Positions 1 through 64,000 of a stretch of DNA of 64,000 bases are shown here, piece by piece. Source of the stretch: Entoloma clypeatum. Lineage: Eukaryota; Basidiomycota; Agaricomycetes; Agaricales; Entolomataceae. The notes under the pieces were generated by a model, which worked only from the letters and a program-made list of their open reading frames with translations, searched no databases and was not told where the DNA came from. Each line of letters starts with the position of its first letter. The first letter of the stretch is position 1. The position numbers were made by a program, and so were the translations under genes. The stretch spans positions 3,162,001 through 3,226,000 of the forward strand of contig OY751496.1 in assembly GCA_963565915.1 (NCBI GenBank). Direction: 5' to 3'.

Positions 1-513
1 AAACACCAGGTTCGCATGGTTGAGGTGCGCGACAAAGATGCACCCAAAAAGTCGGATCAGAAATGGAAGCCTGGAGACCCTATTTTGGAAGCCGTCACTC
101 CCACACCACCTCCCACAACCAAACGACCCTCATATGTTGAACGATTTGCTCATCTTTTCGAGAAAGAGAACTTTGACAAGATCCCAAAGGAGAGGGAATG
201 GGACCATGGTATCGAACTTACACCGGACGCACCAAAGGAACTAGGGGGAAATACATATCCTATGACACAAAAGGAACAAGAAGAATTGGACGCATTCATT
301 GATGAGGGTCTAGCAACGGGAAAGATCCGCCCGTCCAAATCCCCTTATGCCTCCCCTTGCTTCTTCATCAACAACATTGTGGTTATCGGTAAAACCAAGG
401 AAGAACTTGCACGAAACACTGAAGAAATCCTACAGATCCTATCGGACAATGATTTGTTCCTAAAGGAGAAGAAGTGTTTATGGGAAGTAACGAAATGTCC
501 TATATTGGGATAT
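1..513 (+). pseudogene. Element B pol, 5' fragment (broken RT region)
   Basis: This is the left part of an old Ty3/gypsy pol gene, open at the window edge. The reading frame carries the segment that precedes the RT domain (EREWDHGIELTPDAP, IRPSKSPYASPCFFI). It then jumps straight to sequence normally found after the catalytic box (IVVIGKTKEELARNTEEIL). The RT core between them is missing, and where YxDD should stand the protein reads NN. At 513 the frame is cut by insertion of element A and resumes at 6619. The element cannot make active RT. Assignment to the same element as 6619-9778 rests on the shared target duplication gatat and on continuity of the protein (ILGY then VVGEG). Confidence 0.85.
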
Positions 514-947
514 TGTAAGGGCAACCACTTTCACTTTTCACTTTTCCTTTACTTTCCTCCTTTCCTTTCTATTCCACCATCTCCGACGTCCTCCGATCGT
601 ATCCGCTGTCTCCGACATCTTATCCGCCTCTCCGCATCTGACGACTCCGCCCCCATCCGCTACTCCGCACGTCGGATCGCAGGTACTATCATTCATCTTG
701 TTTCCATTCATCCTTCATCGCTACTCCCGATCATTGCTCATCATTCATGTGTCTCGTTTTATCTCTTATTTCATATCTCATTTTACTATTTATCGCAGCT
801 AGCTTGCAGGGGAATCCTTAGAACTTTCTCTTTGGATCTCCCTTGCAAGGTGTGTGTTGTATTACTTATCAGACTGCTCAATCTAAACTTTGGATCTCCC
901 TTGCAAGTATCTGAGTTTGAGTCTTGGATCGTAAGGTCGCCCTTACA
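514..947 (+). repeat. Element A 5' LTR
   Basis: The LTR has a 9-bp terminal inverted repeat. A TATA-like ctatttat lies near 786-793. About 30 bp further, at 820-829, is agaactttct, which is complementary to the sequence just downstream of the LTR and so marks a likely transcript start. The first half is very rich in TCCG tetramers. Confidence 0.95.
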
Positions 948-959
948 GTAGAAAGTTCT
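948..959 (+). promoter_or_regulatory. Element A primer-binding site, self-priming type
   Basis: Two bases (gt) follow the LTR, then agaaagttct at 950-959. This is the exact reverse complement of LTR bases 820-829. No tRNA 3' end match was recognised. In Tf1/sushi-type elements the first bases of the transcript fold back on the PBS to prime minus-strand synthesis. The position and the 2-nt gap match that model and recur in C2 and C3. Confidence 0.7.
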
Positions 960-1108
960 CATCTAATTGGACCGGGTCCGATTGCATCGTTGTCACGATT
1001 CCGCGCTTCGGAGTAGCTTCGTCCGCGTCCGACTCCGATACATCTCACACCCCTTCCAGTTCTTCTAATTACCTCTCCGTAACCGGTGATTCTGCTCCGC
1101 GCATAGTA

Positions 1109-2263
1109 ATGGACGACCCCAATCGCCTTGAACAGCTCGAGCACGAGTTCCAGGAACAACGTCAAACTCTCGCTGATATCTCGACTCAACTTGACCAACT
1201 CCTCCTCGCCTTCAACGCAATTCCTGCCCCAGCTCCGCCACCTATCCCACCTGCTCCCGCACCCGCACCTCCACCTGCTCCGCTCGCTCCGGCCAATCCG
1301 GGCGTGCGTCGAGCAAAACCCGCCAATCCGTCAGACTTCGACGGATCGCGCGCAAATGGCTGGACCTTTCTAAACTCCTGTGAATTGTTTATGGGGCTGG
1401 CTCCGGAACAGTTCGCAGACGACCACGCTAAAATTTATTGGGCCTTATCTTTCATGAAGAGTGGACGCGCAGCACGCTTTGCGGATCGCATTATCCGACA
1501 AGAGCGGAGGACCGGTGCTCCGCCTTATCGGACTTGGGTGGACTTCCGCGCCGTCTTTACAACGGAGTTCACTCCGAAGAATGAGGAACAGGACGCGAGA
1601 CTGATCCTCGAAGGAGAATCCTATTATCAAGGTCAACGGGATGTCGAGACCTATATTGACGAGTTCAAAGACTACATTGACAAAGCAGGCTATCAGGAGG
1701 ATACCAATATAGTACTCAAATTCCGCCATGGTCTCCGTTCCGACATTCAGAACGAGATCGCCACCCTGACCCACGGACGGCCTGCGGACGACAACCCCGA
1801 TGAGTGGTACTCTGCAGCACGAGTCAACGACGACAATAGAATTGCCAACAAAGCCTTCAAAGCCACTGCTCCGACCCGCACATCTGCCTTCCGCAACGTC
1901 GTTGGACCAAGAGTACCTGGCACCTCAGTATTCCCTCGCCCCTACATTCCATTCACTCCGCGTCCAGCTCCGCTCGCATCCGCAACCGCTCCGCCGACAA
2001 GGGACCCTAATGCAATGGACATTGATACTTCACGCGTCAAAGGCAAGAATGCCAATGCATGCTTCAGATGTAACAAAACGGGTCACTTCAGTCGTGAATG
2101 CCCCCTTCGCTTCGACGTCCGATTCATGACGATGGAGGAACAAGACGAGTTTATCATGGAACAACTCGTGGTCAAGGACGCGGCGGAAGGCAACTCCGTT
2201 CCGCCCACGGAGTCTGCGGAGTCGGAGGGAGGACAGGAGGATTTTCCTCCTCACAACGAGTGA
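1109..2263 (+). CDS. Element A Gag
   Basis: The 384-residue Gag binds and packages the element RNA into virus-like particles in the cytoplasm. A proline/alanine-rich stretch lies near residues 35-65. It is followed by a retrotransposon capsid-like helical region (about 75-230), where WTFLNSCELFMGL and ARLILEGESYYQGQRD lie. A CCHC zinc knuckle, CFRCNKTGHFSREC, lies near residue 318. The ATG at 1109 is the first in frame before the capsid region. The last 165 bp overlap pol, which lies in the -1 frame, so Pol is presumably made by -1 frameshifting. I see no classical slippery heptamer in the overlap. Confidence 0.93.
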   Translation: MDDPNRLEQLEHEFQEQRQTLADISTQLDQLLLAFNAIPAPAPPPIPPAPAPAPPPAPLAPANPGVRRAKPANPSDFDGSRANGWTFLNSCELFMGLAPEQFADDHAKIYWALSFMKSGRAARFADRIIRQERRTGAPPYRTWVDFRAVFTTEFTPKNEEQDARLILEGESYYQGQRDVETYIDEFKDYIDKAGYQEDTNIVLKFRHGLRSDIQNEIATLTHGRPADDNPDEWYSAARVNDDNRIANKAFKATAPTRTSAFRNVVGPRVPGTSVFPRPYIPFTPRPAPLASATAPPTRDPNAMDIDTSRVKGKNANACFRCNKTGHFSRECPLRFDVRFMTMEEQDEFIMEQLVVKDAAEGNSVPPTESAESEGGQEDFPPHNE

Positions 2264-5200
2264 ACAGTGCGCCCTCGTTGTCTACTAAAAATCGTTATGC
2301 TGCCTTATTTATGGAACAATATGATCCTATACCCTCCATCTCTAAGCCTGCAAACGATCCTATAGTCGCACCCAACTCCGCAAACCCTATCCGCATCCGC
2401 TTCTCTAAGTGGGAACGGCGGCTTCCAAAACAATATGTTCTCGCCGCAGCCGCTCGCTCCGACAATTCCCTCGAACTAGACATAGTTCTCGAAACTACCG
2501 ACACTAAAGACATACTATCACAAAAGGCCTTACTCGACAGTGGGGCAACAGGATCGTTTATTGAACGTACTCTGGTCGAGAAACACCGACTCTCTACTCG
2601 AAAACTACAACGCGCAATTCCGGTATACAACATCGACGGAACTCCGAATGAGGCCGGAGCAATAACGGAGGTGTTGGACGTAGTGCTCCGCTATCGGGAT
2701 CACTCGGAACGGACCCAGCTTGCAGTCACAAGTTTGGGAAAACAAGAAATCGTGTTAGGCTTCACTTGGCTCAAAGAACACAACCCCGAGGTAGATTGGA
2801 CTTCAGGGGAAGTGAAGATGAGCCGGTGTCCTGCACGATGTCGGACATGCCAACAGGAGGCAGCCCAAGAGCGGAAGGAGCGGAAGTTCGAACAAGTCCG
2901 CATCCGAGCCTGTCGGATGGGTTCCACTCCGACGTCCGGTCTAGAGGAGGAGGCTCCACGCGGCCCATGGGTGGAGGATGTCACAGAAGGAGAAGAAACG
3001 GAGGAGTTAGCGGAAGACGATGAGGAAGAGGATGAGTTTGAGGAGGGAGACCGCCTTTTTGTCGGAACAGTACCTGCGGAGGCGGAGTTCATCCGCGCTT
3101 CATCCAATATCTCGCAACGTCTATCGGAGGCCTTCCTCAGTAACCAGAAACCCAAATCTTTCCGCGATTCCGTACCAGACCACTTGTTTGATTTCGAAGA
3201 CGTATTCTCAAAGACCTCTTTCGACACCTTACCGGAAGAGCGGACGTGGGACCACGCCATTGAACTTGTTCCGGACGCCTCTCCGGCGGGTTGTAAGGTA
3301 TATCCGCTCGCCCCGAACGAACAGAAAGAACTCGACGCGTTTTTGGAGGAAAACCTTGCAACTGGTCGGATCCGCCCTTCCAAGTCTCCGATGGCATCTC
3401 CGGTGTTCTATATCAAGAAAAAGGATGGCTCCCTTCGTCTTGTACAAGACTACCGGTCACTCAATTCCAAAACTATCAAAAACAAGTATCCGCTTCCGCT
3501 CATATCCGAACTGATCAATAAACTTCAACGCGCTCAATACTTCACCAAACTCGACATCCGCTGGGGTTACAACAATGTACGGATAAAGCCCGGAGACGAG
3601 TGGAAGGCCGCTTTTCGGACCAATCGCGGACTCTATGAACCATTGGTGATGTTCTTCGGCCTCACTAATAGTCCATCCACATTCCAGACTATGATGAACG
3701 AGATCTTTCAGGACCTTATCACTGAAGGTGTAGTTTGTGTTTACCTTGACGATATACTCATCTTCACGGAGACCCTTGCGGAACATCGGAGGGTCACACG
3801 GATTGTACTGGAACGACTTCGCGAACACAAACTCTATCTAAAACCAGAGAAATGCGAGTTTGAGCAAACGCGCATTGAATACTTAGGCCTTATTATTGAA
3901 CAAGGACGCGTAGAGATGGATCCGGTGAAAGTAGCGGGGGTCGCGGAGTGGCCTGCTCCGACAAACGTCCGAGAAGTACAGTCCTTTCTGGGGTTCACTA
4001 ACTTCTATCGCCGTTTTATTGAAGGGTTTTCGGACATCGCGCGCCCTCTTTTCGAGCTCACGAAGAAGGGGCACCTCTGGTCTTGGAAGGAAGGAGAAGT
4101 GTCCGCATTTGCGGAGTTGAAGCGGAGGATTACATCCGCTCCGATCCTGGTCTTAGCTGATCATCGAAAGGAGTGGCGGGTAGAAGCGGATAGCTCGGAC
4201 TTTGCAACCGGAGCAGTACTGTCCCAACCAACAGAGGACGGTAAGTGGCACCCTGTCGCATTCTATTCCAAAAGCCTCAGTCCGGTGGAACGCAACTACG
4301 AGATCTATGACAAGGAGATGTTGGCAGTGGTCCGCGCATTAGAGGAGTGGAGGCACTTCCTTGAAGGAGCGGAGAAGACAGTGGAGATTTGGACGGACCA
4401 CAAAAATCTTGAGTACTTCATGACAGCTCAAAAACTAAATCGACGACAAGCTAGATGGTCCTTATACCTCGCTCGTTTCGATTTTAAAATGCACCATCGA
4501 CCTGGAAAGTCAATGGGCAAGTCCGACGCTTTGTCCCGACGAGCGGACCACGGAGACGGATCGCGGGACAACGAAAACATCATCCTTCTTCGACCAGAAT
4601 TGTTTGCAGTGCGAGCAATGCGTGGGGTAACTGTTCAAGGGGAAGAACGCGACGTCCTCTGTCAGGTCCGACAGGGAATCCGAGAGGGGCTACTGGAGGA
4701 TAGTGTGGCGGAGGTCGTCAGATCCCTTCCGACCGTCGGAGCGGGGTCCGTCCGAAGTGCGGAGTGGAGGCAAGCGGAAGGTTTGCTCTACTTCAGGGAT
4801 CGTATCTATGTTCCTAATAATCCCCAACTGCGTCATCGGATCCTCACACAACACCACGACACTCCGGTGGCCGGACATCCGGGACGGTGGAAAACCTTGG
4901 AACTGGTGTCGCGCAATTACTGGTGGCCACACATGTCTCGTTTAATAGGTCAATATTGCAAGACATGCGACTCATGCCTCCGCACCAAGGTCCGACGCAC
5001 TCCGCCCTCCGGAGAGCTCAATCCACTACCGGTCCCCACGGAGCGGTGGCAAGTAACCAGTGTTGACTTCATTACTGAACTACCAGAAGCCCACGGCTAC
5101 GACGCTATCATGGTGGTAGTGGACTCAGTAGGGAAGCGGGGACACTTCATCCCGACGCACTCCGACATCTCCGCACTCGGGACTGCACGCTCCTATATTC

Positions 5201-6168
5201 AAAACGTCTGGAAACTCCACGGACTACCGGAGGCCATTGTCTCCGACCGCGGACCACAGTTTGTCGCCAAGTTCACGCGCGAACTATATAGGCTACTTGG
5301 CATTAAGATTGCTGCCTCGACAGCCTACCATCCGCAGTCGGACGGACAGACGGAGCGGGTCAATCAAGGATTGGAACAATATCTTCGCCTATTCGTCAAT
5401 GAACGTCAAGATGATTGGGACGAATGGCTTCCGATGGCTGAATTTGCATACAACAACCATGTTCACGCATCGACACGTCAAACTCCGTTCTACATTGACA
5501 CCGGCCGCCATCCGCGCATGGGATTCGAACCTCGCGAGAAGCGGACGGAAATCGAGGCGGTAGCGGATTTCAGCGAGCGGATGAAGTCCGCTCTGGAAGA
5601 GGCTCGCGCAGCACTAACAAAGGCAAAGGACGACATGGCGCGATACTACAACCAGCATCGGAGCACCACTCCGACATTCCGCCCGGGGGACAAGGTCTTT
5701 TTAGACTCATCGGACCTCAAAACCACCCGACCCACAAAAAAACTTGCACATCGGTACGTAGGCCCTTTCCCAGTGGTCCGACCTGTCGGAACACATGCCT
5801 ACGAACTTCGCCTTCCCCCTTCCATGTCCCGCATTCACCCAGTATTCCACGTCGTCAAACTTTCATTAGTTCCCGACGACCCTTTCCGACGCCAAGTCCG
5901 CTCTCCTCCGCCTCCGACGGTAGTGGGAGAAGAATTGGAGTATGATGTTGAAAACCTCTTGGACAGCCGACTGCATCGAGGCAAGCTTCAATTCTTGGTC
6001 AAATGGAAGGGATATGGCTACGAAGAGAACTCCTGGGAAGCAGAAGACAATGTCCACGCTCCGCGCCTAGTCCGCGACTTCTACCGACGTCATCCGGGAG
6101 CTCCGCGTCGGATCTCCGCTGCGATATTCGACTCGTTTCGCCTGACACGTCGAGACGCCGTGCCTTGA
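2098..6168 (+). CDS. Element A Pol (protease-RT-RNase H-integrase-chromodomain)
   Basis: The open frame has 1,356 codons. The first part overlaps gag, so the true N-terminus depends on the frameshift. In order it encodes: an aspartic protease (ALLDSGATGSFIE, about residue 147); RT with YLDDILIF at 549; RNase H (WRVEADSSDFATGAVLS, WTDHKNLEYF); an integrase HHCC zinc finger (HDTPVAGHP ... CKTCDSC); a D,D-35-E core (VDFITELPE, SDRGPQF, GQTERVNQ); and a C-terminal chromodomain (EYDVENLLDSRLHRGKLQFL, VKWKGYGYEENSWE). All catalytic residues I could check are present and there is no internal stop. Chromodomains of this group usually steer integration to particular chromatin marks. The stop lies 11 bp before the 3' LTR. 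Confidence 0.96.
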   Translation: MPPSLRRPIHDDGGTRRVYHGTTRGQGRGGRQLRSAHGVCGVGGRTGGFSSSQRVNSAPSLSTKNRYAALFMEQYDPIPSISKPANDPIVAPNSANPIRIRFSKWERRLPKQYVLAAAARSDNSLELDIVLETTDTKDILSQKALLDSGATGSFIERTLVEKHRLSTRKLQRAIPVYNIDGTPNEAGAITEVLDVVLRYRDHSERTQLAVTSLGKQEIVLGFTWLKEHNPEVDWTSGEVKMSRCPARCRTCQQEAAQERKERKFEQVRIRACRMGSTPTSGLEEEAPRGPWVEDVTEGEETEELAEDDEEEDEFEEGDRLFVGTVPAEAEFIRASSNISQRLSEAFLSNQKPKSFRDSVPDHLFDFEDVFSKTSFDTLPEERTWDHAIELVPDASPAGCKVYPLAPNEQKELDAFLEENLATGRIRPSKSPMASPVFYIKKKDGSLRLVQDYRSLNSKTIKNKYPLPLISELINKLQRAQYFTKLDIRWGYNNVRIKPGDEWKAAFRTNRGLYEPLVMFFGLTNSPSTFQTMMNEIFQDLITEGVVCVYLDDILIFTETLAEHRRVTRIVLERLREHKLYLKPEKCEFEQTRIEYLGLIIEQGRVEMDPVKVAGVAEWPAPTNVREVQSFLGFTNFYRRFIEGFSDIARPLFELTKKGHLWSWKEGEVSAFAELKRRITSAPILVLADHRKEWRVEADSSDFATGAVLSQPTEDGKWHPVAFYSKSLSPVERNYEIYDKEMLAVVRALEEWRHFLEGAEKTVEIWTDHKNLEYFMTAQKLNRRQARWSLYLARFDFKMHHRPGKSMGKSDALSRRADHGDGSRDNENIILLRPELFAVRAMRGVTVQGEERDVLCQVRQGIREGLLEDSVAEVVRSLPTVGAGSVRSAEWRQAEGLLYFRDRIYVPNNPQLRHRILTQHHDTPVAGHPGRWKTLELVSRNYWWPHMSRLIGQYCKTCDSCLRTKVRRTPPSGELNPLPVPTERWQVTSVDFITELPEAHGYDAIMVVVDSVGKRGHFIPTHSDISALGTARSYIQNVWKLHGLPEAIVSDRGPQFVAKFTRELYRLLGIKIAASTAYHPQSDGQTERVNQGLEQYLRLFVNERQDDWDEWLPMAEFAYNNHVHASTRQTPFYIDTGRHPRMGFEPREKRTEIEAVADFSERMKSALEEARAALTKAKDDMARYYNQHRSTTPTFRPGDKVFLDSSDLKTTRPTKKLAHRYVGPFPVVRPVGTHAYELRLPPSMSRIHPVFHVVKLSLVPDDPFRRQVRSPPPPTVVGEELEYDVENLLDSRLHRGKLQFLVKWKGYGYEENSWEAEDNVHAPRLVRDFYRRHPGAPRRISAAIFDSFRLTRRDAVP

Positions 6169-6179
6169 AGGGGGGGTGA
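6168..6179 (+). promoter_or_regulatory. Element A polypurine tract
   Basis: A G-rich run overlaps the pol stop and abuts the 3' LTR, as expected of the plus-strand primer site. Confidence 0.8.
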
Positions 6180-6613
6180 TGTAAGGGCAACCACTTTCAC
6201 TTTTCACTTTTCCTTTACTTTCCTCCTTTCCTTTCTATTCCACCATCTCCGACGTCCTCCGATCGTATCCGCTGTCTCCGACATCTTATCCGCCTCTCCG
6301 CATCTGACGACTCCGCCCCCATCCGCTACTCCGCACGTCGGATCGCAGGTACTATCATTCATCTTGTTTCCATTCATCCTTCATCGCTACTCCCGATCAT
6401 TGCTCATCATTCATGTGTCTCGTTTTATCTCTTATTTCATATCTCATTTTACTATTTATCGCAGCTAGCTTGCAGGGGAATCCTTAGAACTTTCTCTTTG
6501 GATCTCCCTTGCAAGGTGTGTGTTGTATTACTTATCAGACTGCTCAATCTAAACTTTGGATCTCCCTTGCAAGTATCTGAGTTTGAGTCTTGGATCGTAA
6601 GGTCGCCCTTACA
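6180..6613 (+). repeat. Element A 3' LTR
   Basis: Same length as the 5' LTR and identical to it by eye, starting TG and ending CA. It is followed by the duplication gatat at 6614-6618. Confidence 0.95.
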
Positions 6614-6618
6614 GATAT

Positions 6619-8871
6619 GTGGTTGGTGAGGGATGTGTTGAGATGGAAACTGAGAAGGTGGATACAATTCGAAACTGACGAGCACCCACATCAAAAAAGG
6701 AAGTTCAGAAGTTCCTTGGATTTGCTAACTTCTATCGATGATTTATTGAAGGGTACTCAAACATCGCAAAACCTCTCACCGCGCTCACAGGCGGTATGGC
6801 ATTTACTTGGGGACCAACAGAGCAGCAAGCCTTTGAAGGTCTCATACCGGCAATTACATCGGCACCGGTCTTGGCATTACCAAAACCAGAGGGACAGTTC
6901 AGGGTTGAAACCGATGCATCGGGCGATGCAATTGGAGCAGTACTCTCTCAGAAGCAAGACGACAAATGGCACCCCATCGCATTCTTGTCGCGGACCATGT
7001 CCGCGGCCGAACAGAATTACAAGATATACGACAAGGAACTTCTGGCAGTCGTGGAAGCATTGAAAGATTGGAGACACTATCTGCTCGAAGCCAGGGAACG
7101 TTTTGAAATCCTGACTGATCACAAGAACCTGGAATATTTCTGTCGTCCTCAGGACCTGAATCAACGACAGCGACGCTGGAAAATGAAGTTACAAGACTAT
7201 GACTTCGAATTATGGCATGTGCCCGGCAAGACCAATGCGAAAGCGGACATCCTGTCACGCTTACCCTGGTATGAAGCGGAACTTGAACCACAGGACAGTG
7301 ACCAAATGCTCAAGGAGGGACTATTCTTGAAACAATTGGAATCAGAAGATGTGGTACAAATGGAGATGTTCACGGAGGAACAATTCTTTGAAGGGGGTGA
7401 AACATCTGACTCCATCAAAATTGGAAACGTCACGACCATCGAAAATCCGTGGATTACACGCATCAAGGGTTCAAACCGCATGGAGACAGAAGTAGCCCAG
7501 GGTCTAAAGAAGAATCCTCATTGGTATCAACAGGAAAACGGCATCACATATGCAGGCGAACGAGTCTATGTCCCACCAGATCCACAATTGCGACAAGAAT
7601 TGATGTTTGAATCACACGATGCACCAGTGGCTGGACATCCAGGACAGTACTGGACACATGAACTCCTCACTCGCACCTACTGGTGGCCTACCATACTGCA
7701 TGATGTGAAGAAGTACGTGAAGGGTTGCGACACTTGTCAACGCAACAAGATTAATCGACAAAAGCGACATGCTCCGCTACATCCCCATGCAGCACCAAGT
7801 CACCCATGGGAAGACATAGGAATCGACGTCGTGGGACCGATACCAGAATCTGATGGAAAAAACGCAATTCTGGTCATCACAGACAGACATTCAAAGATGC
7901 TTCACCTCATTCCGACAACCGTGGAACTATCGGCTGAAGGATTAGCCAAGATCTATCGGGATCAGATATGGAAGCTTCATGGGATCCCCAAGAAGATCAT
8001 CAGCGATAGGGGACCACAGTTCGCTGCGAAGTTCATGGAGATACTCTGCCGCATGTTAGGGATCAAGAGGAACCTGTCCACCGCATACCACCCACAGACT
8101 GATGGACAGGCCGAGCGATCGCATCAGGAAACAGAAGCATTCTTATGAAACTTTGTCAACCATCTACAGGATGATTGGGCAGAATGGATCGCAATCGCAG
8201 AGTTCCAGTACAATGACAAAGAACACCAGGCAACGAAGCACACCCCATTCTACCTCAACTACAGTTTACATCCATGGAAGGGAGAACTCATGTTAGAAGA
8301 TACCAATCCGGCTGCCAACGATTTCTTGAAAAAACTCAAACAGGCACAAGAAGAAGCCAATGCTGCGCTGAAACAAGCACAGGATCAGATGAAGAAGACA
8401 GTTGACACATGGCGAAGTCCGTCTCGGGACTACCGCATCGGAGACAAGGTGTGGCTGGAAGGGACTAACATCAGGACCGATCGACCCTCAAAGAAACTCG
8501 ATGCACTCCGACATGGACCATTCAAAGTCCTAGAGAAGAAAGGAGCTAGCGCGTACCTTCTTGATCTTCCGAAGACTTGGAAGATGATTCACCCTGTGTT
8601 CAACGAGACCCTGTTGTCACCATATGAAACTCCGAAGTACGCCATCCAGAAAAAGAAACCAGCCCCTGATCCGATCATCGTCGAAGGACGAGAAGAGTAC
8701 CATGTGTCTACGATCCTGGACTCTCGAAAGTTCCGCGGAAAGATCCAGTACCTTGTCCAGTGGGAAGGATATGGCCCAGAAGAGAACACATGGGAACCGC
8801 GAGCTAATGTTCAGAACGCTCAAGATTTGATCTGTGATTTCCATCGGCAGAACCCGTCACGTCCACGATAA
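6619..8871 (+). pseudogene. Element B pol, 3' part (RNase H-integrase-chromodomain)
   Basis: The gypsy pol frame interrupted at 513 continues here. The first 180 bp contain stops (after EKVDTIRN and in FYR*FIEGY). RNase H (FRVETDASGDAIGAVLSQ, LTDHKNLEYF), the integrase zinc finger (HDAPVAGHP, CDTCQRNK) and the integrase core (IDVVGPIPESDG, SDRGPQFAAKF, DGQAERSHQETE) follow. Another stop at 8146-8148 splits the integrase. The C-terminal chromodomain reads EYHVSTILDSRKFRGKIQYL then VQWEGYGPEENTWE. It is a different lineage from A and C1-C3, with lower GC and few TCCG tetramers. Besides the stops it lacks the RT core, so it is dead. Confidence 0.9.
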
Positions 8872-8993
8872 AAGACACCCGTTGAAATCAGCAACAGCAT
8901 CGACCTCATCAGTCAAAAACCCACCGAGTTCTCCGCTCCGTCTTCAATATAGCTACTCCATTCTTCCTCTATCTCTCCAACATCCTCCGCACC

Positions 8994-9356
8994 ATGTCCA
9001 CCGCCACCACCACATCCACCGAAACCAACCCCGCCATCACTGCCCTCATGGGTGAAGCCCTCTCCATGAGAGACCAGATCCACGCGCTAGAAGCCTCACT
9101 CGCCGACATCCTGCATCGACAGATGCACATCCGCCTCCATTCTTTATCCGACCTCCCCGTCGCACCAACCCCCGAAGAAAAACAAATCCTCAGAAACTAC
9201 ACCCGTACGCTGGTCATTGAAAACCGGCGCATCCGACTAGCCGTCCGGAGTCTCGAGCTCGCCGTCGCCATCAACGAAGAGCTAATAGACGATTGGAGCC
9301 TCAAGGAGAATGGCTCCTGGACAAACAACGACGATGCCGGAGGATGGGGACAATGA
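8994..9356 (+). CDS. Element B extra 3' sense ORF, helical protein of 120 aa
   Basis: This intact small ORF lies between the pol stop (8871) and the 3' LTR (9391) on the sense strand. After a Thr-rich start it looks almost wholly helical: MRDQIHALEASLADILHRQ (about residues 23-41) and a second segment ENRRIRLAVRSLELAVAINE (75-94), separated by a proline-containing loop. The tail is acidic with Trp and Gly. I recognise no family. It stays open although B pol is broken, so it was either kept intact or has escaped mutation by being short. An accessory or structural role is a guess. Confidence 0.5.
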   Translation: MSTATTTSTETNPAITALMGEALSMRDQIHALEASLADILHRQMHIRLHSLSDLPVAPTPEEKQILRNYTRTLVIENRRIRLAVRSLELAVAINEELIDDWSLKENGSWTNNDDAGGWGQ

Positions 9357-9390
9357 CTCTGTGAGGACACAGAGCTTGAGGAGGGGAACA

Positions 9391-9778
9391 TGTTACGGAC
9401 TTACCGGTTTGTATGTTACGCACTTTTCCCTTGCATTGTACCTTCGTTATTTCTTTGACTCATCGGACCGCTTATTCATTTACCTTTACTCTACCATTCT
9501 CCTTTAGTATACTTTGCTCCCGCGCTGACTCGCACTCCGCAGTAGGGATTACTCAGTCCGCAGTTGTCTGACTCACTTTGCACTGCCTTTCCGCAGTTAC
9601 TGACTCATCCGCACTGCCTTCCGCAGCTACTGACTCACTCGCTACCGCTCGTAGCCAGTACTATATAAACCCCATGTACCATAGCTACATTCCTTAGATT
9701 TAGCAATCACTTTGCTCTTCGCCTTTCCACTTCCTGCATACTCTGCCCGAACCTTGGAATGGTTTGTTAAGCATAACA
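9391..9778 (+). repeat. Element B 3' LTR
   Basis: The 388-bp LTR starts TGTTACGGAC and ends GCATAACA. It contains actatataaac near 9660 as a TATA box. Between about 9530 and 9650 there are imperfect tandem copies of a roughly 32-bp unit built from ccgcag, actgactca and gcactgcctt. The next five bases, ccata, should be the target duplication, but the left end is outside the window. Confidence 0.8.
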
Positions 9779-9787
9779 CCATAGGTA

Positions 9788-9992
9788 CTCACAAAACTGA
9801 TTCAATGAGTTGCTGATTTAATTTAATCATATCTCCATGGATTATGATCTAAATCATATGATTCCTTTATATTCTGAAAGCCCTGAAGTAGGGCTTTCAA
9901 TTATATACCAAAGGTTTAATTCAATTGGTATTCTTTGCAGAGTTATCTTGAAGGTATTCAAAAAGCAACAAACATCGAATCAGTTTTGTGAG
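9788..9992. mobile_element. Foldback/MITE-like element, 205 bp
   Basis: The AT-rich segment is bounded by inverted repeats. It begins ctcacaaaactgattcaatg and ends in the complement ctcacaaaactgattcgatg, with weaker pairing for several more bases. An internal palindromic stretch, gaaagccctgaagtagggctttc, lies in the middle. It has no coding capacity. It lies between the target site of element B and the remnant gag of copia D. No clear duplication flanks it (ggta left, gcac right), so the exact ends are uncertain. Confidence 0.5.
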
Positions 9993-10436
9993 GCACTGTA
10001 GAAGTGGCGGAGGCAGGGGTGGAGACCGTGACCATAAAGTCGGCAATGTTGGGGCGCTCAATGTCACCAGATACGATGCGCCAGACTCCTTGATGGAGGA
10101 GATTTCCCAATCAGAAATGTTCTTGATTTTAGAGAAAACAAATAAATGATTCCTCATAACATATTCCCTTTAGGAATAGCGGTTGTGGGAAACACCCTTT
10201 TTTGTCAGAATGTATGAGGTACAATCAACATTTCCACATGATGTGTACTAAGTCAATCCCCTTAGGGACGCTTCATGACAGGTACTTGTCGTAATGACGT
10301 TCCCAGGTTCACATGTGAAGAAGTATGACTCAGAACCTAGATCTTTCGATCGGTTCTTTGCCAACCAGGGTAGAGTGGGCAGGTACTCGCTGTTGCCAGC
10401 GTTCCCAAGTCCCTCTGCTATCCGGGGCCCATAACC
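9993..10436 (-). pseudogene. Copia element D: PBS, leader and gag remnant
   Basis: Read on the minus strand, the copia LTR is followed at once by ggttatgggccc. This is the half-tRNA primer site matching the anticodon region of initiator tRNA-Met, used by Drosophila copia and related elements. A leader of about 270 bp follows, then a short gag start in two frames (SDWEISSIKE, then GVWRIVSGDIERPNIADFMV, the latter typical of copia Gag). Coding sequence is lost at the foldback element. The rest of D would lie beyond the left edge, because B is inserted here. Confidence 0.65.
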
Positions 10437-10736
10437 TGTTGAAGTTCCACCTGGGTGCTAGCCACAGATGTACTGAGCAACACAGCTACAGTGGAAGTAC
10501 TCTACTCTACTGTTCTAGTCACTTACTTGGTTGAGAAGGGTGGGGCTGGTGAGAGCGGTTGAGGCTGGTAAGAGCAATGGAGCTGGTTAAGAGTCAAGAG
10601 ACAACTTGTTGATATTGACAGTTTCCTGGTCTTATATACCGTACTACTGTTTGTACCAACCAAATAAGTATGTAATCAAAGATATGTAAATGGTCATGTG
10701 ACATAATCTAATCTATGTGATGGAAAAGTTTCAACA
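10437..10736 (-). repeat. Copia element D 5' LTR
   Basis: The 300-bp LTR reads TGTTGAAACTTTTCC ... GGAACTTCAACA on the minus strand and contains gtatataagacc. It is related to the copia E LTR (same ends, same TATA context). It is inserted in a gypsy-type LTR. The adjoining aagat at 10737-10741 is the expected duplication, and the partner copy is not in the window. Confidence 0.8.
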
Positions 10737-11001
10737 AAGATCGGGAGTAGGGATGGGAACGGAATATGTAAATCGGAAGTGTGCATGTGGTGGTATAAAT
10801 CATTGCTCCGATGTGCACTCCGATGCAGAGGATGTGTCGGAAGTGTCGGAGGTCGGAGGTGTCGAAGGATAGATGGAAATGAAAGGAAACGTAAAGTATA
10901 GTAATATAAATAATAGACGTACCACAACAGTCGGAGGGTCGGAGGATGGGTCGGAGGTGTCGGAGGTGTTGGATTGAGGAAATCGGATGGTTGCCCTTAC
11001 A
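10737..11001 (-). repeat. Gypsy-type LTR F, partial
   Basis: On the minus strand this begins with the same 13 bases as the element A LTR (TGTAAGGGCAACC). It then runs into the CTCCGAC-rich sequence typical of the A and C LTRs. It is cut by copia D, so only its first 265 bp are here. It interrupts copia E just after the segment DEWLDAC that precedes the copia RT. Confidence 0.75.
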
Positions 11002-13970
11002 GCATGCATCCAACCACTCATCCTGGAGGTTTTTTGGCATTTTGGCAATGTCGCAAAACTTCACCCCCCGGATATCACGGAACTGTGAGAGATTAGATTC
11101 AGAGTGAGGAACGGCTGATGCAAGTAGCGCGTTCAACTCAGCAATCTGTTTCGTGTCTCCCCCTCGTTTCCGAACTAATTGTTCTAGGTACAAGTTAAAT
11201 GCTTTTGGACCTAGCTCCACATCATTCATCATTTTGCGCAGTAAGCTCTCCGCATCCGTATCTTCCAAAGGTTCGTCATCAGGAACTTTGGGGTCATCAG
11301 GAGGAGTACCGGAAGATCCACTAGGCCCTGTGTCAGGCGGGGCTAAGGGGGAACTAGGTTCCACTTCTTCCTGTCGTGATCGGGGAACATTGTGGAGCCG
11401 GGAAGGCTCACACTGCTGTTTCTCTCAATTCATGGCTTCACGCCAAGAGTGTGTGCGATTGATGTCGCGTTGTTGTTGCACGGGGTGCCATTGCTCCCCG
11501 TAGATGTTGCCTTCCCGTCGAGGCGGGTTAGCATTCCTTCGTGGTCGAGGGACATCAGCAGGCGGAGGATTCGCCGGCTGGTTCTGGACGTCAGGATCAT
11601 CCTGATTTGAAGGTGGTACATCAGCGCCGTCACACTGGTTTCCATTTGGAGCAGAAGGGGGATCGGAGGATTCATCTCCGCTCAGCTGATTACGCCGGCG
11701 GGAATGATAATGAACATCTCCATCTCCAAAGTGGTGATCAACATCATCATCAGGGTTTCTGTCATCCTGAGACTCATCATGGGAAGGCTCATTTCCCATG
11801 GGTGTGTGTTGTGGCACTTTGGTATCCGGACACCTTGGAAAGAGTGTTTCATCAAATACTGCGGTAGTACCAATAAAGATACTGTTTTTATCAGTCATAA
11901 ACTGATATGCTTTCATTCCTGGTTTAAAACCCATAAAGGTCATAAAGGTCATAAGCTCCACACATGGATTTAATTTATTCACATGGCGTTCTTCAGGAAT
12001 ATAAACATAGGCAGCACAGCCTAAAACACAGAGATTTGATACATCCGGTTTTTCCCCTTTTAGAGATTCAAAAGGTGTTTTCCAATAAAGTTGTTTAATT
12101 TATAGATATGTGCGGCGTGTAAAACGCAAAACTCCCACCATGATTGTGGTAAGCAGGCAGCAAATCACATTGCCTGTGCTTCCTCTACAATGGTGCGGTT
12201 AATCCTTTCGGCTCAACCGTTTTGTTGGGGTGTATTAGGAGCTGAAATTTCCACGGCAATTCCAAGATCCTCAAGGTATTTTACTACCCCAGTTTCCTTT
12301 TTGAACTCTCCCCCTCCATCAAAACGCCATCGGCAAAATTGGGCATTAAACTGGGTTTTCATAAGCATTGTCCACTTTTTGAATGCATCAGAGGTATCGG
12401 ATTTGAGTTTCAACAATACCATCCAAGCATGCCCAGAATAGTCATCCAAGAAGCTGACATAGTATTTAAATTTGTGATAGGAGGCAACAGGAAACTCTTT
12501 GAGGTCCGAATGGAGCAACTCAAAGGGTCTGGAAGCACATGAAGATGAAGGAGGGAAGCTTTTCAACCTCAACTTCGCTTCTGTGCAGGGACGGCATGGC
12601 TTATCCTTAAGGGGAAATTGAACATCCCTTGGGAATCCATCACATGCATCAGGTGCCTTTTTCAGGACATCTTTACCAGGGTGTGCAAACCGCTGATGCC
12701 AAATGCTGTAATCGGCTTTGTAGACATCGATATTTCTAGCATTTAGCTGCGTGATTTGTTCAACGCGTGTATTTACCCAGTATATTGTCGAACCAGGAAA
12801 ATGAGGTTCACATCTTAGTACACACTTTCCATCTTTGAAGAAACTAAGATTGTCAGCTGAGCCAGCAACATTTAATCCAGATTCTTGAAGAATTTCGCCC
12901 ATCAACATGAGGCGAGTGGAAAGCTCCGGGATGTGTAGAACCGGATAAAGCCGAGTTGTTAGACTTCTTGGCTTTCCTTGACACAATGGTATTGTGTGAG
13001 TGATAAACACGGTCCCTCTTCCTTTTATAGAGATCTTTGCTTTGCCCGCAGTTTGGGCAGTACAGACAGATTTCTCTTCTTCGTACGTTGCAAAGTCACT
13101 CATCTCTGCAGTGAAGTGCATACTAGCGCCAGAATCCATGATCCACTCGGCGTCATTAGTATCTTTGGATTTGTTCTTACATTTCGAACATGAGGCAAAA
13201 TGATCATATATTTCCTCCATGAAGGAGGCAGCAACGACAGGTGATTTTAAATAACTACAACCCGGTTCTAGTGACTCATCACAAATCTGGGTGTGTTCTT
13301 CTGTCATTGTGTGCTCATGTGAAACTTGTGAAAGAACGTACCTCGGGTCGTCGCATGACGAACCTCCAAAAAGCTCATCGTCGACTTCATCCGCCCAACT
13401 GAAACGTGTCCACTTGGACAGTCCAGGTTCATCATCATACTCATATTCCTCATCAAAGTCCATCACTGTATCGGCATCATAATCTTGGCATTCCATCAGG
13501 AACAGGGAAGCCTCGTCCATTACCTCATTGTCAGGGGTCAAATATATCCCCGGAATGTCTTCGGGGTATATGACGTTATTGATGTTCTGGAGGGTCTGGG
13601 ACGTTTCCACAATGCCAAGAGATGTGACAACGTCACGCGCTGCCTGCATTTCAGGGTACATTGACAGTTGATTAACCGGAGCACCTGTGAAGCACTGCAC
13701 AGATGTGTTTGTCATGCAATTGAGGAGTTCTCTCGCACCAGCAGTCATGATATGTTCAGCGGGACTAGATGTCAACCGTGATTCGAGAGGAGGATGACGA
13801 CGGGGGTCAGTTGTCGGAGTAGAAGATTGTTGGGGGGGAATGACGCGTCCCGAGCCTGTGACAGTGGTGAAGGGAGGTGTCGGCAGATTCATAGTCATTG
13901 CCAACGAGGCAACATGAGAGCAGCCGGCGGTGTCACCTGCAGTGGCTTCTTGGGCGCGCTGGGCCTTTTT
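11002..13970 (-). pseudogene. Copia element E pol remnant (protease-integrase)
   Basis: Minus-strand copia pol. It shows a protease active site (WIMDSGASMHFTAEM), the pre-integrase zinc region (WHQRFAHPGKDVL ... CRPCTEAKLRLKSFP) and an integrase core (FELLHSDLKEFP, FLDDYSGHAWMVLLKLKS, RFDGGGEFKK, APNTPQQNG). Stops and frameshifts break the frame downstream of 12213. A recognisable linker (HVNKLNPCVE, YQFMTDKNSIFIGTTAVFDE) and a long Pro/Asp-rich spacer follow. The reading stops at LF, just before RT. RT and RNase H are not in the window. The element is degenerate. Confidence 0.85.
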
Positions 13971-14800
13971 TCAACTCCGCGACCCTTCCTTTTTGGGTAC
14001 GAACGGCTGCTTCTTGTTTTGATCACCGGAATTGTTTGACAGTGTCTCCTTTGCCTTTCCTTTTCCTTTGTTCTGTTGATGAGGTTTGCCGGAATTCTGG
14101 TTTGACCCAGAAGCATCAGCAGGTCCCGGACCATTGCGCCAGCAGGGTTCCTGTCCTTTCTGCTTGACAGCGGAGATCTTGTTGGCAGCCAGAAGTTGTG
14201 CTTCGGCTTGTATGCGCATATGCTCCGCAGTTACAATCTCTTCAACATCTGTAAGTTTGAAAGTGTCTAACTTCCATTCTTTAGCCAGATGCAAACCAAG
14301 ATGTTTCCACTTGGGAGGTAGACGGTGCACAGCAAGCATCCCTTGCAATTTAGGAGCGAAGGGGATTTTGTGCCCGTCGAGGCGTGCCAAGAGATCACGG
14401 AATTTAGAGAATTCTGGACGGGGGTCACCACCAGTCAAGTGCCAATCGAGAGTCAAGGCAAAGTCCTTGAACATCTCGTTGGGGTGTTCTCAAAGAGAGT
14501 TTTCAGCTGATCCCAAACCTCTTTCGAAGTCTGGAATGCTGTAACCTCATGTTTTACAGATTCCACCAGAGACAAGACGATCGCACCACGTGCTTTCAAG
14601 TCTTTCTCCTTCCACTCGCGGAACTCCTTTCGTTGTTCAGACGTTGAAGCAGCTGTCAGGGAGGTTGGCTGTAACCAGTCCCCAGATATGAGCATCCAGG
14701 TCACTTCAAACTGTAGGGACCCTGTCATCTTATCGCTCCACTCCTTCCAGTTAGAGCCGGTCATCTTGACGACAGCGGATTTGTAATCAAAAGAAGACAT
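13971..14800 (-). pseudogene. Copia element E gag
   Basis: Minus-strand copia Gag starting MSSFDYKSAVVKMTGSNWKE. It has the usual helical core (WLQPTSLTAAST, FREWKEKDLKARGAIVLSLV, TSKEVWDQLKTLFENTPT). The frame shifts near 14460-14475 and continues as MFKDFALTLDWHLTGG to a basic Gln/Lys-rich tail. A CCHC knuckle is not clear; only CWRNGPGPADASG is left near its expected place. Confidence 0.8.
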
Positions 14801-15186
14801 GTTTTGATGCAAAGGGTGAGAGCGCAAAAGACTGGAAATAGAATGCGTCAGTCACATGTCAAATCGCTGGATCTTAGATGAAACAGGGACACAGCAACAT
14901 GTGTTTTACTCCAATCAGACCCCTATTCCATGTTTAATGTCATACACAGAGTTAACTGGTAGACACATGTATGGAGGCGGATGGGCATCACGATCATCAG
15001 GGTATTATCACCTGGATCTGCTAGCTCATCGCGCTACACAATGATGTGGGATTAAACATCCACATAATCATTAATGTTGTATGTACAGATCAAGGTGCAC
15101 TTGATTTATCGTGTTCGCGATGTAGCGGCATCGAGTCTACTAAGACTGCCAGCGACGTGCAATGGCGAGTCTCAGGGCTCATAACC

Positions 15187-15478
15187 TGTTGGAACAGCAT
15201 ACGATCACATCAACACTGGAGGTGATCACAGCGGATGTGTCGTCTTGCAGTCCTAGTATACTCTATGCTACGCGCTACAGATCGTGTATCTACGATAGAG
15301 AGAGATCCTACTACTAACCTTGAGAGGTGTTTGCAGGTGGGGGGTTACTTGGTAAGAGCGTTTTTATTGCACAGAGAATAAGGACAGTCTTATATACTAG
15401 TCTACTTATTTGTACACTATTTGTATGTCATGGGGTTGAGCACATGGCGCGTCTAATAGAAGTGGAACTCGTTCAACA
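15187..15478 (-). repeat. Copia element E 5' LTR with half-tRNA PBS
   Basis: The 292-bp LTR reads TGTTGAACGAGTTCC ... CTGTTCCAACA on the minus strand, with agtatataagac as TATA box. Immediately downstream on the minus strand (15186 and below) is ggttatgagccc, the initiator tRNA-Met half-tRNA primer site. The plus-strand flank catat (15479-15483) is the expected duplication. Confidence 0.85.
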
Positions 15479-15498
15479 CATATTTCAAATTCCAGTTA

Positions 15499-16716
15499 TG
15501 GCAGCCCGCACCACTCAGAACTCCTATGCAACAGCAGCAGCGGCAGAAGCTTCAAACCTGCAGGACACCAGGGCATCATTTCTACATACATTCCAAGATC
15601 TTTCCGCAGAACCCAAACCTGACCCCATATCTCTGACACCACGTTCCCGAACACCTCAGACATCGGGACCTCTGATCCCTGAAGGATCCTGTCATTCCCA
15701 CAAATCTCCGACTTCTCCTTTCAATGACAACAATCCTTTCCGTCGTGAGCAAACTCCAAACCTCGCCGAAGCAATTATGCTTATGATGCAGGAGCTCCGA
15801 CATAGAGAGACTCCAAAGACTCCAAAAAAGAAGTCAAAGGAACCCGACACTTTTGACGGTTCCAACTCTCGGAAACTCACCAGTTTCCTCCCACAATGCA
15901 CCCTGTATTTCCAAAACAACCCCGCTTTTGACAATGGATGACAACAAAGTCAGTTTTGCTCTGTTGTACCTCCGAGGAACCGCGCTCGAATGGTTTGAGC
16001 CCACCCTCTTGGGAGAATCCAACGATGACACTGTCTGGTTGGATGACTGGTCCACCTTTGTGCATATCCTCTGATCCAAATTTGGACCTATCGATCCGAC
16101 CGGAGAAGCAGAGGATAGCCTGGATCACCTTCGGATGCGCGACAATCAGAAGATCCTACGTTACAACGTGGACTTCAAACATCTTTCCGCTCGCACGCAG
16201 TGGGATGATGGCGTGCTCCGATATCGGTACTATACCGGTTTAGCAGAACACATCAAGGACATTTTGGGGACTTTTCCCAAACCAAAGACTCTTGCCGAGT
16301 TGAAAGTAATGGCCCATAACATTGATGCTTGCCACTGGGAAGGTCAACGTGAGAAATCGTGCTCCTCTGACAAATCTACTCTGAAGTCCGACAAATCTGA
16401 CAAATCCAACAAAAAACAGACCCCCACTTCATCATCCTCCAACAACAACTCCTCATTGTCTAAACCCAACTCGCAACAACAAAAATCGTCATCCACCTCC
16501 CCGAAATCCGCCCTCTCTGACAAACTTGGCAAAGACAGGAAATTAACTCCCCAAGAACGCCAACAATGATTTGACAATAATTTATGCATGTTTTGTGGCA
16601 ATGTGGGTCATCGGGCATCTGACTGCTCAAAGAAGTCGTCTTCTAATGCCAAAGCAAAGGCCCGCACGGCCCAAGCTGAGGACAAATCAGAGAAGACGAC
16701 CAAGTCAAAAAAATAG
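15499..16716 (+). pseudogene. Gypsy C1 gag
   Basis: C-family Gag with the order N-terminal Ala-rich segment (MAARTTQNSYATAAAAEA), capsid region (KEPDTFDGSNSRKLTSFL, FALLYLRGTALEWFEPTLL), Ser/Lys-rich linker and zinc knuckle (CMFCGNVGHRASDC). It is broken by a frameshift near 15940 and by TGA at 16072-16074 and 16567-16569. C2 has CGA-type arginine at the second site, so this is a CpG transition. The gag stop TAG at 16714 is preceded by seven A's (16707-16713), a good -1 slip site. Copia E is inserted just upstream, in or next to the primer-binding site. Confidence 0.85.
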
Positions 16717-18628
16717 TAAGCAGTCCTCAGATTCCAGCATGTACTGGGGATTGTGTTGACTCCTTTCGTGCACCTTTGGAAACCCTCCGACTCAATGTGT
16801 CCACTCTCTCAAATCCAAACTCTCTATACATTGATTTGATATCTCCGACTTTTTCCGATTCTCTTCCGATAAAGTCTCTTATTGATTCTGGTTCTACACA
16901 TTGCTTCGCAGATACCAGATTTATTTCTTCTTTAAACTTATCTCCGACTCCAATTCCTTCACCTATGGTTTTGAAACCTTTTGACGGTTCTTCAAATACT
17001 TCTATTGATTTCAACCTCGTCATCCGATTCCACCCCGGCCGATTGGGAACTAAACCCGACTCTCTAACTAGACGTTGGGATGTCTACCCTAAAGGGGGAA
17101 ATAGCGACTACATCAACATCAATCCGACGAACCTCCGACCAGTCTTTTTGCAAGAACACTCTCCGCTTCAGTTCACGTGACTCAACTCCTTGAGCCCGTC
17201 CTCCATGCAACCATTATCATGGACACAGAAAAGCTTCACCACGACATACTCACAGCACTCCCTTCCGACACTCTTTATGACACTCTTTCTAAAGATCCTA
17301 AACCCTGCTGGTCTCTCAACCCCGATGGTTTCCTCTGACATGATGACTCCAAGTCCTACAGCACAAGCATGATCATATGCTTGCTGGACACCCAGGTCAG
17401 AACAAGACACTCAGTCTCATTCAGCACGATTACACCTGGCCCAGAATATGAGATTTCATCAAACACTATTGCAAGTCATGTACCACTTGCATGCGATCGA
17501 AGCCACAAAGACACAAGCCTTATGGCTTACTCAAACAACTCCCAATCCCCGAACGTCCTTGGAATTCCATATCCATGGATTTCATTGAGACTCTTCCGAC
17601 CTCCAACAACTTCAATGCCATCCTCGTTATTGTTGACCAATTCACAAAGCAAAGCATCTTCATTCTGACAACCATTAATTGCACCTCCAAAGATCTCGCT
17701 GTCCTTTTCGTACTACATGTCTTCTCTAAACATGGCATACCTGAACATGTCACCTCCGACCGCGGCCCCAAATTCATATCCCCATTCTTCCAATCCCTCG
17801 GAAAAGCTCTAAACATGACCCTTCACTTCACTTCTGGTTACCACCCTGAAGGTGACGGCCAAACCAAATGCACTAACCAGACACTCAAACAGTACTTGCG
17901 CATATTCTGCAACTACCAACAAGACAACTGGTCCGCTCTCCTTCCGATTGCAGAGTTCGCATACAACAATGCACCTAGTGCTACGACTGGCATCTCACCT
18001 TTCTTCACTAACAAGGGTTATCATCCAAACATCACTGTTCACCCAGAAATCCTTTGTGACCGACCTAGACGAGCTACACCAAGAGCTAAAATCCACCATC
18101 TCCGACGCGCAGCGACGTTACCAGATCCAAGCCGACATCCATTGGATGGTACCTCCGACATTCTCTGTCAGACAACAGGTTTTCGTCAAAGCAAAATTCT
18201 TCCACACTACATGTCCATCCAAGAAACTTTCAGAGAAGTTCTTAGGACCCTTCGAGATCATCACACAACCTGTAACACATTCCTTTACCTTCTGACTCCC
18301 CGACACATTCCGCGGTGTTCACCCCATCTACCATGTTTCTATGCTCGAACCCGCAACTCCGAACACCATTCCGAATCGGACCCAACCTCCACCTCCTCCG
18401 ATTGACATTGATGGAGAACTGGAATATGAAATCGCAGTAATCATTGACTCCAAGATCGACCGACGACGTAGCTGCAAGCTACTATACTTCATCCGTTGGT
18501 TAGGATATGAAGACACTGATGAAGAATTCTCTTGGCTACCAGCCAATGAATGGGAAAATGCCCCAGAACTCATCTCCGACTTTCATTCCGCTTATCCCGA
18601 CAAGCCTGGTCCACTTTTGTCGCTCTGA
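16715..18628 (+). pseudogene. Gypsy C1 pol, RT and RNase H deleted
   Basis: The pol frame starts in -1 relative to gag. The protease (KSLIDSGSTHCFADTRF) is followed by KPFDGSSNTSIDFNL and then at once by VIRFHPGRLGTKPDSLTRRW. In C2 and C3 that last sequence is the end of RNase H. All of RT and most of RNase H are gone, with the junction near 17015-17025. Integrase follows in shifted frames (ISMDFIETLPTSN, SDRGPKFISPFF). The catalytic segment reads DGQTKCTNQT, with the active-site Glu changed to Lys. The chromodomain is present at 18400-18600 (ELEYEIAVIIDSKIDRRRSC, LLYFIRWLGYEDTDEEFSW). Confidence 0.88.
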
Positions 18629-18655
18629 ATCAAAAGAACAAGTACTATTCATCAT

Positions 18656-19608
18656 CTACTCAGTATGTTGTTTCTTATTAGAAGGCCCCGCCTCCTTCTC
18701 CGACTCATCCAATATATCCATGTCGGACTGCTCCGGCATATCCAACCTCTTCCGATTCAACACATCTTGCTTGATCTTCTTCACCAGCCTCTGCTCCAGG
18801 CTCAACTCCTCTATCTCCTCATTCACATCCGACTTCCCCGATCCCTCTGACTCCGACTCCGATCCCTCCACTTCCTCTGGCACGTACGCAATGTTGACAG
18901 TTCCTTCAACTGCTGAGAGCAGTCTTCGGATCTGCCTCGTCTCCACCAAAATCTCCTTCAAGACGCTCAACAGCATCACCTCCGACTCCGACCCTCCGAC
19001 CTCTGTCGCTTTCCCTTTTCCCTTCACCTTCACCATGCGCTTCACCTCCAACTTCACCTCCAACTTCCCCTCCAACCCTCTGACCTCGCACTTCTTTCTG
19101 TCCTTAATGCAGCCTTTGCACGACGTTGTCTTACAAGTACTAAAAGACAATGGTTAGATCAAATCAACGATAAAAAGCAAAGAACGTACTTGTCGCGCTC
19201 GCACTCAACCTTCTTCATGATGCGCCTCTTACAGGCACCGACCCTGACTCCCGACCCCTCTCCGACTGTCGCGGTCACCTCATCCGCCTTCCTCTTTTTC
19301 TTCTTGTCCGCCGGGCTCCCCAACGCGCCTTGTTCGGTGGCCACAGCAACGGCCCTCTTCCTCACCGCCGTCTCCTCTGCCACCCATCTTTCCTCTGCTA
19401 CCCGCTTTTCCTCCGCTATCCGCTTTTCCTCCGCTATCCGCTTTTCCTCTGCTACCTGCTTCTCCTCCTCAGCCTTCTTGACAGCCTCCTCCGCCGCCGC
19501 TCGCTTCTTCTCCTTCACCTCTGCAAGCTTGCGTTGTAACTCTTCCATTTCATTGTCAAGTTCTTGGGTTGCTGGAATTGCCAACATCTTTTCGGAGCGG
19601 TTGACCAT
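18656..19608 (-). CDS. C1 antisense gene: coiled-coil, Zn2Cys6-like protein
   Basis: Spliced minus-strand gene, complement(join(18656..19139,19190..19608)). The intron is 50 nt, GTACGT ... TTTTAG with branch-like CTAAC. The start MVNRSEKMLAIPATQELDNE leads into a long Lys/Glu/Ala coiled coil with repeated EEKRIA units (about residues 15-75). Across the splice it reads CKRRIMKKVEC, a 10-residue spacer, then CKGCIKDRKKC: two C-x2-C-x6-C modules like a Zn2Cys6 cluster, though the second Cys of the first is Arg here. A basic linker (KVKGKGKATE), a short helix and a Ser/Glu-rich acidic tail follow. The gene ends 27 bp from the C1 pol stop and starts 121 bp inside the 3' LTR. Function is not established; a DNA-binding regulator is inferred. 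Confidence 0.7.
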
Positions 19609-19711
19609 GGTAGAAGAAAGGGAGATTAAGAACCATGTGAATGGTATTTTCAACCAACACACCACATGACGTGTTTCGCATGCACCGACCATCTAGGTCC
19701 TCATGGGTTTG

Positions 19712-19729
19712 GCCCTAAGGGGGAAATAC
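19712..19729 (+). promoter_or_regulatory. C1 polypurine tract
   Basis: The sequence cctaagggggaaatac lies immediately before the 3' LTR. The same block (cctaagRGGGRAATAC) stands before the 3' LTRs of C2 and C3. Confidence 0.75.
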
Positions 19730-20213
19730 TGTTGCATTCTGATCCTCCAATCCAACTCCGATCCAACTCCTCTGACATTTTGACTAATACTTGATTACAT
19801 TGTACTTACTGTTATGAACCTTCTCGCTACGTATGATACTTACATTACTTCTGTAGTTATGTTCACACCTCCAAAAGCCACTTACTATCCGACTCCAACA
19901 TTAGCCACTCGTTCTCCAACTCCAATGAATCCACACGTCCTCCAACATACTATAAAAACCTATGTATAATCTTGTATTAGCTTCAGTTTGAATATCAACT
20001 TTGATTCAACATCTTACCTCCCGTCCTCTTTCCAACTCTTAACTTGAGTCCGACCTCCGATCCTCCGAAATAAGGACACCGACATATTAGTGAGGGCGCA
20101 ACACACAAGTTGAAGCCAAGTCCTTGCCCCTACGTCGCACGCGCTCCGACCACCCTCCGACCCTCCAACGCGTCCGACGTAGCTCCGACATTTTTGTCGA
20201 TCAGTTCTTAACA
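19730..20213 (+). repeat. Gypsy C1 3' LTR
   Basis: The 484-bp LTR reads TGTTGCATTCTG ... TTCTTAACA. It has actataaaaacc near 19949 and a likely transcript start gtttgaatat at 19986. It carries the conserved block gcaacacacaagttgaagcc (20098-20117) shared with C2, C3 and the solo LTR. The partner 5' LTR lies beyond the nested insertions, outside the window. Confidence 0.8.
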
Positions 20214-20431
20214 CAGAATTCAGGTGCATGCTCGATAAATTACTTTCCCAGCTTGGGTCCAGACTAACGTAAGAATAGGGAAAGCTTGTTTTGTGTGCGA
20301 AGTGGCAGGGGAGACAGACTTTGTGAACATTGATGGACAAGTGGATTGTTCTCATTGTGGTCCATCCATAATATTGAACTGGAAAAACAGACAATGCATC
20401 CTGGAGCACATGGGTGCCCATATCCTCCACA
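20214..20431 (+). pseudogene. Host zinc-finger gene, fragment left of C2
   Basis: A piece of host gene is trapped between C1 and C2. It reads RIGKACFVCEVAGETDFVNI, then a CxxC (DCSHCG) and WKNRQCILEHMGAHILH up to the C2 insertion. The frame continues after C2 at 36060. From memory, the LEHMGAHILHD ... CGLC ... CPNL ... SPCSNVP pattern belongs to a family of cysteine-rich proteins that is multi-copy in mushroom genomes and has no assigned function. A stop near 20238 suggests an intron or decay upstream. The 5' part of the gene is lost behind C1. Confidence 0.7.
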
Positions 20432-20982
20432 TGTCATAATCATACGATTCACATCCGACTTATCTGATGACTCCGACGATTCATCCGCTCCGGCATCTGC
20501 TCCAACAACATTCTATTTATATTTGATTATACTTCTACTACGTAACATCTCAACCATACTTACAAGTAGACATATGTTGTTCACTTTTCATTTGCTACTC
20601 TCCGTACTCCGAATGTTCCAATGGTCAACTCCAATATCTGCACATCACTTATAGTAATGCTGATCATTCTAGTCTACTATAAATAGTGTACAAACCTGTC
20701 GTAGAACCTCAGTTCAAATATCATATGTTACACCTCATTCGCATCCGTCTCTACTTGCCTTTGAGCATTCTCTCCGTCACCTCCACTCATCCGCTCATCC
20801 ACTCATCCGCTCATCTGACATCCGCCAATCCGAAATCAAGGACCACGTCAAAGAGTGGGGCGCAACGCACAAGTTGAAGCCAGGTCCTTTCTGCCAACGT
20901 CGCACTTATCGCATCCACTCCTCCACTACTCCGCTCCGACTCGTCCGATGTTTTCCGATGTTGAGAAAAACGCTACGTGACA
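20432..20982 (+). repeat. C2 5' LTR
   Basis: A TATA box ctactataaatag lies near 20676-20688 and a likely transcript start gttcaaatat at 20712-20721. The conserved block around aagttgaagcc lies at 20862-20887. The copy has an extra tandem ctcatccg unit compared with the 3' LTR. Confidence 0.9.
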
Positions 20983-20994
20983 GTATATTTGAAC
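20983..20994 (+). promoter_or_regulatory. C2 primer-binding site, self-priming type
   Basis: Two bases (gt) are followed by atatttgaac at 20985-20994. This is the exact reverse complement of the inferred transcript start gttcaaatat (20712-20721), which lies about 30 bp after a TATA box. Confidence 0.72.
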
Positions 20995-21033
20995 TACCAC
21001 CATTCTTTGATTTACCCAACAACCTCTACCCAC

Positions 21034-22251
21034 ATGTCTCAAACCTGTAATACAGTTCGAACAACTAGGACTGCTCATGCAGCAGCAGAACGTTCATCAT
21101 CCACACCACGCTCTGCTTTTCTTCGAGGAACACACAATGTCTGACTCTCAGCTCCCACCACTTCCCACCAGTCCTCCACTAAACCCACCAACAGAACCCT
21201 CCGCACCTCTAAATTCTGGCTTATTCAGCAGACCTCTAGGAGGATCTCCTCCTCCTTCCGATGGTAGTTTACATGGAGATTTGGACGACTCTGATTCCAA
21301 TCCAGATCAGGAACCCAATCTAGCCGAAGCCATTCTGCTCATGACCAAAGAGTTGAAACGTCGTGACACAAAGAAGAAAAAGTCGTATGCCAACAAACCG
21401 GATACCTTCGACGGATCTGATCCACGCAAACTCTCCAAATTCATTTTACAATGCAAACTTTACTTCTCCGACAATGACAACTTTGACTCAGAACATTCCA
21501 AAGTCAACTTTGCCATGTCTTACTTCCGAGGCACAGCACTCAAATTTTTTGAACCCTTTATTCTTGACAATGATGAACCCAATTGGCGGGGTTCTTTCCC
21601 CAAGTTCATCCGACTTCTCCGCTCCGAGTTTGGTACCATTGACCCTCAGGGCGAAGCCAAAGAACAGTTGGACAACCTACGGATGAAGGAAAATCAAAAG
21701 ATATTGAAATACAACGTTGAATTCCAACGTCTTGCTACCAAGACTGACTGGGATGAAAACTCCCTCCGACACCCTACTACGTCGGACTTCCGGATCGGAT
21801 CAAGGACATCCGCTCCCAACAACCCAAGATCAAGTCTTTACCAGACCTACAATCCGCGGCTCATACTATTGATGCTCGCTACTGGGAATGTCAATGAGAG
21901 AAATCCAGAACTGATAAACCCACTCCCAAGTCCGACAAGAAACAATCTGCTCCGAACCAATCCACCGCACAAACATCATCAACCAAACCCTCTGCTCCCG
22001 CTACCGCTTCCGCTTCCACATCCGCTCCAAAATCTGACCTCTCCAGTAATTTAGGCAAAGACAACAAACTGATGTATCAAGAACGCAAACGTCGTTTCGA
22101 TAATAACCTTTGCTTATTCTGCGGTAGCGTTGGACACGCTGTCAAGGACTGTCCCAAGTCCACCTCCTCTGCTTCCAAGGCTAAAGGGAAGGCCGCCCAA
22201 GTCAGCACTCAAGCCAAGGAAAAAGGTAAGGAGATCAAGTCAAAAAGATAG
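21034..22251 (+). pseudogene. C2 gag
   Basis: C-family Gag broken by frameshifts near 21130 and 21775 and by a stop in the linker. The N-terminus reads MSQTCNTVRTTRTAHAAAE. The capsid region contains KPDTFDGSDPRKLSKFIL and MSYFRGTALKFFEPFIL, and the zinc knuckle is CLFCGSVGHAVKDC. The slip site before the stop is AAAAAGA (22242-22248), degraded from the A-run of C1 and C3. Confidence 0.85.
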
Positions 22252-25152
22252 GCAGTGGTCCTCATGAAGCACAGTCTGAGGACTGCGTTGACTCTCTCTG
22301 TGCCTCCGCTCCCATCCGACTTAACGTGTCCGCTCCCATCCGACTTAACGTGTCCGCTCCCATCCGACTTAACGTGTCCGCTCTCTCCGATCCGAACTCT
22401 TTACGTATCAATATATCATCCTCTTTTTTCTCTTCAGATTCTGTCCCAGCACTTATTGATTCAGGATCTACCCACTGTTTTATTGACAATAACTTTTCCT
22501 CCACTTATGATCTTCCGACCTCTGCTATTCCGCCTTTAGAACTAAAACTTTTCAATGGTTCTTCTAACGCGTTTATCACTCAAGTTGTAACAATACCTAT
22601 ATGTTTTCCTTCAGGTGAATCTTTTGAACAGGATTTTTATGTTACTCCGCTCGACTCCGCTTCTTCTGTGGTTCTTGGATACAACTGGCTCACCCGCCAC
22701 AATCCTATGATTGACTGGGTATTGGGCAGTATCACTTTCCATCCACAGATGCAAAAAGAGCCATTTCCAACATCGACGTCGACCTCCTCCCAAGGTAGGA
22801 CAGCTACGCTTCCTCCTCCGGAACCTCTGATCGTACCTCTGCAATCTGCTCCGCAGATTTCACTCATTAATGCAGCCGCATTTATGAGGGCATGCAAATT
22901 GCCTGGTACACAATCCTTTCGACTTCACCTTTCAACTCCCTCCGTTTCCGCTCACTCTGCATCCGCTTCCGACACCCCCGACTTGACAAATGTACCTGAG
23001 GAATACCACGACTATGCTGACATCTTCAGTAAAGGAAAAGCAGACACTCTTCCACCACACCGTCCCTACGACCTCAAGATCGAACTTGAAGAGGGTTCCA
23101 CTCCTCCGTTCAGTCCGATCTACTCCCTTTCACAAACCGAACTCAATGCCCTCCGTGAATTCATTGATGAACACCTCACCATTGGATTCATCTGACCCTC
23201 TTCCTCTCCGCACGGTGCTCCCATCCTTTTCGTTTGTAAAAAGGATGGCTCCCTTTGTCTTTGTGTTGATTTCTGTGGTCTTAACAAAATCTCAAAGAAG
23301 GACCGATATCCGCTTCCGCTCATATCCGACCTTCTCCAGACCGCTGGAAAAGCCAGTGTTTATACGGCTCTCAACCTCCGACACACCTATCACCTCATCC
23401 GCATAGCGGAAGGAGATGAATGGAAAACTGCCTTCCGCACACGCTATGGGTCTTTTGAATGGCTTGTCATGCCATTTGGACTCACCAACTCCCCAGCTGT
23501 TTTTCAACACTTCATGAATGACATCTTCCACGACCTGCTCGATAAGTATGTTACCATATATCTCGACAACATCCTCATCTACTCCGACTCTCCCTCTGAG
23601 CATCGAAAGCATGTCCGCGAAGTCCTCCAACGTCTCCGACAACATGGCTTATACACGCGCGCAGACAAATGCGAGTTTTCTATGGATACTGTTGAATACC
23701 TTGGCTTTATCCTCTCTCCGACAGGCCTCCGCATGTCGGATAAGAAAGTCAAAATTATTCAAGATTGGCCTGAACCAAGGAAGGTCAAAGATATTCAATC
23801 TTTCTTAGGTTTTGCCAATTTTTATTGTCCATTCATTCCTTACTACTCCAAAATCACTGTTCCGCTCACTCGACTCACCCGCAAAAACACACAATGGCAC
23901 TTCTCCAACTCCGCTTGCGAATCTTTCAAAACTTTGAAGAAAGCCTTTACCACAGCACCTATTCTTATGCATTGGATTCCCGACAGCCCTATTATCATCG
24001 AAACCGATGCCTCCGACTACGCTTTGGGTGCGATCCTCTCCATCTGCACCTCCGACAATGAAATCCATCCGGTCGCTTTCCACTCCCGCACCTTTACACC
24101 TCCCAAGTTTAACTATGACACCCACGACAAAGAACTATTAGCGATCCACAATGCATTCAAGGTTTGGCGTCACTACCTTGAAGGCTCCGCTGCTCTGATC
24201 GATGTCATAATGGACCACAAAAATCTTGAGTACTTTTCTACTACCAAGATTTTATCATGTTGACAAGCTCATTGGTCCGAATACCTCTGCCAGTTCAATC
24301 TCGTCATCCGCTTCTGCCCTGGCCGTTTAGGTACAAAGCCCAATCTTTTAAGTAGACGATGGGACATCTACCCTAAAGAGGGAAATAGCGACTATTCGTC
24401 CGCCAACCCAAGCAACTTCAAACCCATCTTCACACAAGAACAGCTCACCACTTCACTTCGCGCAACAGAGTTATATATGCCCATCCTCCATGCCACAATC
24501 ATCATGGATATGGATCAGCTCTGCTCCGACATCCTCTCTGCTCTTCTGACCGATCCCATTTACACCTCTTTCTGGATCGTGAATGAAGCAGGTTATCTAC
24601 TCCACAATGGACGTATCTATGTTCCCAACTCATCCGACCTCCGTCTCCGCATCCCCCGCATCCGACCTCTGTCTCCGCATCCTCTGCAATAAGCACGACC
24701 ATATCCTTGCTGGACACCCTGGTCAGAATAAGACTATTAGTCTTATCCAACGAGAATACACTTGGCCTGGAATGCGCGACTTCGTCAAAAAGTATTGCAA
24801 GTCATGTACCACTTGTATGCGCGCCAAACCCCAATGTCATAAACCCTACGGTCTGCTTAAACAACTCCCTATTCCTGAACATCCCTGGCATTCTATTTCC
24901 ATGGACTTCATTGAACCCCTTCCGACATCCACTGGCTCCGATGTGATTTTGGTCATTGTAGACCGCCTCACTAAACAAGGCATCTTCATTCCTACCACCA
25001 TTAATTGCACATCCGAAGACCTAGCAAACCTTTTCGTGCTTCACGTCTTTTCCAAGCATGGAGTTCCACAAAATGTCACATCCAATCGTGGACCTGAATT
25101 CGTCTCCTGCTTTTTCCGCTCTCTTGCAAAAGCCCTCAACATGAGACTTCAC
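22252..25152 (+). pseudogene. C2 pol, 5' part (protease, RT, RNase H, integrase start)
   Basis: The protease reads ALIDSGSTHCFIDNN. RT follows, with the catalytic box YLDNILIY, in which the second Asp is Asn through a G-to-A change at a CpG. RNase H reads IIETDASDYALGAILS and MDHKNLEYF. Stops stand at 23193-23195 and 24261-24263. The second is CGA to TGA by comparison with C3. Integrase begins (KYCKSCTTCMRAKP, ISMDFIEPLPTS) and is cut at 25152 by insertion of C3. Dead copy. Confidence 0.88.
22306..22380 (+). repeat. 24-bp tandem repeat, three copies, in C2
   Basis: The unit tccgctcccatccgacttaa plus cgtg is repeated three times just after the gag stop. In the pol frame it encodes an eight-residue repeat (SAPIRLNV). 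C1 and C3 have a single unit here. Confidence 0.85.
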
Positions 25153-25863
25153 TGTTATATCCGTCTCCGAACCTCCGATCCACTCCGATCGTCCTCCGAC
25201 ATTCCGGACATCCATTACCTCCGCGTCTCCGCACGTTGCCATCGTGCATTTCATATTCATAACTCCATGCCTTTATGCATTTCATATTCATATTCCCGTT
25301 TACTTATGCATCGCCTTTTTCACATGGTCCATTGACCGACATCTCCGATGTTCGTTACAGTCGCTGGCAACTTATGCCACAACTCCGGACCTACTCCGAC
25401 CATCTCCGTAAAGTAATCTCATTTAGGTATTTAAGCTCGTACCATACCTGTAGTTCCTTAGTTCGAATATCAACAAAGTTCACTCCTACTCCCCGTTCAT
25501 GCCAGAGATCCTCGCTGTGGTACAATACGCCAACGACATCCTCATCTACTGCTCTTCCTCCATTGTTACCCTTCGACAAGCTCAGTACTGTGTCCGAGTT
25601 ACAACTCCGACATCGTCTGACCATTTCCACGTCAATGTGTCTCTCACCAAGATCTTTCCGAGGACCTCCACACCTCCGACCTCTCCTCCGACCTCCTGAA
25701 ATTGGGACACCTTATCCAACAAACGGCGGCACAACACATACATTGAAGCCATGTCCCTCCCCTTCGTCGTTCCTCCGCATTTCTGGAGTTCTGCTCCAGT
25801 CTCAGTCCTACATCCGACCTCCGACGGACTCCGACGAAGCTCCGACTTTTCACCTACTTAACA
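25153..25863 (+). repeat. C3 5' LTR
   Basis: A TATA-like tatttaag lies at 25428-25435 and a likely transcript start gttcgaatat at 25461-25470. Downstream of the start it contains a 66-codon ORF (25499-25699) with an RT-like box; the 3' LTR has YADDILIYC and this copy YANDILIYC. Confidence 0.9.
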
Positions 25864-25875
25864 GTATATTCGAAC
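25864..25875 (+). promoter_or_regulatory. C3 primer-binding site, self-priming type
   Basis: After gt comes atattcgaac (25866-25875), the exact reverse complement of gttcgaatat at 25461-25470. C2 has A where C3 has G in the start, and the matching T for C in the PBS. Confidence 0.75.
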
Positions 25876-25903
25876 TCAAACCGTTTTTGGATTCCTGCTA
25901 GTC

Positions 25904-27480
25904 ATGGCACTCCGAAACACCAAGACAGCAAAAGCCGCAGAAGCTGGTACTTCTAGGCAACAGGTTCTACAAAATGTCGAACAACGTTTAACAGAACTAT
26001 CCCCCGTAACTCCCACTACCCCGACACCTCCGGGTTTTCAGCCCATCACACCTCCGCATAATATTCCGATCCCCACTTCCCCCATAGAATCCGCACCCCC
26101 GTCTCCTCAGAATATTTTCGGCCCACAAGCCCTTGCGGATGCAACCTCTTTTAAATTTAATTATAATTTATTTTTTAATATATAATTCTAATTTAAAATA
26201 ATTATAATTATAATTATACTATTACTATTTAAATATTTAATTTATAATTATTTTTAATAAATATTTTAATAAATATTTAAATAGATTAATTAATATTTTA
26301 GATGATGAAAATAAATATAATGATAAGTTTATAAAATTCATGATTGTATTTATATTAATATTATTAAAATTAATTAAAAACAAAAAACAAAAATAAATTA
26401 TATGGTATAGTTATATAATAAAATAGAAATTTTTATATTAAAAAATAATTAAAAACTACGTCTGTGACTTCTATTGAGTACGTAAAAAATAGCATTAATA
26501 TGTTATTTTAATAAATTTAAATCTAATAAAATTAATAATTATAGAAGTAAATTTAATTAATTTTCCTCTTAATGACCAATGAACTCAAACGCAGCAAAGG
26601 TCACAAGCATCATAAAAAGGCTAAGGATCTGGACACCTTCGACAGTTCTGATCCCCGGAAACTGAACCAGTTCATCCTCCAATGCACATTGTTCTTCCGC
26701 AACAACTCTGAGTATGACGATGACTCTGCCAAAATCACTCTCGCCATCTCTTTCCTCCGAGGCACAGCTCTCAATTATTTCGAGCATTTCATCATCGAAC
26801 CGGACCTGGACAACCCCCCGGACTGGTACAAAGATTGGTCCGCATTCCTCCGCACACTCCGCACAGAATTCAGGGTCATTGACCCCGTTGCGGATGCTGC
26901 CGACTCTCTGGACAATCTCAAAATGTGCAAAAATCAACATATTCTCAAGTATAATATCGAGTTCACACGCCTTGCTGCCAAAACGCACTGGGACAGCTCT
27001 GCCCTGCATCACCGGTACTACTCCAGGTTGGCAGAGCGGATTAAAGATGTCCTTGGGACTCAAGCAAAGCCAAGCACGTTACCAGCACTTAGGGAGCTAG
27101 CACAGACTATTGATGCTCGCCACTGGGAACGTCATCGCGAGAAGTCCCACTCCGACAAGTCCGCATCCAAATCCGACAAATCCAAAGCTAAAACCCCCTC
27201 CGCAAACTCCGATAAAAACTCCAAAGCCAAACCGCAGACACAGAACCAGGGCAAACAGTCGAAGCCTTCCTCCGCTCCCAAGTCCGACATCTCCCACAAA
27301 CTTGGAAAAGACGGAAAGCTAACTCCGGAGGAATGCAAACGCCATTTTGACAACAACCTCTGTATGTTTTGTGGCAAAGCTGGACACGTCGCGAAAGATT
27401 GCCTGAAGTCTTTGTCCTCCGCCTCTAAGGCTAAGGCGCGCGCTGCCCAAGCCAAGACCATGGACGAAACAAAAAATTAG
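25904..27480 (+). pseudogene. C3 gag with AT-rich insertion
   Basis: The N-terminal part starts MALRNTKTAKAAEAGTSRQQ and runs to GPQALADATS. About 415 bp of AT-rich DNA then replaces a short gag segment. Gag resumes at about 26566 as LLMTNELKRSKGHK and stays open through the capsid region (LDTFDSSDPRKLNQFILQ, ISFLRGTALNYFEHFI) and the zinc knuckle (CMFCGKAGHVAKDC) to TAG at 27478. The bases before the stop, AAAAAAT (27471-27477), form a classical X XXY YYZ -1 slip site in the correct frame, and pol is open in -1 from there. Confidence 0.88.
26150..26565. other. Extremely AT-rich insertion in C3 gag (mitochondrial-like)
   Basis: About 415 bp of almost pure A/T with a few short G/C words, quite unlike the GC-balanced flanks. 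It begins in a gag codon and ends at a gag codon with no duplication or inverted repeat that I can see. One frame carries a modest ORF (DDENKYNDKFIKFMIVFI ...) of mitochondrial type. A nuclear insertion of mitochondrial DNA is the best explanation, unproven without a match to the mitochondrial genome. Confidence 0.55.
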
Positions 27481-30400
27481 CGGGCAGTCCACAGGACTCT
27501 GTACGGCCTGAGGACTGCATTGAACCCATCCGTACTACCGCTCTACTCAACGCTTCCGCTCTTTCTGATCCCAATTCCCTCCGTGTCCAACTTACATCTC
27601 CGCTTATCTCCGATTCTTCTCCGATAGCCGCCCTTGTGGACTCCGGCTCTACTCATTGTTTTATTGACTCCCGTTATGCTTCATCCTATAAACTCCCTTT
27701 CACCTCCATACCTCCGATCGAACTTAAATTATTCGATGGAACGTCCAACTCCGTCATTACTCAGGCGGTTGATCTCCCTGTATACTTTTCCTCTGGTGAA
27801 TATATGGCCATTACAGCCTACGTGACTCCGCTCAATTCCTCCTGTTCTATGGTTCTTGGATACAACTGGCTCACCCGCTACAATCCTATGATTGACTGGG
27901 TGTTGGGCAGTATTACTTTCTGTCCACAGCTCTTGAAGGAGTCTCCAACCTTGACGTCTTCTGCCAGGTCAGCTCCGCTACCTCCGCAGACCTCTCCCGA
28001 TACTCTGACCTCCGACTCCGGCACACCCGCTGCTACTCCGGACGTTGTCCCGAATATTGCATTGATAAATGCAGCCGCATTTGTGCGTGCTTGCAAACTT
28101 CTGGGTGCCCAATCCTTCCGAATTCACCTCTCCGACCACACGATCTCCGCCCAATCCGTTTCTATGTCTGAGGAACCTCCGGACCTCTCCCATATCCCAG
28201 AGGAATATCATGATTTTGCCGATGTTTTTAGCAAGACAAAAGCAGACACCCTCGCTCCGCATCGTCCGTATGACCTCTGCATTGAGTTAGAAGATGGATC
28301 GACTCCCCCTATTGGCCCTATGTACTCCATTTTACAATCCGAACTATCTGCCCTGCGAAACTTCATAGACGAACATTTGGCCATTGGTTTCATTTGCCCC
28401 TCTCGCTCTCCGCACGGCGCTCTGGTCCTCTTTGTCCGAAAGAAGGACGGTTCCCTCTGCCTGTGCGTCAACTATCGGGGCCTGAACAAAGTTACCAAGA
28501 AGGATCAATACCCTCTTCCGCTCATCTCCGACCTCCTTTCCACTGCCGGAAAAGCACATGTTTATACCACTCTCAATCTCCGGCATGCATATCATCTTGT
28601 CCGCATTGCCAACGGAGATGAATGGAAAACCGCTTTCCGCACTCATTACAGATCGTTTGAATGGCTTGTTATGCCTTTTGGACTATCCAACGCCCCTGCT
28701 GCTTTTCAGCGATTTGTGAATGACATCTTCAGTGATCTCCTCAATGTTACAGTGGTGGTCTACCTCGACGACATTCTCATTTACTCCGACGACCCCGCCA
28801 AGCACCCCGACGATGTCAAGGAAGTTCTCCGACGTCTCCGCAAGAACGGACTTTACGTCCGCTCTGACAAGTGCGAATTTTCTGTCGACACAGTCGAATA
28901 TCTTGGTTTCATCCTTTCTCCCTCCGGTCTCCGCATGTCCGAAACCAAGGTAAAGACCATTCAAGAGTGGCCTGAACCTCGAAAATTGAAGGACGTACAG
29001 TCTTTCCTTGGATTCGCAAATTTCTATCAACGTTTCATCCACGGTTATTCGGACATCGTTGTTCCGCTTACCCGACTCACCCGGAAGGGTACTCCGTTCC
29101 ATTTCTCCGACTCCACATGGAGTGCGTTCAACGAGTTGAAGCTCGCGTTTACCAAAGCACCGGTCCTCACTCATTGGATTCCTGATCGACCTATTATCAT
29201 CGAGACGGACGCCTCCGACTACGCACTTGGTGCTATTTTGTCCATCCGGACCTCCGACGAGGAGATACACCCAGTAGCGTTCCACTCCCGCACCTTCACC
29301 GCCCCGGAACTCAACTACGACATGCACGACAAGGAGTTACTTGCTATCCATGAAGCATTCAAGGTATGGCGACATTACCTTGAAGGCTCCGCTGCTCCGA
29401 TCGACGTTGTCACGGACCACAAGAACCTGGAGTATTTCGCCACTACAAAGGTTCTCACCCGCCGACAGGCCCGGTGGTCCGAGTTCCTCTCTCAGTTCAA
29501 TCTCTTGATTCGCTTCCGCCCCGGACGTCTCAGTACCAAGCCGGACTCTTTGACTAGACGATGGGATGTCTATCCCAAAGAGGGGAATAGCGACTATGCA
29601 TTGGTAAACCCAAGCAACTTCCGACCAGTCTTTTCCCAAGAACAGCTGTCCGCATCTCTCCGAGCTACGGAGTTGTTCACCCCTGTTCTCCGCGCCACAG
29701 TCATAATGGACATTGAACAGTTGCACTCCGACATCCTCCGTTCACTCCCATCCGACCCAATCTATGCCGACCATCTCAAGGAGCCCAAACCGCACTGGTC
29801 CGTAGACTCCGACGGTTTCCTCCGTCATAGTGGTCGCATTTACGTCCCCGACTCTGATAACCTCCGGCTCTGCACCCTCCGCAACAAGCACGACCATATT
29901 CTCTCCGGACACCCCAGACAGAACAAGACAGTTAGTCTCATTCAATGAGATTATACTTGGCCTGGTGTTCGAGACTTTGTCAAAAAGTACTGCAAATCCT
30001 GCACCACTTGCATGCACTCTAAACCTCAATGCCACAAACCCTATGGTATGCTGAAGCAACTCCCAGTTCCGAACCTTCCGTGGAACTCCATATCCATGGA
30101 CTTCATCGAGACACTTCCGACCTCCGGCGGTTTTGACGCAATCCTTGTTATTGTTGACCGAATGACAAAACAAAGCATTTTTGTTCCAACTACGATCCAC
30201 TGCACCTCCGAAGATCTAGCCACCTTGTTCATCCTGCATGTGTTCTCCAAGCACGGAGTACCGGAACATGTCACCTCCGACTGAGGCCCAGAGTTTGTCT
30301 CCCGCTTTTTCCGCTCCCTCGGAAAAGCCCTCAACATGACTCTGCACTTCACCTCTGGCTACCATCCTGAAGGCGACGGTCAAACCGAACGTACCAACCA

Positions 30401-31175
30401 GACCTTGGAACAGTACCTCCGCATCTTCTGCAACTATCAGCAGGACAACTGGTCCGAGCTACTTCCGCTTGCGGAGTTCGCGTACAACAATGCTCCGAGT
30501 GCGACGACCGGGATCTCGCCCTTCTTCACCAATAAAGGTTATCATCCGAACCTCTCCGTCCATCCGGAGCGCGACCTCGCATCCGCCCGTGCCCGACAAT
30601 TCATCGTAGACCTGGATGAGCTTCACCAAGAACTCAAATCTACAATCCTAGAAGCTCAACGACGTTATCAAGGCCCCGCCGATCTCCGGCGTGCTCCACC
30701 CCCTCCGCTCAAAGTAGGACAGCAAGCTTTTGTGAAGGCTAAGTTTTTCCGCACTACATGACCCTCCAAAAAGCTGTCTGAAAAGTACCTTGGCCCCTTT
30801 GACATCCTTGCCAGGAATGGTACACACTCTTACACCCTCCAACTTCCGGACACCATACGCGGTGTTCACCCCGTTTTCCACATCTCCATGCTGGAGCCAT
30901 CTGTTCCGAACGACATTCCGAACCGGACAGTAACTCCGCCTCCTCCGATCGACGTTGAAGGAGAAGTGGAATATGAAATCGCCGAAATCCTTGACACCAA
31001 ACTGGATCGTCGGCGTTCTTGCAAACTGCTCTACCTAGTCCGTTGGCTAGGCTATGAAGGAACCAATGAGGAACAGTCCTGGCTACCCGCCACGGAACTC
31101 GAACATGCGACGGACTTAGTCGCGGATTTCCACTCCGCGTATCTGGAGAAACCAGGCCCCTTATCATGCCTATAG
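27481..31175 (+). pseudogene. C3 pol (near-complete, three CGA-to-TGA stops)
   Basis: The frame is full length in layout: protease (ALVDSGSTHCFIDSRY), RT with YLDDILIYSDD, RNase H (IIETDASDYALGAILS, TDHKNLEYF), integrase zinc finger and core (ISMDFIETLPTS, DGQTERTNQTLEQ), and chromodomain (EVEYEIAEILDTKLDRRRSC, LLYLVRWLGYEGTNEEQSW). It is stopped three times, at 29946-29948, 30282-30284 and 30759-30761. Each is a TGA where a relative has an arginine CGN codon at the aligned place. Otherwise the gene looks intact, so it decayed by point transitions after insertion. Confidence 0.92.
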
Positions 31176-31239
31176 AACTGCGCAAGACATTGATATTGCA
31201 AAATAAAATAATAATAATAAAAATTAGAGGGGGGAGGGG

Positions 31240-32703
31240 CTACTGGGTTTTGGCCTTCTTGGCCGGCAGATGGTCATCCTCCGACTCATCCTCCGTTTCT
31301 CCCTCCGCCTCCTTTTTCTCCGCTTGCAGCTCCGCAAGCTCCCCGTCCGCCAACCCCTCGTCCTCCCCCTCGTCTTCTTCCTCGTCCTCTTCCTCTCCTT
31401 CTTCCTCTTCTCCGTCCTCCAACTCCGACTCCGGAGCCGCCACCTCCAGCAGGAAATTCCGGTAGGCGAGGTGGTTGTTCATAATTTGAAGCTGCCGGAG
31501 CAGCGCCCAACCGACCCTCGCCGACTGCTCCTCCCTCTCTTCCAGAGCCTCCCAGAGCCCCTGGAGCTCCTCCGCAACCCCTGCGCCGCAGCAGTTTTTT
31601 GCCCCGCTTGGGCCCGCGACCTCCGCGACAGCCTCCTCCATCTTCCCCTGTTTCCGCTTTGCCCTCGTCTCGCCGGGTTTCAGGCAAACCTGTTTGCTGT
31701 CTTTACACCGCTGGCATGCGGTGCCCTTCCCCTGCCTAAGGAGACTGTCAGTAAGAAAAAGAAGATGAAGAAGCAGGTACTCACAATGCCCACTTGCACT
31801 CCACCTTCGCCTGTGCACAGGCCTGACACACCTCCCCCCGGACCTCCGATTCCTCTGCTCCGCTCTCCGCCCTCTGTTTCCCCGCCTTCTTCGCCCTCTT
31901 CCTCTCTGCCTCCGCCTCTGCCTTTGCCTCCGCCTCTGCCCTCTTCTTCGCCTCTGTGTCACGTAGCATGTTTTTCAATGTTGGAAAACGTCGGATGCAT
32001 CGGAGCAGTCGCAGCGGAGTAGCGGATGAACGGATGCGACAAGTCCGACGTCTTGCAGAAAGGACCTGGCTTCAACTTATGTGTTGTGCCCCATTCTTTG
32101 ACGTGGTCCTAGATTTCGGATTGGCAGATGTCGGAGGGTGAGAGGAGCGGATGTGCGGAGCGGATGTGCGGAGGTGGAGACGTGAGAAGGAGGATGAGGA
32201 TGAAAGGCAAAGGAATAGATTGGTGGAACGTATGGCAACGTATAGTGACGTATAATATTCGAACTGAGGAACTACGACAGAATTCATACTACTTATAGTA
32301 AACCAGAAGTGGGTCAGTAACTACTATAGGTAAGGTGTGGATGTCGGAGTTACTCATCGGAGCAATCGGAGTACGGAGAGGAGCAAATGCAAAATCAACA
32401 TCAAGATGTCTACTTGTCAGCATAATTAGAATGTTAACTAGTAGAGATGTCAATAAGTACTATTATGAAGATCATCGGATGTCGGACCGGATAAAACGTC
32501 GGAGTCATTGGATGTGTCGGATGTATGAATTGCATGGTTATGACACTCTGCCTCCCTCGCCCTCCTCTCGGCCTCCGCCTTTTTCCTAGCCTCCGCCTCC
32601 TCCTTCTCCTTGCGTACCTGCGCCAGACGGCGCAGGAGCTCCTCTTCGGAGTCGTCGAGGTTGGCGCTGGAGCGCGCGGGTTGTGTGTTTGAGTCTTGGG
32701 GCA
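31240..32703 (-). CDS. C3 antisense gene: coiled-coil Zn2Cys6-like protein, split by a solo LTR
   Basis: Minus-strand spliced gene starting at 32703 (MPQDSNTQPARSSANLDDSE). A coiled coil follows (EEELLRRLAQVRKEKEEAEA), interrupted at 32546 by a 589-bp solo LTR plus duplication, and resuming at 31951 as AKKRAEAEAKAEAEAERKRA. The intron is 31736..31784 (49 nt, GTGAGT ... CCTTAG). Across it the protein reads CQACAQAKVEC, ten residues, then CQRCKDSKQVC, a full C-x2-C-x6-C pair. A basic linker, a helical part (LLRQLQIMNNHLAYRNFLLE) and a tail of nearly pure Glu/Asp follow, ending PAKKAKTQ. The stop lies 65 bp from the sense pol stop. The role is inferred as a nuclear DNA-binding regulator. Confidence 0.72.
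31957..32545 (-). repeat. Solo LTR of the C2 family inside the C3 antisense gene
   Basis: The 589-bp LTR reads TGTCATAACC ... CTACGTGACA on the minus strand, with perfect ctctg duplications at 31952-31956 and 32546-32550. It carries the conserved aagttgaagccaggtcc block and a start-like gttcgaatat after actataag. It splits the antisense coiled-coil frame, which is continuous when the insertion is removed. Confidence 0.93.
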
Positions 32704-32823
32704 TTTTGGTGGTAACTGGAAGAAAACCCTTGGGCTGCTCATCTCCGTTAAATAACCGAGACCACATGACCTTGTTTATTTTCTCGCGGTCTTCCATGGG
32801 TGTCAGACCTAAGAGGGGAATAC

Positions 32824-33534
32824 TGTTATATCCGTCTCCGAACCTCCGATCCACTCCGATCGTCCTCCGACATTCCGGACATCCATTACCTCCGCGTCTC
32901 CGCACGTTGCCATCGTGCATTTCATATTCATAACTCCATGCCTTTATGCATTTCATATTCATATTCCCGTTTACTTATGCATCGCCTTTTTCACATGGTC
33001 CATTGACCGACATCTCCGATGTTCGTTACAGTCGCTGGCAACTTACGCCACAACTCCGGACCTACTCCGACCATCTCCGTAAAGTAATCTCATTTAGGTA
33101 TTTAAGCTCGTACCATACCTGTAGTTCCTTAGTTCGAATATCAACAAAGTTCACTCCTACTCCCCGTTCATGCCAGAGATCCTCGCTGTGGTACAATACG
33201 CCGACGACATCCTCATCTACTGCTCTTCCTCCATTGTTACCCTTCGACGAGCTCAGTACTGTGTCCGAGTTACAACTCCGACGTCGTCTGACCATTTCCA
33301 CGTCAACGTGTCTCTCACCGAGATCTTTCCGAGAACCTCCGCACCTCCGACCTCTCCTCCGACCTCCTGAAATTGGGACACCTTATCCAACAAACGGCGG
33401 CGCAACACATACATTGAAGCCACATCCCTCCCCTTCGTCGTTCCTCCGCATTTCCGGAGTTCTGCTCCGGTCTCAATCCTACATCCGACCTCCAATGGAC
33501 TCCGACAAAGCTCCGACTTTTCACCTACTCAACA
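32824..33534 (+). repeat. C3 3' LTR
   Basis: 711 bp, same length as the 5' copy. It is preceded by the conserved polypurine block cctaagaggggaatac and followed by the ttcac duplication. It keeps CpG at most sites where the 5' LTR has TpG or CpA, so it is the less decayed copy. Confidence 0.93.
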
Positions 33535-33539
33535 TTCAC

Positions 33540-34345
33540 TTCACTTCTGGATATCACCCTGAAGGCGATGGTCAAACCGAACGCACCAACCAAACACTCA
33601 AACAATACCTCTGCATCTTCTGCAACTACCAGCAAGACAACTGGTCCGCTTTGCTTCCGCTTGCGGAGTTCGCTTACAACAACACTCCGAGTGCCACTAC
33701 TGGTGTATCACCATTCTTTGCCAACAAAGGTTATCATCCCGACATTACACTCCATCCAGAACGTGATCTAGCATCCGATAAAGCTCAACAATACATCAAG
33801 AACTAAAGACTGCTGTCGCAGAGGCACAACAATGTTATCAAGGCCCTGCGGACATCCGATGTTCTCCGCCTCCTCCGCTCCGCATCGGACAAGAAGTCTT
33901 TGTTAAAGCCAAGTTCTTCCGCACCACACGACCCACCCAAAAGTTATCTGACAAATATGCTGGCCCATTTGAAATCATAGCCCAACCCGGCACGCACTCC
34001 TTTATACTATGTCTACCCGACACTATGCGTGCTATACACCCCGTCTTCCACATATCCATGCTCGAACCAGCAACTCCTAATGAGATTCCAAATCAGATAC
34101 AATCTCCTCCGCCTCCGCTCGAGATCAAAGGAGAAACCGAATACGAAATTGCAGAAATTGTCGACTCAAAGATTGATAAAAGACGACGATGCAAACTCCT
34201 TTACCTCGTCCGCTGGTTAGGTTATAAAGACACCAGTGAAGAGTTTTCTTGGTTACCCACATCCGAGCTTGAACACACAGCGGATACGGTAGCGGACTTC
34301 CACTCTGCTCAACCAACTAAGCCAGGTCCATTATCACGCTTGTAA
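33540..34345 (+). pseudogene. C2 pol, 3' part (integrase end and chromodomain)
   Basis: Continuation of the C2 integrase beyond C3: FTSGYHPEGDGQTERTNQ, AEFAYNNTPSATTGVSPFF. A frameshift near 33795 follows, then FRTTRPTQKLSDKYAGPFEI and a chromodomain (ETEYEIAEIVDSKIDKRRRC, LLYLVRWLGYKDTSEEFSW). The stop lies 150 bp before the end of the convergent antisense gene. Confidence 0.88.
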
Positions 34346-34495
34346 CAAGAAGAAAAGAAAATCTATCAATATTTTATACTAACAAAAAAACTACTTTCAC
34401 TGTTTTTTGTTAGATACCCCCTCTGTCTCCTTGTTCCACTCTGATCCGGATTCCACATCCACTTCCTCCATCTGCTTCCTCTTCTTCATTTCTTC

Positions 34496-35385
34496 TTATT
34501 TTTCTTCTTCTTCTTCTGCCTCCTTTGCCAACTCCTCCAATACCCTATCATACTCCTCTGCATCCTCGTCCTTGTCGGATCCCTCCTCCGAAGCCTCCAA
34601 ATCCTCCCTCCACATGATAACCATCAGAAGCTCCTTGATTTCCCGCAGTTCCTTCAACTCTGCCTTTATCAACCCCATCTCCCTTATCATGCTCCTAAGC
34701 CCTCTCACCACCTCCGTGCCTATGACCACCTCTGGCGGACCAAACCCCTCCGGCATGAACTCCGGCTCCTCTGACGCTGCGGCTATCCGTGATCCCTCCA
34801 CAGTCCCCTCTCCCTTGGACGATCCTGCCTTCACGTTCTTCATTGCACCACCTGCCACCTTAGCCTTTCCGACCCTCACCACCTTGGTCATCCTCCGCTT
34901 CACCTCCGACTCCACTTCTGCTCCCGTTCTGCAGCTTCGTTTTAAATGCTGGCACCGCCAGCACGACGAAGTGTTGTCATTCCTAAAGAACAAGTTAATA
35001 ACGAAGTGTATAAAGAAATAGAAAAGACTCACTCCGATGGCCAAAAACACAAGTCCCCCACTTTCAAGCAGGAGGTGCAATCCTCCTTCCCCTGCTCGTA
35101 ACTCGCAGGCATATCCTTGAAAACCCCCTGCAGCTGGACCTTCTTCACCTCCGCATTCGCCGCATCTGCATCTGCATCTGCAACTGGCTCCTTCGCCTTC
35201 GCTTTCTCTGCCTTCCTCTCTGCTAGTCTCTGCTCTTTCGCCGCCCTTTTCGCCTCCACGTGCTCTGCATCTTCCTTCGCGTGCTCCTCTGCCTCCTGCA
35301 GCTTCCTCTCCAACTCTTCGGTGACCTTCTTCTGGCGCTCCCTTTCAGCACGAAGAGCGGTGAGGGGTGAGTTCTCAGCGGACAT
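34496..35385 (-). CDS. C2 antisense gene: coiled-coil Zn2Cys6-like protein
   Basis: Complement(join(34496..34982,35033..35385)). The 50-nt intron runs GTGAGT ... TCTTTAG. The N-terminus MSAENSPLTALRAERERQKK leads into a coiled coil. After an Ala/Asp linker the cluster reads CTSCLKVGDLC, eleven residues across the splice, then CWRCQHLKRSC. A basic stretch (EVKRRMTKVVRVGKAK), a helix (LRSMIREMGLIKAELKELRE) and an acidic end (EEGSDKDEDAEEYD) follow. The frame is open although gag and pol of the same element are broken. The start lies 131 bp inside the 3' LTR. No family was recognised beyond the zinc-cluster spacing. Confidence 0.75.
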
Positions 35386-35516
35386 AGCGGATAGGCGACA
35401 GGATAGATGTTGTGGTTGGGTGACAAGAGAGAAAAATCACGCGCAAAGCTTTTCAACCAACGGTCACGTGGATTACCTCATCTGGGCCTCAGGGTTCGGC
35501 CCTAAGAGGGAAATAC

Positions 35517-36059
35517 TGTCATAACCATACGATTCACATCCGACTTATCCGACGTCTCTGATGATTCATCCGCTCTGGCATCCACTCCAACAACATTCTA
35601 TTTATATTTGATTATACTTCTACTACGTAACATCTCAACCATACTTACAAGTAGACATATGTTGTTCACTTTTCATTTGCTACTCTCCGTACTCCGAATG
35701 TTCCAATGGTCAACTCCAATATCTGCACATCACTTATAGTAATGCTGATCATTCTAGTCTACTATAAATAGTGTACAAACCTGTTGTAGAACCTCAGTTC
35801 AAATATCATATGTTACACCTCATTCGCATCCGTCTCTACTTGCCTTTGAGCATTCTCTCTGTCACCTCCACTCATCCGCTCATCCGCTCATCCGACATCT
35901 GCCAATCCAAAATCGAGGACCACGTCAAAGAGTGGGGCACAACACACAAGTTGAAGCCAGGTCCTTTCTGCCAATGTCGCACTTATCGCATCCGCTCCTC
36001 CGCTACTCTGCTCCAACTTGTCCGACGTTTTCCGACGTTGAGAAAAATGCTATGTGACA
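35517..36059 (+). repeat. C2 3' LTR
   Basis: 543 bp, preceded by cctaagagggaaatac. It differs from the 5' copy by scattered, mostly C/T and G/A changes and by loss of a short tandem ctcatccg unit. Confidence 0.9.
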
Positions 36060-37360
36060 CCACGACACTATGCTCAGCTCTGGAGAGTGGTGTGGGCTGT
36101 GCCTTCAGCTAGCTCCGTTGTGTCAGATATATATCAAAAAGAGTCGGGGCATAAAGGGCAGTCTATCAATCGATCAGAAATGGTCAAAGTGTCCAAACCT
36201 TATTACTTTCAAGTATGCAAGCACTGCAACTTCTTCCAAATCATCACCTTGCTCCAATGTTCCCATTGTCTGTTCTCTCTGCCCTGATGGCAGCCCAGCT
36301 ATTTGGACATACAGTCTTCATGCACATTATCGCGAACATCACCAGCTCATCTCGCCTGCTCTCTTTCCAACACATGTCCAGCTCTCGCAGTCAGAAAAAT
36401 ATGGTATGAAACGTGTTTGGAATGTGCACTTCATTTGAAAAAAGAAATTGTCATGTTCTGGAAAGAAAAGAGACCAACCATCTCTTGCCATCTCAGATGC
36501 CCACCGGGCGCATGTTCCATATTCACGGTAAGTCTGTTCTATGAGTGAATACTACCTCCAGCACTAAATTATGTGCCACCTTCCTTGACCGCCAGTGCTG
36601 CAGGAAATGACGCCGATAGCATGAAGAACCCAGGTGAACCCAGCTCTTCGGACGGCTCAGAACCAGAGAGCAATGTGCAGAGTAACGAGTCAGATGAGTC
36701 TGATGATGATTTCAGTACGTTTCACAAGAATTATTGTCTCTCAACTACATTTTAACATGAACATACCTTTGCAGTTTCTCCTCCAACTTCTGCATTGCTG
36801 CATGATAACCCTATGGTCACAAGCCCTCCCACATCTGACCAAAATGTGGTCATGCCGCCAGACGACAACATTGGCATCACTGACTCAACAAGTCTTTCCT
36901 CAACTACAACCAATCTCGAGACAAACCTTAATATGGCCACGTCCATAGATGCTGCATTGTTGGATGTAGGCCCTGAGCCACCCACAGCCGTGACTGTGAA
37001 TACTGGAGCGTCATCAAGTATTCCCCCAGAGCTGCCTTTGAATGAAGATATCAGCAATGCAAGATCGAGTCATTGGCTCATGCGTAGAAAAGCAGATATC
37101 ATCCACTTGAATCAATGTACTTGTGGAGTGACAATAACAGATACTGAGATCGAAGCAGGGGAAAATGTTATGCGATGTTGGGTACAGGGTTGCGAGACTG
37201 TCTGGGTTCGTCTTCCATTTATTTATCTTGCAATGCTTAATAGTGCTGACATGCTATTCTTTCTTGTTTCATCTTGATTGCACACATTATAACTTCATTC
37301 CCAAGAGCTGGGCTTGTGGGAGCTGCAGTGGGGGGAATACTCGGTGCCACTGTTGAGGAA
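36060..37360 (+). pseudogene. Host zinc-finger gene, part right of C2 (CGLC and PHD-like domains)
   Basis: The host frame continues directly from 20431: after the single CCAC[G/A] target comes DTMLSSGEWCGLCLQLAPLC, then KKSRGIKG, KCPNLITFKYAS and SPCSNVPIVCSLCPDG with a following H-x-H region. Introns probably lie at about 36413, 36530-36593 and 36717-36777. A Ser/Asp/Glu-rich linker follows, then CTCGVTITDTEIEAGENVMR, CWVQGCETVW and, after another intron, FHLDCTHYNFIPKSWACGSC, a PHD-like Cys/His ending. The last acceptor reads TTG instead of AG. Together with the loss of the 5' half behind C1 and the 15.6-kb insertion, this makes it a pseudogene. The biochemical role is unknown. Confidence 0.68.
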
Positions 37361-38935
37361 CACATATTTTTGATGTATATGGTAACTTGTTTGTCATTTA
37401 TTCTTGGAAAAACATACATATGTGAGCACAACATACCATATTAGGCAGGAAGGGGGGGGGGGGGGTTATTTGACCCACCAAAAAAGATTCCGACCCCAAG
37501 TCAGAAAGTCCGGTCCCGCCACCCCCTTGACACATAATTGACTTTTTCATCCAAAAATTTTGGCCAACCTAAAATCTCGTGGGAAAGACTTCGGACATTG
37601 TTTTTCTGACGCTTTCGAGGTTGCTGATTCTGAATCTGAACTTAGTTTGCCACGGAAAAATGTGGTTCGGCCGTTAAGCAATTTGATGTGTTTGACTGTC
37701 CTCAACTGTACATATCATCAAGGATATGTAGCAAGCAAGGAACCAATAGTGTGGAACCTTTGAAAAAGCAGCGCGCATCACGCCTGAAAAAAGACGATTT
37801 GTATATCTAAGTTTGCGTGCATGCTGACAATGGTGTCTCTCGTGACTTTTTTCCCTCTCATCTCCGAGGTCCCTGTTTTACGGGTACATTAGTGTGACGA
37901 GTTGGCCTGGGGCACTCAAGCCGCGGAGCCTCATGGTTGAAAGGACGGGCTTTGGTGGCATCGCCTTCATGGAAGCGCTCCGAGTCCGTCGGTTTGCAGT
38001 CGCCGGACTTCTGGCCTCTTGCTCAGCGAAAACTGTTCATGTTCACGAATAGAATGGTCGACGATCTAGAGTACCCATCACTGGCACCAGCAGGGCCACA
38101 CCGCTGTAATGAAATTTATGGCGCGTACTTGACCCTGGCTCCGACAAAATTCAAATAACTTGAATGCTGAGTTCCTGCATACCACGAGGGGGGAACGGAT
38201 GCCGTTAAATCATAGAGTGTAGTTTGACTCAAACTAGCCTCGGCACTAGTAGGTAACAAAGGGATACTAGGAACGTCCAAGGGGAATGAACTGGAAGCGT
38301 TGACACACTTATTCGAACCCGTATTTCGCAATTTGAAACCGGATTTTTTTTGCCGCCTGGGGTCCATGAATGCCACGGCCCTTATCACTCGGGATACATT
38401 TTGCAATGGCCGGTACTGCACCAGAAGCTACTATAGGAGGGCGCAAAACTCGCCACTGGATCTGAGCAACGAGCTTTTTGCCGGAGACTGGACAAAATTT
38501 TCAGTGCGCGAAACGACTCCGAGGGTCAAATGACTCCGAGGTCATCGCGGTTCCTGCCACCATTGTACAATTGTATGACCTGAAAATTGCCACGTCAAAA
38601 CTAATTGGCAATTCGCGTGCTTTTTCTTGCCTTGAGGTTGGGAATACTTACTAAGATGAGACCATTCAAATTTGACGGTTCGTACCGGTACTTTTTTCGG
38701 TTTCTTCGAACTTCCCACTGGTAAACATGATTAGTACTCCGAGAGGCATCCGTGACTGTCTGTCCTTTACTGCATCCACCATTCCTGACCTTCTCTCGTT
38801 TCATGACTCCAAATTCAAGTTTGTAGTAGGTTTCCCTATTGATGGTTTCTGTTTGTCCAGATCAACACTGTCGCCTAAAAAGGACGTCGAAGCGTTCCCT
38901 TTGCTTCAAGTTCTCGTGCACCCACTCAGATCAAC
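37361..38935. other. Intergenic, no gene seen
   Basis: Contains a pure G run near 37451-37466. The last 600 bp are similar to the upstream region of the second secreted-protein gene (for example ccaccattgta ... tatgRcctga and gaggttggRaatact) and probably hold the promoter of the first copy. Nothing else is recognised. Confidence 0.5.
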
Positions 38936-39178
38936 ATGCACTTCTCCCGCACTGTCGTCTTTTCTATTGCTCTCTTCGTTGCGGATGCATTGGGTTCTTC
39001 GCTCCCCTTTGAAGGCCGCAGTGACGGCAAGTTCCCCCCGGAATGCAAAGGCCAGAGCCTCGAGGGATGGTCTTGCTTTTCCATGAATTGTTGCACCGCG
39101 CACAATCTTCATTGCGCCATTCAGAGTGGCTCGCATGTGGGTCATTCCACCTACCAAGAATCTGCCTCTGTAAACTGA
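38936..39178 (+). CDS. Small secreted cysteine-rich protein, copy 1
   Basis: The first exon gives 80 residues. A signal peptide (MHFSRTVVFSIALFVADALG) is followed by a mature part with cysteines spaced C-x9-C-x4-CC-x6-C (ECKG ... WSCFSMNCCTAHNLHC). Copy 2 has exactly the same spacing. In copy 2 a second exon adds WYVCSD; here the matching bases at 39270 read tggtacgtctgcagtgac, but the acceptor before them is CAA rather than CAG, so this copy may stop at 39178 or be damaged. The pattern resembles cystine-knot peptides, but that fold is inferred only from spacing. No function is assigned. Confidence 0.65.
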   Translation: MHFSRTVVFSIALFVADALGSSLPFEGRSDGKFPPECKGQSLEGWSCFSMNCCTAHNLHCAIQSGSHVGHSTYQESASVN

Positions 39179-39321
39179 ATTGGTCAAAAAAAATTTGTAC
39201 AGTTCTGCAGCAAAAACTCAAGTCACTAAGCCAGACTGTTTTGGCTCTTGGCCTTCCTGGGCGACAATGGTACGTCTGCAGTGACGACCTCATGATTGCG
39301 CACACTCACGACGGCCCCTGA

Positions 39322-40363
39322 ATTTCAATCACGATTAGTCCCAAATCAACAACAGTAGCCTCCAATTTCATTACCTCCTCATCCTTTCTCCCTTTCTTGA
39401 GTAGCTTGTTGCACTTGGACCGGATCTGAACACGTTGTACAATGGTTATTCCTCGTTTGTTAAGGATCGTTTGACCCACCAGCCTCTCCGCCCCTTTCGT
39501 GGCGTTAGTATCATAAAAGAACTATCGTTATCGTATGCCCTGCTCGATAGCGTCACATATAAGTATACGTCGTTTCTTCCCCAGCATGAATACGGTTCAA
39601 CTTGAGAGCGCACAAATCACCTGCGTGACGGGTGTAATTAGCAAGACGACCCCTTGCCCCCCAGGAAAAGAGCAGCATCCGACGTACCCGTTCTAGCCTC
39701 CAAATATCTGAGAGATACCCCCTAACAACCTCCACATAGTATTCGCCCTCACGACCTCTTGCCTGCCCGTCCACACTATCGTCAGCAAGCCAGCCTTTCG
39801 GTCTGCGGATGATCAGAAACATACGTGGAGACCTAGATCCGGTGTATTTCTCTGGCCAATGCCGGTGGTGTAACGTCCCGCCGCCCACGAAGCGGTGGGT
39901 TTCTCGATAAAAGTGATGGCATCCGATTTGAACTGGACGTGGCTATCCGAGTGAGAGTTCATGAAGGTCCACTGACTGACGAGCCCTTCAGTTGCTGGTT
40001 TACCAATAAGCGTCCGCCATATACTGCCCTGTTCGCGGGTATCGGGATTGTGCGTACCCAAGTCTGAACAATGATGAATCAAAGTTTGGCCACGTGGTGT
40101 GGTTTAGCTGAAACACCTCTACTGATGTCAAATCGACTCTGTCCAGGGACAGCCCGGGACATCGTTGGGAAGATCCTGGAAACGCGTCATGCACGGCGAG
40201 CAAGCTAAGGCTTGACCACAGGCGTGGTCAATCTGTGACGTCCATGTCTGCCACTGCCAAGCCAAAGTTGCGAGGTATAAAATCTATCCACCCAGCCACC
40301 GACTAGATTCCTATCCTACGCCCCAACTCTCATCTCGAGCAATCCCTGCTCTTTGACGCAGTC
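39322..40363. promoter_or_regulatory. Intergenic with promoter of the membrane-protein gene
   Basis: A TATA box ggtataaaatc lies at about 40274-40284, some 85 bp before the ATG at 40364, with a pyrimidine-rich leader. A block tacccgttctagcctccaaat near 39685 recurs near 44523. No gene was recognised in the rest. Confidence 0.5.
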
Positions 40364-42228
40364 ATGCTCATCTTCGGCCTTTCCACCTGTGCTCTTGCCT
40401 CTCATGCCAAACTCGCCTACACCTTTATGGCAGTGGTCTACGTGACTATTGCGACCCTCTACTCGCCAAAGCCCGCCTTGGTGGCTGGGCAGAAGCCTAC
40501 TCTGCCTTATAGACCCCGCGTCTTCACCGCCCTGATCCCTCTTCGTAAAGCCCCGCCTCGCAAGCCTCTTTCTTTTGGCTTCGCCCTCGATCCATTCAAG
40601 CGCCTCTCCGCCCAGGACGACACGACCAGAACTTGGATCCTCACAAAGAACGACCAGTCAGCCCTTTCCAATCTCCTCTCGTCAGTCGGCTATCTCGCCC
40701 AACATGGCTCGACTTATCAGGACGCTCCCTCGCCCGCCTATCCTTCGGGTATGTCATTAAGCTGTGGGGTTCCAACGCTAACATTACTCTGCCAGTATCG
40801 CCATCTGTAGCGAAAGGATCTTCGTCAACGCCTTCAAACAGGACCTCGCCAACCCTGATTGCAGACGACTTTGATCCACTGCCCTTCCTCCATCCCCAGT
40901 CGCTTTGCGTCTCCCTCCTCGACTCTCCTATCGACGACCTCACTGGAATGCCTCCATCAGGAGCGACTTCCTCGGAGGCTGGCGGCGCCTCGCCATCGCC
41001 ACCACCGCCTCCCAGTTCTTATCCCTCCCCGCCATTCGCTGATTTTCCCAACGAAGACGATGCACCAGCGGATGACGATAGCCCTCTTCCACCTCCTTCG
41101 CCGCCGGACTCTGATCCTCCTCCCTCGGGCCCTGGTGCTTCCAAAGACGAGCCTATCGGAAATCCTAGTCAAGGTGACTCATCTGCAGCTCCTGATTCAC
41201 CACCACCTCCGCCACCACCTCCCGACATCGAAGCTTTCTTAATGCCGGTCCCCCGTCATGGTGAATGGGCGTGGCGGTTCCTCGCACTTCTCCTTTGCTC
41301 TATGACCCTTCCGGCTATCCTCAAGTACGTCTGGAAAAACTGCCTCAGGCGCTATCTCGGCAGGCCGCTTAGTCGTCTCTTCGAAAAGCACCTGAGCCAC
41401 CGAGTCGCCATACCCATGCGATACGTCCCCTTCGTCCCCTTCGCCGTCCTAGCCGGTCCCATCGCTGAGCTTATGCTACCATGGGTCCTCAAGGACTGCC
41501 TCGCTCCAGCAAATGCGGAATCTCTCGCCCGCTTCCTCCGCCCATACATTGATTCAATCGCGGTGGATATCCTCCCGTATCTTGTTCCCCCTCCATCGCA
41601 CGCAATGTGCCTCGTCATGGCATTGTCGTGCACCCTGACCATCCGCTTCATCTTTGACTTCCCGTCCTATGTAATTGGCACGTTCAAGTTCATCGTCAGA
41701 ATGCCAGTTCGCTTGTTTAGGTTCGGGAAGAAGCTTCCAAGATTTATGTTCTACTGGGCCATCCGGCCTTGCTTCGTTGCGATGGTGGGATCAGCCATCC
41801 TTTATACGATGCCTCGAAGAGTGTTAGAGGTCGTTGTATTGATGAGGAATTCGCCTTTCCTCAACTGCAGGAGTCTCGACGGCGTCTATATCGCCGTCCT
41901 CCGAGCTCTCAATCACGTCGTGAATGCCACCACGCTCTTGGATAACGTATCAACCGCGATTTTCTCCATGATGTTGACCAGCATTTATTTCCCCTTCTAC
42001 TGCCTCTCTGAGCTTCTTCCCCGCATGCTCGAGTCCGTCCAAGAGTCTCTTCCCGTCATATATCGGTATTTACAGCACGACGTCGATCAACATCTACAGA
42101 TCGCAGCCAATGTCGTGTGGGAAGCAATCGTCCTGCACTACTACTACACCGCGACCTATCTAGGACGGCTAGAATCCACCAAACAACTTGTAAGCGACCA
42201 TCTTCACGCCAAATCACGTTTACACTGA
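40364..42228 (+). CDS. Proline-rich multipass membrane protein
   Basis: Join(40364..40748,40796..42228), with a 47-nt intron GTATGT ... GCCAG and branch-like GCTAACAT. The N-terminal hydrophobic segment (residues about 3-35) may be a signal anchor. A low-complexity Pro/Ser/Asp-rich region follows (about 180-300), with runs of PPPP. The C-terminal half has several hydrophobic helices (RFLALLLCSMTLPAILKYVW, YVPFVPFAVLAGPIAELMLP, CFVAMVGSAILYTMP and others) separated by basic loops. No family is recognised. The intron phase joins both reading frames without a stop, which supports the model. Confidence 0.75.
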
Positions 42229-42459
42229 GATGTCATGCAGATGATATATGCTCCTCCAATTGCCTATGGCGTTTATCGCGTGTTCGGATGCTTCGTGAGT
42301 TTGCAGTCCCCCCACATCCCAAATTGGCTCTTATGCATATGGTTTCACCAGCGCGCCTTCGGCAGAAACGCAGAGCCCTTCCCAATACCACCTTTGATCT
42401 TCCTTACGCCGCATACGACCTCCTCCAACGGCACACCCTCTCCTACCACATCAACTAGG

Positions 42460-42986
42460 ATGCCCCCCCGACCACGCTTTTCACGTGCGCTCAGCTCGGA
42501 CACTCTCTACCACATCCTCATCCATAACCAAACGTGGGAGGTGAATGGCCGTCGCCAAGAAGCCTTTACGCTCCTTCCAGTCCTCCGCCCTCCCCCCGGT
42601 CGCCGGAATCCCGTGTTCTCGGTCCCCATCCCCATCCCCCGTCCCCAGTTCGACTCGAACGGAAATGCGATGAACGTGTTCCCGGCGTATGTGGTGGATT
42701 ACCACCATAAGGCGCAGATGGTGGCTTCGGAATCACGGGCACATGAGGTCATCGATGAGTGGCGCCGTGAGGCCCCGCGTGGTCGGTGGGACTTTGGTCC
42801 TGCGTTGTGCGTTCCGGTTACTGAGGGTATCCGGGTGGCGGGGGAGCCGAGACTGGATGGCCGTTGGGTACGTTTTTACTTTGTTTTGATTTGGTCAGAT
42901 GTGCATTGATTGTGTGCCTCGGGTCCCAGCGCGTGGTTTTGTGGAGGGCAACTTTGTATCGCGTCATAGTCCCCAGCGGTCGTTGA
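42460..42986 (+). CDS. Small protein of unknown function (154 aa)
   Basis: Join(42460..42867,42930..42986). The first exon starts MPPRPRFSRALSSDTLYHIL and contains NQTWEVNGRRQEAFTLLPVL, several Pro/Arg-rich turns and VVDYHHKAQMVASESRAHEV. The intron GTACGT ... TCCCAG keeps frame into a short exon, RVVLWRATLYRVIVPSGR, then stop. An upstream in-frame ATG at 42235 exists, but the sequence before 42460 looks non-coding. It starts 230 bp after the membrane-protein gene on the same strand. Function unknown. Confidence 0.55.
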
Positions 42987-45190
42987 TTCTATGTCCTTTT
43001 TTCGATTTCGACTCTCGTTCATCTTTCTGGGTGTCTTGGTTCATATCTCGTTACCACATCTCCCCCCGCCCCCCCGTTTTCAACTCTTGGAGTGCTCCCT
43101 CCACCGTCTCTCTTCCACACAAAGCTGGAGATTTGGAGCGCCATATTTCATGTTTCGCCTCTTTTAAGCTGCCTCGACGTGGGTTTCCCGAAATTTCTTT
43201 TTGTTACTGGACTGCAAACCGTCTCTGTCCTCTTTTCTCTCTCTCTACGTGGATACCTTCCTTGTCTCGACATCCCCCATGATGATTCATGTATACTATT
43301 CAGTAAGTCGTCGCGGACGTGTCACCGCCCCCGTCCTGACCCACCTCTTTTTTACAGGTATATACCCTACCAATATTCTGCTTGGCGTGATTTTCTGTCG
43401 ATTGGGGCTGCTTATAGCGGGATGGGATGAAAAGGTGGAAGCTTTTGAACGTCCCTCCCTCCCTCTTGGGGTATCTGCCGCGCGCGGGAGGTCCCCTACT
43501 CAATCGTTAGGATTGGGGAATCGAGGAAGGGGGGGTTAGAAGGGCAGGTTTTTTTTTCGTGTTAGAGAGGCGGATGCGCCGTTGAGGGAGGAACGGATGT
43601 CTTTTATCGCTCCACACGAAGAATAGGAGTACCCGGGTTCTGTTGCCTCGAATAGCGTCGTGCTGCGTTGATCAGAGTTCCTACTTTTTCGGTATCGCCC
43701 TTGAAAGATAGTGTGTGGTCTGATCACGCTGTAGAGTCGTTGTTCCTTGTTCGCTAGAACCTCAGAAATCGTTTGTGGAACCAACCCACCAGCCCTTCAA
43801 GCATCCGCCCTCGGGTTGTTGAAGTCGGCGTCGGAACGGCCCGGGGGGCAAGAACGAGGTCCGTGGGCAGTTCTTGATTGGACTCCCCGCGCCCCGCTCG
43901 ACCGCTTTGGCCTGAACTGGGGACTGGACCCTTGGATCTCACCGAACTCCTTCGAGGACGATTCTTTCGGTCTCATTCGGCGAAGTTGTTTCAGAAAAAA
44001 ACTCTCTTCCCTGTGATTTCCTTTTCTTTTTCTGCCAGATGCACTGCAACCCATTCCACTCCAACTTGTTGGAATTACGAGGGTAAGTAGATAGTCGAAA
44101 CGTCGCAAACACATAAAAGCCAACGAGGGACTCCTTCAAGTTATGAGCTGGTAAAACTTGAAGGTACTTAGTATTACATATGCACCCCGACTTCAAGTTA
44201 GAAAATAATTTGTCGTAGAAAACAACTTAACGAACAAAAAAACTTGAACTCCAATAGGAATTGCAGGGAAGAGGGGGGAAAGCATTTTTCCTTCTGAAAC
44301 AACTTCGATTTTGCGTTGGTCGGAGCACCGTTGGCGCTAAGAACCAAACTCAAGACATCACGCAATGTAAGAACCAGTACCGCTGATGACACCACGCTCC
44401 CTACGATGGGATCACAAACAAGTTCACATCCCTTGCCTCCCTGTTCCCGCGTGAGCACGGCGGACACACGAATTCAGAATCACCTGCACTGTATGTAATT
44501 CTCCCAAGACAGGATCTGATGTACCCGTTCTAGCCACCAAATCCCCGATACTTACTCTCCGAGTCCACCGCAGCTTACCATCCATCGAACATTCAGAAGT
44601 TGAGGTGTGCCCATTGATGCGAATGAAGCGACCAACCGTTTGACCCTCCGCAAACTCGCTGGGTAGTACTCACAGCTCATAAGTCTTTATTTACTCATTT
44701 CGGCTCATATGAGCATCAAGAAGCCATCTCGTGCGACCGCATCCGCTGCCCGTGTCTTTTTTTTTTTGGTTTTGCTCACTGACAGACTCGGGCCCTTACG
44801 AAACGACCCCGCCACCATTGTATGGCCTGAAGACTGCCGCCTCGAAATAATCAGCAACTCCTGTGCCCCATTGCCGCTATTGTCTCACGTTGAGGTTGGA
44901 ATACTATTATGAGACCCTTCAGACTTGAAGGTTCATACCGATACCTGCCTTCTTCAGGTTTCTCAGCGATAATCATAATTCCCCAAACGGTCCAGAAGAC
45001 CGCCGTAAGCATTCGTCCTTTACAGCATCTTCCATCCTTGACCTTCTCTGGTATGATGGCTCAAATCAGATTTGTAGGTTTCCCTGTTGATGCTTTCTGT
45101 ATACCCCGATTAACGGCATTGACACTGGCGGATAAAAGGACGCTGAAGCGACCCCTTTGCACAAGTTCTCGTGGACCCACCCAGATCAAC
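42987..45190. other. Intergenic, with decayed duplicate of the secreted-protein locus
   Basis: At 43710-43800 the sequence ctgtagagtcgttgttcctt ... aaatcgtttgtgg ... ccaccagccc matches the 3' flank of the secreted-protein gene (45645-45715). This suggests a third, lost copy. The segment gatgtcttttatcgctcc near 43598 recurs near 46426. 44700-45190 aligns with the upstream region of copy 1. No other gene is supported. Confidence 0.5.
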
Positions 45191-45624
45191 ATGCACTTCT
45201 CCTTCACTGTCATCCTTTCTATTGCTCTCATTGTTGCGAGTGCATTTGCTACTTCGCTACCTTTACAAAACCGCGGCGACGACCAGTGTGGTAGTGATGG
45301 CCATGAGGGAACACCTTGCAATTACCTGCCCTGTTGTAAAGCACTCAAGCTTCAGTGTAAGGGACCCAGGGGCAAAAAAGTAGGCCAGTTCACCAACCAA
45401 CCTCTGTCAATTGAATTGGTCAAAAAAGTTTTGCAGACCGGCCAAATGATCGTCGGTTCCACGAAGGCTGCGGCTCTTAACCTGGTTGGCAGTGGTACGT
45501 GTGCAGTGACAACCATGATTGCGCACACTCACGACGGCTCCGAGAAATTAGTCCCATAGAACCTCCAATTTCATTACCTGCTCGTCCTTATCCCTTTTTC
45601 GAGATTATTCCTGTAACCGATTGA
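45191..45624 (+). CDS. Small secreted cysteine-rich protein, copy 2
   Basis: Join(45191..45379,45493..45624), with a 113-nt intron GTAGGC ... TTGGCAG and branch-like CTTAAC. The signal peptide MHFSFTVILSIALIVASAFA is followed by C-x9-C-x4-CC-x6-C (DQCGSDGHEGTPC, LPCC, LQC). Exon 2 then supplies WYVCSDNHDC, giving seven cysteines. Read without splicing, the first frame would stay open to 45559, so splicing is inferred from the similarity of WYVCSD to copy 1. The two genes are 6.25 kb apart, in the same orientation, with similar promoters. Plausible roles are an apoplastic effector or defence peptide, both unproven. Confidence 0.62.
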
Positions 45625-46962
45625 ACTTATGTCTGGTCTGGTAACGCTGTAGAATGGATGCTCCTTTGTCAAAATCGTTTCTGGAAAGAAACCACCAGCC
45701 CCCACCCTTTCGTGCTGTTGTTTGATAGGATCGCACAAGCGGACTCGCGCCCACTGCTCTTCGTTAGAGATGTGTGTTCTAGTCGTTCATGGATTAGTAA
45801 TGTTGAAGCATGAATGGCAAGAAAGAAAAAACTGACCTTAGTGAGGCGACATCTGCGTCGCGACCGAGGATGTGGAGGTCCCTAGCGTCCTTGTGCGTAA
45901 GCCACGGAACCCAAAGGGCATGCAATCAGATGCCTTGGAAACTTGGGGAAGCAGCTCGAGGGCGACGGCAGGACCTCTGGTCTACGACCCCGGACATGTG
46001 AGCACTGAAGACAGGTTCATGGCTGGGTTCTATCAGTGTAAGGTAGGTTTGAGGGGAGCAGGGATGGATTACTCTCAAAACTTACTTGATAGCAAATGGT
46101 AGCGCAGGGGGGAAGGGTAAGTATGGGCAAGAAGAAGGGGTGGTTGGGAACGAAAATTGATCACGGCCAAACAGCAACCAAACATTCAACAAAGTTTCGG
46201 CGTGTTCTTGTTCGCGACTTCCTCATTTTAAGAATACTCATACATGGCCTTCCTTCCATTTTTTCGAGTTGGAAGTTTTTTGTACCATACTGGAGAAGTT
46301 GTACAAATATACTAAATTATCCCTGGCCTCGTAAATGTAGTATTATCATGTATAAAGTAGTCTATTTCACAATATCCGCATAATTTAGCCAAATTGACAT
46401 TTTGGGTTTTTCCTGATGTTGATGTCTTTTATCGCTCCAAATGAAGAATTGATTCGTTGCATTCGATCCTTCTCTCTCAAACTCCCAAATTCCCTATTGG
46501 AGTCCATATCTGTACCATCCCCGGTTCGTCGTAGCATGTTCGTCTACATATCAACGTAGCTCTCAGGCGCATCTGTGAAGCTTGGTTGATATTATTATCA
46601 CGACTAAATCTAGACCTATCCGGATTCTAGACATGATATGAGATGGTGTTTTTACATGGATCGCAACTCACCCGATTCCTTGCGAGACCATATACGTACA
46701 TACGTGTTTTGGATGTGAGTTGGGATTTACTTACTCTGCTGGTACTCGGCCAAGTTGCCATGTAACTTACCAAAGTCAATCGAAAATAGTGATGTTTGTG
46801 ATTTAGATATCCTGACTCTGTGCCGTTCAATGTCCAGAGGACAGCACGATGGACTCGGACTTGAAACTCAAATCACGATCCCTCTTGTCAACCCGTCTCG
46901 CATGACGTCACATATCGTTTGACTTGTTAAGACATCTAGTCCTCTTGTCCTTACCTACAGTC
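45625..46962. other. Intergenic, no gene seen
   Basis: Holds the 3' flank of the secreted-protein gene, a copy of the gatgtcttttatcgctcc segment at about 46426, and an AT-rich stretch near 46290-46390. Short ORFs show no recognisable protein. Confidence 0.4.
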
Positions 46963-48879
46963 ATGGCCACTGACTCCTCCATCGCACCCAGCCAATGTTC
47001 TTTCAAGCTATCTACAAAAAGAGACCTGGATTATCCCAAGGTCATTTCGCACATCGACCTAAAGGCTACCCACCCGACTCTGGGCAACATCGGTCGGCTG
47101 ACGGCTGTCCGGATCCTTCGCGAAAACTGCAGAGGGCGGTTCCTGCAGGTCATGGACGTGTATAGCCAGGAGCTCCATGAATTTGCCGTCGCGCTCTTCG
47201 ATAAATTCGGACACGTCAGGCCGTGGATCGTCGAGGATGGAAAGCGCAAGGGGACGGGATGTTGGGGCCGCGAGTTGAATTGGGGAGCCTTGATATATGT
47301 CCTGGATATGTCTATTGAGCCAAAGGTGAACTCTCGGAGATTTTTCTCTTCAGTTTTAACCAATAGAGTTGACGGACTCGTGTTCAATGAAGCATCGTAG
47401 CAGGGGGATAGGTTCACGGATGTTGACGCATCTGAAGGAATCGGACTTGGTGAAAACCGGCGATACCATTATCTGCTGGCCTTCACCGGTGGGAATCAGA
47501 GACAGGGAACGATGGGTTTTCATGAGAGATAAACAAGTTGCGTTCTTCCATAAGGTGAGCGGCACACACGAAAGTTTTCCCGGGTGCGACTGAGCCCTCA
47601 CATTTTGACGAATCAAAGAACGGATTTCGACGCATCGGTCGCACCGGTTTTTTCGGGTTCTACACAAACGAATTCCACGCTTCGCGTACACTGCCTGTCG
47701 AGGCCGACGCTGAACTTCTGGAGGACGAGTTCGACTCCGCGCCAGACGCAGCGCTGGATGAAGCCGAGGTTATAAGGACATATCCCATCCATTTCGCCAT
47801 ATGTCACGACCAGAGCCAGCGCGTCAGTTTGATCATCCGGTCCCAATACACCACAGACCCTTCCTCCATCCACAAGAAAGACACGTCCGGGTTCACCCCC
47901 ATATCTGTCGCTGCGAACAAGGGACACGTCCATGCGGTGCGGACGCTGCTGGAGCTCGGCGCGGCAAGTGATGTGCTGGACGACCATAATCGGGCGGGGA
48001 TGAATGCGCTGGAGAGGGGGGATGCGAATATGAGGACCACACGCGAATTCTCCGAGGCTATGTTGGGAGATTGGGATGGGAACGCGGCGGATCCGTTGAG
48101 GTGCGAGTTTTTGTTGAGGAAAGCGGCGGGGCTTCCTACCCTGTCGGAAACGGAGGACGGGTACGTCGACAAGAGGAAATGGGGGTGTACTTGTGGGGGG
48201 TGTGCGGGTGCCTGGCTGTCCCCTAGGATGTGCTTCCGGCTCAAAAGTAGGTGCTGCAGTGCGCAAATTTATGTTCTGAACTGAATGCTAGTTCGCAGAG
48301 GAAGCAAAAGGGATCATCGATATGATGAAAAATGAATATGACACTAACCCTTACCTCCAGCGGGAAGGATCCACCGTGGACGTCGATACGATCGCTGACC
48401 TTGCCTCCTTGTATCTTCCGCCAGATGTGTGTGGCTTCGTGAACAAGACATTCTACAGGGGTTACCAGAGGATTTTCACCACCATTCACGACAGTCTTCA
48501 TACAACAACGGAGCCACTTTTTAGAGAGATGCTTACTTTCGCGACGGTGGCGAACGCGGATGTGATGCTCTATGTCAGAGAGGGAGGAAAGTACGAGTAC
48601 GCCTTCGACGCGCTTACGAACATCGCATTCGAGAACTCGGTCTATGGTGATGGGTCCTTTGAAGAACGGTGGGTGAGCGATGATGAAGAGACAGAGTATA
48701 CGAAGCTGCCGGCCTGTGCGAATGATTTGGAGTTTCTGATGGTGAGGGAACGGCTTGGTTTGAAAGGTGGGAAGGAGTGGGGGCCATATGGTCTGATAAA
48801 TCCGGAGGAGGACGAGGATGGCCCTGGGCTCCTTGGAGACGACGATGAACAAGAAGAGGACGAGGACGAGGATTACTGA
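46963..48879 (+). CDS. Ankyrin-repeat protein with CxCGxC motif
   Basis: Exons 46963-47325, about 47404-47554, 47619-48246 and 48299-48879. Exon 1 reads DLKATHPTLGNIGRLTAVRI and GTGCWGRELNWGALIYVLD. Exon 3 begins NGFRRIGRTGFFGF and contains about one and a half ankyrin repeats (GFTPISVAANKGHVHAVRTL), then KWGCTCGGCAGAWLSPRMCF, a Cys motif in front of the last intron. Exon 4 has a conserved helical part (YRGYQRIFTTIHDSLH, GGKYEYAFDALTNIAFENS, LPACANDLEFLMVRERLGL) and an acidic tail. The exon 1/2 junction is one base out of phase within a run of five G's, so either the junction is wrong or the gene has a frameshift. Function unknown; a protein-binding role is inferred from the ankyrin part. Confidence 0.65.
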
Positions 48880-50389
48880 GTAGATGGAGATAGTCGATTG
48901 GCGTTTAGCGTTGAGCATTTCAGGTAGGTGGCTCCATCGTCCAGGGAAAGAAAGGCTGGTGCTTATTCGATGTTTCCAATTCCATCTACATAGTGAATTT
49001 GACGAAAACTCTAAACCTCTTCCGTATGATATACTTACTAGGGCCCGGTTATCAACCATGTTTTTCGATATTACGTTTCTGATTGAAGTGCGTGTTCAAG
49101 TTGTTGTCGGAGGTGGTGCACTCCAGCAGCTGGACGGAGGGAAAGACAAGCGTTGCGGATTTGTGGGAGGCACCCCAAATATTGAGTTTCTGATACACCA
49201 CGCCGCACCGACTCGGGATTATATGGTAAAGTATAATCCATGGGAAGAACGTCTGACGGAAAGTGTCAAGTACGAACTGGGCGCCAGTTGAGTGAGTTCA
49301 TCGGTCATGTTGGCGTTCCCCTGGCAAGTGGCGGGATGCTGAATACTGAGTACTAAAGATGCTAATTCCAATGGGCAGAAGTAACCAACATGTAACCGTT
49401 TCCCCATCGCCTCTACGGACTCGGAGCAGACCCCCACTGAAACCGTAAACCTTGATGGCTTTCAATTCGGTAAAGGCTACACGAGAACATGCAGCTGGGG
49501 CGGGCCTGGCGACCAGTGTGAGAGCCTATGCAGTCATGGCTACGAGCCAAATTGGGCTCACCCCATTGCATCGTCTCTGAAGCTAATTACCAGAACCCAT
49601 TACCCCACTACTTTCTCGTTTTTCGACTTTCCACAAAGAGCACCCGCCGTTGCACTAAAACAAAATGCAGTTGCGAAATCAAAAAGAAAGATAGCAAGAA
49701 AAAAGGCGCACCTATGGGATCGTACTTGACAGCGGAAAGTCGAGGACCTTGGCGTAGCCGCTGTCTCGTGTATACAAAACCCGTTTGTGCGGTCGAAATC
49801 ATGCGAATGATCATTATCCTGAACCAGATCAAATTGGAGATGCAGGGTGAATGAGGGAGGGCGACGCACCTTGCTTTTGCTTTGACTGCCATGATGATGG
49901 GGGCGAAAGTAAAGGCCGTGGGTACAAATTTCCTCGGTGAACAGTCCACGTGCTTTGTGGACCGCGGTCACGCGTCAAACACGCGTTCTCACCGAGATTC
50001 TTTCTTTGCTCTCTATTCGAGACAGATATTCTCAGGGCTTCAATCTCTGCTTTGACGGATACGAATCTCATTTCGCAGACGCTCGCAGGAAAGCATATGA
50101 TCCACTACGTTGATGGACTGAGCGAGGGGGGCTGTGAGTGATGACCAGTGCAGACCAACTATATACAATGCTACGGGCGAGCTGATGGCTTTCGAGGTCA
50201 AGGAGTGTCGCTTTCGATCATCGTCCCGTCACGACGGAAAGTTGGACTCCGGATTAGGAAAAAGCCAACATTAAAAGTCAAAGAAGACACGTAAAACACG
50301 CCTAACGCGGCCAAGCAGCGATCTTGCTAACTCCACTATTTAAGTAAGAACCTGCCTCCCAGCTCCAAACCAAACCAAACCCAAACGCC
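48880..50389. other. Intergenic, no gene seen
   Basis: Short ORFs on both strands show no recognisable protein. The TATA-like ctatttaag near 50336 probably belongs to the following paralogue. Confidence 0.4.
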
Positions 50390-51967
50390 ATGGCTACGAG
50401 GAAGCGGGGAACGGGGTGTTGGGGGCGGGAGCTGGTTGAGGGGGTGTTGGTCTATGTGAAGGATGTCCATGTGGTGCCAGAGGTACGTATGGGGGGAAAG
50501 TGTTTTATTTATTTATTTGTGGTGTTGACGCTCGTAATACGCAGTATCGAGGCCAGGGAGTGGGTTCGTGAGCTCTGAAAAAGCTGGTGGAGTCGGATGT
50601 GGTCGGGGATGGGGACCATGTTATCTGATATCAAGGAAGAGTTTGACGCGATGAAGGAGAGACAAATTTCATTTTTCGGAAAGGCGAGTATGCCCTCTTA
50701 TGACTCTTGGTTTCGTGCCCGTGGCTGACCTTTCAAATCCACCAGAACGGGTTCCGGCGCATCGGCCGCACAAGCTTCTTCGGGTACTCCCCGAACCCTT
50801 CCCATCCCTCGCGCACGCTTCCAATCGCCGAGGACGCAGATGCCCAGCCCTCCTTCGACAGGCCGCTGCCAGTGGGCCTCCCCGAAGCACCGGAGGACGT
50901 ACAGGCGCAGTACCCGCTGCACTACGCCATCTGCAACACCCTCAGCGAAGACGTGATCCCGCTCATCCAAGAGCTGCACGCCTCCAACCCCACTGTGATC
51001 CACAAAAAGGACCCCTTGGGGTTCACGCCGGTGCACATCGCGGCGGCGCGCGGGAATCTGCCCGCACTGCGCACGCTGCTGGATATGGGCGTCGATGATG
51101 ATTTGAGGGACTCTGAGAATAGGGCTGGACACCGCTGGAGCATTTGGTGAGGACGACGAGGGACGAGCGTGAGATGGCGGATGCGTTGATGTGTATGGTG
51201 TGGAGTGGGTTTTCGGATAGGCAGTTGAGGTGTGAGTGGTTGTTGAAGAGGAAAATGGGCGTGGGCGTGGTGGATGAGGATGAGAGGGTGTTTGTGGAGA
51301 AGAGGAGGTGGAGGTGCACGTGTGGGGCTTGTGCTGGGGGGTGGATGTCCCCGAGGATGCGGTTCCAGCTGAGGAGTGAGTATTCCATGGTATGATGGGA
51401 TGGTTTGGCTGATTTGAGAGCCTAGCTCAAGCAGGGCTTCACAAGGACACGATGCCATTCGACTTGGAGCAATTCGAACGGGGAAGACCGCTCAGTGCCA
51501 ACGAGAATTATCTGTATGGCACGGATTATCTTCCGAGGGATATGCAGACCTCGCTTTACAAGACGACGTATCGCGGGTACCAAAAAGTGTTCGATGCGAT
51601 GCACACATGCTTGCGGGACAGTCCTGGGCCGCTCACCCGCGAAGCCCTTGCGTCGTCGTTCATGTTCGTCCCGGGGGTGAGAACCTTCCTTGACAAGGGC
51701 GGGAAGTACGAGCATGCGCTGGACGCGGTCACCCATATAGCATCGGAGCAGTCGGAGATTGGGGACGGTGCGTTCGAGGAGACGTTTGGTGATAACGACG
51801 AGTACGTCGGGTTGCCGACTTGTGCGAACGATTTGGAGTTCCAGCTCGTGAGGGTACAGATGGGGTTGGACCCGCGGGAAGGGTGGGGACCTTACTATGA
51901 ACGGGACGGACACAGGGACGAGGACGAGATGGACTGGGGTGAGGATTCAGACGATGGGAGTCTATAG
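50390..51967 (+). pseudogene. Decayed paralogue of the ankyrin/CxCGxC gene
   Basis: The order matches the gene at 46963, but the first 90 codons are missing: it starts MATRKRGTGCWGRELVEGVL. The second exon has TGA stops where the paralogue is open (VGS*ALKKLVESDVVGDGDH). The third exon is good (NGFRRIGRTSFFGYS, GFTPVHIAAARGNLPALRTL) until a one-base frameshift near 51130. It then continues as TPLEHLVRTTRDEREM and RRWRCTCGACAGGWMSPRMR. The last exon (51452-51967) is open, with YRGYQKVFDAMHTCLRDSPG and LPTCANDLEFQLVRVQMGL. It arose by tandem duplication and is probably non-functional. Confidence 0.72.
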
Positions 51968-52126
51968 GATGGCTGGACCCGAGAGCATGGCAGTTCTGAC
52001 GGCGTGCGGTGGGTTGTGAATTTCAACTCTTCATTCCTTTGTATTTCGCTACTTTGAGCAAGTTATGACCGAGATGATGATTCCGACACAGCACGTGATG
52101 ACATGGTCCGTGCACATCCCGACATC

Positions 52127-52133
52127 TATATAA
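52127..52133 (+). promoter_or_regulatory. TATA box of the U2 snRNA gene
   Basis: The sequence tatataa lies about 30 bp before the inferred 5' end of the U2 RNA, as expected for a fungal RNA polymerase II snRNA promoter. Confidence 0.6.
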
Positions 52134-52158
52134 GCTGGCGCCACACTCCACGATTTCC

Positions 52159-52345
52159 TTACCACTCTGGCCTTTTGGCTTAGATCAAGTGTAGTATCTG
52201 TTCTTAATAGTTTAACCACTATTATGGGGGCACAGCTCCCATTCTTGGTTATCTAATTTTTGCCGCCCTTGTCCCCTGCGCTCTGCTTGCAACGTGGGGG
52301 CGCGATGACCTTGCCACTGCACCACCGGCTTGTGTTGTCGGGGGA
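52159..52345 (+). ncRNA. U2 spliceosomal snRNA
   Basis: The segment ggccttttggcttagatcaa followed by gtgtagtatctgttctt matches the universally conserved 5' part of U2. GTAGTA at 52191-52196 is the branch-site recognition sequence. Stem IIa follows (aatagt / actatt around 52206-52232), then stem IIb (ggggg ... ctccc), the Sm site aatttttg at 52255-52262 and two GC-rich 3' stem-loops. The 5' end is placed by comparing the spacing with fission-yeast U2. The 3' end is approximate (52335-52355). U2 pairs with the intron branch site in the spliceosome, which fits the intron-rich genes here. Confidence 0.93.
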
Positions 52346-52728
52346 TCTCCTCTTTCTCTTTGCAGTCAATTCTTCTGTCCACCAGTTGGTGGCGCAGGGG
52401 AGTTTCAGCAAATGGAAATTGGGATTTTTTTCATTCTTGGAAGTTTCATATAGTGTAGCAATGTACGTATGATCATTGCGTTCTGATCTTCTCATGTGGG
52501 CGCTAGGATACGATCGTCGATGGAGGCGTGTGATTAATTGTGTTGATCAGATCGTCGCCGCGTTTAGAAGTGGTGTTATCAAGGATCGATGACGCGCGTG
52601 AGCCACGTGCCGACGAAAGAAGGTGTCTGGTCTCAGGCCGGGTGGCCCTAGGGCACAGGTTGAACGTTGTTCATTCACCCGAGTCCCGTTCTCGACGAGA
52701 CTCTTCCCCCCCCCCCCACCAAGACGAG

Positions 52729-54688
52729 ATGCTCGACATAGGTGTTGTAAGACCAGGCCTCGTGAACCCAAAACGACGCCGGAGCCTCGGCGCTCTCCTC
52801 CGCATCCCTCTCGCCACACGCGCCCTCAACTACCACTCCGTCTCAACCTCAAAATCCGTTGGCCCAGTTCCCGTAGATATCATCCGTGAGATTGTCGATC
52901 TCTTATCACCTGCTGATATCCTGAATTTCAGCCTCACGGTATGTCATCCATTTACTTACCATATGCTCCCTTCTGATCATCCTTTTTTGATGCCACCACC
53001 TCCAGTCATACGCATTCCGAAATTTCCTTCTCCCATCCCTGTACGACACCGTCACTCTGAAATCCAGTCGAAAATGCCGCCTTGCCCTCGTCATGCTCGC
53101 TGATCGTCCTGATATCTGCGCCCATATCCGCAAGTTTGCGGTGAGGCCAAACTATTACCTTTCGTGGCCAAAGCCGGACGAGCCGCTCGAAGAAGACTGG
53201 GTCGTCCACATGATCGAAAGCATAGCACCCAACTTGGCGGCCATGCACACGTTTGATTGGGATGGTCTTGAGATGCCGCTCGATCAGCTGTGGGGTACTC
53301 TCCGGGCGTCGTACGTCATACCCGTTCCAAGCTGATGATGAGGAATGGAGATAACTCGACTGCTTTTAGTTGCCCAAATCTGCGCAACATCTCCAGCAAT
53401 GTGGGGTCCAGGACATTGAACCCCGACAGCGAGGTAAATTCCTCTTCTTTGCCTCTGTTGCGAAGCTTATTCTTTTTATTTTTCATTATAGCTTTTCGAC
53501 TTTTCCGACCTCAAGAGCTTTTCCCTCATCGTGCGCTATGGGCTCGATGGGTTCTGTTCGTCCTCGTTCTCCTGTTCTCCATCCCTCCCCCCCCCACTAA
53601 TTCCCTGCCTCTCCTCCAACACAGCCCTCTTCCCAACCTCAGAAGACCTTCCCCAAAAATGCTGGACGATGCTCACCGACCGATGCCCCAACCTCGAGGA
53701 ACTCGTCGTCTGCTCCTTCTCCTCCTCCACCCGCAACTTCAACTTCCTCCCCGTCACCCACGGCACCTGGCCAAAGCTCACCTCCCTCACCCTCGGCTCC
53801 TTCGGCTACCGCTCCGACTTCTCCCTCGGCGCCGCGACCGACCCGTCCTTCATCGCCTTCCTCGACGCGCACCCGTCGATCGAGTACATCCGCCTGCAAT
53901 GGAACTTCAAACGCTGGATGTCGCCGAACGAGATCCTAATGGGCCTGGGCCCCTGCGCGCTCCCGAGGCTGGACACGTTCGTCGGGATATACCAGCAGCT
54001 GGCGGGGCTCCCCCACCCGGAGACGATCGAGACGCTCGACCTGACGTGCGAGCCGCTGCACGAGAGCAGGGTGGATATCGTGTCTCCGATACTGAGGAAG
54101 CTGACGTCGCTGACGTCGTTGGACATCTGGGCGCATGTGTTGGGGCCTGGTGCGGACCATAGGCTGTTCTTTAGGGAGATTTTGGAGGCGTGTCCGGGGT
54201 TGACGGATTTGCATTTATGTGCACGACGACGTTTTGTGGGGTGCGTTTCCCCCCCCCCCCCCCCCCCCCCCCCCCCCACCCCCCCCCCCGTTCTCGTAAT
54301 CCGACAGAGTTGGTGTGCTGATTGAATTTACACACAACGCGCGCGCATATTTTTATAGAAACCCCTCAAACAGCTGCTGGCGCTCTTGAGTTTGCTCCCG
54401 TCCCTCAAACGGTTCTCCCTGACAAAGGGCCACCGGTACGGCGACGACTCGATGCTCGCGTCTGCGCTTCAGATCTTGTACTACCACCCCGGGCTGCAGC
54501 AGATCAACATCCGGTGGGCACGGGAGCGCTCGCCGAACCATTTGAAACAGGAGGGGACGTATGATGTGGGGGTTGCGTTGGGGAACAAGGTCGTGTTGAT
54601 GGTGCATGAGCGCGGGATTCCGCTGATGGGGAAGCCGTTCTCGCGGAGGTATAAGTATACGGTGAGGAGGAGGTGGAGGGTGCGGTGA
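52729..54688 (+). CDS. F-box/LRR-like protein
   Basis: Exons 52729-52938, 53006-53310, 53370-53433, 53492-about 53550, about 53626-54240 and 54359-54688. The second half of exon 1 is an F-box-like segment (VPVDIIREIVDLLSPADILN), and exon 2 reads SYAFRNFLLPSLYDTVTLKS. Leucine-rich segments follow (CPNLRNISSN, DLKSFSLIVRYGLD, CPNLEELVVCS, WPKLTSLTLGSFGY, LTSLTSLDIWAHVL, CPGLTDLHLCARRRF). The architecture fits the large set of substrate-receptor F-box proteins of mushrooms, which act in SCF ubiquitin ligases. The exon 4/5 junction is uncertain. The last intron carries a run of about 35-40 C's broken by one A, which may be an assembly weak point. Confidence 0.75.
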
Positions 54689-56978
54689 GTGTGCGGACGA
54701 GGGGTGTTGGCTTTTTTTTTGTTGTTTTCCCTTTTTTTTTCTTGGTTTCTTGGTTTTTTCCTTGTGTCTGTGTGGTGTTTTTTCTGGGCTGACTGACTGA
54801 CTCTCCCCTCCCCCCCCCCCCCCCGTCTCGCTCTGCTTTCGGTGAAACGTTCTTCACGATTATTGTATATCTCGCATTTAAAAAATGGGTCCTCCGTTGT
54901 ACTTTTCGGATAATTATCCTGTACTAACTCTGTTTTCAAGCTTTTCCATACTTTGTCCTCTTTTTTTTTTTTTTTTTTTTGTTCTTTTTTTGTATCGATT
55001 ATGTACTGTAAGAAAAATACGAACGATGTAGAGTAGTAGATATTTTCGAAATTCAACCCGAGCTTGAACGCTCCGTTAGCCCTGTCACTAATATATGATT
55101 AATGAAGGCTTGAAAACAGACTCGAAGCACCGTGGTCTGCACCTCACAACACTTCTGCAACAGAAAGCTATCGCCAACCCAACTAGGAGGCAGGATACTT
55201 AAACGCAAAGTCTTTACCAGCTGGTGTGGGGGGAGGGGTCCATGAAAGATAATATGTAAGTAGAAATCAGATGCACAGGTGAGCTCTGCGCTGGAAGGGG
55301 CAAGACAATTCTGATGTGGGGGCCGGGCAGGGGTGTCCTGGAAGCGAATGCCGCAAAATGGGTTCGATTTTTTCTTCTGCGTCTGGGGGATGCACTGGAT
55401 GACTTCCCGTAAGGTTTAGGATCCTAGATTATTTTCTAAATCGATAAGCGAGCGGAGTCTGAATAATATAGGTCTAGGTTTCCAAACCATAAACACTTTT
55501 TTCATCAAAGCCAACAAATCCAGGAAAATTGTTGTGCCGTTTCACCGAGATCACGTGTTAACAGTTCCGGAGTGATGAAGCATGTCTGTAGGTGGGTTCA
55601 TGACATTTCTCAACTTGTTGAGTATCGAGAAACCATCTTATAGATAGTGTGTACTCGTTGCGCACATTTCTTTTATAGCGTGTCTGGTCGGAGAGTCCTG
55701 ACACGGGGTTTAGCAGAGTCATTGAAGCATATGGGCCGAATGTAGCCTGGTTCATGGCTTTCCGGCCAAGGAAGATCATTTTAAGGTGCTATAAGTATTT
55801 TCTGTATCATATGGGACCTACTACGGGCATTGGAACGGGCTTTAGCTGTCGACAATAAGGAATGTCGAGCATTGCCATCAAGAGCGAGATCAGGAACTGA
55901 GGTCGCGGGCGATGAATATGCTGACAAACATTTAGAAACACAGAATTTGAACTAGACGAGGGGGGGGCATGTGTTCCAGATTAAAAGTCTAGAAGAGGGT
56001 GCAGTTCAAAGTCCGATGACAGGTGCGACCCATTTGGCAAGCGTGATCTCGGCTAACCTCGCTTAACTGGTTTAGAATCAATATCTAGGTTTCTAAACCT
56101 TACGGGAAGGCATCCACTGACCCGATGATCATGACAAAGAGAGAAGAGTCAACAGATGGTTCCGGGCCGAAGAGGGTCGCTGTGGTCAATAACGGTACCT
56201 ATATATTAAGAGGAAACCGGTCGCTCCGGCATTGGTGGTTTGGGAAGTTTTGTTTAGCCACCTGCCCGGGCTCGAGCTCTGTCGTGGGCATTGGAGAGCC
56301 GGGTATTAGAATCTATTTTCTTGTGTGGCATAAAGCAGACTCATGCCGTGAATGTTGCCATCGCCTGGGTAGGCTAGATGGTGGATGGGTAGTGAATGGT
56401 AAGCGTTTGAACGTTACGCTTGGTGAACCTTCAAGTTGATGCCAAATGGATGCATCAAAACATGAGCGGCATGAGCGGCCCGGTCTTCTCCCTTGTCACC
56501 ACCACATGATGCCTCGAGCACTTCTCCAACTTTTAATCAAGTCATGAAAGCACGTCTATCGGAAGTCTAATACAAGGCTCGTGACCTCTGGTAAACTCAA
56601 ATCCTCCGACCTGATCAATCGATGCCAACAGATGGAACATGTATTTTGCAGTCACAGGCGGGGTCTTTCCGAGCCGTTCATGCAAGTTTGGGGGTGCGAG
56701 GTTCGCTCCCTTGCTTCTCTCCCCCCACGCAACCACAGATGTCATGGAACCTGGAGCATGGGGAGATCTTCGCCACCGTGTCCCGTCTCATGACTTTGGT
56801 AGGACGGGGGATACCGTCCCTGTCAGCTATATATTGCTGTCAAATGTCGAGGTAGGGATCCCCCCTGCACCCGCCCAACCCCCCCAGGAAACAGCTGAGC
56901 GAAGATGGGTGTATGTTCCCTTTTGTTATCTCACCACTAGGATCGGATTTCTGACCTCGCGAATTGACCTGCTTGCAG
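54689..56978. other. Intergenic, no gene supported
   Basis: Contains T-runs and C-runs near 54712-54830 and a T tract near 54960-54981. A short first exon of the following transporter gene may lie at about 56760-56918, but I cannot fix its start. Confidence 0.4.
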
Positions 56979-59262
56979 TACAGTGCTCGCATCGCCGCTA
57001 ATCCCGTGCGTAGCTCTCTCTCCATTCAAGGGAATCGGGAAAAAAAAGAGAACTCACTTTGCTAGCTATTAGTATGTCGTGGGTTCGTTCGCGTGCATAG
57101 GAGGAGGCCTTTTCGGTCTCGATATCTCCTCCATGTCTGGCGTGCTGATCGTATGTCCTCTTTCTTATTTTTTTTTTTGATCGCTTCTAACGCTATTTGA
57201 AGAACCCTTACTACCTCAGGGAATTCCGTTTTGTTCGCAACATCTTATTGGAATTGTTTCCGTGTCTTATTTATATGTTTGAAAGCCGACCGCCGCACAA
57301 CAAGGTGCCATAGTCGCCTCCATGCCCGCTGGCTCTCTTTTCGGCTCGCTCTTGGTAACGTATCTCGTCGACAAACTTGGCCGCAAGAAGATGATCATTC
57401 TTGCCGGATGGGTCTGGGTCCTCGGTTGCATCCTCCAATGCGCCTCCGTGGTATGTATTATCTTGCTTCTATCGTGGGAGGGGTTCCCTCACTCAATCGG
57501 CGCCTTACAGAACCGCGCCATGCTCGTCATTGGACGTGTCATCGCTGGTATCTCTGTCGGATTCTCGAGCGCTGTGGTTCCGATCTATCAGTCCGAAATC
57601 ACTGCGCCCTCCATCCGCGGTCGTATGGTGTCCTTGCAACAATGGTAGGCCCTTATTCCTGTCACGACTGTCACTTGAGTGCTCAGGAGGTACTAGGTCG
57701 ATCACCTGGGGTATCTTGATCCAATACTTTGTCCAGTTTGGATGCTCCTATATCAACAGTCCCGCATCGTTCCGCATCCCTTGGGGCCTGCAGATGATCC
57801 CCGCCATAATTCTCAGTCTCGGCATGACGATCTTCCCTGAGAGTCCCCGTTATCTCTTTGATCAGGGGATGTAAGTGGCTCTCCATCCCTTCCGCGACTA
57901 TTAGTCCATACTTACAACGGCTCCTGGACAGGGAAGACGAGGCGCTCCAAGTTCTCGCTGATCTTCATGGTGGAGGAGATATAAACAACGACCTCGTCCA
58001 ACTTGAATTCGAGGAAATTCGCCAACAAGTTGAGACTGGTCTTTTTTTTCTCATAAGGCCAACTTTTTGTAGTCCTTAACGCTGCATTTCAGGTCACTTT
58101 TGAGCGTGCAGAGGGCGCCAAATCTTATTTCGACCTTCTGAAGCCCGGCAATCCGCGCCGAGTAATGCTTGGATGCTGTCTCCAGATGTGGTCGCAGTTG
58201 AGCGGTATGAATATCATGATGTAATGTTATTTTTCCTTGATCTACGACTTCGTCGTCGACTCATCGGTCAAGGTACTATATCGTCTATGTGTTCCAAGGC
58301 GCAGGTTTGACGGGTATTCGTTCGAACCTCATCGCTGATGTACGTGGTTCTGTCTTGATGTTGTATCCCGGCTAACAATGCTCCAGTCTGTTCAATACGT
58401 CCTGAACATGTTGTTGACGAGTAAGCGTTATTCTTCATTCAAAGTCAAAGGGCCATATATTCATCTATCACGGACATTCAGTACCTGCTATCATATATAT
58501 CGACACTTGGGGTCGTCGCCCTATGCTGCTTGCAGGAACAGCGTTTATGGGCTTTTTCCTGTTCCTCGTCGGCGGTCTTCAGGCACACTTTGGCCACTGG
58601 GGCGATATTAGCGGAAGCCGTAAGGATCCTTATTCTTCCTTGAGATTTCGGGTCAATGAGTTCTTTCTTCAGGATCCTGGGTTGTCTCTGGACATGATGG
58701 TGCGACAAAAGCTATAATCGTCTGCTCCTACTTCGCCGTCTGCAGGTCCGTCATGGAGAAAATGTAGGCGAGATTGTTTGACTGACTTTGCTTGTTACAG
58801 TTTCGCCATCAGCATGGGTCCGGTTTCTTGGACATACCCTGCCGAAATCGTAAGATCTCTCTACTATATGCAACGTATACAAGGCAAAGCCAGGTATAAC
58901 GTTTTTCGCCCCTGCAGTACTCCCTGAAAATCCGAGGAAAGGCTGTGGCCCTCGCGACCGCGACCAATTGGCTCTTCAACACAGCGCTCGCCTTCGCGGT
59001 TCCGCCAGCACTGGCGTCGATCGCTTGGAAGACGTACTTCATCTTCGGGACCTTCAACTTTGCTGCGTTCCTTCACGTCTACTTCATGTATCCGGAGACT
59101 GTCGGCCGGTCGCTGGAGGAGGTCGAAGATATTTTCAATCAGGGCCATGTATTTTCTGCATGGAAGATCGGGAAGGAGGTCGGAAAGAAGACTCTTGATC
59201 AGGTTATCAGGCATGAAAAGGGGGATAAGGGTTTTATTGATGATGAAAAGGCTGATGCATGA
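56979..59262 (+). CDS. MFS sugar transporter
   Basis: A multi-exon gene for a 12-helix plasma-membrane sugar/proton symporter of the major facilitator superfamily. Recognisable pieces in order: YSARIAANP; YVVGSFACIGGGLFGLDISS; QQGAIVASMPAGSLFGSLLV with the loop DKLGRKK; GRVIAGISVGFSSAVVPIYQ; SEITAPSIRGRMVSLQQW; the PESPRYLF motif; GCCLQMWSQLSGMNIMMYYI; DTWGRRPMLLAGTAFMGFFL; AISMGPVSWTYPAEI; and the ending PETVGRSLEEVEDIF. At least ten introns are needed. The first exon and the junctions near 57150-57300 are uncertain. The substrate cannot be told from sequence. The frame is intact in all recognised exons. Confidence 0.85.
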
Positions 59263-60160
59263 GCGCGGTGAATTGTCATCCATGTCGTTTTTTTTTTTTT
59301 CTGGTATGGGATTTTATTTTTTAATGACTCTGGACACTAGCGTTAACGAAGTTTCTTCTTTTTAGTTTTTTTGGCGCCAAGTCGGCGCGGATTTGAAGCG
59401 GAATATGAAATTTCCGTGCGAATTTATTGATAAGCACAACTATATATTAGCTCACCTTTTTTTTTTACTTCTTGTGGCCGCTGCACTCCTGGTACCCTCC
59501 TGTAGTTATCTAACGATCCGCTGCCAATATCACCAGCTGCAAAAGTTTCACCTTCAGTCATCGATCAACCGATTATTTCGAACTGCCCAAACGACTTACG
59601 ACGTTCCCCCCCCCCCCCCACCAGCCAAGTCAAGGCCCCAGTCTTTTTGTTTTACAACACTTGGGGCCTGTTACGCTCGTGGAAGATCAAATCGGCTCGA
59701 TTACGCTCACCGCCTGAGCTCGTTTTGAGTTCAAGTGGATTCATGGGTGTTCGAGTTTTTGCTATGCGTTCCTGCAGAGTTGAGCGTGGTGGATCGTCTG
59801 TGCGATGTTATGCTGTCGCTCGTAGTTTTGGAACAGACATTTCCTTGCACTTAAAAACTTTTCAATGCCAGTTTGTAATTTGGTTGCAAAATAACTGTTT
59901 TGAATTGATTAACTATCGTGTCCTGCATGACATCGTTGAACCAACGCTGTAAGCAACTGTAAGCCCAGATGGGATGCAGCTCTATCTATGGTTAAGGGGC
60001 AGACCCCTCAACAGATCCTTTGATAATCTCCTCCTTTGTCGCCTTACATTCCACAATCGACTGTTCGTTCCCGTCGGGGAAGGGCGGCAGGAATTGCAAG
60101 CAACATAGGCAGGCAATATCCCGCGCAAGGATGTGGATCCCAAGCAGAGGGAATACGGTT
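59263..60160. other. Intergenic, no gene seen
   Basis: Lies between the convergent transporter gene and the CstF64-like gene. Contains a T run near 59288-59300 and a C run near 59607-59617. No recognisable coding sequence. Confidence 0.4.
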
Positions 60161-61105
60161 CTAGGTAGTAGGAACCCCGAGCGTGGCTCTCTGAGATTCG
60201 TATCACCAAACGTCAGTATGCTGGCCAATAACTAGCAATACAAGAGACACACCAATTGGATGTATGCCTGTCTCTCAGTCGGCGGAAGCGCATTGATCTG
60301 CTCACTCGTCATGGTTATCACCCGCATTATGAGGGCCTAGAAGGGGTTTCAAGATTCGGATGAGCGATTCAAGGTTTGAAAACGGCAGGTGGAGACTCCC
60401 GCACCTTCTGGTCCTCTGGCATTGCCGATAAAGTCGCAGCAAGAGCATCCGGGTTCGGTTGGGCAGCTGTGGCTGCTCCGTAAGAACTGGGAGCGGCATA
60501 CCCATAGCCTGACTGCTGTTGAGGGTATGAATTAGAAGCAGGTGGCGGATAGCCTTGCGGCTGAGAGGTTGAAGGGTAAGGTTGCTGGCTCCAGCCGTTT
60601 GAGCCCGTGGGATATTGATACTGCTGCGTCATCGATGCTGGCGCCGTCGGAGGCGTAGAAGTACGCTGCGTTTGCTGCTGAAGATGTGGTGGGATGGCTA
60701 GGGAGGGAGTGGATGAAGCCGAAGGGTACGCGTTGCCCGCTGGAGCAATGGGAGCGGATGAGGGCCCTGGTGCTGGGGTCGTACCCGTCGTGGGAGGTCG
60801 ATTTGCATTGCCATACTCTGCGAGGACTTTCTGGTGAAAGTTATGAGACCATCGCGCCGAGGGTAGTAAGGGGAAAAGTTGCACCTGGAAGACTTCGACA
60901 TTGATAGCATTCATGTTGACCATTAATGCCATTACGGCGTACGCTATTTGGGGTTGTCCATTGAGTATTGCACGAGCAGATGCTGGTGTAGTTTTCTGGA
61001 CGATGTTCAATTGGAAACTTCGGTGGTGAACTTCAGTGAACAACTCACTTTGAGCTGCAGAAGGAGCTCCAAAAGCTGCTCGGCGGCGAAACTGGGGTTT
61101 GACAT
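60161..61105 (-). CDS. CstF64/Rna15-like hinge and C-terminal-domain protein without RRM
   Basis: Complement(join(60161..60190,60253..60336,60405..60830,60885..60995,61049..61105)), 235 residues. All four introns are 53-68 nt with GT...AG and keep phase. The start is MSNPSFAAEQLLELLLQLK. A hinge-like region follows (ARAILNGQPQIAYAVMALMV, NMNAINVEVFQKVLAEYG), then a long Pro/Gln/Ser/Tyr-rich linker. The short C-terminal helical domain reads MRVITMTSEQINALPPTERQ with the end LRATLGVPTT. In CstF64/Rna15 the hinge binds CstF77/Rna14 and the C-terminal domain helps cleavage and termination. An RRM would stand first but is absent here. A role in mRNA 3'-end formation is inferred. Confidence 0.75.
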
Positions 61106-61274
61106 CGTGATGGTCGGGTGAGAAGCTCGCTTGCTGACGACTCAAACAGCGATCAACACGACTTGTCAACCTCAGTCCGGTCCAATTTCAAATTCCCATC
61201 GTGACCGCTATGACTCAAGGTACTAAGGACGTTGGGAAGTGTCTCTTCCTTGCGCAGCTGAAACCTTGCGAATC

Positions 61275-62543
61275 ATGGCCACTTTTGCGAAAGCAACGTT
61301 CAACGCAGCCGTCTACTCATCCTTCCGTCCGACGTATCCCAAAAAGCTCTTCAATGAAATATTTGACTATCACCGAAAATCGGACAAAGCCTTGTGGGAC
61401 CTCGCTGTGGATATAGGGTGCGGGACCGGTGCGTCAAAGTTGGTTCTTCATGAGCCCCAGATATTGATTGATGCTTGACCTGCAGGACAAGCAACGGGCC
61501 AGCTCGGAGGTCCTTTTCGCAAAGTGATCGGCATTGACCCTTCCCAGACCATGTTACAGGCCGCTCGCGCCAACTTCAAACACGTTCCGGGAAGCACGAC
61601 TAACTTCAGTTTCATTCAAGGACATGCAGCGAATCTGAACATGCTCAAGGACGACAGCGTTGATTTGGTCATTTCAGGTAACCAGTTTCTTTGAGGTTCA
61701 TAAGCGCCGTTGACTGAACGCCGTTTTTCATGGGCAGCGCAAGCTTCGCACTGGTTTGACTGGCAAAAAGTCTGGCCAGAGACGGCGAGGGTTTTGCGAA
61801 AAGGGGGATCAGTCGCATTTTGGGTATGTCAGACCTGCGTTCTCTGGCTCATTTCTGACTCGTTTCGTCAAGGTTTATGCAGAGTTTCGACTCTCAGAAT
61901 TCCCTTCGGTCACGCCGATGATCACTGCGTATGCTCAGGGTACGGACCCGACCACAAGCTTGGGGACGTACTTTGAGAGACCAGGGAGAACTATATTGGA
62001 GAATATGTTGACAGAGGTCCCAAACCCAAAGAAGATGGACACCGTACTGAGATACGGCAGCGGACTCGGTCGTTTTGAGAGGCGATACTTTTCAGGTGAG
62101 CCTCCTAATGTAACTTTTGCACGACGACGGAATAAAGAGCTTTCTCTCTCCTCCTCTCAGGACAACACTTCCCGCCTCATCTCCGGGCCCCACTCCCTTC
62201 ACAACTCTACCCAGTAGAAATGCGAAAGACCATGCGTTGGCGGGACCTCCTTGGATATTTCAGAACTTGGAGCGCGCTGCACAACTTCCACCAAAAGTTT
62301 CCTGAGGACCTGGAGCGCGTTGACGAGCGATTCCCTGAGGACAGAACTGTGGCTCCGGATGCCAGCATCTATTCCGGAGAAGATGAACCCCCGGTCGACG
62401 TCGACGTTGCGGGCGGGGATATCGCTGTTAGGTTTTGGAAGGATCTCAGAGACGAGGCAAAGAAGCAAGGCGGGAGGTATGGTGTCGACGATCCCGTGTC
62501 AGTGGAATGGCCCATCGCGTTGCTGCTTGCGAAGAAGTTGTGA
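61275..62543 (+). CDS. Class I SAM-dependent methyltransferase
   Basis: Join(61275..61428,61486..61677,61738..61823,61873..62095,62161..62543), all junctions GT...AG and in phase. The N-terminus MATFAKATFNAAVYSSFRPT leads to the SAM-binding motif DIGCGTGQATGQLG (split by intron 1), the acidic loop IGIDPSQTML, then DDSVDLVIS and AQASHWFDWQKVWPETARVL, typical of the trans-aconitate methyltransferase-like/UbiE-like group in fungi. The C-terminal part (MRWRDLLGYFRTWSALHNF, WPIALLLAKKL) also fits that group. It probably acts in the cytosol on a small acid, but the substrate is not deducible. It starts 169 bp from the divergent CstF64-like gene, so the two may share a promoter region. Confidence 0.82.
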
Positions 62544-62692
62544 AAACCTATTCGCACAATCAATCGGGTCAAGGTTGATCATATCTGAGAAGCATATTCA
62601 GTTTAAATATTGATAGCAGGATTACAGGAGGTTGTATTCAGTTATAGTTGTGCTATGGGTATCAAAGGAGATGCGGAGATGAGTGTGGGGTA

Positions 62693-64000
62693 TTACTCCC
62701 TAGGTGTGATTTTTCTATTGACCCATGCCGACCTCGAGCCTAATTGCATCTCGGATAGCTGTCGCCTTAATTTCATGAGTTCAGCTTGGGACGCTGCATT
62801 TCTGCGTGCCTGACGTTCCGCTATTTCCTCCGCCTTTGCTCGCAGACGAGACTCATATACCGCTAACGCTTGCGCCTCTTTTGCACGCGCGGCTGCTTCC
62901 GCTGCGCTGGCAGATGCTTCAGCTGCAAGCGCCATCGCAGCATCCCGTTGTGCCATTGTCTCGTCGACGAGTAATCGCTGTTCACTTCGATATGCGACGT
63001 GTTTCGCAGCCTCTCCCATCTGTTTGATCGTCAGCTTCGGCGTACGGAATTCTACGTGGGGTCAGAGACATACCCGTTCCATGACCCGTTCCCGAGTGTT
63101 TCGGTACGACAACAAGATGTCCTCGATGACCCCCTGCTGCTCGTGCCGGACGGACCTCGCTTTGAACGATCCACTCTCCAATTCAGCCGCGTCCCCCATC
63201 CAAACTTGGAACTTGTGGGCCGAATCGCGATATGCAACGACATAGCAGAACCCAGCCTGCTGCAAGACGCGGACGATCATGGTAGAGAACCAGAGGCACT
63301 CCGCGGGCCACAGGTGATGGTCGTCATTGTCATGGGTGGCTTTTGCAATCAGCGCGACGTCGAGGAGAGTAGGAGGGGGAGTTCCGTTCTGCCACGCACG
63401 GAAAGCGAGGCGTTCCATGAGGCGCAGCCTCCGGTCCTTTTCAGGATCTGGCAATTCGTCTAGGACCCATATGGTGTCGGCGCTACCGGTGGGGCCGCAC
63501 GCGTGCGTCGGTGCGTGAGTGAAGGAAGAGGCAGGCGAGGAGTAGCCCGAGGAAGAGTAAGAGGCCCGGGAGTATGACGAGTCCGTCGAGGAGGAGGAGG
63601 CGGTGGAGAAAGATGACATCGTCGATTTCCTGATCGAAAACGGCTTTGGAACCTGCGCTTCTTGGAATTCTGGTGGAGGCGCGGCATCCCGGTCAAGTCG
63701 GATGAAGCGGTCGACACCGTATTCCGGGTCGGCGATGGTGGCGACAACGAACTCGTATTCGGCGTCATGGACCTCCTTGTACCAGTTCAGCTCCTTCAAC
63801 GCAAGTGTCGACAGTCGCTTGCGATAGCCTTCTGACCTCCTTTCGTCGAAAGAAGTGTAGCGATCCATCAAGGCAACTGCCCAGCTCACAATGGTCTGTG
63901 CTTCGTGGGGAAATTCAATATCGTGGCCTGGGAGAGGGTGGATGGAGCGCAGGAGCGGGCGGGCGATGGACTTCAGAGAGTCTTTGTATTTTCGAGAAGT
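62693..64000 (-). CDS. Protein of unknown function, 3' part; runs off right edge
   Basis: Complement(join(62693..63019,63074..>64000)), with a 54-nt intron GTATGT ... AACAG. The frame is open to the window edge (YKDSLKSIARPLLRSIHPLP, HEAQTIVSWAVALMDRYTSF), so the start is outside. A Ser-rich linker follows (about 63480-63630), then AECLWFSTMIVRVLQQAGFC and FQVWMGDAAELESGSFKARS. Exon 2 is an Ala/Glu/Arg-rich coiled coil (AAEASASAAEAAARAKEAQA) of about 108 residues. I recognise no family, though the layout resembles basidiomycete-specific proteins of unknown role. It is convergent with the methyltransferase gene, 149 bp apart. Confidence 0.65.

Follow-up and report, generated by a model that had tools for sequence, protein, structure and literature searches.

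Intron-containing antisense genes for zinc-cluster-like proteins in three gypsy families of Entoloma clypeatum, and a TCCG-centred motif enriched in the same elements

The window analyzed here, a 64-kb stretch from the 60.1-Mb, 20-contig genome of Entoloma clypeatum, carries members of three Ty3/gypsy (chromoviral) families, designated C1, C2 and C3. The C2 element is split by C3, and the first exon of the C3 antisense gene is split by a solo LTR. In C1, gag-pol, an antisense gene and a 3′ LTR are visible; a search of positions 12000 to 38000 revealed no 5′ LTR to pair with it. Among 120 relatives of pol listed, the named fungal sources are Agaricus bisporus var. burnettii (62–64% identity) and Leucocoprinus birnbaumii (65–67%), and no relatives of pol were found in viral and bacterial/archaeal contigs. 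The features are as follows.

18296..18628 (+): C1 pol tail, chromodomain-like by eye, with its stop 27 nt from the antisense stop
18656..19139 (−): C1 antisense exon 2, with cysteine module 2, basic linker, helix, acidic tail and stop
19140..19189 (−): C1 antisense intron, 50 nt, GT-AG, phase 2
19190..19608 (−): C1 antisense exon 1, ATG at 19608, with the charged helical N part and module 1 (C-x2-R-x6-C in the window)
19646..19670 (−): C1 block, a CATGTG-like element plus GTTGGTTGAAAA, between the polypurine tract and the ATG; candidate antisense promoter
19731..20215 (+): C1 3′ LTR, start by eye and end approximate; another copy matches 485 nt
20432–20982 and 35517..36059 (+): C2 5′ and 3′ LTRs, 93.6% identical to each other
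25151–25863 and 32822..33534 (+): C3 5′ and 3′ LTRs, 97.5% identical to each other
30762..31175 (+): C3 pol tail
31240..31735 (−): C3 antisense exon 2
31736..31784 (−): C3 antisense intron, 49 nt, GT-AG, phase 2
31785..31956 (−): C3 antisense exon 1, remainder, which holds cysteine module 1
31957..32545 (−): solo LTR in C3 exon 1, TGTCA...TGACA, with a CAGAG duplication at 32546–32550 and 31952–31956
32546..32703 (−): C3 antisense exon 1, first part, ATG at 32703
32748..32770 (−): C3 counterpart of the C1 block, weaker
33782..34345 (+): C2 pol tail, with Tf2-1-like SH3 and chromodomain
34496..34982 (−): C2 antisense exon 2, with a stop earlier than in most family members
34983..35032 (−): C2 antisense intron, 50 nt, GT-AG, phase 2
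35033..35385 (−): C2 antisense exon 1
35450..35470 (−): C2 counterpart of the C1 block, CACGTGACCGTTGGTTGAAAA

Each antisense gene lies opposite gag-pol, between the pol stop and the 3′ LTR, which is the position of the plant aORF-3R genes. Read along the minus strand, all three consist of an ATG, a charged helical stretch, module 1, a phase-2 intron, module 2, a basic linker, a helix, an acidic tail and a stop, the helices being judged by eye. The initial annotation had described this layout, with a two-exon gene in each element and a 49–50-nt phase-2 intron between the cysteine modules. The layout was found in all three elements, the introns measure 50, 50 and 49 nt, and the two-exon genes of C1 and C2 lie where they had been placed; for C3 the place was right but the plain structure was not, as exon 1 is interrupted by the solo LTR. 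Two C-x2-C-x6-C modules 10–11 residues apart had also been ascribed to each product; the spacing stood (10 in C1, 11 in C2 and 10 in C3), but module 1 of the window C1 copy reads C-x2-R-x6-C, lacking one of the six cysteines that most other C1 copies retain.

The arrangement recurs throughout the genome. Matches to the antisense proteins number 140 for C1, 148 for C2 and 171 for C3, with 131–150 scored candidates, matches often falling exon by exon and copies being counted twice. All 74 copies read, with each window copy entered once, have a GT...AG intron at the corresponding position (21/21 C1, 30/30 C2 and 23/23 C3). Across the copies read, its length ranges from 46 to 64 nt and does not change in threes, and the frame stays open; in C3 copies L070, L071 and L078–L080, a poly-T tract stretches the intron up to 64 nt with the splice sites kept. 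At all 40 loci with 1.5-kb flanks, three of which are the window's own, an opposite-strand pol tail adjoins the antisense stop, and at 39 of them an LTR adjoins the ATG; in the window copies of C1, C2 and C3, the LTR starts 119–132 nt from the ATG. Intact pol was defined by RVT_1 matches, among 150 scored, with a pol frame of 1228–1246 aa without a stop, and the pairing with antisense genes was made by reading the lists. An antisense match follows about 2.8 kb on in 47 of these 51 copies; of the other four (L086–L089), three retain fragments of the gene, and in the remaining one no trace of it was detected. Taken with the dN/dS values given below, the gene is present and conserved in most copies, selection in C2 being doubtful. 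The window C2 protein ends about 40 residues early (279 aa versus 308–326 in most members). Some C1 genes appear mosaic by eye, with exons 1 and 2 like different subfamilies (L057 against L066 and the window C1), which suggests recombination during reverse transcription. Upstream of the ATG, the CA(C/T)GTG...GTTGGTTGAAAA block is present in the window C1 copy, L057, L066 and four C2 rows of the alignment, missing in L042 and L053, and weaker in C3; it may serve as an antisense promoter.

Coding status was assessed by pairwise dN/dS among intact copies, for which 22 C1 entries yielded 14 intact and 13 distinct sequences, 31 C2 entries yielded 25 and 22, and 24 C3 entries yielded 12, the entries of every family including each window copy twice. 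In the gene frame, the median was 0.35 for C1, 0.32 for C2 and 0.31 for C3, the pairs not being independent, whereas the other frames gave 0.72–1.35 except for mirror frame −2. This frame gave 0.51 (C1), 0.41 (C2) and 0.38 (C3) with 1.0–3.5 stops per sequence, and it shares third positions with the gene frame. Transversions alone, counted by pairs, gave 0.28 for C1 and 0.34 for C3 against 2.09 for C2. Counted by site, the ratios were 0.42–0.47 for C1 and 0.35–0.54 for C3, and for C2 they were 0.51 for transitions and 1.46 for transversions, the latter from few changes (20 nonsynonymous, 3 synonymous). A ratio near 1, raised with the initial annotation as evidence against such a gene, was not found at medians of 0.31–0.35, C2 being doubtful on transversions. 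Within the zinc module, pN/pS was 0.23 in C1, 0.53 in C2 and 0.09 in C3, and the cysteines are kept at 76 of 78 (C1), 132 of 132 (C2) and 71 of 72 (C3) positions in distinct intact copies. In C3, pN/pS was 0.27 in the N part after the ATG at 32703 and 0.68 upstream, supporting this start codon. These comparisons point firmly to purifying selection on the C1 and C3 genes and only weakly, and doubtfully, to selection on C2. Considering the fixed position, the conserved intron, and the selection in C1 and C3, the encoding of an antisense protein by the elements appears well supported. Given the retrotransposon life cycle, the intron would escape loss only because reverse transcription uses RNA of the opposite strand as its template.

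The spacing of the Zn2Cys6 domain (PF00172) is C-x2-C-x6-C-x(5-12)-C-x2-C-x(6-8)-C. Most intact members of all three families show C-x2-C-x6-C-x(8-11)-C-x2-C-x6-C and fall within this spacing, the window C1 copy being one cysteine short; the modules are 8 residues apart in 14 of 22 C1 entries. None of the antisense proteins reached the Pfam PF00172 gathering score of 21 bits, and the best native score was 14.9 bits for a C2 fragment. A host profile was built from 11 zinc clusters; of 20 retrieved, 12 were complete and different from one another. Against this profile, the C3 copy L084 scored 25.0 bits, which none of 1000 residue shuffles equalled (best shuffle 24.1), and the window C3 copy scored 20.6 bits, while C1 (14.4 bits) and C2 (12.2 bits) were not set apart, 81 and 91 of 1000 shuffles being as good. 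Of the proposed identity with the fungal Zn2Cys6 cluster, therefore, the spacing held and the likeness to host clusters held for C3 but not for C1 or C2, and the Pfam cut-off was not reached. Over the zinc module, hhalign aligned the families with one another (C1–C2 96.9%, C1–C3 69%, C2–C3 40%). The label "Zn2Cys6-like" seems a fair one for these predicted proteins. In a database where pol itself has close relatives (E ≤ 1e-20 for 5927 of the 7952 scored), the C2 antisense protein had no homologue elsewhere at E ≤ 0.01, and C3 residues 165–300 had none at E ≤ 10. A PDB search returned three chance-level matches, including Gal4 at E 4.4. Artificial peptides with the two modules exchanged scored 18.3–24.5 bits against Pfam Zn_clus versus 8.3–14.9 in the native order, but at E ≤ 0.002 residue shuffles did equally well in 3 of 36 cases. 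Against host clusters, the native order was better for C3 and slightly so for C2, and the exchange helped C1 alone (24.3 versus 14.4), so that a module-swapped zinc cluster was rejected as a general claim.

The usual DNA target of Zn2Cys6 proteins is the triplet CGG, which serves as their half-site. A motif containing this triplet, TCGGAG on the antisense strand, is dense in the elements themselves.

15324..36059 (+): richness in a TCCG-centred motif in the C1, C2 and C3 elements, seen in the window and in other copies (L001–L008, L090–L093)

In the four window C pieces, TCCGAC occurs 84 times against 7.6 expected and CTCCGA 83 times against 8.5, with dinucleotide composition controlled. The reverse complement, TCGGA, stays close to or under its expected count in gag-pol and does not occur in the three LTRs of the window, and the 38–64 kb flank shows no motif excess. 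LTRs, pol and the antisense gene all have a sense TCCG density of 23.5–41.3 per kb, the LTRs being highest (up to 41). For pol, codons were permuted among synonymous sites only, with 300 permutations for the pol pieces. TCCG and CTCCG exceeded all 300 permutations in 8/8 C1, 2/2 C2 and 2/2 C3 pieces, and in these 12 pieces the excess over synonymous expectation was 1.8–2.5-fold for TCCG and 2.5–3.5-fold for CTCCG. In the C1 pol of L003, TCCGA occurs 52 times, in all three frames, against 15.5 ± 3.3 permuted, and 6 times against 3.7 on the opposite strand; it is present at 52 of the 73 sites that the protein permits. On the other strand of pol, counts in C1 do not exceed expectation and those in C2 exceed it slightly; C3 shows a smaller excess there as well (CGGA 29 versus 18.7; CGGAG 8 versus about 3). 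In the antisense coding sequence, CGGAG is in surplus over synonymous permutation in the eight tested copies (at most 7/300), the surplus of TCGGA being lesser, and C3 has a small other-strand surplus (CTCCG read along the gene's own coding strand).

The flanks of the motif are family-specific and agree between LTR and pol. Of 28 TCCG in two C1 LTRs, 27 are TCCGA; in C2, A or C follows, with a preference for TCCGCT, CTCCGC and TCCGAC; in C3, CTCCG is followed by A, C or G. Motif sites are shared between families at 33/64, 44/66 and 46/79, about twice the prediction from nucleotide identity, and protein constraint accounts for part of this coincidence. In 23 distinct C2 LTRs, conservation is 0.88 for motif CpG, 0.78 for other CpG, and 0.89 for non-CpG dinucleotides.

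Other elements of the window served as controls. Family A (514–6614) is a young chromovirus with identical 435-nt LTRs, a 1356-aa pol frame and many near-identical genome copies. Its LTR begins 11 nt past the pol stop at 5/5 loci, so that there is no room for an antisense gene. A motif excess is nevertheless found on both strands at 5/5 loci (TCCG 37–40 versus about 21; CGGA 33–34 versus about 16), the LTR holding 9 TCCG and 1 CGGA. This excess without a gene makes it less likely that gene and motif are strictly tied, although family A might use the same protein in trans, or a host factor might read the motif. Family B, a gypsy element at 6615–9500, has a sense ORF after pol (about 8886–9354) and a low motif density. 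No cysteine-module antisense ORF of at least 80 codons was found in the 777–2153 nt past its longest frame, which is a weak test. Its pol pieces have 0–9.9 TCCG per kb; CTCCG is not in excess at any of 8 loci (0/8 below 29 of 300 permutations), and TCCG is in modest surplus at 2 of 8 (L123, 11 versus 5.7; L125, 19 versus 12.3). A copia pol frame at 12213–13904 and seven ORFs at 40–61 kb show no motif excess, and a short copia frame at 13971–14474 has 5 TCCG versus 2.6.

On these grounds, and by analogy with VANC, the anti-silencing proteins encoded by VANDAL transposons of Arabidopsis, it is tentatively proposed, as a possibility held at somewhat less than even weight, that a trans-acting protein binds the CGGA (sense TCCG) motif of its own family and keeps that family from being silenced. 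Each family carries an accessory gene on the antisense strand, interrupted by a spliceosomal intron of its own; a promoter within or next to the 3′ LTR would drive transcription of this gene in the direction of pol. The gene product would be nuclear and Zn2Cys6-like, and would contain helices and an acidic tail. In the boldest step, this protein would bind in trans the CGGA sites that are spread densely along the element, mostly in the same orientation and in a sequence context that differs between families. Such self-recognition might spare the family from silencing, as VANC does for VANDAL, a DNA transposon; activation or copy control would be other possible outcomes. A trans-acting reader of own-family DNA would explain the family-specific flanks, the one-orientation density and the small number of intact-pol copies without the gene. 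The fuller statement, that the zinc-cluster-like antisense protein and the family-specific motif throughout the element, maintained in pol by synonymous choice, together shield the family in trans, is more doubtful. Self-recognition is opposed by the excess in family A without the gene, the other-strand excess in C3, the small surpluses in family B and copia, and the 4 of 51 intact-pol copies in which the antisense gene is gutted or undetected.

A motif on one strand suits RNA binding and DNA binding equally. The motif could be a signal in the RNA, with CUCCGA recognized by Gag, by an export factor or by a splicing suppressor, or it could be a host-factor site shared with family A; in either case the antisense protein would be unrelated and have another task. 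In C1 and C2 the motif lies almost solely on the genomic-RNA strand, even within the antisense gene, and in family A it occurs although the gene is absent. The two strands occupied in family A are ill-suited to an RNA signal, however, the motif core is of the CGG half-site type of zinc-cluster proteins, and strong enrichment accompanies all three gene-bearing families and not family B, which leaves this explanation rather unlikely. A local role is also conceivable, in which the protein binds sites in the LTR and activates or represses gag-pol, regulating promoter or copy number with the pol motifs as by-products. The Zn2Cys6-like module, helices and acidic tail are activator-like, motif density peaks in the LTRs, and a conserved block precedes the ATG; saturation of pol and the antisense gene beyond synonymous expectation would be needless for a role confined to the LTR, and this reading is judged unlikely. 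The initial annotation had interpreted the protein as an element-encoded regulator, perhaps of the LTR promoter, host chromatin or copy number. Its observation is partly confirmed and the interpretation partly supported: a regulatory role may be supposed, and self-recognition of the element would be a better founded guess than LTR control alone because of the motif saturation.

The antisense transcript rather than a protein might matter, convergent transcription giving double-stranded RNA that tunes the element. The pol and antisense genes stand tail to tail, with the C1 stops 27 nt apart, so that their transcripts probably overlap, but in C1 and C3 the codons are under constraint and the cysteines are kept, which calls for a protein and makes this quite improbable. 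Open frames due to chance or composition, which the low-complexity residues and the mirror-frame ratio of 0.38–0.51 might suggest, are scarcely credible given the intron in 74 of 74 copies, the frame open over varied introns and the dN/dS pattern, the sequences of C1 and C3 speaking strongly against them.

Genes of this kind have already been described, as plant aORF-3R and as Boty brtn. According to excerpts of the sources, antisense additional genes in this place include maize Grande gene23, rice RIRE2, Silene Retand (with a TRP28 domain) and Phaseolus PvRetro13, for which a nuclear or DNA-binding role is suspected (PMC7264820, PMC11963269), as well as brtn of Botrytis Boty (PMC7264820). A 2020 review states, in the part available, that the functions of antisense genes in LTR retrotransposons are still unknown (PMC7264820). 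The plant genes, likened here by description, differ in that the excerpts describe no zinc-cluster module and do not mention "intron" (PMC7264820, PMC11963269), whereas both occur in Entoloma; Retand, moreover, is assigned there to a non-chromovirus lineage, whereas C1, C2 and C3 are chromoviral. Boty of Botrytis cinerea is closer, being described in excerpts as a fungal gypsy element with a chromodomain pol and an extra antisense gene, although its host is an ascomycete and brtn is likened by description only (PMC7264820, PMC8365987, PMC4227169). VANC21 recognizes its own motif in VANDAL21, according to the part of the source available (PMC5735166). In the excerpted accounts, VANC proteins are TE-encoded and their motifs are short, family-specific, dense, in one orientation within the TE, and mainly in non-coding DNA (PMC5735166, PMC10398659). 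Here, too, a short motif, mostly in one orientation, fills its own element, with a smaller other-strand excess in C3, low density in family B and the copia frame, and the two-strand excess in family A at 5/5 loci; unlike the VANC motifs, it extends into coding sequence. VANC is also a different protein, with binding demonstrated in the excerpts, whereas the present protein is known from sequence. With fungal Zn2Cys6 factors of the Gal4 type (PF00172), the antisense proteins share the spacing, and C3 resembles host clusters, but they fall below the Pfam cut-off and are encoded by a retroelement. HBZ of HTLV-1, the analogy offered in the initial annotation, is a bZIP protein of a retrovirus. It is likened by position only, its gene too being antisense and lying at the 3′ end of the element (PMC11963269, in excerpt).

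What appears new is the zinc-cluster-like module together with the saturation of the elements by TCCG (CTCCGA in C1); searches of the open-access literature turned up neither a zinc-cluster antisense gene nor TCCG motif saturation. Within one genome, many copies combine an identifiable domain type and an intron pointing to a separate transcript with selection on two of the families and a motif that may be the target; together these make the function directly testable. If the protein reads the motif, a VANC-like system of self and non-self would exist in a retrotransposon, and coding sequence would have been shaped by a DNA- or RNA-binding code. The search for zinc clusters also returned two like-scoring sets of repeated matches, one at contig positions G000 C2:3074309, C12:78105, C12:198951 and C13:87257, the other at C6:1096520, C6:1196315, C6:3327870 and C14:869565. 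The five of these eight matches that were read are near-identical, and the two sets are perhaps subtelomeric or mobile gene families.
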